Of a DNA stretch of 64,000 bases, positions 1 through 64,000 are shown piece by piece. Source of the stretch: Haloprofundus salinisoli. Its GTDB lineage: Archaea > Halobacteriota > Halobacteria > Halobacteriales > Haloferacaceae. The stretch covers positions 1,426,001 to 1,490,000 of the forward strand of contig NZ_CP083663.1 of assembly GCF_020097815.1 (NCBI RefSeq). The letters are read 5' to 3'. Under the pieces are notes generated by a model, which worked only from the letters and a program-made list of their open reading frames with translations, ran no database searches and was not told the origin of the DNA. A program made the position numbers and the translations under genes. Each line of letters starts with the position of its first letter. Position 1 is the stretch's first letter.

Positions 1-45
1 CGCGGTTCACGAACGCTTATCCGAGAGAACGACGAAGCCGACTCG

Positions 46-2481
46 ATGGCCGCCACCGACGAGGTCGCCTACGTCGAACACCCGCTTCTCGCCCCCAGTT
101 TCATCGAACGCCGTCTCTACCAGATCCAACTCGCCGGAACCGCACGCGACGGCCACACGCTCGTCTGTCTCCCCACGGGTCTGGGCAAGACGACGGTCAG
201 CCTCCTCGTCACGGCCGAACGCCTCTCGGAGGTCGGCGGGAAATCTCTCCTTCTCGCGCCGACGAAACCGCTCGTCCAACAGCACGCCGACTTCTACCGC
301 GAAGCGCTGTCGATACCAGACGACGACATCGTCGTCTTCACCGGCGACGTCCGCCCCGACGACCGGGCGGCGCTGTGGGAGGACGCACAGATCGTCATCG
401 CCACGCCTCAAGTCGTCGAAAACGACCTCGTCGGCGGCAGAGTGAGCCTCGAAGGCGTCACCCACCTCACCTTCGACGAGTGTCACCGCGGCACCGGCGA
501 CTACGCCTACGTCTACATCGCCGAACGTTACCACCAGGACGCGGAAAACGCCCTCGTCACCGGGATGAGCGCGTCGCCCGGCGGCGACAAGGAGGACATC
601 CTCACCGTCTGTGAGAACCTCGGACTCGTCGACGTGACGGTGATGACCGAGGACGACGCCGACGTCGCCGAGTACACCTACGACACCGAAGTCGAGTGGG
701 AGCGGATCAGTCTCCCCGAGGAGATTCTGACTATCCGCGACGCGCTCAACGAGGTCATCACGGACCGCCTGAGCAAACTGAAGTCGCTCGGCGTGACGCG
801 GGCGACGAGTCCCGACATCTCCCAGAAGCAGCTGAACGGCATCCGCGCCGAGTTGCAGAAGATGATAAACGCCGACAACGGCGACGGCTACAAAGGGATG
901 TCCGTCCACGCGGAGGTGATGAAGCTCCGGCGGGCGGTCGAACTCGTCGAGACGCAGAGCGTCGAATCCGTCCGAAGATACTTCGAGCGCCAGCGCAACG
1001 CCGCTCGCTCGTCGGGGGCGTCGAAAGCCAGTCAGCGTCTCGTCGCCGAGCCCAAAGTCCGCGAAGCGATGCGACTGGCCGAGTCGTACGACGAACTGCA
1101 CCCGAAGTTCTCGAAGACGCGCATCCTCCTCGCCGAAACGCTGGGCCTCGGCGGCGGCGAGCGCGTCATCGTCTTCACCGAGTCGCGCGACACGGCCGAG
1201 GCCCTGACGGAGTTCCTCTCGCAGAGCTTCGACGCCCAGCGGTTCGTCGGCCAAGGCGACAAGGAGGGCTCCGACGGGATGACCCAGAAGGAACAGCAGG
1301 AGACGCTCGACGCCTTCCGCGGTGGGGAGTTCGAGGTGCTCGTCTCCACCTCCGTCGCCGAGGAGGGGCTCGACGTGCCGGAGGTCGACCTCGTGCTCTT
1401 CTACGAACCCGTGCCGACGGCGATTCGCTCTATCCAGCGGAAAGGTCGGACGGGCCGACAGACCGAGGGCCGCGTCGTCGTTCTCATGGCCGAAGACACC
1501 CGCGACGAGGCGTACTTCTGGATTTCGCGGCGCAAAGAGAGCCAGATGGAGGACGAGTTGAAGAAACTGAAAGGCGTCGCCGAGGAGGTCGAAGACGAGC
1601 TCGACGACTCCCAGCAGCGTCTCGACGCCTTCGAGGGGAGCACAGAGAGCGGCCCGACCGCCCGCGAAAAACGGATGCAACCCGGACTGACGGAGTTCTC
1701 CGTGTCGGACGGAGACGACGCGACGGCTGACAGCGCAACCGACGACGCGGACGACGATGAAGCGACCGCCGCCGAGGACGACACCGATGGTTCGGACGGC
1801 ATCGTCGCCACCGCCGACAGCGGCGACGACGAGGAGGTCGTCGAAATCGTCGCCGACCAGCGCGAGCTCGACTCGACCATCGCCCGCGATCTCTCGACGC
1901 GCGAGGGTGTCCGGACCCGACTGGAGACGCTCGCCGTCGGTGACTACGTGCTCTCGGACCGCGTCGCCGTCGAACGGAAATCCGTCTCCGACTTCCTCGA
2001 CACGCTCACCGGCGGCGACCGTTCGCTGTTCGAGCAGGTCGCGGACATGTCGAGACACTACTCGCGGCCCATCGTCGTCATCGAGGGCGACCGCCTCTAC
2101 GAGGAGCGGAACGTCCACCCGAACGCGATTCGCGGCGCGCTCTCCAGTCTCGCCGTCGACTTCGGCGTGAGCGTCCTCCGAACCGAGGACGAGAAGGACA
2201 CCGCCGACCTGCTGGAGGTCATCGCCACACGCGAGCAGGTGAGCGCCGAGCGTTCGGTCCGCGTCCACGGCGAGAAGAGCGCGAAGACGCTCGACGAACA
2301 GCAGGAGTACGTCGTCAGTTCCATCGCCGACATCGGTCCGGTGTCCGCCCGTGCGCTGTTGGAACACTTCGGCTCCGTCGAGGCCGTGATGATCGCCTCG
2401 AAGGAGGAACTGTTGGAGGTCCACGGCGTCGGCGAGGTGACCGCCGACCGAATTCGAGAGGTCGTCGGCAGCGATTATTAG
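46..2481 (+). CDS. hef: Hef-type helicase-nuclease (XPF/FANCM family)
   Basis: This 811-residue protein matches archaeal Hef, which processes stalled or branched replication forks. The N-terminal half is a superfamily 2 helicase with Walker A (PTGLGKTT, residues 43-50) and a DECH Walker B box near 144-147, followed by the second RecA lobe containing the QRKGRTGR motif. After a long acidic linker (about 545-600, rich in D, E and A), the C-terminal half holds an XPF/ERCC4 nuclease domain with the signature ERKSVSD near residue 643. Two helix-hairpin-helix motifs close the protein (about 755-805, DIGPVSARALLE and VHGVGEVTADRI). The helicase and nuclease are fused, as is usual in Euryarchaeota. 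The start gives the expected N-terminus and no alternative is needed. Confidence 0.97.
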   Translation: MAATDEVAYVEHPLLAPSFIERRLYQIQLAGTARDGHTLVCLPTGLGKTTVSLLVTAERLSEVGGKSLLLAPTKPLVQQHADFYREALSIPDDDIVVFTGDVRPDDRAALWEDAQIVIATPQVVENDLVGGRVSLEGVTHLTFDECHRGTGDYAYVYIAERYHQDAENALVTGMSASPGGDKEDILTVCENLGLVDVTVMTEDDADVAEYTYDTEVEWERISLPEEILTIRDALNEVITDRLSKLKSLGVTRATSPDISQKQLNGIRAELQKMINADNGDGYKGMSVHAEVMKLRRAVELVETQSVESVRRYFERQRNAARSSGASKASQRLVAEPKVREAMRLAESYDELHPKFSKTRILLAETLGLGGGERVIVFTESRDTAEALTEFLSQSFDAQRFVGQGDKEGSDGMTQKEQQETLDAFRGGEFEVLVSTSVAEEGLDVPEVDLVLFYEPVPTAIRSIQRKGRTGRQTEGRVVVLMAEDTRDEAYFWISRRKESQMEDELKKLKGVAEEVEDELDDSQQRLDAFEGSTESGPTAREKRMQPGLTEFSVSDGDDATADSATDDADDDEATAAEDDTDGSDGIVATADSGDDEEVVEIVADQRELDSTIARDLSTREGVRTRLETLAVGDYVLSDRVAVERKSVSDFLDTLTGGDRSLFEQVADMSRHYSRPIVVIEGDRLYEERNVHPNAIRGALSSLAVDFGVSVLRTEDEKDTADLLEVIATREQVSAERSVRVHGEKSAKTLDEQQEYVVSSIADIGPVSARALLEHFGSVEAVMIASKEELLEVHGVGEVTADRIREVVGSDY

Positions 2482-2522
2482 GCGTATTAGGGCCTCTGGT
2501 GGCCGCTTAGGGGTCTGGGGTA

Positions 2523-2555
2523 AAGCTCATAGAGCTTGGTTTGCTACTTAGTAGC
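2523..2555. promoter_or_regulatory. Two adjacent perfect inverted repeats before the first small ORF
   Basis: AAGCTC-ATA-GAGCTT (2523-2537) and GCTAC-TTA-GTAGC (2543-2555) lie side by side with five bases between them, and the second ends only five bases before the ATG at 2561. Each has a three-base A/T centre. They could be tandem operator half-sites, or short hairpins in the leader of the small-protein transcript. They also sit about 40-75 bases after the hef stop codon, so a role in ending hef transcription is possible, although there is no T-run after them. Confidence 0.45.
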
Positions 2556-2560
2556 ACGGT

Positions 2561-2791
2561 ATGGTCAGCGACGCTTCGCAGTACGAATCCCCGCAACACG
2601 AGTACTACTGGTCGAAAGAGAAACTACTCTACGGTAGTGCACGGACACGTCCGACCGAACGGAGTCGATACACCCACACGCCACACTCTCGCGACGTGGA
2701 CGCTCGCTCCACCCGAACGCAGCGTGTATCAGAATACCGCGATTCGCAGCCCCTCACCGACTGCAACTCGCCCATAACAGTACTCAAATGA
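2561..2791 (+). CDS. Unrecognised small hydrophilic protein, first of a coupled pair
   Basis: I do not recognise this 76-residue protein. It is highly polar, rich in S, T, R and Y, with no membrane segment or cysteine pair. Its stop codon overlaps the ATG of the next gene (ATGA at 2788-2791), so the two are probably translated together. Around residues 18-27 it has SKEKLLYGSA, matched by SKEMTLYGTA in the downstream protein, and the underlying DNA is also similar there, which suggests the pair arose by duplication. Reality as a gene rests on the overlap and this shared motif; composition alone would not prove it. Confidence 0.5.
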   Translation: MVSDASQYESPQHEYYWSKEKLLYGSARTRPTERSRYTHTPHSRDVDARSTRTQRVSEYRDSQPLTDCNSPITVLK

Positions 2792-3036
2792 CATCTCACG
2801 ACTCGCTCGATTCGAGTAAAGAGATGACGCTGTACGGTACTGCACAGCACGAAACGGAAACGAACACGCCGGAACGGGTGTACGGGCCACCGCGACACGA
2901 GACGATGACAGGCCCGTACCCCTGTTCCGGAAGCGAACTCGCGCGTCCGACCGTTACCACCGACTTCGACGGCGACGACGTCGAAGAGAGCGAACCACCG
3001 ACCGGGGAAATCTCCCGACGCGAGACGTCTCTGTGA
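2788..3036 (+). CDS. Unrecognised small acidic protein, second of a coupled pair
   Basis: This 82-residue polar protein has no recognisable family. Its start overlaps the stop of the preceding small gene by ATGA, the usual archaeal arrangement for translational coupling. The motif SKEMTLYGTA (about residues 10-19) parallels the upstream protein, after which the two diverge. The C-terminal third is acidic (DFDGDDVEESEPP), typical of a soluble haloarchaeal protein. No cysteine motif other than a single Cys and no membrane segment is visible. Function is unknown. Confidence 0.55.
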   Translation: MTSHDSLDSSKEMTLYGTAQHETETNTPERVYGPPRHETMTGPYPCSGSELARPTVTTDFDGDDVEESEPPTGEISRRETSL

Positions 3037-3131
3037 CCGGTTGACGTCGTCTCGGGGCCGATATTCGTTCAGCCGCCCGAGAATCGAGAGACCGCGGGGG
3101 TCGGTACTGTTCTTCGGATTCGACTGTCACG

Positions 3132-3752
3132 CTATCGATTCAGCGCCGAGAGCGTCTCAGCCGCTTCTCTGGCCGCCGACAACAGCTCCTTGGCTCGCCG
3201 CGGATCCTCCGCGTTCTCGGCGGCAGTGGCGTAGCGCGTCACCGTTCGGACGAGCGCGGCACGTGCGTCGCTCAGGTCACCCGACGCCGACTGCGACTGC
3301 GACGCCGAGCCCGTCGACGTTCGACCGCGCACCGACGCGGCGGACGACGGAGCAGACTGCTGCGTGGTTGCGGGGTCGTCGCTCTCGTCGGTCGACGGTC
3401 GCCGAGCCGTCGAGGGCTCTCCCGACTGCGGCGGCTCCGGCGTGACTTCGACTTCGTCGCTTCCGTCGGCGTCGTCTCCCGACTTCAGTTCCGCCTGCAT
3501 TTCGTCGTCGGTCGCTTCCGCCCGTGCCGCCTCCGCCGACCCGGCGGTCTGGTCGCTCTGACACGTCGGGCAGAACGCCTGGCCCTGATAGCGGAAGATG
3601 GGGTCGCCGCAGGTGTCGCAGTGTTTGTTCGTCATCGTCGCGCCTTTCAACAGGAGTTCGCTCATCCGCTGGGTGGATTTGCGCTTCTCCTCGTCGCGGG
3701 CGAACTTCTCCCGAAGCTTCTCCCGCTCGGCTTCCTTGTCGAACTCGCTCAT
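3132..3752 (-). CDS. Sjogren/scleroderma autoantigen p27-like zinc-ribbon protein
   Basis: The 206-residue protein begins with a charged helix (MSEFDKEAEREKLREKFARD), followed by a conserved RMSELLLKGATMTNKHC segment and a zinc ribbon with Cys at 45, 48, 61 and 64 (CDTCG ... CPTCQ). This arrangement is the archaeal autoantigen p27 family, whose function is not established. The remaining two thirds is a low-complexity acidic and S/T-rich linker ending in a helical segment (ALVRTVTRYATAAENAEDPRRAKELLSAAREAAETLSALN). The open frame extends further upstream, but only this start gives the family N-terminus. It is divergent from mdh. Confidence 0.85.
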   Translation of the reverse strand: MSEFDKEAEREKLREKFARDEEKRKSTQRMSELLLKGATMTNKHCDTCGDPIFRYQGQAFCPTCQSDQTAGSAEAARAEATDDEMQAELKSGDDADGSDEVEVTPEPPQSGEPSTARRPSTDESDDPATTQQSAPSSAASVRGRTSTGSASQSQSASGDLSDARAALVRTVTRYATAAENAEDPRRAKELLSAAREAAETLSALNR

Positions 3753-3954
3753 GTCGCGGCACAAGGTCTCCTGTGCCGAAAAAGTCACCGGGAAGCGCGC
3801 CTGCGGCGGCGACGTAACCGCGCTCCGTTCGGTCGCTCTCGCCAGTCGACGCTCGCCTGGAGTTCGACGGCTGACGAACCCCGAACTCGGGTAGTTCGGT
3901 TTTATGGGGGGTTCCGAAGCGTTTAATCGCGTTCCGCGGTCAGATTTACGTGGT

Positions 3955-4869
3955 ATGACGAAAGTGAGCGTGGTCGGTGCCGCCGGGACGGTGGGCGCCG
4001 CCGCTGGATACAACATCGCGCTGCGGGACATCGCCGACGAACTCGTCTTCGTCGACATCCCGGACATGGAGGACAAGACTGTCGGCCAGGCGGCCGACAC
4101 GAACCACGGCGTCGCCTACGACTCGAACACCGTCGTCCGACAGGGCGGCTACGAGGACACCGAGGGCTCCGACGTCGTCGTCATCACGGCGGGCATCCCG
4201 CGTAAGGAGGGCCAGACCCGCATCGATCTCGCGGGCGACAACGCACCCATCATGGCCGACATCGGCTCCTCGCTCGCGGAGTACAACGACGACTTCGTCT
4301 CCATCACCACCTCGAACCCGGTCGACCTGCTCAACCGCCACCTCTACGAGGCCGGCGACCGCGACCGCCACAAAGTCATCGGCTTCGGCGGCCGCCTCGA
4401 CTCCGCGCGCTTCCGCTACGTGCTCTCGCAGCGCTTCGACGTCCCCGTCAAGAACGTCGAGGCGACGATTCTCGGCGAACACGGCGACGCGCAGGTGCCG
4501 GTGTTCTCGAAGGTCCGCGTCGACGGCCGCGACCCCGAGTTCACCGACGGCGAGCGCGAGGAGATTCTCTCCGACCTCCAAGAGTCCGCGATGGACGTCA
4601 TCAGCCGAAAGGGCGCGACCCAGTGGGGTCCGGCGACCGGCGTCGCCCACATGGTCGAGGCCGTCCTTCGCGACACCGGCGAAGTGCTCCCCGGCAGTCT
4701 CGTCCTCAACGGCGAGTACGGCTACGAGGACACCGCCTTCGGCGTCCCGGTCAAACTCGGCTCGGAGGGTATCGTCGAGGTCGTCGACTGGGACCTCGAC
4801 GAGTACGAGCAGGGTCTCATGGACGACGCCGCCGAGAAACTCCGCGACCAGTACGACAAGATCGCGTAA
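3955..4869 (+). CDS. mdh: Malate dehydrogenase (LDH-like MDH)
   Basis: The 304-residue protein catalyses NAD-dependent interconversion of malate and oxaloacetate in the citric acid cycle. It has the Rossmann motif GAAGTVG at the N-terminus, the substrate-loop segment [13 protein letters not shown], whose Arg residues and Gln favour oxaloacetate, and the catalytic histidine in [11 protein letters not shown]. The length equals the well-studied haloarchaeal tetrameric enzymes. The open frame begins at 3904, but the ATG at 3955 gives [11 protein letters not shown], the family N-terminus, and I use that. The gene stands alone and is divergent from the zinc-ribbon gene. Confidence 0.97.
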
Positions 4870-4954
4870 CTGCGACGCGCTGGCGACCGATTCTCTCACG
4901 TTTTTCGCGTCTTGTTCCCGTCGGCGTCACGTGTCGCGGCCGGGTCGGACGCGG

Positions 4955-5191
4955 CTACCGTATCAGCTGCTCCAACAGGCGCGCCTGTCGACGCCGGGCG
5001 CGGACGTAGCCGACGGCGGTGTGCCCGCACATCAGCAGACAGAAGACGAGCAGGCCCGCGCCGACGGCTAACTCGAACCCGGTCTGGTTCAACTGATCGA
5101 GGCCCGAAACGACTCCGAAGAGCGGGAAGACCGCTGCGGCGTGGAGCATCGAAATCACACTCCTCGCTACGTCCACCGAGTATAACGACAT
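4955..5191 (-). CDS. Small two-TM membrane protein
   Basis: This 78-residue protein has two hydrophobic segments (about residues 10-28 and 40-60) and a basic C-terminal tail (RARRRQARLLEQLIR), so it should sit in the cytoplasmic membrane with the tail inside. It is convergent with mdh and divergent from the lipoprotein gene downstream. No family is recognised and no function can be given. Confidence 0.7.
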   Translation of the reverse strand: MSLYSVDVARSVISMLHAAAVFPLFGVVSGLDQLNQTGFELAVGAGLLVFCLLMCGHTAVGYVRARRRQARLLEQLIR

Positions 5192-5312
5192 ACGCCGACT
5201 ACTCGACGGTAAGCACGCCCCAATCGCTCGAAATCGGTGCCTACTCCCGTTCCCTCGGCGCCAACAATCACAACGCCGAAACAGTTAGTAACGTAGACAT
5301 TATCTCTCCGAT

Positions 5313-5780
5313 ATGCGCCGCCGCGCCCTCCTCTCGATCGCCGGCACCATCGTCGCAACGACCACCGCAGGCTGTACCGACGCGTTCCTCGACGGCTCGA
5401 ACACCGTCGACGACGCCTCCGACTCCGAAGACGAGACTCGGTCGTCGACACCGACGCCGACGCCCGCACCGACGTTCGACGCCGGGTCGGCGAGCGTCGA
5501 ACTCCTCGACCACGAACTCGTCCGGACGAACGCCGGCGCGTCCGACGAACTCGTCGCCGTCGCCGGCACGGTACGGAACACCGGAGACGAGTCGCTCTCT
5601 GGACTCACGCTCCGCGTGCAGTTTCTCGACGCCACCGGTGAGTCGCTGGCGACGACGACGATCGACGTCCGCACACTCGCCGTCGGCCGGTCGTGGACGT
5701 TCGAGTCGACGTACCCCGGGACGGGTGCGGGCGCCGCAGACGTCGCGGACTACCGTCTCATCGCGTCAGCGGACGAATAA
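5313..5780 (+). CDS. FxLYD-domain lipoprotein
   Basis: The 155-residue product has a twin-arginine style signal (MRRRALLSIAG) ending in a lipobox with Cys21 (TTAGC), so it is predicted to be exported and lipid-anchored. A T/P-rich linker (STPTPTPAPT) leads to one beta-sandwich domain with the pattern VAVAGTVRNTGDESLSGLTLRVQFLDATGE, which is the FxLYD domain found in many haloarchaeal lipoproteins. The ligand is unknown. It is monocistronic, and an A-run lies just after the stop. Confidence 0.85.
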   Translation: MRRRALLSIAGTIVATTTAGCTDAFLDGSNTVDDASDSEDETRSSTPTPTPAPTFDAGSASVELLDHELVRTNAGASDELVAVAGTVRNTGDESLSGLTLRVQFLDATGESLATTTIDVRTLAVGRSWTFESTYPGTGAGAADVADYRLIASADE

Positions 5781-5805
5781 AAAAAATCGGCGCTGTTTTT
5801 CGCCG

Positions 5806-7065
5806 TTACTCGCTCGACTCGTGACGGTCTAGCTCGTACTGGAAGCCGATGGTGTTCTCCGGCGTGACGCGGAGCGTCCAGTCGCCCGCCGCCGGGTCGT
5901 CGACGCGGTAGACGAACTCCTCGCCGCCGTTGCGGACGGCGTAGTCCTCGCCCTGTTCGACGGCGTTGCGCGCCCGTTCGCCGCTCAGGTCGACGAACCC
6001 GCTGCTGCTGACGCGGACGCGTTCGGCCTCGACGACGTTGCCGTCGGGGTCGACGAACTCGACGTCGAAGTCGGCCTCGTCGCCGTCGTCGGCACCGTAG
6101 TGGCTGTTCGGCGAGAGCGTGAGCGTCACGTTCTCGGTGTCGTCGCTGACTTCGAAGTCGGTCTCGAACGCCTCCGACGGCTGTTTCCAGACGACGAAGT
6201 TGACGCCGACTCGCTGCCAGTAGTCGTTGTTCGCCTGGCGGTTCGGGTCGTTCAGTCCGAGGTTGACGTTGGCGTTGTACCGGCCGCGGTCGGCCTCCTC
6301 GGGCGGCGACACGGTGATGGAGACGGTCGCCGTCTCACCGGGGGCGATCTGGCTCGGCGCGTCGATATCTATCCAGGAGGGGTTGAGTTGGTTCGGACAG
6401 TGACCGCTGCAGTAGCGGCGCTCGGTGGTCAGCTCCGGGTTCAGCGGGACGGCGCTGTCGCCGGTGTTCTCGACGACCAACTGACGGGTGAAGCTGTCTC
6501 CGGCTTCGACCTGCGCGTGGACGTAGGTGTCGGAGTGGATCGTCACCGTCGGCTCTCGCCACACGTTCGCCACGATGTGGGCGGAGTGAATCGGCTGTGC
6601 GGGACGACCGGGGTAGGTCACCGTCTCGTCGGTGAACGCGACGAGGGCGCGGTAGTCGGCCGTCTCGGCGTCTTCGGGAACCTCGACGGTGACGGTGTAC
6701 TCGGCGGTCTCACCGGCGTCGATGCTGGTCGGGCCGTCGATGTCGACCCACTCGCTCTCGAGCGGGAACTCCATCATCGGCGCGGCCGAGAGGTGAGGGT
6801 CGACCTCGACGGTCTCGTCCTCGCCGTTCTTGACGCTGACCGTGTATTCGAGGCTCTCGCCCGGTTTCACGTCACGGTAGCTGTCGTCGACGTCGATGTA
6901 CAGTCGCGTGTAGTTGGTCTCGGTTCGCTCCTCGGCCGCGGCGACGGAGTCGGCCGTCGCCGCAGGCACGTCGGCAGGGTCGTCGCTGGCCGGGAAGGCG
7001 GCCGCCGCTGGCAGTGCGCTCAGCACGACCAGCGCGACGAGCAACAGGTTGAATCGTCGTGTCAT
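5806..7065 (-). CDS. Secreted protein with repeated NEW3-like Ig-fold domains
   Basis: The 419-residue protein starts with a Sec signal peptide (MTRRFNLLLVALVVLSALPAAAA). At least two beta-sandwich repeats follow; each carries the pattern VKPGESLEYTVSVKNGEDETVEV or IAPGETATVSITVSPPEEA, characteristic of NEW3/CARDB-like domains. One contains a Cys pair (RRYCSGHCP). No C-terminal membrane anchor is visible, so the product may be released or held by partners. The open frame is 12 codons longer upstream, but the chosen ATG gives a clean signal peptide. An AT-rich promoter (about 7153-7170) lies upstream. Confidence 0.85.
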   Translation of the reverse strand: MTRRFNLLLVALVVLSALPAAAAFPASDDPADVPAATADSVAAAEERTETNYTRLYIDVDDSYRDVKPGESLEYTVSVKNGEDETVEVDPHLSAAPMMEFPLESEWVDIDGPTSIDAGETAEYTVTVEVPEDAETADYRALVAFTDETVTYPGRPAQPIHSAHIVANVWREPTVTIHSDTYVHAQVEAGDSFTRQLVVENTGDSAVPLNPELTTERRYCSGHCPNQLNPSWIDIDAPSQIAPGETATVSITVSPPEEADRGRYNANVNLGLNDPNRQANNDYWQRVGVNFVVWKQPSEAFETDFEVSDDTENVTLTLSPNSHYGADDGDEADFDVEFVDPDGNVVEAERVRVSSSGFVDLSGERARNAVEQGEDYAVRNGGEEFVYRVDDPAAGDWTLRVTPENTIGFQYELDRHESSE

Positions 7066-7152
7066 GGTTTGGTCGTAGCCACGGCTCGGCGTCTCGACCA
7101 AGCAGTGGAGGGCTTGGAGAGCACAGAGCGAGCTACGGTCTCACATTTGTTG

Positions 7153-7170
7153 GAATATATTAAATAACTT
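7153..7170 (-). promoter_or_regulatory. Candidate TATA promoter for the NEW3-like secreted protein
   Basis: On the minus strand the sequence AGTTATTTAATATATTCC stands out in a GC-rich surrounding and resembles a haloarchaeal TATA element. It lies about 90-105 bases before the ATG at 7065, implying an untranslated leader of roughly 60 bases, which is longer than usual. It also lies within the 3' flank of uvrC, which is transcribed in the same direction, so part of it may help end uvrC transcription. Confidence 0.45.
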
Positions 7171-7201
7171 TTGACAGACTAGTTCGCACACCTGTCGTCC
7201 G

Positions 7202-8947
7202 CTACCGCCCGCCCGAGAGTCGCTGTTTGAGCGCCGCCGCCGTCTTCTCGCCGACGCCCGGCACGTCGCGGAGGTCGGCGGCCGACGCGGTGCGGATGCT
7301 ATCGACGCTCCCGAAGCGTCTGAGCAGATTCTGCCGCGTCGACGGACCGACGCCGGGAACGTCGTCCAAGACGGTCTTCACGTCGTCTCGTAGCGTTTGG
7401 TGGTACGCGACGGCGAAGCGGTGGGCCTCGTCGCGGACGCGCTGGAGCACGTGGAGGTGCGGCGCGTCGCTCGGCCAGTTGTACACCCCCGAGTCGGTGA
7501 TGACCAGCTCCTCGTCCTTCGCCAGCGCGATTGCGGGAACGTCCCAGCCGACCTCCCGAAGCGCGTCCTGGGCCGCGCCCAGCTGCCCGTCGCCGCCGTC
7601 GATGAGGAGTAAGTCGGGGTCCGGTCTGTCGTCGCGGCCCTCGACGGCGCGCTCGGCCCGCCAGCGGATCAACTCGCGCATGTTCGCGTAGTCGTCGTTC
7701 CGATTGGGGAGCTTCTTTCGTCGGTAGTCAGATTTCTCCGCACTCCCGTCCACGAAGCACACGTCGCTGCCGACGACGGCCCTCCCCTGCGCGTGACTCA
7801 CGTCGAACCCCTCGATTCGCGTCGGCCGCCGAATGCCGAGCGCGTCCGCCAGAGCGCCGAGCTCGTCGCCGCGGGCGGGACCGCGGCGGGCGTTCTTCAG
7901 CGCGAGTTCGACGAGCTTCGCTTCCCGACCCGCGCCCGGGACGCGGACGTCGACGCCCTCGGTTTCGAGCCACGCGAACAGTTCGGCGTCGTCAGGTCGC
8001 TCCGAGAGCAGCAGGGCGTCGGGGAGTCGCCGCTCGGCGTAGTACTGGGGGACGAAGGCCGCCAACACCTCGGCGACTCGGTCCTCGCCCTCGGGCGCTT
8101 GCAGGCGGTGTCTCGACCGGTCGACCAACTGCCCCCGCTCGCTGTGCAGACGGGCGACGGTGGCGGTGTCGCCCTCGATGGCCGCGCCGAGCACGTCGAC
8201 TTCGCGTTCTCGACTTCGCCCGGAGACAGCTTCGCCGCCGCCGCTGTGAAACGATTCGACGGCGTTGAGTTTGTCTCGCAGGTTTGCCGCGCGCTCGAAC
8301 TCCTGGTTCTGTGCCGCCTCCTCCATCGCCCGGCGGAGGGGGTCGGCGAGCACGCCCGTCTCGCCCTCGAAGAACCGCGCGACCGAGCTCGCGTCCACTC
8401 GATACGCCTCCTCCGAGATTTCGCCGGTACACGGGGCCGTACAGAGCCCCATCTCGTAGTCGAGACAGGGTCGGTCCCGGCCGCTGTACTTGTGGTCCGA
8501 ACAGCCGCGGACGCCGTAGGTTTCGCGGAGCGCCTTCACTACGACGTCCACTCTTCCTTTGTCGGTGTACGGCCCGAACACCGTCGCGCCCTCCTCGGGG
8601 TCGCGCGTCACCTCGATGCGCGGAATCGGGTTGTCGGTCAACTGGACGAGCGGGTAGGATTTGTCGTCCTTCAGGCGGACGTTGTACTTCGGCTGGTGGC
8701 GCTTGATGAGGTTCGCCTCCAGCAGCAGCGCCTGCGTCTCCGTGTCGGTGACGGCGAAGTCGATGTGCTCAGCGCGCCGGACCATCCGTCGGATGCGGCC
8801 GCTTCGGGGGTCGGCGTACGACCGAACGCGACTTCTGAGGTCGACTGCCTTCCCCACGTAGAGGACGGTGTCGTCGGCCAGAAACTGGTAGACGCCCGGC
8901 TCTTTCGGTAACTCGCGTGTGCGCTCACGAACGCCGCTCGCGTCCAT
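7202..8947 (-). CDS. uvrC: UvrABC excinuclease subunit C
   Basis: This 581-residue protein makes the two incisions of bacterial-type nucleotide excision repair. It begins with a GIY-YIG nuclease domain ([24 protein letters not shown]), has the UVR motif that binds UvrB near residue 205 ([23 protein letters not shown]), an RNase H-like nuclease half ([11 protein letters not shown] ... [14 protein letters not shown]) and two terminal helix-hairpin-helix motifs. Haloarchaea carry this bacterial-type system alongside archaeal repair proteins. The ATG at 8947 gives [20 protein letters not shown]; the 42 extra upstream codons look non-coding. Confidence 0.97.
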
Positions 8948-9027
8948 TCGTCTTCGGTTAGTGACGGACGAGCTTGAGGGTGACGCGTTCGAGCGACTCG
9001 ACTGCGGTCTGGCTCCTCTCTCGGCGG

Positions 9028-9067
9028 CTCGCGTCCGACTCCGACGACTCGCGTCCGACTCCGGCGA
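9028..9067. repeat. Two tandem copies of a 20-base repeat
   Basis: CTCGCGTCCGACTCCGACGA at 9028-9047 is followed immediately by a copy with one substitution at 9048-9067. It lies in the gap between divergent uvrC and the small gene at 9175. It may be a simple slippage product in GC-rich DNA; no function is implied. Confidence 0.6.
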
Positions 9068-9174
9068 CTGCACCCGTCTCTCTCCGCCTCCCGGCGTCCG
9101 GCGAACCGCGGACGCCGCGTGCCGACTTCGGCCGCTCCGCCATCTACAAACCGTTGTCGACCGAACGTCGGGAC

Positions 9175-9438
9175 ATGGTCGACTCCGTCCGCTGCTGGTT
9201 CGTCGAACGCGACTACACCGACCGCGACCTCATCGTCCTCACTTACGCGACGCTCGACGGCGAGCGAAGTTACAGGAAGGAACTCGCGGTCACCGTCATC
9301 GACAAGTACGACGTAACCGCCGCCGTCGACGTCGACCCGGAGAATCTCGAAACTATCGACGACCCCGAGCGCCGCGAGCGTTACGCGACGGAGGCCGAGC
9401 GGATGGCCGACTCGCACGCGCCCGACGACGAAGTATAG
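9175..9438 (+). CDS. Conserved-looking small acidic protein of unknown function
   Basis: The 87-residue protein reads [20 protein letters not shown] and continues with [19 protein letters not shown], a pattern of alternating beta strands, then an acidic helical C-terminus. I do not recognise a named family. The open frame extends upstream to 8974, but that part is repeat-derived and basic, unlike the acidic remainder, so I start at the ATG at 9175. It lies between divergent uvrC and the ABC transporter operon. Confidence 0.7.
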
Positions 9439-9518
9439 CCCTCGAAACGCCCGTTTTCGTCCCATACGGCGACGTGCTTTTGGAAACTCCGTCCGTGCGC
9501 TACGGTAGCAGTAAACCC

Positions 9519-9534
9519 AAAACACTTTATTTTG
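9519..9534 (+). promoter_or_regulatory. Candidate TATA promoter of the ABC-2 transporter operon
   Basis: The A/T-rich block AAAACACTTTATTTTGG is conspicuous just before the ATP-binding protein gene. The CTTTATTTT core is about 25-30 bases before the ATG at 9555, which fits a leaderless or nearly leaderless haloarchaeal transcript. Confidence 0.55.
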
Positions 9535-9554
9535 GACCGCGGCAAGCCCGGACC

Positions 9555-10481
9555 ATGCCAGCTATCGAACTGTCGGACGTGACCAAGCGGTACGGCGACG
9601 TGACGGCCGTCCGCGACCTCGACCTCACGGTCTCTGAGGGCGAGGTGTTCGGCTTCCTCGGCCCGAACGGCGCGGGGAAATCGACGACGATAAACATGCT
9701 GTTGGACTTCGTCCGTCCCACCTCGGGGACCGTGCGCGTGTTGGGCCACGACGCCCAGCGCGAGAGCGTCACCGTTCGGCGGCGAACCGGCGTGCTCCCG
9801 GAGGGGTTCGACGTGTACGACCGCCTCACCGGGCGCAAACACATCGAGTTCGCGCTCCGCTCGAAGGAAGTCGACGTCTCCCCCGACGAGATGCTCGCCC
9901 GCGTCGGCCTCTCCGAGGCCGCCGACCGGAAGGCGGGCGGCTACTCGAAGGGGATGCGTCAGCGCCTCGCGCTCGGGATGGCGCTCGTCGGCGACCCGGA
10001 CCTGCTCATCCTCGACGAACCCTCCTCCGGGCTGGACCCCGCCGGAGCCAAGGAGATGCGCGACATCGTCCGCGGCGAGGCCGACCGCGGCGCGACGGTG
10101 TTCTTCTCCAGTCACGTGCTCGGGCAGGTCGAGTCGGTCTGCGACCGCGTCGGCATCATGCGCGAGGGCGAACTCATCGCCGAGGACAGCATCGAGAGCC
10201 TCCGCGAGGCCGCCGGGAGCGACGAGACGCTCGTGCTCACCGTCGACAGCGCGACTCAGGACGACCTCGACGCCGTCCGGGCGCTCGACGGCGTCTCGGG
10301 CGCGACGACCGACGGCGGCACCGTCACCGTCTCCTGTGACAGCGGTGCGAAGACAGAAGTCATCGCCGCGCTCGAAGACCAGGGCGTGACCGTTCGGGAC
10401 TTCGAGACGCAGTCGGCGTCGCTGGAGGACCTCTTTCTCTCCTACACCGAAGGCGAAGAGAAACGGGAGGTGTCGGCATGA
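9555..10481 (+). CDS. ABC-2 type exporter, ATP-binding protein
   Basis: The 308-residue protein has Walker A GPNGAGKST (36-44), a signature-like YSKGMRQRL, Walker B LLILDEPSSGLDP, and the switch histidine region in FFSSHVLGQVESVCDRV. A C-terminal accessory domain of about 80 residues follows, as in CcmA/NatA-type exporters. It overlaps the permease gene by ATGA. The pair probably exports a small molecule or inserts a lipid-linked substrate, but the substrate cannot be read from sequence. A much longer open frame begins upstream, but the ATG at 9555 gives the standard N-terminus. Confidence 0.93.
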   Translation: MPAIELSDVTKRYGDVTAVRDLDLTVSEGEVFGFLGPNGAGKSTTINMLLDFVRPTSGTVRVLGHDAQRESVTVRRRTGVLPEGFDVYDRLTGRKHIEFALRSKEVDVSPDEMLARVGLSEAADRKAGGYSKGMRQRLALGMALVGDPDLLILDEPSSGLDPAGAKEMRDIVRGEADRGATVFFSSHVLGQVESVCDRVGIMREGELIAEDSIESLREAAGSDETLVLTVDSATQDDLDAVRALDGVSGATTDGGTVTVSCDSGAKTEVIAALEDQGVTVRDFETQSASLEDLFLSYTEGEEKREVSA

Positions 10482-11293
10482 GTTGGCAAGCCATCGCGCA
10501 GAAGGATTTCGAGGACGCCGTCCGCTCGCGGTGGGTGCTCGGCCTCACCGCGTTCTTCGTGCTTCTCATCGCCGCCGCGGCCTACTTCGTCCGACCCTCG
10601 CCCGGGCAGACGTTCAGCTCGAACCAACTGCTCGGTCTCGTCAGCGGGACGCTCGTGACGACGCTCATCCCGCTCATCGCGCTGGTGATGGCGTACAGCG
10701 CCGTCGTCGGCGAACGCGACTCCGGGTCGCTGAAACTGTTGCTCTCGCTGCCGCACTCGCGCGCCGACGTGGTGTTCGGGAAAGTCGCCGGTCGGTCGCT
10801 GGCGTTAGCGGTGCCAATCGTCGTCGGCTTCATCGTCCCGGCGCTTTTGTTGACGCTCGGCCCGCTGCAGTTCGACGCGCTCTCGTACATCGGGTACACT
10901 CTCCTCACCGTCTTCCTCGGCGTCGTCTTCGTCGCCATCGCCGTCGGTTTCTCCGCGGCGATGTCCTCGCAGCGAATCGCCGTTGGCGGTGCCTTCGCGC
11001 TGTACTGCCTCTTCGTCCCGCTGTGGGGGGCGGTTCGCTTCCCGCTGCAACTGTATCTGGGAATGGGCGGCGGTCCCTCCTGGTTACCTGTCGCCGGACA
11101 GGACCTCTTCACCGCGTTCCAGCTGCTGAACCCGAACGCGGCGTTCAAAATCATCTCCAACGCGTTCCTCAACGACCAGCTGTTCGCCGGCCAGAACGCG
11201 CAGCTCCAACTCGCCGCCGCCGGGATGCTCTTGGTGTGGCTGGCGGTGCCGCCGCTGCTCGGCTTCCTTCGGTTCGAGTCCGCGGACCTCTGA
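10478..11293 (+). CDS. ABC-2 type exporter, permease protein
   Basis: The 271-residue protein begins with a short cytoplasmic segment (SWQAIAQKDFEDAVRSR) and has about six membrane spans, the layout of NosY-like ABC-2 permeases. The motif VVGERDSGSLKLLLSLPHSRADVVFGK, which contacts the ATPase, is present after the second span. It is translationally coupled to the ATP-binding protein through a four-base overlap. It resides in the cytoplasmic membrane; the substrate is unknown. Confidence 0.93.
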   Translation: MSWQAIAQKDFEDAVRSRWVLGLTAFFVLLIAAAAYFVRPSPGQTFSSNQLLGLVSGTLVTTLIPLIALVMAYSAVVGERDSGSLKLLLSLPHSRADVVFGKVAGRSLALAVPIVVGFIVPALLLTLGPLQFDALSYIGYTLLTVFLGVVFVAIAVGFSAAMSSQRIAVGGAFALYCLFVPLWGAVRFPLQLYLGMGGGPSWLPVAGQDLFTAFQLLNPNAAFKIISNAFLNDQLFAGQNAQLQLAAAGMLLVWLAVPPLLGFLRFESADL

Positions 11294-11442
11294 GGCGGTG
11301 ATCGCAGCGCGTCTCGACGTGCTGCTCAGCCCCCGCGGTCGTCCTTCACCACGTCGACCATCTTCTACACCACCGCTCAACCCCCTGGCTACTGTATCTA
11401 CCTCCGGTCCCGTCCGCTCGGACGCGTCCACGGAGGCCCGCG

Positions 11443-13608
<2,166 letters not shown>

Positions 13609-13668
13609 CTACTGGCGACGTTTGCGAATCCCGCGATGCTTATCCCGCAGGGCGGATAACGGCGGAGC

Positions 13669-14868
13669 ATGGACGAGGACTTCCTGCTTCTCAATCCGGG
13701 GCCGGTCCCGGTCACTGACGAGGTGTTACAGTCGATGGCCGAACCGATGGTCTCACACCGCTCCGCCGAGTTCGAGGCGGTTTACGAGCGCGCGCAGGAC
13801 GGACTCGACTACGTGTTCACGCAGTCGACGCTCTCGGGCGAGTCGACGGCCGACGACGGCACGTCGCTGATTCTCAACGGCACCGCGACGATGGGGATGG
13901 AAGCGGCCGTCGCCAATCTCGTCGGCGACGGCGGCGAGGTCGTCTCGCTCGTCAACGGGAAGTTCGGCCGCCGCTTCGCCCGCATCGCCGACCGCTACGC
14001 GTCGGTGACACGCGTCGAGGCCGACTGGGGCGACTCCATCTCCGTCGAGGCGGTGGAGGAGGCCGTCACCGACGACACCGACGTGGTGACCATGGTCCAC
14101 AACGAGACGAGTACGGGCCTGCTCAACCCCGCGAAGGAAGTCGGCGAAATCGCGGCAGAACACGACGCGCTGTTCGTGATGGACGGTGTCACGAGTATCG
14201 GCGGCGACGAGATTCGACTCGACGAGTGGAACGTCGATATCGCCATCACCGACGCCCAGAAGGCGCTGGCCGCGCCGCCGGGCGTCAGCGCGATGTACGT
14301 CCGCGACCGCGCCGTCGAGGCGTTCGACGGCGAGTGCGCGCCGTTCTATGAGGACCTCGACTGGCACCTCCGCAAGGCCGAGAGCCACCAGACACCGTTC
14401 ACGAGCGCCGTTCCGCTGTTCCGCGCGCTCGCCGTCGCCGTCGAGGAGATCGAGGCGGAAGGAGTGTCCGAGCGTATCGCCCGCCACCGCCGTCAGTCCG
14501 CGGCGTTTCGCGAGGGCTTCCGCGCGATGGGACTGGAGTCGTTCCCGAGCGCCGACGGCCCGACGCAGTTCTCGAACACGCTCACCGCCATCTCGCTGCC
14601 CGAAGAAATTCGCGGCGACGATTCGAACGCCTTCTTCGACGCCGTCAAGGACCGCAACGTCAGCATCTCCGGCGGCCAGGCGCACCTCGGCGGCGAAATC
14701 TTCCGCGTGAGTAACATGGGACACCTGACGAGCGAGCAGATTCTCCGCGGGATTCGGACCGTGGGCGAGGCGATGGAGGAAGTCGGCGTCGACGTGGATA
14801 TCGAGGCCGGCGTCGAGACGGCCGAGGAGCAGTTGGAAGCGCCGAAAGCGTCGCCGTCGGACGACTGA
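13669..14868 (+). CDS. Class V aminotransferase (alanine-glyoxylate / serine-pyruvate type)
   Basis: The 399-residue PLP enzyme has the N-terminal NPGPVPV signature of this subgroup and the Schiff-base lysine in TDAQKALAAPPG (Lys198). Members use alanine, serine or phosphoserine with glyoxylate, pyruvate or 2-oxoglutarate. Because serA and serB lie 5-6 kb downstream and no serC is visible, it could supply the missing transamination step of serine synthesis, but this is an inference from location only. A TATA-like GCTTATCC lies about 30 bases before the start, and the gene is divergent from ligA. Confidence 0.9.
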   Translation: MDEDFLLLNPGPVPVTDEVLQSMAEPMVSHRSAEFEAVYERAQDGLDYVFTQSTLSGESTADDGTSLILNGTATMGMEAAVANLVGDGGEVVSLVNGKFGRRFARIADRYASVTRVEADWGDSISVEAVEEAVTDDTDVVTMVHNETSTGLLNPAKEVGEIAAEHDALFVMDGVTSIGGDEIRLDEWNVDIAITDAQKALAAPPGVSAMYVRDRAVEAFDGECAPFYEDLDWHLRKAESHQTPFTSAVPLFRALAVAVEEIEAEGVSERIARHRRQSAAFREGFRAMGLESFPSADGPTQFSNTLTAISLPEEIRGDDSNAFFDAVKDRNVSISGGQAHLGGEIFRVSNMGHLTSEQILRGIRTVGEAMEEVGVDVDIEAGVETAEEQLEAPKASPSDD

Positions 14869-14948
14869 GCGCGCGCTTCGTTTCCGTCTCTCTCCCTTCT
14901 CTCTGTGAGATACAGAGCGACGAGCCTGCAGCATTTGCCGTAACTGAC

Positions 14949-14958
14949 GGTTATATCC
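14949..14958 (+). promoter_or_regulatory. Candidate TATA box of the metY-metX operon
   Basis: GGTTATATCC is centred about 30 bases before the ATG of the first metY gene at 14984, the spacing expected for a leaderless or very short leader. No other AT-rich element lies in this 115-base gap apart from AGAATATGC nearer the start. Confidence 0.5.
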
Positions 14959-14983
14959 TCATCGAAGAATATGCTTCTCGTAC

Positions 14984-16276
14984 ATGACTCGCGGCTTCAG
15001 AACCCGGAGCCTCCACGCCGGGCACGCGCCGGACCCCTCGACAGGCGCGCGAGCGCCGCCCATCTACCAGACCACGTCGTACGTCTTCGACGACGCCGAC
15101 CGCGCGGCCGACCTCTACGCGCTCGACGCCGAGGGGGACGTCTACTCGCGCATCTCCAATCCCACTGTTCGAACGCTCGAAGACCGCCTCGCCGACCTCG
15201 AAGGCGGTACTGGCGCAGTCGCCACCGCCTCGGGGATGGCGGCGTTCGACAGCGCGACGAGTATTCTGGCATCTGCGGGCGACAACGTCGTCGCCAGCGC
15301 GGACGCCTACGGCGGCACGAGCGCCTACCTCTCGAAGATGGCCAGTCGCCGGGGCATCGAGACGCGAACCGTCGACACGCTCGACTACGACGCCTACGCC
15401 GAGGCTATCGACGAAAACACCGCGTACGTCCACGTCGAGACTATCGCCAACCCCTCGCTCGTCACGCCCGACTTCGAATGCGTCGCCGAAATCGCCCACG
15501 AGCACGGCGCGCCGCTTTTCGTCGACAACACGTTTGCCACGCCGGCGCTCTGTCGCCCGCTCGAACACGGCGCGGACCTCGTCTGGGAATCGACGACCAA
15601 GTGGCTCCACGGTTCTGGAACGACTGTCGGCGGCATCCTCGTCGACGGCGGCTCGTTCCCGTGGGCCGACTACGAGGACAAATACCCGGAACTCGCGGGC
15701 GAGAATCCGGCGTTCGGCGTCGACTTCTCGGAGCGCTTCGGCGACGCGGCGTTCGCCAACGCGGCGCGACAGCGCGCCGTCCGCTCGCTCGGCAACCAGC
15801 AGTCACCGTTCGACGCCTGGCAGACGTTGCAGGGGCTCGAAACCCTCCCGTTGCGAATGGATCGCCACTGCGAGAACGCTCGTATCGTCGCCGAGTACCT
15901 CGACGACCACGACGACGTGGCCTGGGTAACCCATCCCTGTCTGGACGACCACCCGACCCACGACAACGCCACAAAGTACCTCGCGGACTTCGGCGGGATG
16001 GTCACCTTCGGGCTGGAAGGCGGCTACGAGGCGAGCAAACGCTTCTGCGAGGAGACCGAGCTCACCTCCTTCCTCGCGAACATCGGCGACGCGAAGACGC
16101 TCGTCATCCACCCCGCGAGCACGACACACGCGCAGTTGAGCGAGGAGGAGCAACGCGCGGCGGGCGTCCGACCCGACATGCTCCGCTTCTCCGTCGGCAT
16201 CGAGAACCCCGAGGACATCCTCGCGGACGTCGAACGCGGCATCGGGCGAGCGACACACGCAACTGGAGGAACATGA
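14984..16276 (+). CDS. metY: O-acetylhomoserine sulfhydrylase / cystathionine gamma-synthase family, copy 1
   Basis: The 430-residue PLP enzyme begins with FRTRSLHAG and [12 protein letters not shown], family hallmarks, and has the PLP lysine in ESTTKWLHG (Lys206). It should add sulfide (or cysteine) to O-acetylhomoserine on the way to methionine. Its stop overlaps the start of metX (ATGA), so enzyme and substrate-forming acetyltransferase are made together. A close paralogue follows metX, and the two share long identical DNA stretches, for example around 15387-15430. Which of the two makes homocysteine directly and which makes cystathionine cannot be told by eye. Confidence 0.9.
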
Positions 16277-17556
16277 CTCAAGTCGACCGCGGCACTCTCT
16301 CGCTGGGCGCGTTCGAGTTCGAGTGCGGCGAGTCCATCGACGACCTCGAAATCGCCTACGAGGCCTACGGCGAGTTCACCGGCGACAACGCGGTCCTGGT
16401 CTGTCACGCGCTCACCGGAAGCCAGCACGTCGCCGACGTGGACCGGTCGGCGTGGTCGCGCGACGACGCGGGCGTCGACGAGACGGACGAAGAGGGAGCC
16501 GAAGACGACACCGCCGCACAGACCGCCGGACAGGCGCGGGCGTGGTGGAACGACGTCGTCGGCTCCGGCAAGGCCATCGACACCGCCGACTACTACGTCG
16601 TCTGTGCGAACGTCCCCGGGTCGTGTTACGGCAGTTCCGGCCCCGCGAGCGAGAGCCCCGACGGCGGACCGTGGGGTACGGAGTTCCCGCCAGTCACCGT
16701 CGGCGACTGGACGCGCGCCCAGCGCCGCCTCTTGGACGCCCTCGGCGTCGGCCGCCTCCACGCCGTCGTCGGCGGGAGCGTCGGCGGGATGAACGCGCTC
16801 GACTGGGCGCGGCGCTACCCCGACGACGCGTCCCGTCTCGTCGTCGTCGCCGCCGCCGCCCGCCTCGACCCGCAGTGTCTCGCGCTCGACGCCGTCGCCC
16901 GCCGCGCCATCACGACCGACCCCAACTGGAACGGCGGCGACTACTACGGCGGCCCGGAACCCGAGAACGGCCTGGCGCTCGCGCGGCAGTTGGGCCACGT
17001 GATGTACCTCTCGAAGTCGTCGATGGCCCAGAAGTTCGGACGGCGCTCGGCGGGCCGCGACGCCCACCGCGAGGCGTTCCCCTCGGACCCGGCGGCGTCG
17101 TTCTTCCCGTACCGCGACGTGGAGTCGTATCTCGACTACAACGCCGCCAACTTCGTCGACCGCTTCGACGCGAACGCCTATCTCTACCTGACGCGGGCGA
17201 TGGACGACTTCGACCTCCGGGAGGGGTACGAGTCCGACGCGGACGCGCTGGCGGCGTTCGCGGGCGAAGCCTTGCTGCTCTCCTTTACCGCTGACTGGCA
17301 TTTCACGACCGAGCAGTCCGAGTCGCTCGCGGAGGCGTTTCGGAGTTCGGAGGTGCCCGTCGCCCACCACGTCGTCGACTCCGACCACGGCCACGACGCC
17401 TTCCTCGTCGAACCGGAGAACGTCGGTCCGCCGGTGGCGGATTTCCTCGAAGACGGCGTCGGCGGCCGCGCCATCACCGATACCGCACCCGCCGAGAGCG
17501 ACGGCGGCACCGACACCGAGTTCGCGCCGGTTCACTCCAGTCTGTTCTCGCGGTGA
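16273..17556 (+). CDS. metX: Homoserine O-acetyltransferase
   Basis: The 427-residue alpha/beta hydrolase transfers acetyl from acetyl-CoA to homoserine. The nucleophile serine sits in [14 protein letters not shown] (about Ser169); the acid and histidine of the triad are in [13 protein letters not shown] and [14 protein letters not shown]. An acidic insertion after [14 protein letters not shown] (about residues 70-85, rich in D and E) is probably a haloarchaeal surface loop. Some family members use succinyl-CoA, and sequence alone does not fully exclude that. It is flanked by two metY paralogues, and its ATG lies inside the stop of the first. Confidence 0.93.
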
Positions 17557-17671
17557 GCGGTCGGGTCGCTTCGGTTCCGCGCGACGACTCGTCGGCCGTT
17601 TGCGTCGTAGTTCTTGGCAGTACCTGTCTCCGCCACCTCGTTTTACCCTCCTCGACTGCCAACGCTTCACT

Positions 17672-18991
17672 ATGTCCGAGGAGAACGACGACACCCCCGA
17701 CGCACCCGACAGCCCCGGCTTCCGAACTCGCAGTCTCCACGCGGGACAGGACCCCGACCCGGCGACGGGAGCGCGGGCACCGCCGCTGTACCAGACGACC
17801 TCCTACGTCTTCGACGACGCCGACGACGCCGCCGCGCAGTTCGCGCTGGAGAAACCGGGACACATCTACTCGCGGTTGATGAACCCGACGAACGCGATGC
17901 TCCAGGAGCGCCTCGCGTCGCTCGAAGGCGGCGTCGGCGCAGTCGCCACCGCCTCGGGGATGGCGTCGTTCGACCTCGCGACGTTCCTGCTCGCAGAGGC
18001 GGGCGACAACGTCGTCTCGTCGTCGGCGCTGTACGGCGGGACGTACACCTATCTCACCCACACCGTCGAGCGCCGCGGCATCTCGACGCGATTCGTCGAC
18101 CCGCTGGACTACGAGGCCTACGCCGAGGCTATCGACGAAAACACCGCGTACGTTCACCTCGAAACCATCGGCAATCCGGCGCTCGTGACGCCCGACATCG
18201 AACGCGTGGCCGATATCGCCCACGACCACGGTGCGCCGCTTTTCGTCGACAACACGTTCGCGACGCCCGCGCTCTGCCGCCCGCTCGAACGCGGCGCGGA
18301 CCTCGTCTGGGAATCGACGACGAAGTGGATAACCGGCGCGGGGACGACCGTCGGCGGCGCGCTTGTCGACGGCGGGTCGTTCCCGTGGACGGAGTACGCC
18401 GACGACTACCCCGAAATCGCCAGAGAGAATCCGGCGTACCACGGCGTCAACTTCGCCGAGCGCTTCGGCGACGCGGCGTTCACCTACGCCGCCATCGCGC
18501 GCGGGCTGCGCGACCTCGGCAACCAACAGTCGCCGTTCGACGCCTGGCAGACGCTCGAAAAACTGGAGACCCTTCCACTGAGAATGGACCGCCACTGCGA
18601 GAACGCTCAGATCGTCGCCGAGTACCTCGACGATCACTCGGCCGTCGACTGGGTGAACTACCCCGGACTTGAATCGCACGCGACCCACGCGGAGGCGACC
18701 GAGTATCTGGACGGCGGTTACGGCGGCATGATAACGTTCGGCCTCTCGGCGGGCTACGAGGCGGCCCGCGCGACCGTCGAGAACGTCGAACTCGCCTCGC
18801 TTCTGGCGAACGTCGGCGACGCGAAGACGCTCGTCATCCATCCCGCGTCGACGACCCACCAGCAACTCACCGACGAAGAACAGGAGGCGGCGGGCGTCAC
18901 CGCCGACATGGTCCGTCTCTCGGTCGGTATCGAAGACCCCGAGGACATCCTCGCCGACTTAGAGCAGGCCATCGACGCGGCGACGAACTGA
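17672..18991 (+). CDS. O-acetylhomoserine sulfhydrylase / cystathionine gamma-synthase family, copy 2
   Basis: The 439-residue paralogue has an acidic N-terminal extension (MSEENDDTPDAPDSP) before the shared [11 protein letters not shown] start, and the PLP lysine in ESTTKWITG (Lys218). It is collinear with copy 1 throughout and differs mainly in the active-site flanks and a short YHGVN insertion. It is separated from metX by 115 bases and may have its own promoter. Two copies around metX suggest tandem duplication followed by specialisation, perhaps direct sulfhydrylation versus transsulfuration, which is an inference. Its stop is two bases from the stop of convergent serB. Confidence 0.9.
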   Translation: MSEENDDTPDAPDSPGFRTRSLHAGQDPDPATGARAPPLYQTTSYVFDDADDAAAQFALEKPGHIYSRLMNPTNAMLQERLASLEGGVGAVATASGMASFDLATFLLAEAGDNVVSSSALYGGTYTYLTHTVERRGISTRFVDPLDYEAYAEAIDENTAYVHLETIGNPALVTPDIERVADIAHDHGAPLFVDNTFATPALCRPLERGADLVWESTTKWITGAGTTVGGALVDGGSFPWTEYADDYPEIARENPAYHGVNFAERFGDAAFTYAAIARGLRDLGNQQSPFDAWQTLEKLETLPLRMDRHCENAQIVAEYLDDHSAVDWVNYPGLESHATHAEATEYLDGGYGGMITFGLSAGYEAARATVENVELASLLANVGDAKTLVIHPASTTHQQLTDEEQEAAGVTADMVRLSVGIEDPEDILADLEQAIDAATN

Positions 18992-18993
18992 GG

Positions 18994-19641
18994 TCACTCC
19001 TCCGGCCGGAGCATGCCCCGGCCCTCGAACACCTTGCCGAGGCGGTACATCGAGGCGACGATGGTGTCGCAGGCGGGTCGAACCGCGTCCTTCGGGAGGA
19101 AGCCGACCGAGAAACCGGCGACTTCGAGCATCGGGAGGTCGTTCGCGCCGTCGCCGATTGCGACGGTCTGGCTCATCTCGACGTCGAGTTCCTCGGCGAG
19201 CCGTTCGAGTTCGCGGTCCTTTGTCCCCTCGATGAGCGGCCCCTCCGCCTCGCCGGTCAGCCGCCCGCCCTTCACGGGGAGGCGATTGGCGACGATGGTG
19301 TCGACGTCGACCCCCTCCGCTTCCAGTGCAGATTCGACGCCGCGCTCGAACCCGCCGGTGAGGATGGCGGTGTGGTGGCCGTAGTCGTTGAGGCGGTCGA
19401 TGAGTTTCGCCGCGCCCGGTCGGAGTTTCACCTCGTCGTACGCCTCCTGGGCGCGTTCTTCTTCCAGTCCTTCGAGCAGCGCCGCGCGGTCGTAGAGGCT
19501 CTCCGCGTAGCTGAGTTCGTCGTTCATCGCTCGTTCGGTGATGTCGGCCATCCGGTCGGCCACGCCTTTCTGCTTGCCGAGGAGCACCGTCATTTCCGAG
19601 TCCGAGAGCGTTCCGTCGAAGTCGAACGCGACGAGTTTCAT
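18994..19641 (-). CDS. serB: Phosphoserine phosphatase
   Basis: The 215-residue HAD-superfamily enzyme releases phosphate from phosphoserine, the last step of serine synthesis. Motif I is DFDGTLSDSE (Asp7 nucleophile, Asp9), motif II is ILTGGF, and motif III is AIGDGANDLPML. The helical cap between motifs I and II is the size expected for SerB. The ATG at 19641 gives the standard MKLVAFDFDGT start; upstream codons in frame are non-homologous. It is divergent from serA across a 304-base gap. Confidence 0.93.
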   Translation of the reverse strand: MKLVAFDFDGTLSDSEMTVLLGKQKGVADRMADITERAMNDELSYAESLYDRAALLEGLEEERAQEAYDEVKLRPGAAKLIDRLNDYGHHTAILTGGFERGVESALEAEGVDVDTIVANRLPVKGGRLTGEAEGPLIEGTKDRELERLAEELDVEMSQTVAIGDGANDLPMLEVAGFSVGFLPKDAVRPACDTIVASMYRLGKVFEGRGMLRPEE

Positions 19642-19945
19642 GCCGGGTGAGAGGGGGGCCGCGGGTTTGAAACCACCCGAAACGGGCACGCTTCGCCCCC
19701 CACTTTCCGCCGGCGTCGTTCTCGATGGGAGGAGTCGAACGCGGACGATTGGGTCGTATCCCGACTCTCGCCGACGTGCTCGTCGACCGGTCCCGCCGAC
19801 CCGAAGCGATGCACGTCGCCGAACCCTTCGCCCGATTCGACGCGCCGAACTGGGCACATGCGTGCATATTCACCCACCCGCACCACCTCTCGCCAAGCAT
19901 GCCTGTGAAGAAACCCTTAACCGCTATCCGAAAAAGCGTAGACTC
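19642..19945. promoter_or_regulatory. 304-base serB-serA divergent intergenic region
   Basis: This gap separates divergently transcribed serB and serA and must hold both promoters. Near serA, CCTTAACCGCTATCC lies about 20-30 bases before the ATG at 19946 and is a plausible TATA region. A 74-codon open frame on the plus strand (19725-19949) has mixed basic composition and overlaps the serA start, so I do not treat it as a gene. No clear operator palindrome was found. Confidence 0.5.
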
Positions 19946-21565
19946 ATGAAGGTGCTCGTCACCGACCCGATCGCGGACGCCGGACTCGACCGACTCCGCG
20001 AGGCGGGTCACGAAGTCGAAACCGCCTACGACGTAGCGGGCGACGAACTGCTCTCGGCCGTCGCCGACGCCAACGCGCTGGTCGTCCGCTCGGGAACCGA
20101 CGTCAGCCGCGAGGTGTTCGAGGCCGCCTCCGACCTCGTCATCGTCGGCCGCGCGGGTATCGGCGTCGACAACATCGACATCGACGCCGCCACCGACCAC
20201 GGCGTCATCGTCGCCAACGCGCCCGAGGGGAACGTCCGCGCCGCCGCCGAGCACACCGTCGCCATGGCGTTCGCCGCCGCGCGCTCGATTCCGCAGGCGC
20301 ACGCCCGTCTGAAGGTGGGCGAGTGGGCCAAGAGCGACTACCTCGGTACCGAAGTCAACGGAAAGAACCTCGGAATCGTCGGCTTCGGCCGCGTCGGACA
20401 GGAAGTCGCCAAACGCCTCGGCAACCTCGGCATGGGCCTCGTCGTCTACGACCCCTACATCTCCGAGGAGCGCGCCGAGCAGTTCGGCGCGGAACTCGTC
20501 GACGAACTCGACGCCTGCCTCGCCCGCGCGGATTTCCTCACCATCCACACGCCGCTTCTCCCTGAGACGCGCGGGATGATCGGCGAGGACGAACTCGAGA
20601 CGTTCGGCCACGGGTACGTCGTCAACTGCGCGCGCGGCGGGATCATCGACGAACCGGCGCTCGCGGCCGCCGTCGAGGACGGCACCGTCGCCGGCGCGGC
20701 GCTCGACGTATTCGAGGAGGAACCGCTTTCGGAAGACTCGCCGCTCGTCGGCGTCGACGACATCATCGTCACGCCGCACCTCGGCGCGTCGACGGAGGCC
20801 GCCCAGGAGAGCGTCGCCGTCGACACCGCCGAACAGGTGCTCGCGGCGTTCGAGGAGGAGCCCGTCCTCAACGCGTTGAACGCGCCCTCGGTCGACGAGA
20901 AGGCGTTCCCGCGCATCAAGCCGTACATCGGCCTCGCGGAGACCGCCGGCAAGATCGCGGCGCAGGTGTTCGGCGAACGCGTCTCCGAAATCGCAGTCGC
21001 CTACGACGGCGACATCGCCGCGGAGAACGTCGAACTCGTCACCGCGAGCGGTCTCAAGGGCGTCTTCGAACCGCTGGAGTGGCAGGTCAACGCGGTCAAC
21101 GCCCCGCATCTCGCCGAGGAGCGTGGCATCGACGTCACCGAGAGCAAGAGCAGACAGAGCGAGGACTTCCAGAGCCTCGTCACGGTCACCGTCGGCGACG
21201 GCGAAGAGACGCTCTCCGTCAGCGGCACGCTCTTTGCGGGCGAGGAACCGCGTATCGTCCGCATCGACGGCTACCGCGTCGACGCCGTCCCGCACGGGCA
21301 CATGCTCGTCGCGCGAAACTACGACAAGCCGGGCGTCATCGGTCTCATCGGCACCGTCCTCGGCGACCACGACGTAAACATCGCGGGGATGTTCAACGCC
21401 CGCGAGACCCGCGGCGGCGAGGCACTGACCGTCTACAATCTCGACTCGGCGGTACCGGAGGAAGCCGCCGAGGCGCTTCTGGCCGACGACCGCATCATCG
21501 GCGTCCACACCATCATCCTCAACGGCGACGCCGAGGCGCGCCGACTCGACATCGCCGCGGAGTAA
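19946..21565 (+). CDS. serA: D-3-phosphoglycerate dehydrogenase
   Basis: The 539-residue enzyme oxidises 3-phosphoglycerate to 3-phosphohydroxypyruvate using NAD, the first step of serine synthesis. It contains the Rossmann motif GIVGFGRVGQEVAKRL, the catalytic arginine in CARGGIIDEPAL (about Arg230), the acid-histidine pair ending in TPHLGASTEAAQ (about His278), an intervening allosteric domain, and a C-terminal ACT domain (ARNYDKPGVIGLIGTVLGDH). This is the long, probably serine-regulated form. The open frame extends upstream into the serB gap, but MKVLVTDPIADAGLDRL is the family start. Confidence 0.96.
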   Translation: MKVLVTDPIADAGLDRLREAGHEVETAYDVAGDELLSAVADANALVVRSGTDVSREVFEAASDLVIVGRAGIGVDNIDIDAATDHGVIVANAPEGNVRAAAEHTVAMAFAAARSIPQAHARLKVGEWAKSDYLGTEVNGKNLGIVGFGRVGQEVAKRLGNLGMGLVVYDPYISEERAEQFGAELVDELDACLARADFLTIHTPLLPETRGMIGEDELETFGHGYVVNCARGGIIDEPALAAAVEDGTVAGAALDVFEEEPLSEDSPLVGVDDIIVTPHLGASTEAAQESVAVDTAEQVLAAFEEEPVLNALNAPSVDEKAFPRIKPYIGLAETAGKIAAQVFGERVSEIAVAYDGDIAAENVELVTASGLKGVFEPLEWQVNAVNAPHLAEERGIDVTESKSRQSEDFQSLVTVTVGDGEETLSVSGTLFAGEEPRIVRIDGYRVDAVPHGHMLVARNYDKPGVIGLIGTVLGDHDVNIAGMFNARETRGGEALTVYNLDSAVPEEAAEALLADDRIIGVHTIILNGDAEARRLDIAAE

Positions 21566-21599
21566 TCAGAGCCCGAGCAGTCGACGGTCAGAGCCCGAG
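21566..21599. repeat. Short direct repeat duplicating a gene's C-terminal codons
   Basis: TCAGAGCCCGAG occurs at 21566-21577 and again at 21588-21599, a 22-base period. The second copy is the stop and last codons (LGL-stop) of the minus-strand coiled-coil gene. The first copy, just beyond the stop, also reads RRLLGL-stop in another minus-strand frame. It looks like a small duplication of the gene's 3' end. Confidence 0.55.
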
Positions 21600-21974
21600 G
21601 AGGCGGCGGATGGGATGTTCGTCCCGGCGGCGACGCTTTCGATTCTCGTCGTCCCGGATTCGCTGTTCTCGCAACAGCTCCTCGTAGTGGTCGATAACGG
21701 CCTGTCGCTCGGATTCGAGGTGTTCGAGTTCCGCTTCGAGGTACCGGACGCGCGCCTGCAACGCTTCGAGCTGCTGTCGGTCCGCCGCCGCCCCGGGCGA
21801 CAGTCGACCGTTGGAGTCGTCCGCGCCTCCGCGTGACGGCTGCGGCGGGCGGCGGTCGTCGAACCCGCCGTCGGGTTTCGGCAGTCGTCTCGGCCGCTGC
21901 GTCGACGCGCGGATGGGATACGTTCGGGAGGTCGGTTCGCTGACGGTACCAGTCGGGAGGTCGGAGAGCGACAC
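21588..21974 (-). CDS. Basic coiled-coil protein, paralogue A
   Basis: This 128-residue protein has three parts: an N-terminal motif LSDLPTGTVSEPTSRTYPI, a P/R-rich linker, and a heptad-like helix (LEALQARVRYLEAELEHLES, about residues 75-95) followed by a very basic tail ending in PIRRLLGL. I choose the GTG at 21974 because it aligns exactly with the ATG of the neighbouring paralogue (MPLSGFPTGTVSKSNSRTYPA); the longer TTG start does not. The helix suggests dimerisation and the tail suggests nucleic-acid or membrane binding. No family is recognised. It is convergent with serA. Confidence 0.7.
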   Translation of the reverse strand: MSLSDLPTGTVSEPTSRTYPIRASTQRPRRLPKPDGGFDDRRPPQPSRGGADDSNGRLSPGAAADRQQLEALQARVRYLEAELEHLESERQAVIDHYEELLREQRIRDDENRKRRRRDEHPIRRLLGL

Positions 21975-22086
21975 GCGTTCTGGTATGTCATTAGGTAACA
22001 AAAGTCTGCGTCAGACTGCTGTCACACTTATTCACGAATAGTGGACTCTCGCTTTCGTTGGAGTGTCAGCGGGGACCGCCGACCGC

Positions 22087-22671
22087 TTAGGGCCAGAACA
22101 GTTTCCGGAGGAGGTTGTCGTTCTTCTTCGGGAGGAACCGACCGCCCTGCTGCTTCGGCAGCAGGTTCTTGTCGCCGTTCCGGTCGCGGAGCGGCTTTCG
22201 ACTCCCGATTCGACTCTCTGCTCGGTTTCGAGTCCGAGTTTCGCGCTTCGAGACGTTCTCGCCCCTCTTCTTCGCGCGTCCGTCGACGTCGACGACGGTT
22301 CGTTCGGCCCTGAGGCGGTCGAGTTCGGACTCCAGTCGGTGGATGCGCGCTTCGGCCGCTCCGAGACGGTCCAACGGGGTTACAGAGGAGTCGACGGCCG
22401 TCGGCGGCGAGGCAGACGACGACTGCGACGACTGCGCCGACGCCGTCGACGAGGAGACTACGACCGGCGCACGCGTGCTCTCGTGAGCGTCGGCGGCGTC
22501 CGGCGGAGTACCGACATCGACGACGTCGACGGACTGCGCGGTTCGTTGCGGCAGACGGCTCTGTTCCGTCTCCTGACGCCGCCCGGAGGTTCGTTCTCGG
22601 CGTTCTCCGGCCGGATAGGTTCGACTGTTCGATTTACTCACGGTGCCCGTCGGAAAGCCCGATAGCGGCAT
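22087..22671 (-). CDS. Basic coiled-coil protein, paralogue B
   Basis: This 194-residue protein repeats the plan of its neighbour: N-terminal LSGFPTGTVSKSNSRTYPA, a longer S/T/V-rich linker, a coiled-coil (EARIHRLESELDRLRAERTV, about residues 117-136), and a Lys/Arg-rich tail ending in NLLRKLFWP. The shared N-terminus, coiled coil and C-terminal hydrophobic-basic end imply duplication of a whole gene. An in-frame start 15 codons upstream also exists. The two paralogues point the same way with an 85-base gap, and thrC lies upstream on the same strand. Function is unknown. Confidence 0.7.
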   Translation of the reverse strand: MPLSGFPTGTVSKSNSRTYPAGERRERTSGRRQETEQSRLPQRTAQSVDVVDVGTPPDAADAHESTRAPVVVSSSTASAQSSQSSSASPPTAVDSSVTPLDRLGAAEARIHRLESELDRLRAERTVVDVDGRAKKRGENVSKRETRTRNRAESRIGSRKPLRDRNGDKNLLPKQQGGRFLPKKNDNLLRKLFWP

Positions 22672-22763
22672 AGACGCTCGTAAGTCGTGCAGCCGGGAAA
22701 AACCCGTGTCAGACAACGGTCATACTCACACAGGAACGCAAGAGTGTCCGCTCTACTGTTCAC

Positions 22764-24074
22764 TCAGCGTCCGAGCGCACCTTTCAACTTCGAGACGACA
22801 CCGCCGCTTCGACCTTCGAGATGGCGGAGCACCGCGTCGGTGTCGTTGGGAACCGGTTCGGGGTCATCACCCGCCTCGAAGGCGGCGTCGGGGTCTTTCA
22901 GGAGGTGGCCGGTGGTGAGACAGACCACGTCCTCGTCGGGGTCGACGACGCCCCGATTCCGAAGTTTCTGGAGGCCGGCGACGGAGGCGGCGGACGCGGG
23001 TTCGACGCCGATACCCTCCTGTGCGAGTGCGCGCTGTGCCGACGTGATCGACGCGTCGGAGACGGCGACGGCGGTGCCGCCCGTCTCCCGGATGCCGGGG
23101 AGCGCCTTCGGCGCGTTGACCGGGTTGCCGATACGAATCGCGGTGGCTTTGGTCTCCACCTCGTCCCACCGTCGCACTTCGTCGGCGTCGTTCTCGACGG
23201 CTTCGACCATCGGCGCTGCGTTTTCGGCCTGCACGCCGGTGAGCTTCGGTACGTCGCGCGGGTGAAGCGCACCGCTGGCGACGAGTTCGCGGAACGCCTT
23301 GTACAGCGCGGCGGTGTTGCCCGCGTTGCCGACGGGGAGGACGATGCGGTCGGGATACCGGCCCTCGTCCTCGTAGAACCGTTCGAGAATTTCGAGGCCG
23401 ATGGTCTTCTGGCCTTCCAGCCGGAAGGGGTTCAGCGAGTTGAGCAGATAGGCTTCGTCGCGGGCGGCGAGGTCCTGGACGATGTCGAGACAGCTGTCGA
23501 AGTTGCCGTCGACCTCCAGAATCCGCGCGCCGTGGAGACTCGCTTGCGCGATCTTCCCCGCGGCTACCTTGCCCTCCGGGAGGAGCACGAGCGTCTCCAA
23601 TCCGGCGCGGGCACCGTAGGCGGCGAGGGCGGCGCTCGTGTTCCCGGTCGACGCACAGGCGAGGCGGTCGACGCCCAACTCTTCGGCGACGCGGACGCCG
23701 ACGGTCATCCCTCGGTCTTTGAAACTCCCGGTGGGGTTCATCCCCTCGTGTTTGATGCGGAGGCGGTGGACGCCCACCGACTCCTCCAGTCGGGGTACTT
23801 CGTGGAGCGGCGTGTCGCCTTCGGGGAGACTCACGCCCTCCTCGAACGGGAGCGCGGCGTTGTAGCGCCAGACGCCGCGCCGGCCGTCGTCGAAGTCGTC
23901 CCAGGTCGGCAACTCGGCGTACCGGACCTCGAGCAACCCGTCGCAGTCGTCGCAGGTGTAACGCACCGTCTCGAACGGCGCGAACGTCTCGCCACACTCG
24001 ATACACTCCAACCAGACGCCGTCGTCGGCCACCTCGGGGGCCGGTTGTGACTCCTGTGAGAGCTTCAGACTCAT
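22764..24074 (-). CDS. thrC: Threonine synthase
   Basis: The 436-residue PLP enzyme converts O-phosphohomoserine to threonine. An N-terminal zinc-ribbon-like segment (Cys24, 27, 41 and 44) precedes the catalytic domain, a common archaeal variant. The PLP lysine is in NPTGSFKDRGMTV (Lys119) and the phosphate-binding loop is VGNAGNTAALYKAF. The C-terminus is a short acidic and basic tail. The ATG at 24074 gives MSLKLSQESQ; the longer frame adds basic non-homologous residues. It shares homoserine-derived substrate with metX in this cluster. Confidence 0.95.
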   Translation of the reverse strand: MSLKLSQESQPAPEVADDGVWLECIECGETFAPFETVRYTCDDCDGLLEVRYAELPTWDDFDDGRRGVWRYNAALPFEEGVSLPEGDTPLHEVPRLEESVGVHRLRIKHEGMNPTGSFKDRGMTVGVRVAEELGVDRLACASTGNTSAALAAYGARAGLETLVLLPEGKVAAGKIAQASLHGARILEVDGNFDSCLDIVQDLAARDEAYLLNSLNPFRLEGQKTIGLEILERFYEDEGRYPDRIVLPVGNAGNTAALYKAFRELVASGALHPRDVPKLTGVQAENAAPMVEAVENDADEVRRWDEVETKATAIRIGNPVNAPKALPGIRETGGTAVAVSDASITSAQRALAQEGIGVEPASAASVAGLQKLRNRGVVDPDEDVVCLTTGHLLKDPDAAFEAGDDPEPVPNDTDAVLRHLEGRSGGVVSKLKGALGR

Positions 24075-24190
24075 CGGTAGGGCGAAAACGCCGGGGAGGG
24101 AAAAGTCCGAAGGTTTGGGGGAATGCTGCCGAGCGGGTCGACGCCGCGCGGTCGCTCTCGCGGTTGGCGTCGTCGACGCTTCCGACGACG

Positions 24191-24562
24191 CTACTCCTCG
24201 CCGAACTCGTCGATACGCTCGTGGACGAGTTCGACCCATTCGTCGAGGGCGTCGTGTAACATCGTCTTCGCCTTCGGTAGCGGTGTCGCGGTGTACTGAT
24301 AGACGTAACCGCCGGGGTCGAGCAGCCGGCGCTGTCGTTCGGCGAGACCCTTCTCCAGCAGCGTCATCAGCGACCGATTGACGTTACTCCTGTCTCGGTC
24401 GAGCTCCTCGGCGAGTTCGGCGACGGTGCTTCCCGGATACTCCAACAAGACGAGATACGTTCGGCTCTCGTGTTCCTGAACCCCGAAGACGCACGCGAGA
24501 ACCTGTCCGAAACTGGGGTCGTCGGTTCGGACGAGGTCTTCCATCTCGGGTGTGTCGGCCAT
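24191..24562 (-). CDS. TrmB-like winged-helix transcriptional regulator
   Basis: The 123-residue protein has a clear winged helix: VLLEYPGSTVAELAEELDRDRSNVNRSLMTLLEKGLAERQRRL, where the recognition helix is DRSNVNRSLMTLLEKG, followed by a beta wing and a C-terminal helix for dimerisation. It resembles the DNA-binding part of TrmB/MarR-like haloarchaeal regulators and lacks a ligand domain. Targets are unknown; thrC lies just downstream on the same strand. The gene ends in DEFGEE, an acidic tail. Confidence 0.85.
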   Translation of the reverse strand: MADTPEMEDLVRTDDPSFGQVLACVFGVQEHESRTYLVLLEYPGSTVAELAEELDRDRSNVNRSLMTLLEKGLAERQRRLLDPGGYVYQYTATPLPKAKTMLHDALDEWVELVHERIDEFGEE

Positions 24563-24604
24563 GGGCGAGGTATGTGGGTTGTCGGTTAAAGCCCTCCGTT
24601 ACCG

Positions 24605-24850
24605 TCACTCTGCGTCTACGCGTCCGTATCCCATCTTCTCGATACACGCGAGCATCTCGGACTCCTCCTCGTGTTTGTGCAGCGTCGTCGGCGTGTCGCA
24701 GTAGTACGTCGCGCCGTCGTGCCGGAGCGTCACGTCGTGGTCGTTGCCGAGCATCTGCGTCGTGATGACGACGCGACGACCCTCCCGTAACGCGCTCAGA
24801 ATCTCGTCTGCGCTCAGTTCGCCCGCCTCTGCCCGGAGCGGTCCTGCCAT
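24605..24850 (-). CDS. Small conserved-looking acidic protein
   Basis: The 81-residue protein reads as helix, two beta strands (RRVVITTQMLGNDHDVTLRHDGATYYCD) and a helix (EEESEMLACIEKMGYGRV). It contains two cysteines but not a metal-binding pair. I do not recognise a named family. It lies 42 bases upstream of the winged-helix gene on the same strand, so the two may be co-transcribed. Confidence 0.7.
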   Translation of the reverse strand: MAGPLRAEAGELSADEILSALREGRRVVITTQMLGNDHDVTLRHDGATYYCDTPTTLHKHEEESEMLACIEKMGYGRVDAE

Positions 24851-24962
24851 CGCCCGTACGATGGGGAGCGACCGCTATGACTGTTGTCGATTCGGTAGCT
24901 GTGCGCTGTCGCCTCCGAGGCCCTTCGTGGCTGCCGACGACTCAGTGCGGGACGAGACCCCC

Positions 24963-25646
24963 TTAGTTCGTCGTCGATCGCGTCGTCCCTTTCCGTTCGG
25001 GTGGTTCGACGCCGTCGACGGCTTCGGCCGTCTCGGTCTCCTTCTCGGTGTCGAGGTGCCAGCGGTCGATGCTGTCCTCGTACTCGCCGAGTCGATCGGA
25101 GACCTGTTCTTTCAGCTCGTCGTCGTTGATGTTCACCTCGAAGATGAACTGCTCTCCGTCGCCGCGGGTCGTCTTCTGGATGTTCGCGCTGACGAGTTCG
25201 TTGTCGAAGTAGTACGGCGCGAGTTGGGTCATCACCTTCTGGTAGACGGTGCTCTCGACGGCGCGAACCGCTTTCCTGCTGGCCGAGTCCGCCGCCCGCG
25301 CGACGTAGCCGATGGAGTCCTGCCAGCGTTCCATCGCGCCCTCGTTGTCTCCCTGCTCGACTTTCTCGTAGGACTCCGAGAGTTTCTCACCGGCCGTGCG
25401 GAGGTCGTCGTCCGGGTCCTTCCCGGCTTTCTCCCCCTCGCCCTCGCCGACGCTGGCCTGTTCGGCCGTCTTCTGGTTGACGTCCTCGCCGAGTCGTTCG
25501 TGGGCCTTCGGCCGCCACTCGTCCCACTCGTCGAACGCGTCACCCGACACGCCTACTTCGTGGAGGGCGCGGGTGATTCGTTCGCCGTGTTCGACGACAT
25601 CATCCCACGACCCGTGAAGTTTGAACCCGGATATGCTCTCTTCCAT
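24963..25646 (-). CDS. Acidic helical haloarchaeal protein (DUF5828-like)
   Basis: The 227-residue protein begins MEESISGFKLHGSWDDVVEHG and is mainly alpha-helical and very acidic, with a charged D/E/K linker around residues 65-90 and a beta-containing segment near EQFIFEVNINDDEL. From memory it resembles a haloarchaeal family annotated DUF5828; I am not certain of the number. No catalytic motif is seen. The minus-strand CTTATTAAT at about 25674-25682 is a good TATA candidate roughly 30 bases upstream. Confidence 0.75.
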   Translation of the reverse strand: MEESISGFKLHGSWDDVVEHGERITRALHEVGVSGDAFDEWDEWRPKAHERLGEDVNQKTAEQASVGEGEGEKAGKDPDDDLRTAGEKLSESYEKVEQGDNEGAMERWQDSIGYVARAADSASRKAVRAVESTVYQKVMTQLAPYYFDNELVSANIQKTTRGDGEQFIFEVNINDDELKEQVSDRLGEYEDSIDRWHLDTEKETETAEAVDGVEPPERKGTTRSTTN

Positions 25647-25757
25647 CGCCTGCCAGTGCTACGTCGCCGGACATTAATAAGCGTCTCCCGGTGGTTTCAG
25701 GTCGACCGGGCATCGACGTGTCGAAGTTCCGACCCCTCGACGCTGTCAGTGGGGTGG

Positions 25758-25988
25758 TTAGCGCTTGCCGTAGGCCACTCTCGTCGCGAACGAATCCAGT
25801 CGCCGTCGCGTGTTCTCGACCCACGCCGACGGCGAGACGCGACGGAGTTCGTCGTCGTCCAGTTCGATTCGCGCGCCCGAAAACGGGGTTCGACTCTCCC
25901 GCTCCGCCTCGTCGCGCCCCTCCGTCGTCAGTGACACGACGGAGCTCATCGAGCATCGCCCGCACGCCTCGGTTCGTTTTTCTCCCAT
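25758..25988 (-). CDS. Small protein with a single CxxC motif
   Basis: The 76-residue protein starts MGEKRTEACGRCSMSSVVSL, so Cys9 and Cys12 form one CxxC, which could bind zinc only as a dimer or with other ligands. The middle is acidic (ELDDDELRRVSPSAWVENTRRRL). The upstream in-frame start five codons earlier is less likely because it lies close to the divergent cupin promoter. No family is recognised and the gene is weaker than its neighbours. Confidence 0.5.
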   Translation of the reverse strand: MGEKRTEACGRCSMSSVVSLTTEGRDEAERESRTPFSGARIELDDDELRRVSPSAWVENTRRRLDSFATRVAYGKR

Positions 25989-26081
25989 GGGTGATTCTCG
26001 CACGGTCGTTGGGGAGAAAGCGGATTAAAGCTTCTCCCGCGCTCCCGACGCGTTTTTGTCGTCGTACTGTTTGTCTCCGGT

Positions 26082-26453
26082 ATGAGTTACCGTCTCGTGG
26101 ACTCGAACGCGGTCGATCCGACGCCCGACCGCCCCTGTGAGCTTCGACGACTCACCGACGCCGCCGAACTGCAGCAGATGGCGATCAACCGGTTCCGCGC
26201 GGACCCGGGCGAGCAGATTCCGCTCGCGTATCACGTCCACGACGAACAGGAGGAGGCCTTTTTCGTCCTCTCGGGGACGCTGTTCGTCGAGACGCCCGAG
26301 GAGACGTTCGAGGTCGAGGAGGGCTGTCTGTTCGCCGTCTCGCCGGGCGACCCACAGCGCGCGTACAACCCGGAGGACGCCGAGTCGGCCGTCGAGGTGC
26401 TCGCCATCGGCGCACCGAACGTCAGCGGCGACGCTACCGCCTACGAACCATGA
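26082..26453 (+). CDS. Single-domain cupin protein
   Basis: The 123-residue protein forms one double-stranded beta helix. It shows cupin motif 1 as PLAYHVHDEQEEAFFVLSGTLFVE (His, His, Glu metal ligands) and motif 2 in EEGCLFAVSPGDPQRAYN, in which the usual final histidine is replaced by R/Y, so the metal site may be altered. Single-domain cupins bind small ligands or isomerise sugars; the substrate is unknown. The next gene begins 16 bases after the stop and may be coupled. Confidence 0.85.
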   Translation: MSYRLVDSNAVDPTPDRPCELRRLTDAAELQQMAINRFRADPGEQIPLAYHVHDEQEEAFFVLSGTLFVETPEETFEVEEGCLFAVSPGDPQRAYNPEDAESAVEVLAIGAPNVSGDATAYEP

Positions 26454-26469
26454 GCCGAGGGGGGCAGTC

Positions 26470-27111
26470 GTGAGCGACAGTCCTGACGGCCGCTCCATCG
26501 GCGGCGACGAGAGCGGTGAGGCCGAGGAACCGCTCTACCCGGACGTCCCCGACTGGGAGGACGAGTATCTCGACCGGGTGAGCGACCGCATCATGTTCAA
26601 CTACGACCTCGAGAAGAATCGGACCGTCCGCGGGCGGACGTTCGATCTGTTCGGGACGATGCGCGTCGAGACCCAGAAGCACTTCTTCCACCCGGCACTC
26701 AACTACGCGAACCACGCCTCCGAGGAGTACCTCTTCGCGCAGCGTCGCTCCGGTGTCTCGGTCGCCGACCTCGAAGCGCTCGTCTCGCTGGGTGACGACC
26801 TCGCCGACGACCCGAACTGGCTCGTCGCCGACGAAGAACACTACGGCACCGATTTCACGTTCGTTCTCGTCGTGCCCGCGATCTCCGAGGACGTGCGCGA
26901 GTTCGTCACCGCGTTCGACGGCCGCACACTCATCAAGTACGGCTACTACGGCCACTACGAGGTGAACCTCGCGGTGGTCGCTCCCGACGACGAAGCCGTC
27001 GTCGCCAGCCGGAACGCCGACGTCGCCCGCGCGTTCGCGCTGTGGAGCGACGTCGACCCCACGGAAAGGCGCGGGTTCGTCCGACGCATCGTGGACCGAC
27101 TCCGCGGTTGA
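26470..27111 (+). CDS. Unrecognised 213-residue acidic protein linked to the cupin gene
   Basis: The protein starts at a GTG (VSDSPDGRSIGG), the only reasonable start between the end of the cupin gene and the conserved-looking region; the longer frame lies entirely within the cupin gene. The body is a mixed alpha/beta fold with many aromatics (NYDLEKNRTVRGRTFDLFGT, EEHYGTDFTFVLVVP, IKYGYYGHYEVNLAVVAP), and the C-terminus is basic-amphipathic (RRGFVRRIVDRLRG). No family is recognised. The 16-base spacing suggests co-expression with the cupin. Confidence 0.75.
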   Translation: MSDSPDGRSIGGDESGEAEEPLYPDVPDWEDEYLDRVSDRIMFNYDLEKNRTVRGRTFDLFGTMRVETQKHFFHPALNYANHASEEYLFAQRRSGVSVADLEALVSLGDDLADDPNWLVADEEHYGTDFTFVLVVPAISEDVREFVTAFDGRTLIKYGYYGHYEVNLAVVAPDDEAVVASRNADVARAFALWSDVDPTERRGFVRRIVDRLRG

Positions 27112-27225
27112 TCGCGGGCGTTGCGGTCGCGCGGCGCTCCGAGACCGCGACGTCGGTGTCACTCCGAGGCGTGAAAAAGCGAGAATCCGTCGTAGCTCGT
27201 CTGCTGACGAGCGGTCGATTCGGAG

Positions 27226-29031
27226 TTAGTCGTCGCCGGGGGTGAACTCGCCGGTTCCGGGCTCCTGACGGACCTTTCGGACGTTCTCGTACCCCAGCTT
27301 CACCAGCGAGAGCGCCAGGTAGATGAGGGTGAGCGCGATGACGACCTGTGTCACCCCGGCGAGTATCTCTAAGATACTCGCGGAAGCCATCCACTCAGAG
27401 TTGAGGAACTTCGCGTAGAGGTTGTCGTAGAACGCGATCCACGACAGCCCGAGCACCGTGATGATGACCATGACCACCATCGGGCCGCCGGTGCTCACGA
27501 GCTGCTTGGAGTCGCTCCAGTTCGCGAGCCAGACCGTCCCCGTCAGCAGCGCCAGCGCGGCGAGCAGCTGGTTCGCGCCCCCGAAGAGCGCCCACAGCGT
27601 CTCCCACGAACCGCTCGCGATGAGGATGTAGGCGGGAATCGTCTGGATTAGGGTGTTTCCGTACCGGTCGGCCGCGAACGACTCGACCGGCGACTCGGGC
27701 GTGTCGATAATCTCCTCCATCATGTACCGGCCGAGCCTGACGGCCGTGTCAGTCGAGGTGAGCAGGAAGCTCACGAGCACGAGGGCCATGAACGGCCCGC
27801 CGAAGCTCGCCGGGATGCCGAAGCTCGTGAGCATGATGCCGCCGCCCTCGGCGAACGTCGGGAGCGCGAGACCGATACCGCTGCCCACGTCGGGCGAGAC
27901 GATCGCCACCGCCGACAGCGCGACGACGGCCAAGAGACCCTCGCCGAGCATCCCGCCGTAGCCGATGAGACGGGCGTCGGTCTCCTTGTTCAGCTGCTTC
28001 GAGGTCGTCCCCGAGGAGACGAGCGAGTGGAAGCCGCTGATGGTCCCGCACGCGATAGTGATGAACAGCAGCGGGAACAACGGTAAGCCGCCGCGCCCGA
28101 TGAACCCGTAGTACGGTTCGAGATTCGTAGTGAGCGGTTGGCTCGCGCCGAAGAACGTACCGACGATGATGGCGAGCAGCGCGCCGCCGACGCCGGTGTA
28201 CAGCAGGAACGACGAGAGGTAGTCGCGCGGTTGCAAGAGCACCCACACCGGGAGCGAGCTGGCGAGCGCACCGTAGACGAGGACGACTGGAATCCAGGCG
28301 GCGGTGTTCGCCCCGAACGCACTCGCGGCCGGCAGCCACGACGCGTCCATCGAGAACAGGACGATGGTGCCCGCGGGGTACCCCTCGCCCGGTACCAGCG
28401 CGAGCGGGTACTCGATACCGACGAACACGCCGACGAACATCGCGACGACGAACGCCACGGTCCCCGGAATGAACGGGAGATTCAGCTGATAGAGGTAGAT
28501 CCCCAACAGCACCGCGAGTCCGATGTAGATCAGGCTCGCCGTCGCCGCCTGCGGGTAGGCGTTGAACACGATCGCCACGACGAGTGCGAACACGGTGACG
28601 ACGAGGACGATGGTGAGGAACGCGAACCACAGCAGCATGTTCTTGCCCCGTTGGCCGACGTACTCGCCGATGATGTAGCCGATGGACTTCCCCTCGTGTC
28701 GGAGACTCGCCGACAGCGAGACGAAGTCGTGGGTCGCGCCCATCAGCGGGTTGCCGATGGCGATCCACAGAAGCGCGGGCACCCAGCCCCACACCACGCC
28801 GGCCGTGATGGGGCCGACGATGGGTGCGCCGCCCGCGATACTCGAATAGTGATGCCCCAAGAGCACCGGCTTCTTCGCCGGGACGTACTCCTGTCCGTCT
28901 TCGTATTTGTGCGCCGGTGTCGCGTTCGCGTCGTCGAGTTCGACGAAGCGCGCGAGGTATCGAGAGTAGCCGAAATACCCCACGCTGAACAGTACGAGAA
29001 CCGTCGCCACCAGCCAGATGATTTGCACCAT
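27226..29031 (-). CDS. cstA: CstA-family peptide/pyruvate transporter
   Basis: The 601-residue membrane protein has some 16-18 hydrophobic spans and the CstA hallmarks GHHYSSIAGGAPIVGP and GNPLMGATHDFVSLSASLRHEGKSIG. Bacterial members import pyruvate or peptides during carbon starvation. It is transcribed alone. A strong TATA element and a palindrome overlapping it lie upstream (29052-29073), so expression is probably tightly controlled. The substrate here is not proven by sequence. Confidence 0.93.
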   Translation of the reverse strand: MVQIIWLVATVLVLFSVGYFGYSRYLARFVELDDANATPAHKYEDGQEYVPAKKPVLLGHHYSSIAGGAPIVGPITAGVVWGWVPALLWIAIGNPLMGATHDFVSLSASLRHEGKSIGYIIGEYVGQRGKNMLLWFAFLTIVLVVTVFALVVAIVFNAYPQAATASLIYIGLAVLLGIYLYQLNLPFIPGTVAFVVAMFVGVFVGIEYPLALVPGEGYPAGTIVLFSMDASWLPAASAFGANTAAWIPVVLVYGALASSLPVWVLLQPRDYLSSFLLYTGVGGALLAIIVGTFFGASQPLTTNLEPYYGFIGRGGLPLFPLLFITIACGTISGFHSLVSSGTTSKQLNKETDARLIGYGGMLGEGLLAVVALSAVAIVSPDVGSGIGLALPTFAEGGGIMLTSFGIPASFGGPFMALVLVSFLLTSTDTAVRLGRYMMEEIIDTPESPVESFAADRYGNTLIQTIPAYILIASGSWETLWALFGGANQLLAALALLTGTVWLANWSDSKQLVSTGGPMVVMVIITVLGLSWIAFYDNLYAKFLNSEWMASASILEILAGVTQVVIALTLIYLALSLVKLGYENVRKVRQEPGTGEFTPGDD

Positions 29032-29051
29032 GTTACGCTACCACATCAACG

Positions 29052-29075
29052 ATGTGCGTATAGCACATATAAACA
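29052..29075 (-). promoter_or_regulatory. cstA promoter with a palindrome overlapping the TATA box
   Basis: On the minus strand, TGTTTATATGTGC is a good TATA candidate about 35-45 bases before the cstA ATG. The inverted repeat ATGTGC-GTATA-GCACAT (29052-29068) overlaps the downstream half of this element. A regulator bound there would block TBP or polymerase, so this looks like an operator. There is no second copy in the gap. Confidence 0.6.
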
Positions 29076-29197
29076 TTAGCTTACCTCTGGGGGATTATAG
29101 ACGCGACAGACGTTGTATTCGGGGATTTTTCGCGTTGGCTCCTAAACTAGTCAACGGAGATGTATGAAAGAACTACTAATATTTATTCGCTACTCGG

Positions 29198-30166
29198 TCA
29201 TTCAACCGGTTCTACCCGCACTTCGACGTCGATCTCCGCGGCCACGTCGGCCAGCAGGTCGCCTTTCACCTCCGCGATGCGCGTCACGATTTCGGCGACG
29301 ACCGGTTTGTCGAACTCCTCGCGCAGCGTCTTCAGGCGCTCGCGTTCGGTCCGGACCCTGTCGCGCAGGAAGCGCGCGCCCCGGCCGTTCTCGTCGTCGT
29401 CGGGTTCGGGTGTGAGTTTGTTGACGATGAGGCCGCGTACGTCGAGCGTCGCGTCGTCGAGCGAGCCGATGGCCCGTCTGGTTTCCCGAATCGACAGTTC
29501 GTCGGGGTTGACGACGAGGAAGAAGGCCGCCTCCTCGCGGAGCAGTTTCCCCGCGAGCGCGAACCGGTCGCGGCGCTCCTCTAACTGCGCGATGACGGGG
29601 TCGCCCTCGCGTATCCGTCTCGGCTCTCTCCCGCCGATGGCCGCTCGCTCGAACAGGCGGACGCTCTGTTTCCGCTTGGCGAGCAGGCGCTCGGCCCACC
29701 CCTCCAGAAACTCCGGTAGCGACAGCAGGCGGAGCGTCCCGCCGGTCGGCGAGGTGTCGAAGACGACGCGGTCGTACTCGTCGGAGTCGCGCATCACGTC
29801 GACGAAGCGGTCGAACAGCGCCGCTTCGTACGCGCCGGGCGTCTGATGCGCCATCTCGACCTGCCGGTCTATCTCGTTGACCATCGCCGGACTCACCTGC
29901 GTCGACAGCGACCGCTTGATTCCCTGGAGGTGACGGCTCACCTCCTCCTCCGGGTCGAGCTCCATCGCGTCGAGGCCGGAGACGCCGTCGACCGGTTTCG
30001 GCGTGTCATCGAACTGCTGGTCGAACACGTCGGAGGTCGAGTGCGCGGGGTCGGTCGAGACGACGAGCGTTCGGAGTCCCGCGTTCGCACACTTGTAGGC
30101 GTACGCGCTCGACACCGTGGTCTTTCCTACGCCGCCCTTGCCGCCGAAGAAGACGAACTTCCGCAT
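29198..30166 (-). CDS. ArsA/Get3-like ATPase
   Basis: The 322-residue ATPase has the deviant Walker A GGKGGVGKTT near the N-terminus (residues 8-17), the switch I region STDPAHSTSDVF and the family motif DTSPTGGTLRLLSLPEF. Family members energise arsenite export or deliver tail-anchored proteins; haloarchaea often have several, and no arsenic genes are nearby, so a targeting or assembly role is at least as likely. It starts two bases after the stop of the small upstream gene, so they form an operon. The longer open frame runs back through that small gene in another frame and is not the start. Confidence 0.92.
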   Translation of the reverse strand: MRKFVFFGGKGGVGKTTVSSAYAYKCANAGLRTLVVSTDPAHSTSDVFDQQFDDTPKPVDGVSGLDAMELDPEEEVSRHLQGIKRSLSTQVSPAMVNEIDRQVEMAHQTPGAYEAALFDRFVDVMRDSDEYDRVVFDTSPTGGTLRLLSLPEFLEGWAERLLAKRKQSVRLFERAAIGGREPRRIREGDPVIAQLEERRDRFALAGKLLREEAAFFLVVNPDELSIRETRRAIGSLDDATLDVRGLIVNKLTPEPDDDENGRGARFLRDRVRTERERLKTLREEFDKPVVAEIVTRIAEVKGDLLADVAAEIDVEVRVEPVE

Positions 30167-30168
30167 CG

Positions 30169-30465
30169 TTAGAAGTGATACTGCTGACCCTTGCGTTCGA
30201 GCAACGACCCGCGGTCCCACATCCGCCGCTCCCACGCCTCGAACTCGTCTTCGAGGTAGGGAAGCAGTTCGGCGGTGTAGTAGGAGACGGGCGACGGGAT
30301 GCCGAACGCGTCGGGGAAACAGGCGAGCATGAACGCATCCTCGATATCCTCGGCCTCGTTCTCTATCTTCTCGTACGCCGGGTGGCTTATCATGCCGTGG
30401 TAAAGTCCCCGAAGCCACTCCTCGGCGAGGTCGCGGAAGGCCGCGATGCGCTCTGCGAGCGTCAT
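30169..30465 (-). CDS. Small helical protein in an operon with the ArsA-like ATPase
   Basis: The 98-residue protein is acidic and helical (MTLAERIAAFRDLAEEWLRG ... EDIEDAFMLACFPDAFGIP) with a C-terminus rich in aromatics and charge (EFEAWERRMWDRGSLLER). No family is recognised. It lies immediately upstream of the ATPase, separated by two bases, so it may act with it, for example as a partner or co-chaperone. This is inferred from position only. It is divergent from the CobW gene. Confidence 0.75.
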   Translation of the reverse strand: MTLAERIAAFRDLAEEWLRGLYHGMISHPAYEKIENEAEDIEDAFMLACFPDAFGIPSPVSYYTAELLPYLEDEFEAWERRMWDRGSLLERKGQQYHF

Positions 30466-30624
30466 ACGTTCACGTCCTTCGGGGAGCGGGCAAAAGCATA
30501 TCGCTCACGTCGTCCGTTTCCGGGACTCGCGCTTCGTCCCAGCATCGCTCTCGGACCCGGCGCGACCCGGCACGCACCGCCGCACGCCGTAGCTTCATGG
30601 TCGTCGGGCGGCGAGTGTGTCCAC

Positions 30625-31908
30625 ATGACGCAGACGATTCCCGTGACGATTCTCAGCGGGAGCCTCGGTGCGGGGAAGACGACGCTGCTCAACCAGCTGC
30701 TGCGAAACGCCGGCGACCGAAACATCGCCGTCCTCGTCAACGACATGGGCGACCTCAACGTCGACGCGGAACTGGTGAGCGCGAACTCGGACCTCTCGGT
30801 CGGCGACGGCGTCGCCGAACTCTCGAACGGCTGTATCTGCTGCGAACTGCAGGACGACCTCGAGACCGCGGTCACGCGACTGGCGCGGAACCGCGACTTC
30901 GACGTGCTCGTCGTCGAGTCCTCGGGTATCAGCGAACCCGAACCGGTCGCGCGCCTGTTCACCACCGGGTCGCGCGCGGCGGCGCTGTACGAGGTCGACT
31001 CGCTCGTGACGGTGCTCGACAGTCGCCTGTTCTACGACGCCTTCGGCGGCGAGGGCGTCGCCGAGCGCCGCGGCACCGACGAGGACGACAGCCGTCCGCT
31101 CTCGGACCTGCTGGTCGAGCAGGTCGAGTTCGCCAATGTCGTGCTCCTGAACAAAGCCGACCTCGTCTCCGAGGCGGAGATGGCCGCCGTCGAGGAGATG
31201 GTGCGGGCGCTCAGCCCCGACGCCGAGATTCTCCGGACGACGGAGTCGGCGGTCGACCCCGATCGGCTGTTCGACCGAAAGCTGTACGACCCGGCGACGG
31301 CCGCCGAGATGGCCGGGTGGAGGCAGGCGCTCGACGCCGACGACGCGAGCGACGAGAGCCGCGGCCACGACGGTCACGACGACCACGGCCACGATGGTCA
31401 CAGTCACGACGACCACGGCCACGATGGTCACGACGAACACGACGGCCACGACCACCGCCATCCCGACGAGGTGTACGGCGTCTCGTCGTTCACCTATCGT
31501 CGCCGCCGCCCGTTCCACCCCGGACGGTTCGCCGCGCTGCTCTCCGACCTCCCATCGAACGTCGTCCGCTCGAAGGGAACCTGCTGGGTCGCCGGGCGGG
31601 AATCACCCATCGTCGTCGGCCAGGCGGGGCCGTCGGTGCGCGCCGAGGCGGCCGGTCAGTGGATAGCGAGTCTCCCCGAGGTCGACCAGGAACTGTACCG
31701 GGCGAACCGCCGCGACCTGGCGTGGGACGACGAGTGGGGCGACCGGCGCACCGCGTTCGTCGTCATCGGCACCGATCTCGACGAGGAGGCGACGACGGCG
31801 ACGCTCGACGACTGTCTGCTCACCGACGAGGAGATGGACGCCGACTGGGGGGCGTTCGAGAACCCGTTCCCGAGACAGGGGGAGGAACTCGTCGTCACCG
31901 AACCCTGA
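30625..31908 (+). CDS. CobW/COG0523 GTPase with a histidine-rich loop
   Basis: The 427-residue metal-chaperone GTPase has the P-loop GSLGAGKTT (about 12-20), the metal-binding CxCC motif in NGCICCELQDD (Cys70, 72 and 73), and NKAD for guanine recognition. Between the GTPase and the CobW_C domain lies a His/Asp-rich stretch (about residues 245-285) with over a dozen histidines, suggesting zinc, nickel or cobalt handling. Part of this loop is encoded by two copies of a 27-base repeat. The C-terminal domain (RRRRPFHPGRFAALLSDLP) is intact. The metal and client protein are unknown. Confidence 0.92.
   Translation: MTQTIPVTILSGSLGAGKTTLLNQLLRNAGDRNIAVLVNDMGDLNVDAELVSANSDLSVGDGVAELSNGCICCELQDDLETAVTRLARNRDFDVLVVESSGISEPEPVARLFTTGSRAAALYEVDSLVTVLDSRLFYDAFGGEGVAERRGTDEDDSRPLSDLLVEQVEFANVVLLNKADLVSEAEMAAVEEMVRALSPDAEILRTTESAVDPDRLFDRKLYDPATAAEMAGWRQALDADDASDESRGHDGHDDHGHDGHSHDDHGHDGHDEHDGHDHRHPDEVYGVSSFTYRRRRPFHPGRFAALLSDLPSNVVRSKGTCWVAGRESPIVVGQAGPSVRAEAAGQWIASLPEVDQELYRANRRDLAWDDEWGDRRTAFVVIGTDLDEEATTATLDDCLLTDEEMDADWGAFENPFPRQGEELVVTEP
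31375..31431 (+). repeat. 27-base repeat (period 30) encoding the CobW His-rich loop
   Basis: The 27-base unit beginning CACGACGACCACGGCCACGA occupies 31375-31401 and recurs without change at 31405-31431. It encodes alternating His, Asp and Gly residues. Perfect identity at the DNA level suggests recent slippage; copy number could differ between strains and tune metal binding. Confidence 0.75.
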
Positions 31909-31953
31909 GTCGGGCACCCGTCCGACTCGCGCCACTCGGCACGTTACGTTGAG

Positions 31954-32364
31954 TCACCCCACGTCCGCGGCCAAGGCGTCCAGTGCGCGCTTCAACTCGC
32001 CCTTCCGTTTCCACGCCGCGACACGGTCGGTGACGGTCGACAGCGGAAGGCCGAGACTCACCGACGAGCGCGTCGTCACCCGCGACCCCTCGTTCTCGGC
32101 GGCGACGGTCACCGTCGTCTCCATCGCGTCGAACGGTCCCGCCTCGCCGTCCTGCTCGTAGTAGAGGCCGTCGTCGAGCGTCTCGAAGCGGAGCGCGAAC
32201 TGGAAGCGACTCGTGCCGGCGACGACGACGGGGCCGTCCTCGGTCTCTTCGACGCCGCGGACCTCGAAGCTCCCCTCGTACTGGATTATCGCCTCGGGTG
32301 TGAGCGCGCGTCGGACGACCCGCGGGGGCGCGCGGACGAACCGAGAGACCGTCACCTCGTGCAT
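31954..32364 (-). CDS. SRPBCC (START-like) domain protein
   Basis: The 136-residue protein begins MHEVTVSRFVRAPPRVVRRALT, the first strand and helix of the SRPBCC/polyketide cyclase-like fold, and ends with a long C-terminal helix (AAWKRKGELKRALDALAADV). Such folds enclose a hydrophobic cavity for lipids or other small molecules. The ligand is unknown. It is convergent with the CobW gene. Confidence 0.8.
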   Translation of the reverse strand: MHEVTVSRFVRAPPRVVRRALTPEAIIQYEGSFEVRGVEETEDGPVVVAGTSRFQFALRFETLDDGLYYEQDGEAGPFDAMETTVTVAAENEGSRVTTRSSVSLGLPLSTVTDRVAAWKRKGELKRALDALAADVG

Positions 32365-32435
32365 GGGTCGTCCGTGACGCCGCGGTACGATAAGTGTCGC
32401 CGACTGACGAACCGGGCTCACCGGAACACGGAGGT

Positions 32436-32491
32436 AGATGCCCCGTCCTCGGGGAGCGAGCATAGCGAGCGAAGTAGGGTGGGGTAGTTCA
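32436..32491. mobile_element. Possible IS200/IS605-type end remnant
   Basis: In a 124-base gap there is a hairpin CCCCG-TCCT-CGGGG (32441-32454), then two GCGAGC copies, then AGTAGGGTGGGGTAGTTCAC ending at 32491. From memory, this resembles the structured right ends that follow tnpB genes in haloarchaeal IS1341-type elements. No transposase is present nearby, so it would be a relic or a solo structured end. It ends exactly over the stop codon of the downstream membrane-protein gene. The identification is tentative. Confidence 0.35.
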
Positions 32492-32803
32492 CAGCTGCAG
32501 CACCGAGAGAAACGACAGGAACAGAACCACCGCGAGCACGAAGTAGAGCAGTTTCAGCAGGCGCACGTCCGCAGGCACCTCCCGTCGGATGTCGGGGTTG
32601 GCCGTCCAGACGAGTCGGTAGTACGCCGCTGCCGTGGCGGCGGCGAAAACGACTGCGGAGGCGGCGACGGCGGTGGTCAACGGGAGGCCGAGCGAGAGAC
32701 CGTAGGCGGGACCGAACGCGAACGTCAGCCCGAAGGTGAGCGACGCCACGACGAGAAACGGCACGGCGTCGACGGGCGTCCCGTCACGGTTCCCGAGTCG
32801 CAT
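32489..32803 (-). CDS. Small multi-span membrane protein
   Basis: The 104-residue protein has three hydrophobic segments (about residues 16-36, 40-62 and 84-103), with the basic segment NPDIRREVPADVRLLK between the last two. No family is recognised. It is divergent from the other small membrane protein at 32862. The stop codon lies within a candidate mobile-element end. Confidence 0.7.
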   Translation of the reverse strand: MRLGNRDGTPVDAVPFLVVASLTFGLTFAFGPAYGLSLGLPLTTAVAASAVVFAAATAAAYYRLVWTANPDIRREVPADVRLLKLLYFVLAVVLFLSFLSVLQL

Positions 32804-32861
32804 ACGTCGGGGACGGACGCTTGCACAAAGAAGCTAAGTGGTGCGCCGAACCAGAGGCGCT

Positions 32862-33038
32862 ATGCAGTCTCAAGGGGACCCGCGGGTTCTGTTCGTGATG
32901 AACCTCGTCCTGTCGCTCGTCTTCGCGTCGGTCGTGCTCTACGGCCTCGAATTCGTCGGCTTTCTCACCTTCACCTGGCAGCGACTCGCGGGAGTGACAG
33001 CAGCGTTGATGGTGCTGACCTTCCTCATCATCCGGTGA
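32862..33038 (+). CDS. Two-span small membrane protein
   Basis: This 58-residue protein has two membrane spans (VLFVMNLVLSLVFASVVLYG and a second ending VLTFLIIR). I choose the ATG at 32862; the open frame is eight codons longer, but that part is basic and unlike a native N-terminus. No family is recognised. It is convergent with the TylF-like gene. Confidence 0.65.
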   Translation: MQSQGDPRVLFVMNLVLSLVFASVVLYGLEFVGFLTFTWQRLAGVTAALMVLTFLIIR

Positions 33039-33065
33039 GCGACCGGAGACGGGGCGTCGGTCTAC

Positions 33066-33965
33066 TCACTCGTCTCGAAGCATCTCGTCGCCGTAGGCTC
33101 CCGCGCCGCGCTCTTCTACCCACTCGAACCGGTCGAGTCGCGGGTCTTTGACGACGTAGCCGAGCAGACTTCCGAAGCCGTTTCGCTGCGGGTGGAGGCC
33201 GACGCCGCTGCCCGCGCCGACGAGTCCGGGCGCGTCTCTGTCGAGGTGGTCGCGCCACCACGCTTGGTCGAAGAACAGCGACGAGATCTCCATGTGTTTC
33301 ACGTCGTGAGTGAACAGATACCCCTCCCGTCGAAGCAGCGGCCAGAGCTCCTCGAGACACGTCTCCGCCGAGCCTCGAAGACCCACGTCCAGGAAGACGA
33401 GCGCGACCGGGCGGTCGAACGCCGGGAGCGTCTCCTCGAAGTAGCCCTCCACGAACTCGCACGCGTCGATGTCGCCGCGAGCGGCGACGTTTCGGCGGAC
33501 GTCATCGAGCGACCCGTGCCACGACCCGGCTTCGTACGTGTGTACCTGCTCGGACTGCATGAGGACGTGCGCCTCGTCCCTCTCGTCGGGTTCGGGCATC
33601 CCCTCGAAGGAGTCGAACACGACGAGCTTCCGGTCGCAGAGTCCCGTCACGAGCGAGAGGTTCGCCGTGCTCCCGCCGAGATAACAGCCGCACTCGACGA
33701 CGACGCCCTCCTCGCCGGGCGGTATCTGCAGTATCTTCGCGGCGACGACGAGGTGTTCGACGAACGACGACCCCGTCGGAAGCCGGAGGTTGTTCCGGAA
33801 CATTTGGGCGACGAGGCGACACTTCGTTCCGAAGTCGACGCCGTAGGCCGCGCCGGTGTCGGAGTCGAAGTACTCGCCGAGGACGATGGGTACGCTGAGC
33901 ACGAGCAGCCCGAGTCTGTATACCCGTTTCAGCGTCGCTATCGCCCGTGTTCGTGTCTCTGTCAT
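33066..33965 (-). CDS. TylF/MycF-like class I methyltransferase
   Basis: The 299-residue protein has SAM-binding motif I as VVVECGCYLGGSTANLSLV and the TylF-family features FDSFEGMPEPD and VEGYFEETLPAF, followed by a metal-site-like FLDVGLRGSAETCLEELWPLL. Family members O-methylate sugars in glycosylated natural products or surface polymers. A weakly hydrophobic N-terminal helix (LGLLVLSVPIVLGE) may hold it at the membrane. The neighbouring GNAT gene could belong to the same polysaccharide-related function, but no glycosyltransferase is present. Confidence 0.85.
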   Translation of the reverse strand: MTETRTRAIATLKRVYRLGLLVLSVPIVLGEYFDSDTGAAYGVDFGTKCRLVAQMFRNNLRLPTGSSFVEHLVVAAKILQIPPGEEGVVVECGCYLGGSTANLSLVTGLCDRKLVVFDSFEGMPEPDERDEAHVLMQSEQVHTYEAGSWHGSLDDVRRNVAARGDIDACEFVEGYFEETLPAFDRPVALVFLDVGLRGSAETCLEELWPLLRREGYLFTHDVKHMEISSLFFDQAWWRDHLDRDAPGLVGAGSGVGLHPQRNGFGSLLGYVVKDPRLDRFEWVEERGAGAYGDEMLRDE

Positions 33966-34164
33966 CGAGTTCGGGTCAGTTCTCTCGGCTATCGTTATCC
34001 GGTGGCTATCGTCATCCGCCTGATTGTTTCGACCGCCGGCTGGTTCGACTATGGTGGTCGCCGACGAACGGGCGTCCTGCTCGCTCGAAAACGGGTTTCC
34101 CGCGACGCTTCCGTCCGAAATGTTCGATTGACGGTCCCCGTTCGTTTCGTCGCCCTGACTCGTC

Positions 34165-34208
34165 GGTGCGTCTCGCCGCCGCCTCTCGCTGGTGCGTCTC
34201 GCCGCCGC
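34165..34208. repeat. 18-base direct repeat in the 33966-34236 gap
   Basis: GGTGCGTCTCGCCGCCGC occurs at 34165-34182 and again at 34191-34208. It lies in a 271-base gap between the TylF-like and GNAT genes, both on the minus strand. The rest of the gap shows no convincing gene; it should hold the TylF-like promoter. Confidence 0.6.
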
Positions 34209-34236
34209 GTCCCGTCAGTGCACCGACGACACTGAC

Positions 34237-35418
34237 TCACGTCGTGTCTCGTTCGAGAAACGAGACGTACCAACTTTCGCGTTCGTCCAACGGCACGCCG
34301 CCGAACTCCCGCGGCCCGTTCTCGGTCGCCGGGCGCGAGACGACGGTCACTCGACTTCGGGTCAGAAGCGACAGCGGCCGCTCGTCGTCGGCGAGAAAGC
34401 CCCGCTCGGCGAGGAACTCCCGCGGCACTCCGCTCTCGGAGACGGCGACGATGTCGGAGTCGGCGTGCTCTTCGAGCGCGGCGTCGAACAGTCGGGCGAC
34501 GCCGGTCAGCCACTCGTCGCCGCCGACGAGCGGCGCGAGTTCGGCGAACTGCGTGATGGTGACGCCGTCCTTCGTCGTTCGCGTCCGTGCGACGAGCGCG
34601 GCGAGCGGCCCTTCGTCGTTCTCGACGACGTACGTCAGCCGTCCCCAGAGCGGACTCCCCATGCGCCAGCGGTAGAACGCCGCGTCGCGGTGGGCGTGGA
34701 GTCGGTCCGGTATCGACCGCTCGTACAGCGCCGCGAGGCGGTCGACCGGTAGCGTTCGGTGTCTGTGGACGACGAACTGGCGGTCGGTTCGAGCGGCCCT
34801 GTCACGGTTTCGGTAGTAGCGCCGGGCGACGGGCGTCGTCAACCGCGCGACCGACTCGCCGACCTCGCTGAGGCGGGTACCGACGAGCGAACTCGGGTTC
34901 TGGACCCGGTAGAACGTCGTCCGCCGACCCGCGTCCCGCCAGCCGAGTTTCTCGTAACCCGGCCGCGACGCGTCGTTCGGGAAGTTGAAGTAGAGGTCGG
35001 GACCGTCGTCGGCGTCGGCGTAGTACGACAGCGCCGCCGTCGTCATCTGCGTGAACAACCCTCGCCGCCGGTGGTCGGGGTGGACCATCGTATCCGCCGG
35101 TTGGAAGGCGATTCCGGTCGCGTCCGGCCCGCGGAGCGGCAGGACGAGAAACGGTCGCGCGCCGACTATCTCGCCGTCGCGCTCGGCGACGAAAATCGGG
35201 ACGTGGTCGACGTAGGGGTTCTCGACGTACTTCCACTCGAACCACTCGCGGCCGCGCTGGCGGTCCCACACGGTTCGGTCGAGCGCCAGCAGACCGTCTC
35301 CGTCGCCCGCCTCGTAGCCCCGGATTCGATACTCGCCGTCGCATCTGGTCTCCGCGCTCGGCCCGGCCCGGGCGGACTCTGTCGTCGGGGACATCGTGAT
35401 GTCGCTCTGCGACTGCAC
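34237..35418 (-). CDS. GNAT-family N-acetyltransferase
   Basis: The 393-residue protein has an N-terminal GNAT domain with the acetyl-CoA loop region VHPDHRRRGLFTQMTTAAL (about 115-135), preceded by an acceptor-side segment WFEWKYVENPYVDHVPIFVA. The C-terminal half is a second GNAT-like fold that may be degenerate. Such two-lobed enzymes are common in haloarchaea; the acceptor is unknown. I use the GTG at 35418 because GGTGAGG precedes it by 11 bases; the ATG at 35394 is the alternative and lacks such a site. Confidence 0.85.
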   Translation of the reverse strand: MQSQSDITMSPTTESARAGPSAETRCDGEYRIRGYEAGDGDGLLALDRTVWDRQRGREWFEWKYVENPYVDHVPIFVAERDGEIVGARPFLVLPLRGPDATGIAFQPADTMVHPDHRRRGLFTQMTTAALSYYADADDGPDLYFNFPNDASRPGYEKLGWRDAGRRTTFYRVQNPSSLVGTRLSEVGESVARLTTPVARRYYRNRDRAARTDRQFVVHRHRTLPVDRLAALYERSIPDRLHAHRDAAFYRWRMGSPLWGRLTYVVENDEGPLAALVARTRTTKDGVTITQFAELAPLVGGDEWLTGVARLFDAALEEHADSDIVAVSESGVPREFLAERGFLADDERPLSLLTRSRVTVVSRPATENGPREFGGVPLDERESWYVSFLERDTT

Positions 35419-35578
35419 GCTTTGTTATTCCTCACCGAACTCCGACCGTGCAGACCCTCCCGACGGTTTCACCGAGTAAACGTTCGATTGCGGCCGAGCG
35501 TCCGCCGCCTACGTGACTCTTTCCTCCGCGGAGACGGCGATGAGGTTCTTTATGTCGTTCGGCGTTTCCGCTCTACAC

Positions 35579-36256
35579 ATGCCCATCGAAGACCGCGACG
35601 ACGCGTACCTCATCACCCACGCGCTCGCCAAGGACACGCTCTCGAAGCTGCGAGACGTCAAGACCGAACAGGTCGCCTTCCGGAAAGGCCTCGTGAAACT
35701 CGGCCGCATCGCCGGCTACGAGATTATCGACGGTGCGATGGAGACCGAGTTCGTCTCCATCGAGACGCCGATGGCCGAGACGACCGGCGAGTGCGTGAAA
35801 GGGCTCGACGACGTCGTCATCGTCAACGTCCTCCGCGCCGCCACCCCGTTCGTCGAGGGGCTGTTGAAGGCGTTCCCTCGCGCGAAACAGGGCGTCATCA
35901 GCGCCGGCCGCGACGAGGACGCAGGCATGAACGACGAGGGCGAGTTCCCCATCAAGATCGACTACGTGAAACTCCCCGAAATCACGGAGAAGGACACCGT
36001 CATCGTCGCCGACCCGATGCTCGCCACCGGGAGCACGATGTGCACCGTCTTGGACCACGTACTGGAGGAGGCCGACGGCTTCGAGAATCTGTTCGTCCTC
36101 TCCGCGGTGTCGGCACCCGACGGGCTGCTGCGCGTCGGCGGCCAGTTCGAGGAGGCCGACCTGCTCACCGTCGCCATCGACGACCACCTCGACGAGCACG
36201 GCTACATCATCCCCGGCCTCGGCGACGCCGGCGACCGCGCGTTCCGCACGAAGTAG
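35579..36256 (+). CDS. upp: Uracil phosphoribosyltransferase
   Basis: The 225-residue enzyme converts uracil and PRPP to UMP for pyrimidine salvage. The PRPP-binding motif is [21 protein letters not shown], and the uracil-binding end is [18 protein letters not shown]. The family N-terminus [11 protein letters not shown] begins at 35579; 22 extra codons upstream are non-homologous. The gene stands alone, divergent from the GNAT gene. Confidence 0.95.
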
Positions 36257-36677
36257 CGACGCGCACGCTTCTCCCTCTCAACCTTTCAACCCCTTCTGAC
36301 GACGAAGACGGGTTCGCCCGTCTCATCGGCGACCTGCTCGGACACCGGCCCGAACACGTCGCGTTCGACGTCGCGGGTCGTCTCGCCCATCACGACCGCG
36401 TCACGAGAGCGTCTCGGTCAACGTCGGCGGCAACGGTTCGGGCGCGGAGAGTCGAACGGGAACGAGTAGTTTGGGTCCACTCATCGCCGAAAGTACGCCG
36501 TCGATGCCCAAATAGGAAGGTTTCGGTCGTCGGCTTGACGCGTCCGCCCCCGACCGCCTCTTCGTCCTCTCGAACCCCCTCTCTTCGACTCGAAACCCTC
36601 CGCAGAGAGCACGTCTGACGCGGGCGCGCTCCTGTCGAAACGGTCCCATAGAGCGCAGGGGTGGGCTATCGAGCGCT
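36257..36677. other. 421-base gap between upp and the S9 peptidase
   Basis: The only gene-like content is the universal-stress-protein remnant on the minus strand. A nine-base inverted repeat, ATAGAGCGC (36648-36656) and GCGCTCTAT (36672-36680), overlaps the stop of the S9 peptidase and may fold at the end of its transcript. An 82-codon minus-strand frame (36401-36649) has a non-native basic upstream part and is explained by the remnant. Confidence 0.55.
36286..36484 (-). pseudogene. Remnant of a universal stress protein (UspA-like)
   Basis: Reading the minus strand, 36484-36401 gives MSGPKLLVPVRLSAPEPL and nine more residues before a stop, resembling the first strand of a Usp domain. From about 36402 down to the stop at 36286, another frame gives DAVVMGETTRDVERDVFG followed by PVSEQVADETGEPVFVVRRG, the typical Usp C-terminus with its G-V-S-x-x-V loop and final PVFVVR strand. 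The middle of the roughly 140-residue domain is missing and the two parts are out of frame, so this is a decayed, internally deleted gene. Confidence 0.6.
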
Positions 36678-38711
36678 CTATTCTTCGTCGCCGTCCGCGT
36701 CGTCCCCGTCCTCTCCCGCCGAGAGGCCGTCGTCGCCGCGCTCCAGCGCCGGCGGGACGTCGTGGTGGTCCGAGTAACCGTCGAACCAGCGGGCGATGCG
36801 CTCGATGCGGTCGACGACGTGGCCCGGTTCGCCCGAGCGCGAGAGCTCGTGACCCTCGCGCGGGTAGCGGATGAGGCGGGTGTCGACGCCGTTTTTCTTC
36901 AGGAAGAGGTAGAACATTTCACCGTTGTTGACGGGGACGCGGAAGTCGTTGTCCGAGTGGACGACGAGCGTCGGCGTCGTCGCGTTCGCGGCGTGAGCCA
37001 CCGGCGACTGCTCCCAGAGGAACTCCGGTTCGTCCCACGGCTTCGCGCCGAAGTCCCACTCGACGAGTTTGAACGCGTCCGTCGACCCGTAAAAGGACGA
37101 GAGGTCGTAAACGCCGCGCTGGGCGACCGCGCCGCGGAAGAAGTCGGTGTGGCCGACGATCCAGCCGGTCATGAAGCCGCCGAACGACCCGCCGGTGACG
37201 AAGGCGTTCTCCGCGTCGACGTAGTCGCGCTCGGCGACCAGTTCCGCGCCCGCCATCACGTCGGTCATCGTCACGCTCCCCCAGTCGCGCTCGATGGCCA
37301 TCTCGAACGCCTCGCCGTAGCCGGTCGACCCTCGCGGGTTCGACCAGAAGACGACGTAGCCGCGCGCCGCGAGCGTCTGGAACTCGTGCCACATCGTCCC
37401 CGAGGTGGACCACATCGCGTGCGGGCCACCGTGAATCTCGACTGCCAGCGGGTACGTCTGCGAGTCGTCGAACTCCGGCGGCGTCAGCACCCAGCCCTGC
37501 ACCTCGACGCCGTCGTCGGATTCGAAGCGGAGCTCCTCGGGTTCGCCCACGTCGAGGTCGGCGAGGTAGTCGGCGTTGAGTTCGGTGAGGCGCGTCTCGT
37601 CGCCGCCGACGGAGACGAAGACGTCGCCGGGATGGTCCCACTCGCTCTTCGCGTAGACGACCGCCTCGTCGCCCGCCGAGATGTCGGTGATGTGGCCGTC
37701 GCCGGCGACGACTTCGACCGCCGTTCCGCCGTCGTCGACGCGGCGGCAGACGTAGTCGCCTTCGTCGGGCGTGACGAAGTAGACGAACTCCTCGTCGGGG
37801 TCCCACTGGAAGCCAACCGCGCCGACGGTGCGGTCGATGTCGGCGGTCAACGTCGTGGTCTCCTCGGAGTCGGGGTCGAACAGTTCGAGGTCCGTCTGTC
37901 GCATCGAGGTGCGGTCCTCGGGGGTACGAGCGTAGACAACGCGGCCGTCGCCGGCGACGGCGAGACCCGTGCCCCATCCGGTCGTCTGGAGGACGTGTTC
38001 TTCCTTGCCCGCCTCGGTGTCGTAGGCGAACACGTCGACGTAGACGTTGTCGTCGGGGTCCTCGGTGCGCTTGGAGGTGTAGTACAGCGTCGTCTCGTCG
38101 CTCCAGGAGGGGCTGCTGTGGTCGTAGTCGCCGTCGGTGAGTCGTTCGATCTCTCCGGATTCGACGTCGGCGACGTAGACGTGGCCGCGCGTGCCGTCGA
38201 TGTAGCGGGCGAGCTGGCGGTAGACGAGTCGGTCGACGACCCGCGGGTCGGGCGTCTCGCGCTCGTACTCCTCCTCGTCGGCGATGCTCAAATCGAGCTC
38301 CGCTTCGCGTTCGTCTTCGGTCGTCGCCTGCACGAACGCGATTCGGCTGCCGTCGGGACTCCACGCGGGCGCGCTGACGCCGCCGGGAACCTCCGTTACC
38401 TGCTGGGCCTCGCCGCCGTCCCTGGGGACGACCCACAGCTGCGGGCGGTCGTCGTCCTCGCCGCGCGTAGAGACGAACGCGAGGCGGTCGCCGCTCGGAC
38501 TCCAACGCGGTTGGCTATCGACGCCCTCGTCGACGGTGAACCGTCGAGGCTCGTCGCTGCCGTCGGCGGGAACGAGATAGATGGTCGCTTCGTACGATTC
38601 GTCGTCTGTCGGCACCTTCCGGACGAAGGCGACCTGCTCGCCGTCCGGAGACAGCCGAGGGCTCTCCGGCTTGGCGATGTCGTGGTAATCAGCGGCGCTG
38701 ACGTGTCGCAT
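36678..38711 (-). CDS. S9-family serine peptidase (acylaminoacyl-peptidase type)
   Basis: The 677-residue protein has an N-terminal beta-propeller of repeated SPDG-type blades (RLSPDGEQVAFV, RWSPSGDRLAFV, AWSPDGSRIAFV) and a C-terminal alpha/beta-hydrolase domain. The catalytic serine is in GGSFGGFM (about Ser509), the aspartate in HSDNDFRVPV and the histidine in REGHELSRSGEP. It should cleave short peptides or blocked N-terminal residues in the cytoplasm; no signal peptide is seen. The C-terminus ends in a run of acidic residues. Confidence 0.95.
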   Translation of the reverse strand: MRHVSAADYHDIAKPESPRLSPDGEQVAFVRKVPTDDESYEATIYLVPADGSDEPRRFTVDEGVDSQPRWSPSGDRLAFVSTRGEDDDRPQLWVVPRDGGEAQQVTEVPGGVSAPAWSPDGSRIAFVQATTEDEREAELDLSIADEEEYERETPDPRVVDRLVYRQLARYIDGTRGHVYVADVESGEIERLTDGDYDHSSPSWSDETTLYYTSKRTEDPDDNVYVDVFAYDTEAGKEEHVLQTTGWGTGLAVAGDGRVVYARTPEDRTSMRQTDLELFDPDSEETTTLTADIDRTVGAVGFQWDPDEEFVYFVTPDEGDYVCRRVDDGGTAVEVVAGDGHITDISAGDEAVVYAKSEWDHPGDVFVSVGGDETRLTELNADYLADLDVGEPEELRFESDDGVEVQGWVLTPPEFDDSQTYPLAVEIHGGPHAMWSTSGTMWHEFQTLAARGYVVFWSNPRGSTGYGEAFEMAIERDWGSVTMTDVMAGAELVAERDYVDAENAFVTGGSFGGFMTGWIVGHTDFFRGAVAQRGVYDLSSFYGSTDAFKLVEWDFGAKPWDEPEFLWEQSPVAHAANATTPTLVVHSDNDFRVPVNNGEMFYLFLKKNGVDTRLIRYPREGHELSRSGEPGHVVDRIERIARWFDGYSDHHDVPPALERGDDGLSAGEDGDDADGDEE

Positions 38712-38853
38712 ACCGCGCCTCTCGTACCCCCTCGGGAATAGCCTTCGGAAGCAGGAACGGTCCGCCGGTGGTGAGGACGCCGCCGCCGACTAGTGTTACC
38801 TATCTAAGATACTCTCCTATGCATGAGATTAGTTGACATTGTGAGACAGTTAC

Positions 38854-38865
38854 TAATATATATCT
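38854..38865 (+). promoter_or_regulatory. TATA box of the TAXI-TRAP transporter operon
   Basis: TAATATATATCT is centred about 26 bases before the ATG at 38885, ideal for a leaderless transcript. The 173-base gap around it is notably AT-rich near the start, and AGTTGACATTGTGAGAC lies just upstream as a possible regulator site. Confidence 0.65.
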
Positions 38866-38884
38866 CTGGGCGACATTCAGAGGT

Positions 38885-39994
38885 ATGGCTCGCTATCTCA
38901 ATCGGCGGAAGTTTATCACTGCGACCGGTGCGGCCGGCCTCGTCGGCCTCGCTGGTTGTTCAGACGGTGGAAACGGCGGCGACGGCGGCGACGGCGGCGA
39001 CGGCGGCACTGGCGGCGATGGTGGCAACGGCGGCGACGGCGGAAACGACAGCGACGGTGGCGGCGGAAACGGCGGCAACAATCAACTCTCGTGGCACGCC
39101 GGCGGGACCGGCGGCACGTACTACCCGCTGTCGAACCAGTTCAAGAGCGTCGTCGAGTCGAACACCGACTACACCCTGCAGGTGCAGTCGACGGGTGCCA
39201 GCGTCGAGAACGCCGGAAGTCTCGGCAGCGGCAACGCCGACTTCGCGCTCCTGCAGAACGACGTCGCGTACTTCGCGGTCAACGGCGAGGGCATCGACGC
39301 GTTCCAGGGTAACGCCATCCCGAACATCCGCGGCGTGGCGACGCTCTACCCCGAGACCATCCACGTGGTGACGCCCGGTAACTCCGACATCCAGACGATT
39401 CAGGACCTCAGCGGCGCGACCATCAACACCGGCGACCTCGGCAGCGGGACGCAGGTCGACGCCCGACAGATTCTCGAAGCCGTCGGCGTCACCGACTACA
39501 CCGAGCAGAACACCGACTTCTCGCAGGCCGCAGAGCAGGTTCAGAACGGCGACGTCGACGCGGCGTTCGTCGTCGGCGGCTGGCCGGTCGGCGCTATCGA
39601 GGACCTCGCCAACAACAGCAACATCCGTCTCGTCGAGATCTCCGGCGACGCCCGCGAGCAGGTCAAGCAGGCCGGGTCGTACTTCGCCGACGACGAGATT
39701 CCCGCCGGCACCTACAGCGGCATCGACGAACCCGTCCAGACCGTCGCCGTGCAGGCGATGATCGCGACCAACGAAGAACAGTCCGAAGAGGTCGTTCAGT
39801 CGGTGACCGAAGCCATCTTCGAGAACACCGACCAGATCAACATCAAACAGGAGTTCATCACCGCCGACACCGCCCAGGACGGCATGTCCATCGAACTCCA
39901 CCCCGGCGCGCAGGCGTACTTCGACTCCGCCGGCACCGGCGGCAGCGGTAACGAGACGAGCGGTAACGAGACGAGCGGCAACGAGTCGAACTAA
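38885..39994 (+). CDS. TAXI-family TRAP transporter solute-binding lipoprotein
   Basis: The 369-residue protein has a twin-arginine signal (NRRKFITATGAAGLVGLAGC, Cys25 lipobox) and a long Gly/Asp/Asn linker of about 40 residues (26-67). The binding domain then begins LSWHAGGTGGTYYPLSNQFK, the TAXI hallmark. It should catch a solute outside the cell for the fused permease encoded at 40597. The C-terminus has three near-identical GNETSG units, a likely flexible or glycosylated tail. The solute may be a dicarboxylate or amino acid, but the sequence does not tell. Confidence 0.93.
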   Translation: MARYLNRRKFITATGAAGLVGLAGCSDGGNGGDGGDGGDGGTGGDGGNGGDGGNDSDGGGGNGGNNQLSWHAGGTGGTYYPLSNQFKSVVESNTDYTLQVQSTGASVENAGSLGSGNADFALLQNDVAYFAVNGEGIDAFQGNAIPNIRGVATLYPETIHVVTPGNSDIQTIQDLSGATINTGDLGSGTQVDARQILEAVGVTDYTEQNTDFSQAAEQVQNGDVDAAFVVGGWPVGAIEDLANNSNIRLVEISGDAREQVKQAGSYFADDEIPAGTYSGIDEPVQTVAVQAMIATNEEQSEEVVQSVTEAIFENTDQINIKQEFITADTAQDGMSIELHPGAQAYFDSAGTGGSGNETSGNETSGNESN

Positions 39995-40096
39995 GCGCAC
40001 TCGACCCCACTCCGCTCGGCCGACCGCACGCGGCGGTGCGGTTCCCTGACCCGTACAGATGCACGTTCGACCGACTATCAGTTCTTCGCGCCGCCC

Positions 40097-40600
40097 ATGA
40101 GCGGCCGCTTCGGCCGTCGCTCGGTCGGATTCGCACTCGCGTCTGTGGTCGCGCTCGCGCTCGTCCTCGCCGGCGGCGCGGTGGCGACCCAACCCGAACA
40201 CGTTCTCGTCGTCGAAGACGCAGACTCCGGCGAGCGTCTGTTCACGACGCCGGTCGAAAACGAGACCCCGGTGACGCTCGCGTACAACCACAGCGTCGAG
40301 GGCAGCGCCGTCCGCGACGTGTACGCCGTCCGCGGCGACGAACTCGTGATGACGCGCATGGAGTTCGCCTCCTACGGGTGGGGATTCCCGGCGCAGGCGA
40401 ACGTCACCCGCGAGAACGGCAGTTTCGTCTATCGCCCCGACGACGTGCGGCTGTCGGAACTGTACGTCTCTCCCGGTGACGTCGCCGGTCACAGACTCCA
40501 CGTCGGCGAGAGGACGTACGACCTCGTCGCGCGTTCGGGCGGCGAAACCGTACGGATTCACGTCGAACACCGAAGTATACTCCAACGGATGATGCCATGA
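40097..40600 (+). CDS. DUF1850 protein of the TAXI-TRAP operon
   Basis: The 167-residue protein has an N-terminal membrane signal (FALASVVALALVLAGGAVA) and a small domain with VTLAYNHSVEGSAVRDVYAV and ASYGWGFPA, typical of DUF1850, a family found next to TAXI-type TRAP permeases. It probably faces the outside and assists the transporter. Its stop overlaps the permease start by ATGA. Confidence 0.87.
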   Translation: MSGRFGRRSVGFALASVVALALVLAGGAVATQPEHVLVVEDADSGERLFTTPVENETPVTLAYNHSVEGSAVRDVYAVRGDELVMTRMEFASYGWGFPAQANVTRENGSFVYRPDDVRLSELYVSPGDVAGHRLHVGERTYDLVARSGGETVRIHVEHRSILQRMMP

Positions 40601-43305
40601 CTGTCGACGATACCCCACCGGAAGAAGCGGAACTCTCCGAGGAGGAGAAGCAAGAACTCATCGACGAACTGGAGCGAAAACGGAACCTCCGCGGCGTCGC
40701 CGCCGTCGCCGTCGCGTTCATCGGCATCTGTTTCTCGGCGTTTCAGATGTGGCTCGCCGCCCACGGATTCATCTTCGAGGTGACGCTGCCCGTCGTCGGG
40801 ACCGTCCGCCTCGCGGCGCTCCAACAGCTACAGATTCGCGCGATTCACGTCGTGTTCGCACTCATCCTCGCGTTCATGCTCTACCCGGCGACGTCGCCCG
40901 ACGGCCTCTTCTCGCGGCGACTCTCGCGGGTCGTCCCCGGGCTCGAACGCGCCTACGGGCCCGACCATCCGGCGACGCGAGCGGCGACGAGCGTCCGCTC
41001 GGGCGTCCGCTGGGCCATCGCCGACCCGTCCCGTCGGCGGGTGACGCCCGTCGACCTCGTACTCGTCTTCCTCTCGGCGCTGACGGCGGCGTACATGATC
41101 ACCGACTACGACGAGGTCCAGACGATGCGTGCACTCGGGGTCGGGTCGGGTCGAACGACCGCGGAGATTTACCCGTTCCTCGCGCCGCTCGTCGACATCG
41201 TCTCGGCGCTCGGGATTCCGCTCGACGATGCGTCGTACGCGTACGTCCTCGGTGCGATCGGCGTGTTGCTCGTGCTGGAGGCGACCCGCCGGACGCTCGG
41301 GGCGCTTCTCACGGCCATCGTCTCGGCGTTCATCCTCTACGCGCGGTACGCGGGGAACATCCCCCAGGATATCCCGTACCTCGGCATCCTCTCGACGCCG
41401 TCGGCGTCGTGGGATTCGGTCATCCAGAACCTCTGGTACAACACCGCAAACGGCGTCTTCGGCGTCCCCGTCGAGGTGAGCGTCCGCTACATCTACATCT
41501 TCATCCTCTTCGGGGCGTTTCTGGAGATGAGCGGTGCGGGACAGTGGTTCATCGACCTCGCGTACTCGATGACCGGGTCGCGCAAGGGCGGCCCCGCGAA
41601 GGCGAGCATCCTCTCCAGCGGCTTCATGGGCACCATCAGCGGCTCGTCAATCGCCAACACGGTCACCACGGGCGCGTTCACCATCCCGCTGATGAAGCGC
41701 TCCGGCTACCGCCCCGAGTTCGCCGGCGGCGTCGAAGCCTCCGCCTCCTCGGGCGGGCAGATTCTCCCGCCGGTGATGGGTGCAGCCGCGTTCCTCATCG
41801 TCGAGTTCGTCGGCGTCTCCTACGACGAGGTTATCATCGCCGCGACGATTCCCGCCATCGTCTTCTTCTTCGGCGTCTGGGTGATGGTGCACCTCGAAGC
41901 ATCGCGGGCGGGCATCGGCGGCGTCGACCCCTCGGAGCTCGTCGCCGTCGGTAAGCACCTGCGTAGCGGCTGGTTCTATCTCGCGCCCATCGCGCTGCTT
42001 CTGGTCTACCTCATCGGCATCCGCTACTCGGTGTCGCGCTCGGCGTGGTACACCATCGTCGCCATCATCGCGCTCATCGCGCTCGTCGCCACCTACAACG
42101 AGCGGACGCGCCTGCCGCTGATCGGGACCATCGCCGCGCTGTTCACGCTCGAAACGGTCGCGAATCTGCTGACGGGCGCGGGCATCGGCGGCGCGCTGGC
42201 CGGCGCGGGAACCGGCGGGATGGCTCCCCGCGCCGCGCTCGACGCCGCCGCCGGACAGCTCGGTACTATCATCGTGCTCGTGAGCGCGGCGTTCCTCCTC
42301 GCGCGGCCGCACCTCCGAGCGCCGCTTCTGGAGTACGACCCCGCCGTCGACGAGGCGGCCGAGAAGACCGCCACCACGTTCGGCCGGCGTTCGCTCGCCG
42401 ACAACAACGCCTACCGCTTCGGCACGTTCGTCCTCAAATCGATGGAGGCGGGCGCGCGCACCGCGACGGTGGTCGTCGTCGCCGTCGCCGCCGCGGGCGT
42501 CATCCCCGGCGTCATCAGCGTCTCCGGGCTCGGTCCGAACCTCGTCGCGCTCATCGAGGCCGTCTCCGGCGGGTCGCTCATCCTGCTGTTGGTTATCACC
42601 GCCATCTCCTCTATCATCCTCGGGATGGGGATGCCGACGACGGTGACGTACATCATCCTCGTCGCGCTGCTCGGCGGTGCGATTGCGGAACTGGCGAGCA
42701 TTCCGCTTCTGGCGGCGCACCTGTTTATCCTCTACTTCGGCGTCATCGCCGACATCACGCCGCCGGTCGCCGTCGCTGCGTACGCCGCCTCCGGCGTCGC
42801 CAAATCCGACCCGTTCAAGACGGGTATCGAGGCGTTCTCGCTCTCGCTGAACAAGGCCATCGTGCCGTTCGCGTTCGTCTTCTCGCCCGGCATCCTGCTC
42901 ATCCGCGGCGAGAGCACCGAGCAGTACCACATCCTCACCTTCGCCGACGTGGCCGACCTCGGCTACTTCGTCCCGGAGGTGGCCGTTCCCATCGTCGGCT
43001 TGTTCCTCGGCGTGCTCGCGCTCGGGCCGACCATCATCGGCTACTTCTACTCGCCGGTAGGGGGCGCCGAGCGCGCGTTGTTCGCCGTCTCGTCGATTCT
43101 GCTCATGGCACCGCAGATGCTGCTCGACCCGCTGTTCACGCTGCTGTCTGGGGCGGGTATGAGCATCGGCGTCGAGATACTGACGCTCGACCTGCTGCTC
43201 CGTGCGGTCGGCGGTGTGCTGTTCGGCGCGCTGGCGCTACGGAATCGCCGCCAGATGGAGGGCGAACGCGCCGAACCGTCGTCGGCGTCGCCGACGACCG
43301 ACTGA
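40597..43305 (+). CDS. Fused TRAP transporter permease (TAXI type)
   Basis: The 902-residue membrane protein fuses the small (DctQ-like) and large (DctM-like) TRAP subunits. An acidic N-terminal segment (DDTPPEEAELSEEEKQELIDE) precedes many membrane spans, including the DctM signatures SGSSIANTVTTGAFTIPLMKR and GQILPPVMGAAAFL, and MGMPTTVTYIILVALLG in the second half. It should drive ion-coupled import of the solute bound by the 38885 product. The three genes form one operon: binding protein, DUF1850 protein, permease. Confidence 0.94.
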   Translation: MTVDDTPPEEAELSEEEKQELIDELERKRNLRGVAAVAVAFIGICFSAFQMWLAAHGFIFEVTLPVVGTVRLAALQQLQIRAIHVVFALILAFMLYPATSPDGLFSRRLSRVVPGLERAYGPDHPATRAATSVRSGVRWAIADPSRRRVTPVDLVLVFLSALTAAYMITDYDEVQTMRALGVGSGRTTAEIYPFLAPLVDIVSALGIPLDDASYAYVLGAIGVLLVLEATRRTLGALLTAIVSAFILYARYAGNIPQDIPYLGILSTPSASWDSVIQNLWYNTANGVFGVPVEVSVRYIYIFILFGAFLEMSGAGQWFIDLAYSMTGSRKGGPAKASILSSGFMGTISGSSIANTVTTGAFTIPLMKRSGYRPEFAGGVEASASSGGQILPPVMGAAAFLIVEFVGVSYDEVIIAATIPAIVFFFGVWVMVHLEASRAGIGGVDPSELVAVGKHLRSGWFYLAPIALLLVYLIGIRYSVSRSAWYTIVAIIALIALVATYNERTRLPLIGTIAALFTLETVANLLTGAGIGGALAGAGTGGMAPRAALDAAAGQLGTIIVLVSAAFLLARPHLRAPLLEYDPAVDEAAEKTATTFGRRSLADNNAYRFGTFVLKSMEAGARTATVVVVAVAAAGVIPGVISVSGLGPNLVALIEAVSGGSLILLLVITAISSIILGMGMPTTVTYIILVALLGGAIAELASIPLLAAHLFILYFGVIADITPPVAVAAYAASGVAKSDPFKTGIEAFSLSLNKAIVPFAFVFSPGILLIRGESTEQYHILTFADVADLGYFVPEVAVPIVGLFLGVLALGPTIIGYFYSPVGGAERALFAVSSILLMAPQMLLDPLFTLLSGAGMSIGVEILTLDLLLRAVGGVLFGALALRNRRQMEGERAEPSSASPTTD

Positions 43306-43340
43306 CGAGAGGACGTCGCGTTCTCTGATTTTTTCTCTCG

Positions 43341-43694
43341 TTACGACCGCTGCCGCCCCGTGAGCGAGCGTTCGACCCGGTAGACGACGCCCGCGAAGAC
43401 GCCGACTGCGCCGACACCGAGCAGCGAGAACAGGAGTTGGAAGCTCCCGAACCCGGCGACGCCGAGTCCCGTCGATAGCGCGATGAGAAGCGCGTACCCC
43501 TTCGCGGCTGTCGCCCCGACCCGTCCGAGGCGAGTCCGGGCGCCGCCCGTCGTCCACTCGACGAACGCCACGAACAGCGTGCGAACGACGAGATACGTCG
43601 CCGCGAACGCGACGAGCGAGAGGAGGTCGACGAGCGCGAGTCTCGGTGCGGATTCGGCGAACGAGGGCTCGCCGAGACCGGTCTGGAGGAGCAT
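43341..43694 (-). CDS. Small membrane protein
   Basis: The 117-residue protein has three hydrophobic segments (about 20-45, 65-85 and 87-105) and a basic C-terminal tail (RVERSLTGRQRS). No family is recognised. It is convergent with the TRAP permease gene and lies upstream of nothing it obviously serves. Confidence 0.65.
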   Translation of the reverse strand: MLLQTGLGEPSFAESAPRLALVDLLSLVAFAATYLVVRTLFVAFVEWTTGGARTRLGRVGATAAKGYALLIALSTGLGVAGFGSFQLLFSLLGVGAVGVFAGVVYRVERSLTGRQRS

Positions 43695-43747
43695 ACGCGC
43701 CGCTACTCGGGGAGTCGCAATAAAATTTCAGACGAGTAACTACTTCT

Positions 43748-44941
43748 TCAGACGGCTCGGAACCGCTCGACGCCGAACGGTTCGAGCTCCTCGCTCACGT
43801 CCTCGCCGCGAACCGCGTCGGCGACGAGCCTCCCGCTGTACGGGCCCAGCTGGAGGCCGGTCGGGCCGTGGCCCGTCGCCAGAAACGCGCCGTCGACGTC
43901 GGGGACCGCACCCAGCACCGGCAGTCCGTCCTCGGCGAGCGGTCGCAGTCCGACGCGAACCTCCCGGAGCGACGCGTCGGCGAGTCCCGGTGCGACCCGG
44001 AGAATCTCCCCGAACACGTCGTGCAACCCGTCGACGGTCGTCTTCGGTTCGAACCCGGCACCGGTCTCGCGGGTCGCGCCGACGGCGACGCGGCCGTCGT
44101 CCCACGACACCATGTACTTGTGGCGATACGGGCTGACGATGGGCCATCCCTCGGTGTCGGTGTCGAGGTCCAGATGGACGATCTGGCCGCGCTGGGGGGC
44201 GACCGGAATCTCGACGCCCAACTGCTCGCCGAAACTGTTCGACCACGCGCCGCCCGCGACGACGACGGCGTCGGCGACTATCTCTCCTCTCTCGCCCGCG
44301 TCGTCCTCCTCGCTCGCTTCACCCGCCGCGTCGACGACGACGCCGCGAACTTCGCCGCCGTCGAGGACGAGCGAGTCGACGCTCGCCTCTCGCGTGTCGA
44401 GGCCGTGCGCCTCGCCCGCCCGGCGGAGCGCCCCCTCGAACGTCTGCCCGTCGACGCGGACGGCATCGTCGTAGTAGAACGCCCGCTTCGTCTCACCGAG
44501 CGGCGGGAAACGCTCCCGCGCTTCCTCGGGGGTGAGTTCGTGAATCGTCCCCTCGGCGGGGGGCTCGCCAGCGGCTTGTCGCTCGCGGATACGTTCGAGC
44601 ACGTCGTCGTACTGTTCGATTTCGTCGTCGCCGAACGCGACGTTCAGCAGGCCCCGTTTCGCGTAGCCGTGCGGGCCGTCCTGCTCCGCTTCCAGCGCCG
44701 CAACCAGGTCCTCGTAGTAGTCGACGGCGATCGTCGCAAAGTCGAACCACGTGCTGTCGCTGCCGCGACTGCTCGTCGCCGCCGAGAGGATGCCCGCGCC
44801 CGCGTCGGTCGCTCTACCCTCGTCGCGGCGGTCGACGAGCAGCGTTTCGACGCCCTCGCGGGCGAGATGGTAGGCGGTCGACGCGCCGACGATACCGCCG
44901 CCGACGACGATAGCCTCGTACGCGTCGTCTCGTTCACTCAT
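43748..44941 (-). CDS. FAD-dependent amine/amino-acid oxidoreductase (DAO family)
   Basis: The 397-residue protein has the dinucleotide motif VVGGGIVGASTAYHLAREG near the N-terminus (residues 11-29) and later the DAO-family segments VVVAGGAWSNSFGEQLGVEIPVAPQRGQIV and FLATGHGPTGLQLGPYSGRLVAD. Relatives include glycine oxidase, sarcosine oxidase and D-amino-acid dehydrogenase; the exact substrate is unknown. A small acidic insertion (EASEEDDAGERGE) is probably a surface loop. It is followed upstream by the YigZ gene on the same strand. Confidence 0.9.
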   Translation of the reverse strand: MSERDDAYEAIVVGGGIVGASTAYHLAREGVETLLVDRRDEGRATDAGAGILSAATSSRGSDSTWFDFATIAVDYYEDLVAALEAEQDGPHGYAKRGLLNVAFGDDEIEQYDDVLERIRERQAAGEPPAEGTIHELTPEEARERFPPLGETKRAFYYDDAVRVDGQTFEGALRRAGEAHGLDTREASVDSLVLDGGEVRGVVVDAAGEASEEDDAGERGEIVADAVVVAGGAWSNSFGEQLGVEIPVAPQRGQIVHLDLDTDTEGWPIVSPYRHKYMVSWDDGRVAVGATRETGAGFEPKTTVDGLHDVFGEILRVAPGLADASLREVRVGLRPLAEDGLPVLGAVPDVDGAFLATGHGPTGLQLGPYSGRLVADAVRGEDVSEELEPFGVERFRAV

Positions 44942-45010
44942 GGTCGATGCGAGGAAAGCCGCCGCTGTCAGTGTGTCGTTGCCGGAAGTTCGCCCCTCGA
45001 ACGCGTCCGA

Positions 45011-45637
45011 CTACTCGAGTCCGACCCGACCGCTCGTCGCGTTCCGCAGTCGCTCCCGAAGCGCGTCGGCGTCGTCGACGGGCACCCGGACCTCGAAGCG
45101 GACCGACTCCGCGTAGTCGGCGTCGAACTCGACGCCCGCGCTCTCTAAGATGCCGCGGACCGTCCCCGAGTCGTCGTACTCGACTTCCGCGAAAAGCGTC
45201 TCGTGGGGCAGTTCCTCGACGACGCCTGCCGCCTCGACGACCTCCTTGACGGCGCGGGAGTACGACCGCGCGAGGCCGCCGACGCCGAGGTTCGTCCCGC
45301 CGTAGTAGCGCGTCACGACGGCGACGGCGTTCCTGATATCCTGCTGAACGAGCACGTTCAGCGCCGGTTTCCCGGACGACCCGGTCGGTTCGCCGTCGTC
45401 GCTCTGGTACTCCCGAAGCATCACCTCGCCCGGGTTCGACGCCGAGACGGGCCCCGCGGGGACGCGGTAGGCGGGGACGTTGTGGGTGGCGTCGGGATGC
45501 TTCTCCTCGATTTCGGCGATGAACGCCTCCGCGGCGTCGACGCCGTCGGCGGGGGCGACGTAGCCGATGAACTCCGACCCGCGGACCTCGAACTGCGCGC
45601 TCGCCCGCCCGGCGACGGTTCGATAGGCATCGGTCAT
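45011..45637 (-). CDS. IMPACT/YigZ-family protein
   Basis: The 208-residue protein has the two-domain IMPACT architecture. The N-terminal UPF0029 part contains DDGEPTGSSGKPALNVL and VVTRYYGGTNLGVGGLARSYS, the family signatures, and a C-terminal ferredoxin-like domain follows. Eukaryotic IMPACT regulates translation under stress; the prokaryotic role is not settled. It may share a transcript with the FAD oxidoreductase 69 bases away. Confidence 0.9.
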   Translation of the reverse strand: MTDAYRTVAGRASAQFEVRGSEFIGYVAPADGVDAAEAFIAEIEEKHPDATHNVPAYRVPAGPVSASNPGEVMLREYQSDDGEPTGSSGKPALNVLVQQDIRNAVAVVTRYYGGTNLGVGGLARSYSRAVKEVVEAAGVVEELPHETLFAEVEYDDSGTVRGILESAGVEFDADYAESVRFEVRVPVDDADALRERLRNATSGRVGLE

Positions 45638-45695
45638 GGTCGTGTGCGCGGGGCGCGGGGAGAAAGGGTTGTCTCTGTCGTTTCACCGGTTCGAC

Positions 45696-46166
45696 TCAGC
45701 GGTCGAGTCCGAGCAGCGCCGCGAACGCGCCGAGGCCGACGAGTTCGGCGAACATCGACACGAAGTCGCGCGGTTCTTCGAGGAGGTGTTCGAGGATCGT
45801 CGCCAGCGGGCCCCGCGCGTGGCCGCCGGGGACGAGCCCGCCGTGGTCGCCGAGATGCCACCAGGCGTAGCCGAGGACGTACGCCGCGAGCACCGCCGCG
45901 GCGACGGCGTACAGCGCTCGGTCGCGGCGACCGAGCAGCATCGCGCCCACGACGCCGAGCAGTAGCAGTCCCGAGGGGACGAACAGGTACGGCCGCGGGT
46001 CGGCCAACGACCCCGCTTGTAGGTAGACGAGGAGGCGCGGGAACCCCCACCAGAGGTGAACCGTCGCGGCGACGAACGCCGCCTGTCCGGCGACGAGACG
46101 CGCGACGAAGAGTCCCGCACTCTCCGTCGTCGACTCGCCCGTCCGCGTCGTCGTCGGCTCTTCCAT
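45696..46166 (-). CDS. Four-span membrane protein
   Basis: The 156-residue protein has about four membrane spans and a conserved-looking loop YAWWHLGDHGGLVPGGHARG, whose histidines may bind a metal or haem, although this is speculative. I choose the ATG at 46166 because AGAGG lies five bases before it; an in-frame ATG at 46205 adds 13 residues and lacks such a site. No family is recognised. Confidence 0.7.
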   Translation of the reverse strand: MEEPTTTRTGESTTESAGLFVARLVAGQAAFVAATVHLWWGFPRLLVYLQAGSLADPRPYLFVPSGLLLLGVVGAMLLGRRDRALYAVAAAVLAAYVLGYAWWHLGDHGGLVPGGHARGPLATILEHLLEEPRDFVSMFAELVGLGAFAALLGLDR

Positions 46167-46234
46167 ATCGCCTCTTGAGGCGTCGGGGTAGATGACGCTG
46201 TTCATCGACGGTCGCTCTTCGAGGCCCGAACCAC

Positions 46235-46738
46235 TCAGGCCAGACTGATTCGCCGGACGAACGGGAGCGCCGAAATCTCGTTGAGCAGATCCCCTGGAAT
46301 CGGTTCGTCGGTGACGATGTAGAGCTTCGGCTCGTCGGTGAACTCTGGGTCCTCGCTGATGGTCTGGCGGATGCTGATCCCCTCGTCGGCCAACAGCGTC
46401 GTAATCGTCGAGACGATACCGGGTTCGTCGGCGTCGCCGACTTCGACGGTGAGCGCCGCCAAGTCGAGCACCGGCGCGAGGCTCAACAGACTCGGGATGG
46501 CGCTGATATTCTGGAAGATGGGCCGCAGGTCGTCGTCTTCGAGAATCGCCTCGGTGGTCGAGTCGATGACGCGGCGGTCGACGCCGATCTCGCGGGCGAT
46601 CTGGGTGTTCGGAATCTCGATGCCGCCGGAGACGACGCGTCCCTCGTCGTTGACCGAAAAGCCGCGTTCGAGGAGCAGGCGGATGACCGCCTGTTGGCTC
46701 GGACTTCCCTCGAACTTCTCCATGATTTCGTCGAACAT
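46235..46738 (-). CDS. HTH and ACT-domain regulator
   Basis: The 167-residue protein has an N-terminal helix-turn-helix (NTQIAREIGVDRRVIDSTTEAILED) and a C-terminal ACT domain (ALTVEVGDADEPGIVSTITTLLADEGISIRQTISED). This pairing suggests an amino-acid-responsive transcription factor. hisB and hisA lie 2-3 kb away, but a role in their control is only a guess. The gene is divergent from the zinc-finger gene. Confidence 0.88.
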   Translation of the reverse strand: MFDEIMEKFEGSPSQQAVIRLLLERGFSVNDEGRVVSGGIEIPNTQIAREIGVDRRVIDSTTEAILEDDDLRPIFQNISAIPSLLSLAPVLDLAALTVEVGDADEPGIVSTITTLLADEGISIRQTISEDPEFTDEPKLYIVTDEPIPGDLLNEISALPFVRRISLA

Positions 46739-46834
46739 TCGCTTGCGAGTGGCTGCGCGCCTCGCGGTCTTAGTTGTGGCCGTCTCCGCCTGCCTCGCCG
46801 TGGGTTTTTAGCCGCCGGCCCGCACGTCTGGCGT

Positions 46835-47575
46835 ATGGCCGACCTCGACTCGTGTTACTTCTGCGGAGAGATCGGCGACGGACTCACCGAACTCGCCGTC
46901 GTCCCGCCGCGGTTCGCCCCGACCGACAACCAGCAGCGGACGGTCGTGCTCTGTACGACCTGCCGGCGGAAACTCGGCACCGTCCTCGAACCCGTCGTCG
47001 ACGTGCTCGGCGGCGGTGAGGCGCCGGACGACCCCTCGGCAGCTGACAACCCCTCGGCACCCGACACGTCGCCTCCATCGCCGAAGCTCGGTGACGACGC
47101 GGACGCCGCCGACGCCATCGACACTGCCGACGCTCCGCCCAGCGAGACGGGGCCGGAGTCGGACCCGGAACCGACGCCCACCGCACCGCCGCCGGGCGAC
47201 GCCATCGACACGACCGACTTCGACGACCCGCTCGCGCCCGACGCCGAGGGCGTCACCATCGGGACGCCGGTCACCGACGAGACGGACGACGGCACCGGCG
47301 ACGCCGCCGACACGTCCGCTCCCGACAGTGACGAGAGCGACGACGGCGACGAACCCGACGGCGCTGACACGGCCGCACGCGACGAGGAACCCGCCGAGTT
47401 CAGAACCGTGATGCGCCTGCTCTCGAACCGGCAGTTCCCCGTCGACCGCGCGGAAATCGAGTCGCTCGCCTCGGGCGCGTACGACCTCGACGACTCGCAG
47501 GTCCGCGACATTCTCGACTACGCCGTCGACCGCGGCGTGCTCGCCGAGCGAAACGGACAGTTGCACCGCGACTGA
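46835..47575 (+). CDS. Zinc-finger protein with a disordered acidic linker and winged-helix-like C-terminus
   Basis: The 246-residue protein has an N-terminal four-Cys site (Cys7, 10, 40 and 43; CYFC ... CTTC), about 120 residues of low-complexity D/A/P/T-rich linker, and a C-terminal helical domain (FRTVMRLLSNRQFPVDRAEI ... DILDYAVDRGVLAERNGQLH) resembling a winged helix. The layout suggests a nucleic-acid-binding or ribosome-associated protein, but no family is recognised. The ATG at 46835 is clear; the longer frame reads back over the divergent promoter. Confidence 0.8.
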   Translation: MADLDSCYFCGEIGDGLTELAVVPPRFAPTDNQQRTVVLCTTCRRKLGTVLEPVVDVLGGGEAPDDPSAADNPSAPDTSPPSPKLGDDADAADAIDTADAPPSETGPESDPEPTPTAPPPGDAIDTTDFDDPLAPDAEGVTIGTPVTDETDDGTGDAADTSAPDSDESDDGDEPDGADTAARDEEPAEFRTVMRLLSNRQFPVDRAEIESLASGAYDLDDSQVRDILDYAVDRGVLAERNGQLHRD

Positions 47576-47635
47576 GCCACGAACCCCGTCACGACGGACC
47601 GAACGCGCTTTCGTGTTCGTCCGCGCGGGTCGCGT

Positions 47636-48190
47636 ATGAACGACGTGTTGTGGGAACCCGACGACGGCGTCGGTCTCGAACACCTTCGATACGATACCGA
47701 GCCGCTGTCGGCCGAGTCGGTCGTTCTCGGCTCGCGCGGCGACGACCGCTTTCGGATTCGCTACGCGCTCGACTGCAACGCCGACGGACGCGTCCGCTCG
47801 GTGTCGGTCGACTCCTTCGACGGCGACGCAGGTCTCCGACTCGTCGCTGACGGAGAGCGACGCTGGACCGACGGCGACGGCGCGTCGATTCCCGAACTCG
47901 ACGGCTGCCTGGACGTGGACATCTCGGCGACGCCCTTCACGAACGCGCTCCCGATCCGTCGTCTGGACCTCGCCGCCGGCGAGTCGGCGACGCTCCCGAT
48001 GGTGTACGTCTCGGTTCCGTCGCTGGAGGTGTCGAACGTAGCGCAGCAGTACACCTGTCTGGACCCCGTCGACGCCGACGGCGGGCGCTTCCGCTACGAG
48101 AGCCTGACGAGCGGTTTTTCCGCCGAGATTGCGGTCGATTCGGAGGGCGTCGTCCGAGACTACCCCGACCTGTTTCGGCGCGTCGAGTGA
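47636..48190 (+). CDS. Putative glycolipid-binding domain protein (DUF1089-like)
   Basis: The 184-residue protein begins MNDVLWEPDDGVGLEHLRYD and has FRIRYALDCNADGRVRSVSVD and LDVDISATPFTNALPIRRLDL, the features of the putative glycolipid-binding family seen in actinobacteria and haloarchaea. It is beta-rich, acidic and lacks a signal peptide. The ligand is inferred from the family only. It is convergent with hisB. Confidence 0.85.
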   Translation: MNDVLWEPDDGVGLEHLRYDTEPLSAESVVLGSRGDDRFRIRYALDCNADGRVRSVSVDSFDGDAGLRLVADGERRWTDGDGASIPELDGCLDVDISATPFTNALPIRRLDLAAGESATLPMVYVSVPSLEVSNVAQQYTCLDPVDADGGRFRYESLTSGFSAEIAVDSEGVVRDYPDLFRRVE

Positions 48191-48212
48191 GAAAAACGTG
48201 GGTTTCTGCGGC

Positions 48213-48806
48213 TTACAACTCGCCTTTCGTGCTCGGCGTGTCGTCGGCGCGGCGCTCGTCGATGCGGGTCGCGTCGTCCAGCGCCCGCGTGAGCGCCTTG
48301 AACAGCGCTTCGACCTCGTGGTGGGCGTTGACGCCGCGTTCGACGTCGACGTGGAGGGTGAGCCCGGCGTTCATCGCCAGCGAGTACGCGAAATGCCGCG
48401 CCATGTCGCTCGTGAAGTCGCCGATTCGGTCCTGCGAGAACGCGCCTTCGAAGTCGAAGTGCGGGCGACCGCTCACGTCGACGACGACGCCGACGACGGC
48501 CTCGTCCAGCGGCACCTTGCGGTCGGCGTAGCGGACGATGCCGCGCTTGTCGCCGAGGGCCTCCTCGAACGCCTCGCCGAGCACGATGGCGACGTCCTCG
48601 ACGGTGTGGTGGTCGTCGACGTGCAGGTCGCCGTCGCACTCCACGTCGAGGTCGAACAGGCCGTGTTTGGCGAACGCGGTCAGCATGTGGTCGAAGAAGC
48701 CGATGCCGGTGTCGACGTCAGCCTCGCCGGTGCCGTCGACGTCGAGCGTGAGGTCGATGGTGGTCTCCGCCGTCTCGCGGAACACGGCGGCCGTGCGGTC
48801 GCTCAT
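48213..48806 (-). CDS. hisB: Imidazoleglycerol-phosphate dehydratase
   Basis: The 197-residue enzyme performs the sixth step of histidine synthesis. Its duplicated metal-binding motifs are visible: [31 protein letters not shown], and later [20 protein letters not shown] with [13 protein letters not shown]. This is the monofunctional form without the phosphatase domain. It lies close to hisA on the same strand, separated by a small plus-strand membrane gene. Confidence 0.95.
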
Positions 48807-48920
48807 GCTCGCACCTCGAACGCCGCGCGTATCACCGTTGCGCTCTCACACACCCACGACGCGCTCACGCAGTTCCGATCCACCCAATTGGACACTGCGT
48901 TTACACTCGTCTGACGCGAG

Positions 48921-48954
48921 GCAGACAGCCGTCTGCTGCCTTTTGATATATCTG
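48921..48954 (+). promoter_or_regulatory. Palindrome and TATA box before the 54-residue membrane protein
   Basis: GCAGAC-AGCC-GTCTGC (48921-48936) is followed at once by TTTTGATATATCTG (48941-48954), a strong TATA candidate about 28 bases before the ATG at 48977. The palindrome occupies the BRE position, so a regulator bound there could block or recruit TFB. It also lies upstream of divergent hisB. Confidence 0.55.
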
Positions 48955-48976
48955 AAGTTTCTCTCACCGAGCATCG

Positions 48977-49141
48977 ATGAAGCGAGAACTGACCATAGCA
49001 CTCACACTCGTCGCGGGAGTGCTGTTCGTGTCCTCGATGACGTTCACCGGCGTCGTACTCGGTGTCGTACTCGTCCTGCTCGCGGCCATCGGCACCGTCG
49101 ACACGCTCGAACGCGGTCTCGGCTGCCGGTTCCGCCACTGA
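48977..49141 (+). CDS. 54-residue two-span membrane protein
   Basis: This short gene encodes MKRELTIALTLVAGVLFVSS and continues through MTFTGVVLGVVLVLLAAIGT, giving two membrane spans, and ends in VDTLERGLGCRFRH. The good TATA box at leaderless spacing supports it. The stop is nine bases from the end of convergent hisA. The function is unknown. Confidence 0.65.
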   Translation: MKRELTIALTLVAGVLFVSSMTFTGVVLGVVLVLLAAIGTVDTLERGLGCRFRH

Positions 49142-49150
49142 GGGTTCACG

Positions 49151-49873
49151 CTACGCCGACATCGCCTCCCGGAGTGTGAACTGTCCTTCGTACAGCGCCG
49201 TCCCCACGACGACGGCCGCCGCGCCCGCCTCTCGGAGCGCTCGCACGTCGTCGACCGTCGCGACGCCGCCGCTGGCGACGACCGGAACGTCGACCGCGTC
49301 GGCGAGACGCCGTACGCGATTCGCCTGCACGCCCCCTAACTGTCCCTCGACGTCGACGTCGGTGAACAGGATGGCTCCGGCACCGAGCGCTTCGTACCGA
49401 CCTGCCGCCTCCACCGGGTCGAGACCCGTCCCCTCGGTCCACCCGGAGACGACGACTTCGCCGTCTTTCGCGTCGAGGCTCACCATCACCGAGTCGGGAT
49501 ACTCGTCGCTTATCTCGCCGACGATGTCGGGGTTCTCGACGGCCGCCGTGCCGAGGATGACCCGGTCGACGCCGCCGTCGAGCAGCGCAACCGCGTCCGC
49601 CGCGGTTCTGATGCCGCCGCCGACCTGCACGTCGACGTCCGTCGCCTCCACGATGGCCTCGATGGCCGCGGCGTTCTCGCGCTGGCCCTCGAACGCGCCG
49701 TCCAAGTCGACGAGGTGGAGCGTCTCCGCGCCCTCGTCGACCCACCGCCGGGCCGCTTCGACGGGGTCGCCGTAGCGCTTCTCGGTGCCGCGTTCGCCCT
49801 GAACCAGTTGGACGACTTCGCCGTCCTGCACGTCGACGGCCGGAACGACCTCGAACTCGGGGAACTGTGTCAT
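49151..49873 (-). CDS. hisA: ProFAR isomerase (phosphoribosylformimino-AICAR isomerase)
   Basis: The 240-residue TIM-barrel enzyme performs the fourth step of histidine synthesis. It has the N-terminal catalytic aspartate in VVPAVDVQDGEVVQL, the phosphate-binding repeats VQVGGGIRT and VVASGGVATVDDV, and the second catalytic aspartate in LFTDVDVEGQL. The start is the ATG at 49873; a longer frame adds non-homologous residues. The phosphate transporter lies divergently. Confidence 0.95.
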   Translation of the reverse strand: MTQFPEFEVVPAVDVQDGEVVQLVQGERGTEKRYGDPVEAARRWVDEGAETLHLVDLDGAFEGQRENAAAIEAIVEATDVDVQVGGGIRTAADAVALLDGGVDRVILGTAAVENPDIVGEISDEYPDSVMVSLDAKDGEVVVSGWTEGTGLDPVEAAGRYEALGAGAILFTDVDVEGQLGGVQANRVRRLADAVDVPVVASGGVATVDDVRALREAGAAAVVVGTALYEGQFTLREAMSA

Positions 49874-50025
49874 GGCCGAGGCTCCGCACCACGGCGAGTA
49901 AAACGCCTCGGTCGTCGATACTCGGCCGAACGAGCCGCGCATCTATCGCACACCCGTCCGCGCCCGAACGCGGCAACCACGCCGGAACCGGACGCTTATG
50001 TGGGTTTCACGCGAAGCTTCGCAGC

Positions 50026-51213
50026 GTGTCGACCCTCCTCCTCGGCGTCGGGGTTCTCGTCGCCGTCTTCGTCGGGTTCAACATCGGCGGCTCCAACACC
50101 GGCGTCGCGTTCGGTCCCGCCGTCGGCAGCGGTGCGGTGTCGAAACTCGCCGCCGGCGGCCTGATGGCGGTGTTCGCACTGCTCGGCGGCTGGACCGTCG
50201 GCCGACGCGTCGTCGATACGCTCGGCAGCGACATCGTCACCGGCGACCCGTTCACCCTGTCGGTGAGCATCGCCATGCTGTTCTTCGTCGGGCTCGCGCT
50301 GTTCGTCTCGAACGTGTTCGGCGTCCCCGCCTCCACGTCGATGACGGCCGTCGGGGCCATCGCGGGGTTCGGTCTCGCGTCCGACCGGTTGAACACGGGC
50401 GTCGTCCTCGAAATCGTCTCGTGGTGGTTCGTCGCGCCCATCGTCGGCTTCTGGGTGAGTGCCGTCGTCGGCCGGTACGGCTACGCCGAGATCGCGGCCC
50501 GTATCGCGGTCAGACAGTCCGAGGGGCCGCTGTTGGAGTTCACCCCACGACCGAAGTTAGGACCGAACACGACGGTGCGCGAACTCGGGGGGACGGTGCT
50601 CGTCGTCGCCATCGCCTGCTACATGGCGTTCTCGGCGGGGGCGTCGAACGTCGCCAACGCCGTCGCCCCGCTGGTCGGCAACGGATCGCTGACGATGGAT
50701 CAGGGCATCCTCTTGGCGGCCGGTTCCATCGGTCTGGGTGCGCTCACCATCGCGCGGCGGACGCTCGACACCGTCGGCAACGACCTCACCGACCTCCCGT
50801 TGGCGGCGGCGCTCGTCGTCGCCACAGTCAGCGCGAGTCTCGTCACCGTGCTGTCGGCGTTGGGCATCCCGGCGAGTTTCGTCGTCATCGCCACGATGAG
50901 CATCGTCGGCCTCGGGTGGGGGCGGGCGACCCGCGCGGAGGGGACGACGCTTCCGGGCGCGCCCGCCGACGGCGTCGGCGCACCCGCGGCGACTGCCTCG
51001 ACGGAGAGGGCCGCGCAGTCGGCGGCCGCGACCGGGTTCGGGACCTCCGGCGAGTTGGCCGAGGAACCGCCGCTCGCGCCGACGGAGACGGCGGCGACGG
51101 CCGAGCTGTACCGGCCGGCGACGACGGCGCGAATCGTACTGCTGCAGAACCTTGTTCCGGCGCTTGCGACCGCCGCGGCCTACGCGGTCTTCCGGTTCGC
51201 GCCGTTCGTGTAA
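50026..51213 (+). CDS. PiT-family inorganic phosphate transporter, copy 1
   Basis: The 395-residue membrane protein starts at a GTG giving VSTLLLGVGVLVAVFVGFNIGGSNTGV, the family N-terminus with its GFNxGxxN-type motif, and has a second signature AFSAGASNVANAVAPLVGNG. Family members import phosphate as metal phosphate with protons or sodium. A variable Ala/Glu/Thr-rich loop (about residues 305-375) lies before the last span. A close tandem copy follows 67 bases later. Confidence 0.9.
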   Translation: MSTLLLGVGVLVAVFVGFNIGGSNTGVAFGPAVGSGAVSKLAAGGLMAVFALLGGWTVGRRVVDTLGSDIVTGDPFTLSVSIAMLFFVGLALFVSNVFGVPASTSMTAVGAIAGFGLASDRLNTGVVLEIVSWWFVAPIVGFWVSAVVGRYGYAEIAARIAVRQSEGPLLEFTPRPKLGPNTTVRELGGTVLVVAIACYMAFSAGASNVANAVAPLVGNGSLTMDQGILLAAGSIGLGALTIARRTLDTVGNDLTDLPLAAALVVATVSASLVTVLSALGIPASFVVIATMSIVGLGWGRATRAEGTTLPGAPADGVGAPAATASTERAAQSAAATGFGTSGELAEEPPLAPTETAATAELYRPATTARIVLLQNLVPALATAAAYAVFRFAPFV

Positions 51214-51280
51214 TCCGTCTCTCACGTCTCTCGTCCGAATGCGGACGGCTTAACAGTCGAACGGGAGTACACCCACCACC

Positions 51281-52420
51281 GTGGTAGAAGCGCTTCTCGT
51301 CGTCGGAGTTCTGGTCGCGGTCTTCGTCGGATTCAACATCGGTGGCTCCTCCACCGGCGTCGCGTTCGGTCCCGCCGTCGGCAGCGGCGTCGTGAACAAA
51401 CTCGTCGCCGCCGCGCTGATGGCGGTGTTCGCGTTGCTCGGCGGGTGGACCGTCGGCCGAGAAGTCGTCCAGACGATGGGCGGCGAAATCGTCCCGCAGA
51501 GCCAGTTCACCCTCGTCGCCAGCGTCGCCGTTCTGTTGTTCGTCGGTCTGGCGCTGCTCGTCTCGAACACGTTCGGCGTTCCCGCCTCCACGTCGATGAC
51601 GGCCGTCGGCGCTATCGCCGGACTGGGTCTGGCGACCGACACGCTGAACCAGCCGAAGATGCTCGAAATCATTTCGTGGTGGGTCGTCGCGCCGATTCTG
51701 GCCTTCTGGGTCTGTGCCGTCATCGGGCGCTACATCTACCCGTATCTCGACGCTCGGTTCGTCATCGACAGCAGCGACGGCCCGCTGATAGAGTACACCC
51801 CGCTGCCGCGCCTCGGCCCGGGGACGACGATGCGTGAACTCGGGGGGACGGTGCTCGTCGTCGCCATCGCCTGCTACATGGCGTTCTCGGCGGGGGCGTC
51901 GAACGCCGCAAACGCCGTCGCCCCGCTGGTCGGCAACGGCGCGGTCCCCATCGACCAGGGGGTGTTGTTGGCCGGCGGCGCGATCGCGCTCGGCGCGTTC
52001 ACCATCGCGCGGCGGACGCTCGACACCGTCGGCAACGACCTCACCGACCTCCCCATCCTGGCGGCGCTCATCGTCGAAGTCGTCAGCGCCACGCTCATCG
52101 CCGTGCTGTCGGCGTTGGGCATCCCGGCGAGTCTCGCCGTGAGCGCGACGATGAGTATCGTCGGTCTCGGGTGGGGACGGGCGACCCGGACGGTGACGCT
52201 CGGGCAGGCGGTTCGCGGCGAGGGGCCGAACGTCTCGGTGAACGCGCTGGCGGCCGAGCGACAGGAGACGGTTCCTCGCGTCGGCGACGAGAGCGACGAA
52301 CTCACCGCCAACGACCTGTTCAATCCGGGAACGACCGGGCGAGTGATCTTCTTCTGGATTCTCACGCCGTCGCTGTCTGCGGTCGCGTCGTTTCTCCTCT
52401 TCACGTTCGTCCCACTGTAA
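51281..52420 (+). CDS. PiT-family inorganic phosphate transporter, copy 2
   Basis: The 379-residue paralogue starts at a GTG (VVEALLVVGVLVAVFVGFNIGGSSTG) and has the second signature AFSAGASNAANAVAPLVGNG. It is collinear with copy 1, and three DNA blocks of 70, 55 and about 30 bases are identical between them, while flanking sequence differs widely. It may import phosphate, or have specialised in another oxyanion. Copies probably share a transcript, given the 67-base gap. Confidence 0.9.
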   Translation: MVEALLVVGVLVAVFVGFNIGGSSTGVAFGPAVGSGVVNKLVAAALMAVFALLGGWTVGREVVQTMGGEIVPQSQFTLVASVAVLLFVGLALLVSNTFGVPASTSMTAVGAIAGLGLATDTLNQPKMLEIISWWVVAPILAFWVCAVIGRYIYPYLDARFVIDSSDGPLIEYTPLPRLGPGTTMRELGGTVLVVAIACYMAFSAGASNAANAVAPLVGNGAVPIDQGVLLAGGAIALGAFTIARRTLDTVGNDLTDLPILAALIVEVVSATLIAVLSALGIPASLAVSATMSIVGLGWGRATRTVTLGQAVRGEGPNVSVNALAAERQETVPRVGDESDELTANDLFNPGTTGRVIFFWILTPSLSAVASFLLFTFVPL

Positions 52421-52522
52421 CCGCCGTTCGCCGCCGGGGTTCCGAGTTCTGTGGCCCGAACCGCCACGCAACTTCGGGCTGAACAGCAAAGTCTAATGGT
52501 ATGGGTATCGAACCACCGGGTG

Positions 52523-52912
52523 ATGCCCACGGTAGAATACCTTAACTACGAAGTACTGGACGACCAGGGCTGGGAAATGGACGACGAGGACCTCTTCGAC
52601 AACGCGGCCGACGCGGGCCTCGACGACGAAGACTACGGGTCGCTCGACGTCAACGAGGGCGAGTACATCCTCGAAGCTGCCGAGGCACAGGGCTACGACT
52701 GGCCCTTCTCCTGCCGTGCAGGCGCGTGTGCAAACTGCGCCGCTATCCTGTACGAGGGCGAAATCGAGATGGACATGCAGCAGATCCTCTCCGACGAGGA
52801 AGTCGACGACAAGAACGTCCGTCTCACCTGTATCGGTTCGCCCACTGCAGACGAGGTCCGCATCGTCTACAACGCGAAGCACCTCGACTACCTGCAGAAC
52901 CGCGTCATCTAA
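52523..52912 (+). CDS. fdx: Haloarchaeal plant-type [2Fe-2S] ferredoxin
   Basis: The 129-residue acidic protein has the halophilic N-terminal insertion ([20 protein letters not shown]) and the cluster ligands Cys64, Cys69, Cys72 ([11 protein letters not shown]) and Cys103 (RLTCIGS). It is the abundant electron carrier for 2-oxoacid oxidoreductases in haloarchaea. The ATG at 52523 gives [16 protein letters not shown], the known N-terminus. A strong hairpin follows the stop. Confidence 0.96.
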
Positions 52913-52947
52913 CAAACGCCGTACGACGAGCGTTTAACGTGACGCCC

Positions 52948-52970
52948 GTTCTCGGCCTCGGGCCGAGAAC
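52948..52970 (+). terminator. Hairpin downstream of the ferredoxin gene
   Basis: GTTCTCGGCC-TCG-GGCCGAGAAC is a perfect ten-base-pair stem with a three-base loop, 36 bases after the ferredoxin stop codon. It could stabilise or end the abundant ferredoxin mRNA. There is no clear T-run after it. It also marks the edge beyond which base composition becomes AT-richer. Confidence 0.6.
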
Positions 52971-53164
52971 CGAGCCCCCATATCCGAACATTTCGAGGCT
53001 GCTGCGTAGCTGTTAGCGTAAGCGACGGACTCCCCGCAGAACCGTCCTCGTCTACTACTTCAATCGATACCGAGCCAGTTGAAATCGCTGGTCGGTGATA
53101 CTCTGTTGAGACTGTGCTGAATTCTGCGCGCAGATCCAGCAAAGCTTCTCGGAAAGAGAACGGA

Positions 53165-53837
53165 TTATGGAGTCGTCCGTGATGCTATCATCGTATGTAC
53201 TGTGCCTAGCATGAATGTGTCGAGGGGTTCAACTTCTTCGAAGACATCATCGATAACCAGACGAACGTTTTCATTCGGATTCCAATTTGCGTACCAACGT
53301 AAGAACCTCTTCAGTAGCGGATTGAAGACACGCAGTGGTCCGGTCTGAAATTCCTGTATCTCAAGAACTCCAAGTGAGGCACCCGGTTTAAGTGCAGAGT
53401 GAACGTTCCGGACGGCCCGTTCAACGTCAGGCATTACACTCAACGCGAGCGTTGTGATTGCTGCATCATACGGGCCGTCAAGGTCAGCCGTAGTTGCGTC
53501 GGCGCGGAAGACCTTGATATTTTCCCACCCATGATTCTCGACACGCTCTTCGGCTTTTTCGATCATCTCGGGGCTATAGTCGATTGCAATCAGGGAACCT
53601 CGCTCACCGATTGCCTCCCGAATTGTACCGAAATTCACCCCCTGGTCCACAGCCGATTTCCAGTACCCTATCACCATCTTCAAGATTGAGTTGTGTGATT
53701 AGTTCTTTACGGAGCGGTTCGAAATCTTGTTCGCTCATTCGATACCAATTGCTCCAGCGGTTCCAAACGGTCTCACTGCGTTGGAGATGGGAATCATACT
53801 CCGTTTCGGCTTCGGGTTGACGATCTACGCCAGTCAT
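53165..53837 (-). pseudogene. Frameshifted class I SAM methyltransferase
   Basis: Two overlapping minus-strand frames join into one methyltransferase. From the ATG at 53837, the N-terminal part reads MTGVDRQPEAETEYDSHLQR and reaches motif I (VLEIGCGPG). At a run of five G (53638-53642 on the plus strand as C) the frame shifts, and the rest (NFGTIREAIGERGSLIAIDYS ... MLGTVHTMIASRTTP) continues in the other frame. Removing one base gives 223 residues, a normal family length. Either the gene is broken or the homopolymer was misread. It resembles UbiE/menG-like methyltransferases. Confidence 0.75.
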
Positions 53838-54281
53838 GAATATTGAGCCATACACACAATAGGCTGGTTCGTGGCTTGATTCCTTGCCGCGGGGACGACC
53901 GTGGTTCCCACTGCATACAACCTCTGTATCTCGTACGCTGTTTCTGACACATCCTTGGTAGTTCACAGAGATGCTGCTGAATAGAGAGCGCGTATCGGCT
54001 AGCGTCGGACAGTTCAAGCGTTTTCCGGTCAGATGCTGGGTTTTCACGAATACTTTCTCTGTCTTAGCCAGTACTATGTCTTCCCACCGAAAGACGATGT
54101 GATGAGAGAACTATTGCTAGGCAATTCTTGACATGACTACCGCTATTTCTCAATCTGAATAACATCCTCCTGAGTGAATAGCGACTGACTTGGCACAGAG
54201 ATGGTGACCTCCAATTCGTTACTCCATGACACCACAGTAGCTACCCGAATGCTTTTCTTCACAAAGATTAGCATTCAGACA
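53838..54281. other. 444-base AT-rich gap with a copy of the island repeat
   Basis: No convincing gene lies here. It contains copy 1 of the island repeat (53912-53996) and, further on, an inverted repeat CGCTATT ... AATAGCG (about 54140-54183). The AT-rich stretch close to 54282 should hold the lipoprotein promoter. A minus-strand frame extending upstream of the methyltransferase here reads as non-coding. Confidence 0.5.
53912..53996. repeat. Island repeat, copy 1
   Basis: The left motif CCTCTGTAT (53921) is followed by ACGCTGTTTCTGACA, and the right motif TGCTGAATAGAGAGCGCGTA starts at 53975, 54 bases after the left motif. The same spacing occurs in copy 3. The right motif TGCTGAATA and the left TATTCAGCA (as seen in copies 2 and 4) are inverted relative to each other. 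The family is unrecognised. Confidence 0.6.
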
Positions 54282-54674
54282 ATGACTATGGAAAAGCAAT
54301 ATCTTTCTCGCCGTTCGCTCCTCCCATTTCTCAGCTCGCTTCTCTTGGGTCTAAGCGGTTGTATGAACTCCTTCAGAAGTAGAGGAGATATTCTTCTCAT
54401 AAATCGAACTGGGGAGAACCGTGAAATTCGGATGGCAGTAAAAAATCCTAGTGATGAAGTCGTCTTTGATCAAACATATGAACTCCCGTCCGGTGAAGCG
54501 GCCACTGAGTCAGATATCTTGGGGTGGAAACAATATACTGTAGAGTTAGTCATCGACGGCACAGAGAGTGCGATGGCAGCAAATACGTTTCCTGTCCCAA
54601 ATTGCTGGTCTCCAAAGTATTACATTTCTATTGAGGGTGACTACTATGCGAATTTCTCAATTGATTGTCCGTGA
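54282..54674 (+). CDS. Small AT-rich lipoprotein of unknown function
   Basis: The 130-residue protein has a twin-arginine-like signal (SRRSLLPFLSSLLLGLSGC) with a lipobox Cys, then a small beta-rich domain (ILLINRTGENREIRMAVKNPSDEVVFDQTYELP). Such domains are found in many haloarchaeal lipoproteins. Two ATGs two codons apart (54282 and 54288) are possible starts; the longer frame from 54201 is unlikely. Codon use is AT-rich, unlike core genes, supporting acquisition with the island. Confidence 0.7.
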   Translation: MTMEKQYLSRRSLLPFLSSLLLGLSGCMNSFRSRGDILLINRTGENREIRMAVKNPSDEVVFDQTYELPSGEAATESDILGWKQYTVELVIDGTESAMAANTFPVPNCWSPKYYISIEGDYYANFSIDCP

Positions 54675-54800
54675 GATGCTCCTGCTGGCAGTTGTACGTG
54701 CAAATGGAGCAGTGAGGACTGTCGCGAGTGCTACAATACCAGAAACATACACCATCCTGCTCTCCCCGTCAGAGTGTCTTTACGGCCAAAGCTACTGTTG

Positions 54801-54840
54801 CGCTGAATACACCCTCTGTATTCAGCACGCTATTACTGAG
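54801..54840. repeat. Island repeat, partial copy 2 with a perfect hairpin
   Basis: GCTGAATACA-CCCTC-TGTATTCAGC (54802-54826) is a perfect ten-base-pair stem. It contains the left motif of the island repeat, followed by ACGCTATTACTGA. The right motif is not found at the expected 54-base distance; instead the recombinase gene ends there (54858), so the copy is truncated or was the site of insertion. Confidence 0.6.
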
Positions 54841-54857
54841 GGGCGTTTGAGGAGTTT

Positions 54858-55562
54858 CTACCGGTGGTGGACTCGACGCAGCGCATCAGCGGTCGCTGTC
54901 CCGGAGATACGGATGTATTTCTGTGCAGTCGCCAGATCGCTCCACCCCATCAGAGCTTGGAGCGGCACCGGGGCAACACCCTTGTAGGCGTGATAGCTGG
55001 CGGCGGTCGCTCGCAGACAGTGTGGATAGATCCGACCCGAGAGGTCAGCCGCGTTCGCGGCAGCCTGCACTCGTCTATTGATTGTTGACCGCGACCGAGG
55101 AAACCTATCGTAGCGGTTGGCAAAGCGTTCAACACACAGCTCCAGCCGAAGCGAGAGGTCAAATGGGATGAGTCGAGCCGAGGCCACGGTCTTTGGATGC
55201 CAGCGGGACGCGACAGCATCCTCGACAGAGAGGTCGTCGTTGTGGGTGGCTTCCTGTCGGGCCTGTCGTCGGCAGTACCCGCACCGGCACGGTTCGTGTT
55301 GTGGGATACGAATCGTTCGGCGGTTCCAGTTCACCCACGCGGTCTGAAAGTGCGCGATTTCACCAGCCCGAAGCCCGAGTCGCCCTGCGATGAGACAGAT
55401 AAATCGCGCCTCAAAATTGTGTAGCGCTGGAAGTGTCGAACACGCTTCCAGCAAGAGTTCGAACTGACGGTCGGTGAGGACATCCTCATGGGTGTGCCGG
55501 GTCGTGAGCGCCCGCCGGTGGCGATCCGCCCATTCAGTCGCAGGTTGGTTGTGATGGGACAC
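54858..55562 (-). CDS. Tyrosine recombinase/integrase
   Basis: The 234-residue protein has the catalytic layout of tyrosine recombinases: Arg65 in GLRAGE, His181-x-x-Arg184 in PHCLRATAAS, Trp207 in place of the second histidine (MGWSDLATAQKYI) and nucleophile Tyr216; Lys124 (WHPKTVASAR) is a candidate for the catalytic lysine. A CRCGYC insertion (about 92-97) is common in haloarchaeal phage-type integrases. The start is GTG. It is the only recombinase in the island and may have mobilised it, but no attachment sites were identified. Confidence 0.85.
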   Translation of the reverse strand: MSHHNQPATEWADRHRRALTTRHTHEDVLTDRQFELLLEACSTLPALHNFEARFICLIAGRLGLRAGEIAHFQTAWVNWNRRTIRIPQHEPCRCGYCRRQARQEATHNDDLSVEDAVASRWHPKTVASARLIPFDLSLRLELCVERFANRYDRFPRSRSTINRRVQAAANAADLSGRIYPHCLRATAASYHAYKGVAPVPLQALMGWSDLATAQKYIRISGTATADALRRVHHR

Positions 55563-55686
55563 CCGGTGCCATGCTCATGCTGGTGGGTTGGGAGTATCGT
55601 TCGGTCGTGCTGCAACAGCGCGCGTATGTCCTACCTATTCGGTGCTTGTCCGAAATTAATTAGTCAACCATATTCTCGATAAATCA

Positions 55687-55697
55687 AATTTATATAG
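55687..55697 (+). promoter_or_regulatory. TATA box of the small membrane protein
   Basis: AATTTATATAG lies about 25 bases before the ATG at 55718, suited to a leaderless transcript. It stands in an AT-rich 155-base gap between the divergent recombinase gene and this small gene. Confidence 0.6.
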
Positions 55698-55717
55698 AAC
55701 CTGTAGAAGTAGTGGCC

Positions 55718-55912
55718 ATGGATACCGAAGCGTCACTAGTGGCAATACGTCGGTGGCTCATGTTCATCTCGTTACTGCTCATAGTTCAGGTCTACTATAC
55801 CGCAGTAAGCAACTACTCAATCCCCCCGCGTGGGGATGTTATGGGACCAGCTCTCATCGTTCTCGGGTTCCTCGTAGCCGTTTCTCTCTTCTTGTCTTTC
55901 ACAGACGATTAG
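55718..55912 (+). CDS. Small two-span membrane protein in the island
   Basis: The 64-residue protein (MDTEASLVAIRRWLMFISLL ... LIVLGFLVAVSLFLSFTDD) has two membrane spans. A GTG two codons upstream is an alternative start. A good TATA box at leaderless spacing supports expression. No family is recognised; with no neighbouring partner its role is open. Confidence 0.65.
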   Translation: MDTEASLVAIRRWLMFISLLLIVQVYYTAVSNYSIPPRGDVMGPALIVLGFLVAVSLFLSFTDD

Positions 55913-55942
55913 TAGACCCTGAGGATTCAGATTTTATCGGAC

Positions 55943-56022
55943 ACACCCTCTGTATTCACCACGTCGTTTGTGACAGCATTTGAATGGGTTTCAGCGACTG
56001 TGCTGAATAGAAAGCGCATATT
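55943..56022. repeat. Island repeat, copy 3
   Basis: The left motif CCTCTGTATTCACCACG begins at 55947 and the right motif TGCTGAATAGAAAGCGCATA at 56001, exactly 54 bases later as in copy 1. TATTCACCAC and GTGCTGAATA can pair with one mismatch across about 42 bases. It fills most of the 234-base gap between the small membrane gene and the sensor kinase. Confidence 0.65.
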
Positions 56023-56146
56023 CATCAGGCTGGATTGCTCCGAATCTCCCGGTGACTTCATCCGATAGTTAATGCGACCTCTACGACAGCGCAGGGTCGC
56101 AGCGGAAATGCCGTTTAGTGTACCGTCAGGGTTGAAGCTCAGAAGT

Positions 56147-58561
56147 TCAAGTTCTCACCGGGGGAAGAGTAAACCAAAACGTTGCGCCTTCTCCGGGCTC
56201 AGACTCAACCCAGATATTGCCATTGTGACGCTCTACTATTCGCTCGCAGAGCGCGAGGCCGATGCCAGTTCCCTGGTGCTCGTCGGCGGTGTGAAGCCTC
56301 TGGAAGACCTCAAAGACTCGCTCGCTGTCGTCAGGATTGATACCGATTCCCTCGTCGCTTACCGAGACGGCCCACTTCTGGCCACGTTCCTCTGCGGCAA
56401 CATGCACTCGCGCCGGCTTGTCACCACTATACTCGAATGCGTTGTCTAGGAGGTTCTGAAACAGTTGGCGGAGTTGTCCTTGATCCCCCTCAACGTGAGG
56501 GAGGGATTCAGAGGTGATCTCAGCATCCGTTTCCGCTATTTTCACTTGAAGGTCGGTACGGACGTTCGCGAGGACGTCATCCAGACTAACTGGTTCAAAG
56601 GGCTCACCACGGCTCTCGACTCGGGAATATTTTAGGAGCCCTTGAATCATATCACGCATTCGATCAGCGCCATCCACCGCGAACTCGATGAACTCACGTC
56701 CAGCCTCGTCAAGTTCGCCGGCGTACCGTTGCTCGACCAGTTGGAGGTAGCTTGACACCATCCGGAGCGGTTCCTGAAGATCATGAGAGGCGGCATAGGC
56801 GAACTGCTCAAGACGCTCGTTCGATTCCTCAAGTTCCTCGATCAACTCACCTAACCGCTGCTCTCGGTGTTTACGTTCGGTAACGTCTTGGACTGCCCCG
56901 CGGAGCGAGACAACTTCCCCATCCTCAACTTCCGGACTCCCTTGGATACGGAGCCAGCGTATCTCTCCGCTAGGGGTTCGGATTCGAGATTCTATATCGA
57001 ATGGTTCGCCGGCGTCAAGTGCCTCCTCAACTGCATTCTTGACGATCGGCCGGTCCTCTTCGTAATAGACATCGAGCGCCTCATCCAATGGCGGTTCCTC
57101 ATCGTAGGACACTTCCAAGATATCGAAGAGATGATCTGTCCAAAATACTTCCTTTGTATTCACGTCAATCTCCCAACCGCCGACATCAGCGATTTGCTCG
57201 GTCTTTTCGAGCAAATCCAGCGTCCGTTTGAGTTCCCACTCATACTGTTTGCGCTCGGTGATATCGCTCGCCATACCGATCCACTCGACGATGTCACCGT
57301 CCTCATCCAGTATCGGCACCGCACGCGAGAACGTCCAGCCCAAACTCCCATCGACCTGCTCCACCTGATGTTCCATCTCGAAGGTGCTTTTGGTTCGGAT
57401 AGCTTCGTCAATGACCTCCGTTACGCGCTTCTGGTCGTCTGGGTGAATGTATTTATCAAGCCAATTGCTGGTCGGTTTGTGTGTATCGTTCATGAACTCC
57501 TTGCCTTCAAGGCGGTGCATTTCGCTCCAACCGGGGCTCATGCGATATACTACATCCGAGCTAGCGTTGATCAACGTCCGGAATCGCTCCTTGCTCTTCT
57601 GAAGCGCCTCTTCGGCTTCCTTGCGCTCGGTGATATCGCGTGTCGTTCCGGTGACGGCTTCGACTTCCCCCTCGTCGTTGAGTACAGGCGCAAAGATGTA
57701 GTCGTAGATTCGGTGACCGAGCTCGGCGTGTTGAAACGCTACCTCGCCGCGGATGGGTTCTTTCGTCTCTACGACCTGGTTAATCTCGCGTTCGTGCATC
57801 TCCGCGTGCCACGGCTCGTAGCCGTTTTCCTGTAGGGTCTTTCCGATGGACTCTTCGTAGGTTTGACCCCACATCTCTAGCAGTGCATCGTTGGCGAATA
57901 TGAAGCGGTAGTCGAGGTCGAACGCGTATACAAGGTCGGGAGTACTGGAAATGATGGTCTCGTAAAGCCGCCGTTCCTGCTCGGACTCAGCGGCCACTTT
58001 CGTCATCCCCGTCTCAGCTTCCGTGCGCTCGGTGCTATCAGTATTCGCAGGCGACTCCGCATTTTCGAAGGCGTATGCGATTGTTACTCCAAACTCTGCG
58101 AGCGATTCTCGCTCAAGCGCGCCAAATCCTTGCGACCGGTTAGTAGCCAGATGCAAGACTCCGTACATAGCCTCCTCGTAAACGAGGGGAATGACCGCGC
58201 AGGTTCGATAGTCATGTTTGAGGGCATGCTCGCGCCATTCCTCGCAAGGCGGGTCGGTAACGAGATTCTGTACAACTGTGATCTCTTGCGTGCGCACTGC
58301 CTCGTTTGTCAGTTCCGATTGAGGTGACTCCTCGGTAATAGTCTCTCCATTGAGTGTATTCTCCGCGATCCCGGCGGAGGCTGTCGGAATCTTCTCCTCT
58401 TTCTCTGGGTTATAGCGGTCAATCCACGCAAAGGAGTACAACTCCGATGCTACGAACTGCTCACAAATGCGTTGCCGTATCTCGTTTTTGGTGGTCGTGA
58501 TTAACGCTCGGGTGACTTCTCCTATCACTGCGTGAATAGAGTGTTGCCCACCATGGCTCAT
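56147..58561 (-). CDS. GAF/multi-PAS sensor histidine kinase
   Basis: The 804-residue kinase has, in order, a GAF-like domain (about 10-180, CAVIPLVYEEAMYGVLHLAT), three PAS/PAC units (about 200-320, 325-445 and 450-570, each ending in a TERK-type linker), HisKA with His593 in YAASHDLQEPLRM, and a HATPase_c domain (FQNLLDNAFEYSGD, DEGIGINPDD, GTGIGLALCERIVERH). There are no membrane spans, so it senses cytoplasmic signals such as redox or light-related ligands. No response regulator is adjacent. The gene is AT-richer than the core. Confidence 0.94.
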   Translation of the reverse strand: MSHGGQHSIHAVIGEVTRALITTTKNEIRQRICEQFVASELYSFAWIDRYNPEKEEKIPTASAGIAENTLNGETITEESPQSELTNEAVRTQEITVVQNLVTDPPCEEWREHALKHDYRTCAVIPLVYEEAMYGVLHLATNRSQGFGALERESLAEFGVTIAYAFENAESPANTDSTERTEAETGMTKVAAESEQERRLYETIISSTPDLVYAFDLDYRFIFANDALLEMWGQTYEESIGKTLQENGYEPWHAEMHEREINQVVETKEPIRGEVAFQHAELGHRIYDYIFAPVLNDEGEVEAVTGTTRDITERKEAEEALQKSKERFRTLINASSDVVYRMSPGWSEMHRLEGKEFMNDTHKPTSNWLDKYIHPDDQKRVTEVIDEAIRTKSTFEMEHQVEQVDGSLGWTFSRAVPILDEDGDIVEWIGMASDITERKQYEWELKRTLDLLEKTEQIADVGGWEIDVNTKEVFWTDHLFDILEVSYDEEPPLDEALDVYYEEDRPIVKNAVEEALDAGEPFDIESRIRTPSGEIRWLRIQGSPEVEDGEVVSLRGAVQDVTERKHREQRLGELIEELEESNERLEQFAYAASHDLQEPLRMVSSYLQLVEQRYAGELDEAGREFIEFAVDGADRMRDMIQGLLKYSRVESRGEPFEPVSLDDVLANVRTDLQVKIAETDAEITSESLPHVEGDQGQLRQLFQNLLDNAFEYSGDKPARVHVAAEERGQKWAVSVSDEGIGINPDDSERVFEVFQRLHTADEHQGTGIGLALCERIVERHNGNIWVESEPGEGATFWFTLPPVRT

Positions 58562-58662
58562 TCTATCAGTCTATCTCTCAGAATTGGTTTACCCTTGTCG
58601 ATTTCCGGAGACGAGATTATACCGACAGAGAGGGGCTGGAATAAGTTGCGGTCGGTTGCGGT

Positions 58663-58760
58663 ATACATCCTCTGTATTCAGCACGCGATTTCTGTCGACT
58701 TCCTAGGGGTCCACCGAAGCCGGAGTGGACACCACGAGAACGTGCTGATAGAGACGCACA
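58663..58760. repeat. Island repeat, divergent copy 4
   Basis: The left motif ATCCTCTGTATTCAGCACGC (cctc at 58669) continues GATTTCTGTCGAC, matching the other copies. A degenerate right motif GTGCTGATAGAGACGCAC lies about 74 bases later, so the interval is 20 bases longer than in copies 1 and 3. It lies between the sensor kinase and the toxin gene. Confidence 0.5.
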
Positions 58761-58833
58761 GGAAGACACTCCGAAGAACTCCAAGAGAAGAACCAGCCCA
58801 CTGCGATTTCCCACGCCGCCTGCGTCGAACCGC

Positions 58834-59187
58834 TCAGTTGAGTCCGAGGCTCAGTTTCAGTGCGTCGTCTACCTGACTCATCGTTCCTGCGTCCAGACTC
58901 CCGACGACCGAGTGAATCCGCTTCTCGATAGATACGACTCGAATCTGGTCGAGACGAACCGACGAGTCCCTCCCGAACGGCGAGTCGTCCGCTTCGACCA
59001 GTACCTCGAACGGGTAGCCTCGGTACGTACCAGTCGCGGGTGCGACGAGGGTCGTACTCGAATTTGCGTTCCCGACGTCGTTCTGGACGACGACCGCCGA
59101 GCGGGTCTTCTTCATCTCGTGACCCTCGGCGGGGTCCAACCGGACGATGACGACATCACCGCGTCGAACGTTCGTCTTCTCGTTCAT
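58834..59187 (-). CDS. PemK/MazF-like toxin
   Basis: The 117-residue protein begins VRRGDVVIVRLDPAEGHEMKKTRSAVVVQND, the hallmark of MazF/PemK endoribonucleases that cleave mRNA, and has the expected small beta-barrel length (ending SQVDDALKLSLGLN). Its ATG overlaps the stop of the antitoxin gene by four bases, the usual antitoxin-first order. It probably stabilises the island against loss. Confidence 0.9.
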   Translation of the reverse strand: MNEKTNVRRGDVVIVRLDPAEGHEMKKTRSAVVVQNDVGNANSSTTLVAPATGTYRGYPFEVLVEADDSPFGRDSSVRLDQIRVVSIEKRIHSVVGSLDAGTMSQVDDALKLSLGLN

Positions 59188-59432
59188 TCACTCAGCCCAC
59201 GCCACGCCTCGTCAGACGTGTCGTCCCACTCCCCGGCCAACGACTCCGCACTTTCGGATGCTTCCCGATAGGCAGCGGCGAGTTCGTCTCCGTCGGGTCG
59301 GTCGTTTTCGACTTCTACCACCGCGACGGTCACGCGCTTGTTTGCGTATTCCGTCCCGAGGTAAATCCGACCCCGGTCGTCGGTGTCGTTGGTTCGCAGG
59401 TCTCGGGCGTCTACTTTCACCGTGTTGCCCAC
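59184..59432 (-). CDS. Antitoxin partner of the PemK/MazF-like toxin
   Basis: The 82-residue protein begins, from a GTG, VGNTVKVDARDLRTNDTDDRGRIYLGTEYANKRV, a swapped-hairpin AbrB/MazE-like DNA-binding pattern, and has an acidic C-terminal tail (AYREASESAESLAGEWDDTS) suited to wrapping the toxin. It precedes and overlaps the toxin gene (ATGA), so the two are co-translated and probably autoregulated. The family is inferred from layout more than from strong sequence signatures. Confidence 0.8.
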   Translation of the reverse strand: MGNTVKVDARDLRTNDTDDRGRIYLGTEYANKRVTVAVVEVENDRPDGDELAAAYREASESAESLAGEWDDTSDEAWRGLSE

Positions 59433-59872
59433 TATGACCCACGGTCTGATAACACTTACACACTATTACCCACAAAACACGACTGATGAGCCACTTGCCG
59501 AACGAACCGCGTCATCTAAAGCGCAACGCGCTCTCACCGAGTATATTTTCGCCGCATCCGCGGTAGCTGCAGTCTCTGCTCTCCGCCCGAGAGCGCCCGC
59601 GCTCGCTTCCCGCAGCCTACGATCGGTTCACTGGTCGGCCTCGTTGCCGCGGTGAATTCTTCTCGTGGGGTACCCCGGAGTTGCAATCCCCTCTTTCGGC
59701 ATCTCTTCTCTCCACTCACCGCAGGTGTCGAACGGCGTCTTAGCGGTGCAGACCGTCTTCTACGCCTATTATTCTATTGTAAAATAATTATTAAACTAGT
59801 GGATTGTATCTTATAATACATAATAGATAAGTGTGAGTGTATTGCCCACTACTATCGTAGTTTCACATAATT
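59433..59872. other. 440-base gap before the GntP permease
   Basis: I see no gene here. The last 100 bases are very AT-rich, with TATCTTATAATACATAA at about 59806-59822, a likely TATA region for the permease, and an imperfect inverted repeat ATTATT ... AATAAT near 59768-59790. The front part, next to the antitoxin start, must hold the toxin-antitoxin promoter. Base composition changes back to core-like at about 59880, so this gap is the island's right border. Confidence 0.5.
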
Positions 59873-61276
59873 ATGCTAGTAGAACCACATTTGACGCAGA
59901 TTGGCGGTGCGCACAGTCCGCTGATCGCCTTCGTCGTCGGACTCATCTCGGTCATCGCGCTGTTGGTGTACTGGGACCTTCCGGCGTTCGTCGGTCTCAT
60001 CATCGCGACGCTCGTCGTCGGTATCGTCGCGCCGCAAGTGGCGTTCGCCGAAGTTCCGTCGCGGATCGCTCAAGCGTTCGGTGAGGGAATGGCCGAGATC
60101 GGTATCCCGATCCTGATGGCGGCGGTCATCGGCAAGTCGATGATGGCCAGCGGCGCCGCCGAACGCATCGTTCGCGGGTTCACATCGCTGACGGGCAGCG
60201 AGAACTCCGACTTCGCGCTCTGGGGCAGCAGTTCCTTTCTCGCCATCCCGGTGTTCTTCGACAACGTCTTCTACCTGATGGCGCCGCTGGCGCGGTCGAT
60301 GCGCGCCCGCGTCGGCAAGAACTACGCGCTCTATCTCGTCGTCGTCGGCGCGGGCGCGGCGACGACGCACGTGTTCGTTCCACCGACGCCCGGCCCGCTC
60401 GCCGTCGCGGCTGAGATTCCGGGTACGAACCTCGGAGTGACGATTCTCGTCGGCCTCATGGTCGCGCTCCCGTCGGCGTTCGTCGGCGGTATCGGCTACG
60501 GCCGATGGATCAACAAGCGGATAGACATCCCGCTCCGCGACGCGATGGACACCAGCGGCGACGAACTGAGCGAACTCGCCCAGCGGTCGAATAGCCAACT
60601 TCCCGGCGTGTTCGAGGCGTCGCTGCCGATCCTTCTGGCCGTCGTCCTCGTCGCCTCCGACACGGCGGCGACGACGTTCCTCGGCGAGAACGCGCCGATT
60701 CGCTCGGTCACGGGCTTCCTCGGCGACCCGAACTTCGCGCTGACCGTCGCCGCCATCGCCGCGGCACTCACCTACCGCCGGATGCGCGCGCTCTCGGACG
60801 AAGCGTGGGGCGACGAACTCACCGAGGCGCTGAAATCGGGCGGTAACATCGCCGCCATCACCGCCGCAGGCGGCGCGTTCGGCGCGCTGCTCGCTGCCGC
60901 CGGCATCGGCGATTACATCACCAACATCCTCTCGGAACTCGGCATCGGCGTGCTCGTCACCGCGTGGCTCATCGCCGCGACGGTCCGCATCGCGCAGGGG
61001 TCGGCGACCGTCGCCATGCTCACGACGGCCGGCATCATGGCCGGGTCGGGGGCAGTCGCCTCGCTGTCGGTCAACCCGGCGTACCTCGTGATGGCTATCG
61101 GCGCGGGCGGCAACATCTTCTCGTGGTACAACGACAGCGGCTTCTGGCTCGTCAAGGAGATTGGCGGCCTCACGCAGACGGAGACGCTGAAGACGTGGAC
61201 CGCGTTGACGACTATCGTTTCGGTCATGGGTCTGTTGATGGTGCTTCTGCTCTCGTGGGTCCTTCCGCTGACGTAA
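59873..61276 (+). CDS. GntP-family permease
   Basis: The 467-residue membrane protein has about 12 spans and GntP-family features: AEIGIPILMAAVIGKSMMASGAAERIVR, SSFLAIPVFFDNVFYLMAPLARSM and VFVPPTPGPLAVAAEIPGTNLG. Members import gluconate or related hydroxy acids with protons; no sugar-acid enzymes are nearby to identify the substrate. GC-rich codon use matches the core genome, so the gene lies just outside the island. Confidence 0.92.
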   Translation: MLVEPHLTQIGGAHSPLIAFVVGLISVIALLVYWDLPAFVGLIIATLVVGIVAPQVAFAEVPSRIAQAFGEGMAEIGIPILMAAVIGKSMMASGAAERIVRGFTSLTGSENSDFALWGSSSFLAIPVFFDNVFYLMAPLARSMRARVGKNYALYLVVVGAGAATTHVFVPPTPGPLAVAAEIPGTNLGVTILVGLMVALPSAFVGGIGYGRWINKRIDIPLRDAMDTSGDELSELAQRSNSQLPGVFEASLPILLAVVLVASDTAATTFLGENAPIRSVTGFLGDPNFALTVAAIAAALTYRRMRALSDEAWGDELTEALKSGGNIAAITAAGGAFGALLAAAGIGDYITNILSELGIGVLVTAWLIAATVRIAQGSATVAMLTTAGIMAGSGAVASLSVNPAYLVMAIGAGGNIFSWYNDSGFWLVKEIGGLTQTETLKTWTALTTIVSVMGLLMVLLLSWVLPLT

Positions 61277-61365
61277 GCTCGGCGGACGGTTTTTCCTGCT
61301 GACTCGCCCGGCACGACCACAACACCTATTTCTCCTACCCGCAAGGGCGAACCGTGCTCGGTACG

Positions 61366-62415
61366 ATGCCCGACCTGTTGCGCCTGCTCGTCGTCCCCGT
61401 CTTCGCGTGGGCGGCGTGGCGGGACGTGGAGACGCGCCGCCTCCCCAATCGCATGTGGCCGCCGCTGGCGACGCTCGGTATCGTCCTGCTCGCGTGGGAA
61501 CTGTGGGCGGCGTATCTCTTCGGCCCGCTCGACTCGCTGTTCCTCCTGCAGGTCGCGATTAGCGTCTTCTTCGTCGCCCCCATCGGCTACACGTTCTGGT
61601 ACATCGGCGGCTTCGGCGCGGCGGACGCGAAGGCGCTCATCGTCCTCGCGCTGCTGTTTCCGACGTTCCCCTCCTATCCCGTCTCGGGCGTCGAACTTCC
61701 CCTCGTAGAGACGACGCTCGGCGTCTTCTCGTTCACCATCCTCACGAACGCCGTGCTCGTCGCCGTCGCGTATCCGGTCGCGCTCGGCCTTCGAAACCTC
61801 GCGGCGCGGCGTTTCTCGCCGGTGATGTTCGTCGGCCGGGTGGTCCCGGTCGACTCGCTCTCGACCCGCCACGGCAGCCTCTTCGAGACGCCCCGCGGCT
61901 ACACCCGCGACGGCCTCGATCTCGACGCGCTCCGGATGTACCTCCGATGGCGGGGCGCGACGCTCGCGGACCTCCGCGCCGACGCCGGCGCACACCGCGA
62001 CCCGGCGAGCGTCGTCGAGACGCACCCCGTCGGTGATGGCTCCGTTGACCACGCCGCCGTCACCGACGGGGGCGAGTCGAGTACCGCGAAGCAAGTCTCG
62101 TCGGCGCCACAGCGGGCATCTGACGGCGGAACGGTTCCCGCAGAACGCGGCGAAAACGGAACGCCGGACCTCGACGAGTCCGCCGACTTCGACGACCCGT
62201 GGGCCGCCGAGGCGTTTCTCGACTCGCTCGACTGGAGCGCCTACGGGACGACACCGGAGAAACTCAGAGACGGCCTCGAACTCGTGTCGGCCCGCGAGCA
62301 GGTGTGGGTGATGCCCGGTCTCCCGTTCATCGTCCCGATGTTCGTCGGCCTGCTCGTCGCGCTCGTCTACGGCGACATCCTGTTCGGCCTGCTCGGCGCG
62401 GTCGGACTGGTGTGA
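61366..62415 (+). CDS. pibD: Prepilin/preflagellin peptidase PibD-like (A24 family)
   Basis: The 349-residue membrane protease removes type IV pilin-like signal peptides. The catalytic aspartates are Asp20 ([16 protein letters not shown]) and Asp87 in [11 protein letters not shown], as in the archaeal enzymes. A hydrophilic insertion of about 130 residues (about 165-310) precedes the last membrane spans, a known haloarchaeal feature. I use the ATG at 61366; a GTG four codons upstream is the alternative. It may be the only such peptidase in the cell. Confidence 0.9.
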
Positions 62416-62464
62416 CCGTCGAAAACGCACAAGACATATCGGCCGGACCCGCTTCTGTGCGACT

Positions 62465-62824
62465 ATGACCGTCGACGTGGACTTCGGCGAGGACGGCCTC
62501 GTCCCCGCCGTCGCCCAGGACGCAGACTCCGGCGAGGTGTTGATGCTGGCGTACGTCTCGCCCGAAGCGCTCGAACGCACCCGGGAGACGGGCCGCGCGC
62601 ACTACTACTCGCGCAGCCGCGACGAACTCTGGGAGAAGGGTGCGACGAGCGGCCACACCCAAGATGTGAAAGAAGTCCGCGTCGACTGCGACGCCGACAC
62701 GCTGCTGTATCTCGTCGACCAGTCCGGCGGCGCGTGCCACACCGGCCACCGCTCCTGTTTCTACCGGACCGTCGACGGCGAGAGCGTCGGCGAACGCGTG
62801 TTCGACCCCGACGAGGTCTACTGA
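62465..62824 (+). CDS. hisI: Phosphoribosyl-AMP cyclohydrolase
   Basis: The 119-residue enzyme opens the purine ring of PR-AMP in the third step of histidine synthesis. It has the family motif [26 protein letters not shown] and the zinc-binding cysteines in [10 protein letters not shown] and [14 protein letters not shown]. It is the stand-alone form without the HisE domain. The next gene starts three bases after its stop, so the two are probably co-transcribed. Confidence 0.95.
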
Positions 62825-62827
62825 GCT

Positions 62828-64000
62828 ATGACCGACACGGACCACCCGGCGACCGGCGAGAGCGGCGAACCCGGCGTCGCCGTCGACTCGCCTACGGACC
62901 CCTCGAACGCCGAGGCGGTCGCCGACGAACTCGAAGCCGCGTTCGACGCTCGTCGAGACGCCGAGGCGGCGGTCACCGACGCGGGAACGGAGACCGTCGA
63001 GTCGGTCGCCGACGCCTACGACCGAGCGTTGGCACTTCTGGACCGCTACGAGGACCGTGCGACCGGCACCGGTGACTTCGGCGCGTTCGTCGAGTTCGAG
63101 CGGAAGTTCCTCGAACTCGTCGAGGGGGTCGACGACGACGCTCCCGCCGCCGACGCGTTCGACGCGGCCAACGACATCCTCGACCGTCGCCGCCTGAGCC
63201 AGAGACATTTCGACGCTGCCCGCGACGCACTCGATACCGCCGCCGACGTCGCCGCATTACTGGAGGAACGAGACGCCGCCCGCGAGCGACACCGGACCGC
63301 GACCCGCGACGCCGAGCGGTGTCTCTCGAACGTCGATAAGCGTCTCTCGGAACTCCGACGCCTCGAACGACTCGGCGAGGCCGACCTCGACGCTCCGGTC
63401 GACCGGCTTCGGGAGCCGATCCGGGCGTACAACGACGCCGTCGGCGAAGCGTTCGAGGCGTACAAAGGCGACGCGAGCGCCCGCGACGCGCTCTCGTTCG
63501 TCTCGACGGCCGCAGGGTATCCGTTAATCGACTACGACGCGCCGCCCGCCGACCTCCGCGAGTACGTCGCGTCGGCCGACGTGGGCGCGGAACCGATTCC
63601 GGACCTGCTGGAGTACGCCGACTACTCGAACTCGAAGCTCTCGCACTTCGTCGCCGACCCGGCGGAGCTGAAGGCGCGCGTCGCGGTGAACCGAACCTAT
63701 CTGGATCGCCTCGACGGCGGGCCGCTGACGGTGTCGTGGCCGCCGCCGCCGGCCGCCGAGTTCCGATGTCTGGTCCCCGAGCTCGTCTCGGTCGTCTCGC
63801 GGTTCGCCCCCGAGGAGGTCGTCGCTCGGTGTCGAGAGCTTCGGTATCTGGTCGAGAACGACGACTACGACCGTCTCCGGACGGCGGCGGCGGCCCGCGG
63901 GTCGCTCACCGAGGCCGAACAGGCGAAACTCCAGCGCGGCGAAGTGACCGCGTCGCTCGATGCGTTCCGTACGTCTCGTGACCGGCTGCGTACGACGCTG
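62828..64000 (+). CDS. Acidic coiled-coil protein, truncated by the window end
   Basis: The frame stays open for 391 codons to the window edge, so the C-terminus is missing. It starts MTDTDHPATGESGEPGVAVD and becomes a long helical, charged protein (EAVADELEAAFDARRDAEAA, ALLEERDAARERHRTATRDA, RLSELRRLERLGEADL), with two more globular segments (GYPLIDYDAPPADLREYV and GPLTVSWPPPPAAEFRCLVP). It may be a structural or scaffold protein; no named family is recognised. The three-base spacing links it to hisI, an association of unknown meaning. Confidence 0.8.
   Translation, partial: MTDTDHPATGESGEPGVAVDSPTDPSNAEAVADELEAAFDARRDAEAAVTDAGTETVESVADAYDRALALLDRYEDRATGTGDFGAFVEFERKFLELVEGVDDDAPAADAFDAANDILDRRRLSQRHFDAARDALDTAADVAALLEERDAARERHRTATRDAERCLSNVDKRLSELRRLERLGEADLDAPVDRLREPIRAYNDAVGEAFEAYKGDASARDALSFVSTAAGYPLIDYDAPPADLREYVASADVGAEPIPDLLEYADYSNSKLSHFVADPAELKARVAVNRTYLDRLDGGPLTVSWPPPPAAEFRCLVPELVSVVSRFAPEEVVARCRELRYLVENDDYDRLRTAAAARGSLTEAEQAKLQRGEVTASLDAFRTSRDRLRTTL

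Follow-up and report, generated by a model that had tools for sequence, protein, structure and literature searches.

A thrC-linked family of small coiled-coil proteins in haloarchaea shares a promoter element with ftsZ1 and is a candidate part of the division machinery

The window, by which we mean the whole 64,000-nucleotide stretch of the Haloprofundus salinisoli genome that was analysed, harbors two adjacent genes, whose products P1 and P2 sequence comparison assigns to an as yet undescribed family of small coiled-coil proteins from haloarchaea. What is new here is an 18-bp promoter element which this family has in common with ftsZ1. Because the element in front of P1 and P2 also precedes ftsZ1, the two proteins are candidate new parts of the division machinery. 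Our preferred reading, to which we give an even chance, is that P1 and P2 belong, as copies duplicated in Haloprofundus, to a thrC-linked coiled-coil family which is controlled by the regulator CdrS together with ftsZ1 and which would work as an accessory scaffold of the division ring at the membrane.

The gene pair and its family

Both open reading frames were found at the coordinates given in an earlier note on this DNA, on the minus strand (Table 1). Along that strand the gene order is thrC, P2 and P1, followed by the convergent serA. For P1 the GTG start at 21974 is favored since its distance from the operator-like element (see below) is the same as in other family members, 44 nt, and P2 is read from the ATG at 22671 because the element lies 44-45 nt upstream there, as in other members. 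Elsewhere in the window, at 52000-60000, the G+C content drops from ca. 0.67 to 0.52-0.57 and long reading frames are few, with an 804-aa ORF at 56150-58561; this region looks like an acquired island.

Table 1. Features of the window, with positions counted from its first nucleotide.
Feature	Position	Strand	Details
serA, phosphoglycerate dehydrogenase, convergent neighbour	19616..21565 (span searched; true start inside)	+	Pfam 2-Hacid_dh, PGDH_inter, ACT; synteny
P1, 128-aa coiled-coil protein, GTG start	21588..21974	-	VSLSDLPTGTVSEPTSRTYP...EHPIRRLLGL
Operator-like element of P1	22010..22027	-	GTGTGAC-AGCA-GTCTGAC; centre 44 nt before GTG
P2, 194-aa paralogue of P1, diverged copy, ATG start	22087..22671	-	MPLSGFPTGTVSKSNSRTYP...NLLRKLFWP
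Operator-like element of P2	22708..22725	-	GTATGAC-CGTT-GTCTGAC; centre 45 nt before ATG
thrC, threonine synthase, conserved upstream same-strand neighbour	22764..24074	-	NCBIfam TIGR00260, 293 bits vs cut-off 167; synteny
One-mismatch element before hisB	48909..48926	-	112 nt before hisB start at 48806; IGPD domain in G004 orthologue

The direct sequence match between P1 and P2 within their own genome is insignificant (E ca. 0.1). Their paralogy, claimed in the earlier note, is secure because of the congeners, a phylogenetic tree and the shared promoter element, and it is real in all five Haloprofundus genomes examined, each of which has both genes. In a tree of 24 proteins P2 sits on a long branch and clusters with P1 to the exclusion of 14 relatives, with a support of 83/96 that does not reach the starred level. 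Both proteins lack two residues of the N-terminal motif that are present in most other Haloferacaceae members. These data are most simply explained by a duplication in the lineage of Haloprofundus.

A codon comparison of P1 and P2 across the five Haloprofundus genomes agrees with the three-part plan that had been proposed, in that a conserved N-terminus, the coil and a conserved hydrophobic-basic tail are under selection and the linkers are near-neutral. For P1, pN/pS was 0.08 in codons 1-20, 0.28 in the coil, 0.04 in the last 10 codons and 0.81-0.84 in the linkers; the corresponding values for P2 were 0.32 (N-terminus), 0.63 (coil), 0.28 (last 30 codons) and 0.70-0.75 (linkers). Some details of the proposal need correction: the 20-residue N-termini, described as nearly identical, share 13 of 20 residues by eye, and P1 reads LPTGTVS where FPTGTVS had been given for both proteins. 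Each protein does have the single coil ascribed to it, that of P2 being short and, at the above pN/pS, weakly constrained. In P1 the first 20 codons (window 21915-21974) are conserved also at synonymous positions, where pS is 0.12 in the five species as compared to ca. 0.5 over the remainder of the gene, and no such conservation is seen in P2; a further signal at the nucleotide level, perhaps for translation or regulation, may therefore reside in this stretch.

AlphaFold2 predicts for P1 a single helix of residues 60-127 (pLDDT ca. 97 over residues 71-110) preceded by a disordered N-terminal half, and in the predicted structure of a Haloferax gibbonsii member a coil (residues 68-126) is accompanied by a separate C-terminal helix (139-164). 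The fraction of ILMFVW residues is 0.32 in the last 14 positions and 0.08 in the linker before them (34 family proteins). The hydrophobic moment was above that of shuffled sequences at p<0.05 in 7 of 41 family tails (median p 0.20); by this measure the tails are only weakly amphipathic, while their hydrophobic enrichment is clear.

A family profile of 35 rows (A2) was searched in 147 relatives at E<=1e-6 and detected members in 73 genomes, covering 32 of 59 genera, with some matches arising by construction because some A2 rows come from the same species. No member was found in 74 of the 147 genomes with this profile and threshold, and the family is therefore not universally needed. In 65 of the 73 genomes the best match has the orientation of thrC and follows it at a distance of no more than 2 kb; in 7 it is located elsewhere, and the one genome left has no thrC match. 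The gene thrC is present in 142 of the 147 genomes. A set of 80 named thrC loci, selected as the best of 418 and hence non-random, contains 46 in which a family match (E<1e-3) is no more than 2 kb from thrC and one more (L123) in which the distance is ca. 4.8 kb. The gene is normally single-copy, with two copies in Haloprofundus. Searches with P1 or P2 as single queries gave matches in 94 and 63 of the 147 genomes, respectively, at E<=0.1, many of them unrelated coils or frames with stops; these matches were set aside and the family counts are based on profile and synteny.

The N-terminal motif PTGTVS...RTYP, which the earlier note described as conserved in the pair, is found in Haloferacaceae members (18 of 39 named loci) and is not general to the family. 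Members from the Natrialbaceae, and others, are devoid of PTGTVS and RTYP and keep the coil with a Y-E signature, nearly invariant in A2, and the short hydrophobic tail, which are the features conserved family-wide. The suggestion that no described family covers these proteins held up: none of the member rows gave a convincing match to a known family in Pfam, NCBIfam, PHROGs or PDB profiles. The haloarchaeal coiled-coil region DUF7310 (PF23991) was rejected, as P1 gave a weak coil match of 16.7 bits (cut-off 40) and the true DUF7310 gene of the genome is located elsewhere (C1:673425, 103 bits). CENP-Q, GAS, ZapB, Mto2 and similar entries were generic coil matches, all below their cut-offs; the PDB profile matches (best E 0.007, a T-cell receptor chain) were due to chance or zipper tags, and PHROGs returned single-member matches only. 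No function for the family was found in the open literature searched, a scope that leaves subscription papers and preprints aside.

The promoter element and the CdrS regulon

The element was first seen when the 110 nt upstream of the family start codons were compared. In 36 of the 39 named family loci the heptamer GTCTGAC is found at a distance of 36-66 nt upstream of the start codon, a count for which the frequency of the heptamer in these loci predicts 0.16. It constitutes one half of a symmetric 18-bp element, GTCNGAC-N4-GTCNGAC; together with the preceding half, the family element reads GTNNGAC-N4-GTCTGAC, i.e. two 7-bp palindromes one helical turn apart. The pattern GTCTGAC-N5-YTTTT is found exactly twice in the genome under study, before P1 and before P2, and 80 times in 60 genomes, with 22 of these matches (17 genomes) just downstream of thrC. 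A reversed-pattern control gave 1-4 matches as compared to 40-50, which overstates the enrichment because the dinucleotides of the control differ from those of the pattern that it reverses.

A matrix was derived from 18 promoters of the family, to which each sampled genus contributed one or two and Haloprofundus none. Among 31 further family loci that we chose as a check (8 named loci outside the matrix and 23 from other genomes), not all of which are independent since some share contigs or species with matrix sites, the element was the top-scoring position in 29 and ranked second and fourth in the others (L013 and L033, respectively). The best site had a shifted register in four of the check loci (L104, L016, L028, L017). 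In locus L034, where the family gene lies by serA and thrC is 20 kb away, the element is still present. Family promoters of the Natrialbaceae type contain three blocks, GTC(A/G)GAC..GTCTGAC..GACTGAC, followed by TTTT (L138, L142, L148, L152, L155, L161, L170-L172, L174, L177, L181, L183), as if for a higher-order regulator complex.

When FtsZ and DacZ loci were scanned with the family matrix, the site upstream of ftsZ1 ranked first of ca. 4000 positions in 7 of 12 ftsZ1 loci; in L207 and L208 the best position of the locus lies 55 nt before ftsZ1. No ftsZ1 site was detected by this matrix in three of the 12 loci (L205, L210, L212). The element was found at dacZ in one of 12 genomes (L189, 53 nt before the start), and the matrix revealed none at dacZ in any of the five Haloprofundus genomes. 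The scan also gave no site at the start of ftsZ2 itself. The best position in 10 of 11 ftsZ2 loci (L213, L214, L216-L223) is a related palindrome, GTAAGAC-N4-GTCTTAC, ca. 270-310 nt before ftsZ2 and, in three inspected loci, upstream of a cdrS-like ORF. It has the same 7-4-7 architecture as the family and ftsZ1 element, but with other outer bases. The palindrome is near-invariant and is a candidate CdrL or autoregulatory site.

CdrS is a ribbon-helix-helix regulator that is co-transcribed with ftsZ2 in Haloferax volcanii, and 18 ChIP-Seq sites with a symmetric motif were reported for it by Liao et al. 2021 (PMC8406309). Table 1 of that paper includes ftsZ1 (-50), dacZ (-47), hisB, threonine ammonia-lyase, a PRC-domain gene, HVO_2968A (-42) and others, such as psmB, panA and cdc48d, and proteasome and amino-acid genes are also among the targets. 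Repression of cdrS is described to lower SepF and HVO_0739; HVO_2968A is not marked 'down' in the repressed strain in this table. Since the letters of the CdrS motif are given only in a figure of PMC8406309, we matched the element to CdrS by targets and position, in a comparison that comprised ftsZ1, hisB, threonine ammonia-lyase, the PRC gene and dacZ.

The genes that carry the element in Haloprofundus include four known CdrS targets of the published table, ftsZ1, hisB, threonine ammonia-lyase (TIGR01127 over cut-off) and the PRC-barrel gene, the last three with elements conserved in the genus. At the PRC gene the element lies 50 nt before the start codon, as compared to a printed TSS distance of 72 (PMC8406309). 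Of ten conserved or near-conserved sites in genome G004, these three correspond to CdrS targets and seven do not: one precedes a gene for a DUF7093 protein (L243), one has a candidate ORF (L242), one overlaps an ORF (L245), one is 130 nt away from a candidate ORF that by eye is dihydrodipicolinate synthase-like (L247), and L248, L249 and L250 have no convincing target gene.

Perfect copies of GTCNGAC-N4-GTCNGAC were also observed elsewhere. One lies 44 nt before the start of a gene for a DUF7139/DUF7140 membrane protein, ca. 16 kb from ftsZ1 (L230, L231, L234, L237); this protein is plausibly the counterpart of HVO_0739, though HVO_0739 is absent from the CdrS ChIP table. Another separates two divergent genes, one encoding 93 aa and the other a protein of 310 aa for which no Pfam match exceeds its cut-off; either gene could equally be the target (L232, L235, L236, L239). 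Two more loci without mismatches, L228 and L233, have no recognised target. A one-mismatch element at 31909-31926 of the window, without a convincing downstream start, is probably a chance match.

HVO_2968A offers a link from the family itself to CdrS. Its number falls between HVO_2968 and HVO_2969, and because HVO_2969 is thrC3 (PMC4300041), this is the slot by thrC which the family occupies in Haloferax loci. The CdrS site at -42 (PMC8406309) compares with 45 nt from element centre to ATG in these loci. Table 1 of PMC8406309 lists HVO_2968A as a conserved hypothetical protein with no function printed there. Judged by locus number and site distance, the family very likely includes it. The 18-bp operator, in turn, is very likely a CdrS site, and membership of P1 and P2 in the CdrS regulon appears highly probable in view of the element shared with ftsZ1, the presence of element-bearing genes on the ChIP list and that of HVO_2968A on the same list. 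Such membership is no proof of a role in division, since the targets of CdrS include proteasome and amino-acid genes.

Proposed role and alternative explanations

In the mechanism that we propose, P1 and P2 would be transcribed under CdrS together with ftsZ1. The family protein would dimerise via its coil as a parallel coiled-coil dimer, its short hydrophobic-basic tail would seek out the membrane, which is anionic in archaea, and a partner at the division site would be recruited by the N-terminal peptide, PTGTVS...RTYP in the Haloferacaceae, held on a long flexible tether; opinion on this combination of dimer, tail and peptide is about equally divided in our minds. Several observations speak against it, namely the control of metabolic and proteasome genes by CdrS, the missing 'down' mark of HVO_2968A on cdrS repression, the half of the searched genomes in which no member was detected and the weak amphipathicity of the tails, as do the differing distances at the PRC gene and the lack of the element at dacZ in Haloprofundus. 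The resulting accessory scaffold could link or space parts of the division ring at the membrane. P1 may represent the ancestral form, with P2 having diverged in coil and tail and perhaps binding a second partner. More tentatively, at somewhat less than even probability, the family would be a component of the haloarchaeal division ring that has so far escaped recognition, an organiser with a coiled coil and a membrane tether which uses its N-terminal peptide to join FtsZ1 or SepF/Cdp proteins, and GTCNGAC-N4-GTCNGAC would be the order-wide CdrS operator. An adaptor or scaffold, as suggested in the earlier note, is still the best reading of the anatomy; that note had missed the promoter element which ties both genes to the CdrS regulon.

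The conserved position next to thrC allows for a different role, namely that of an accessory to amino-acid metabolism under the control of CdrS, which would assemble threonine synthase and related enzymes or regulate them, with CdrS coupling growth to division. The gene directly follows thrC in the 65 genomes mentioned above, and threonine ammonia-lyase and hisB, both with the element in Haloprofundus, are among the CdrS targets of PMC8406309. We nevertheless consider this unlikely: the family gene has its own promoter with an adjoining operator, the operator is kept where the gene has moved away from thrC (L034), and thrC occurs in many genomes in which the family is not detected (142 versus 73 of 147).

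A coiled-coil protein that associates with DNA or RNA, e.g. in the nucleoid, and is only incidentally division-regulated would fit the net charge of P2 (+13) and the basic linkers of many members, which stand out among the typically acidic proteins of haloarchaea. However, at a pN/pS of 0.7-0.8 the basic linkers are almost free to change whereas the hydrophobic tail is fixed, some members are acidic, with charges to -12, and Pfam finds no DNA-binding domain in family members, so that we rate this as quite improbable. At a marginally lower level still we place an adaptor or scaffold of a general kind that has no connection to division, with CdrS control being incidental or the element belonging to another ribbon-helix-helix regulator such as CdrL. 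Related factors do have similar sites, since the cdrS promoter carries the related palindrome in 10 of 11 loci and CdrL was bound upstream of cdrS-ftsZ2 in Halobacterium (Darnell et al., PMC7439475). The sites of the family, with GTCTGAC, are nonetheless ftsZ1-like and not cdrS-like, and the set of genes with the element fits the CdrS ChIP list (PMC8406309).

Significance and comparison with known division proteins

Accessory division parts of FtsZ-dividing haloarchaea are still being discovered, and the family described here is a concrete candidate for such a part. Its candidacy is based on the occurrence in about half of the sampled genomes, the ftsZ1-type operator, the apparent binding of CdrS in H. 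volcanii and a scaffold-like shape with a putative membrane-seeking tail. Because the operator can be read from sequence, the CdrS regulon becomes searchable in any haloarchaeal genome, and if the assignment is true GTCNGAC-N4-GTCNGAC could allow the archaeal division regulon to be compiled with no data other than sequence.

Similar to the role proposed for the family, the bacterial division accessory ZapB (PF06005) is a small coiled coil acting in division; the comparison concerns the way of working and implies no homology. Among 35 family members one matched ZapB at E<=0.001 (best E 6e-4), and one Haloferacaceae protein scored 18.5 bits as compared to a cut-off of 31.5; these matches are not taken as homology because such scores are expected of any coil. 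ZapB is not known to possess the conserved N-terminal peptide and the tail. SepF, the PRC-barrel proteins CdpB1 and CdpB2, and CdpA are globular or multi-pass proteins that are unrelated in sequence to the family. CdpB1 is presumably HVO_1691, and CdpA we take to be HVO_0739. Among the CdrS targets reported for H. volcanii is a PRC-domain gene (PMC8406309), and in Haloprofundus both the PRC gene and the gene for the DUF7139 membrane protein carry the same element as P1, P2 and ftsZ1.
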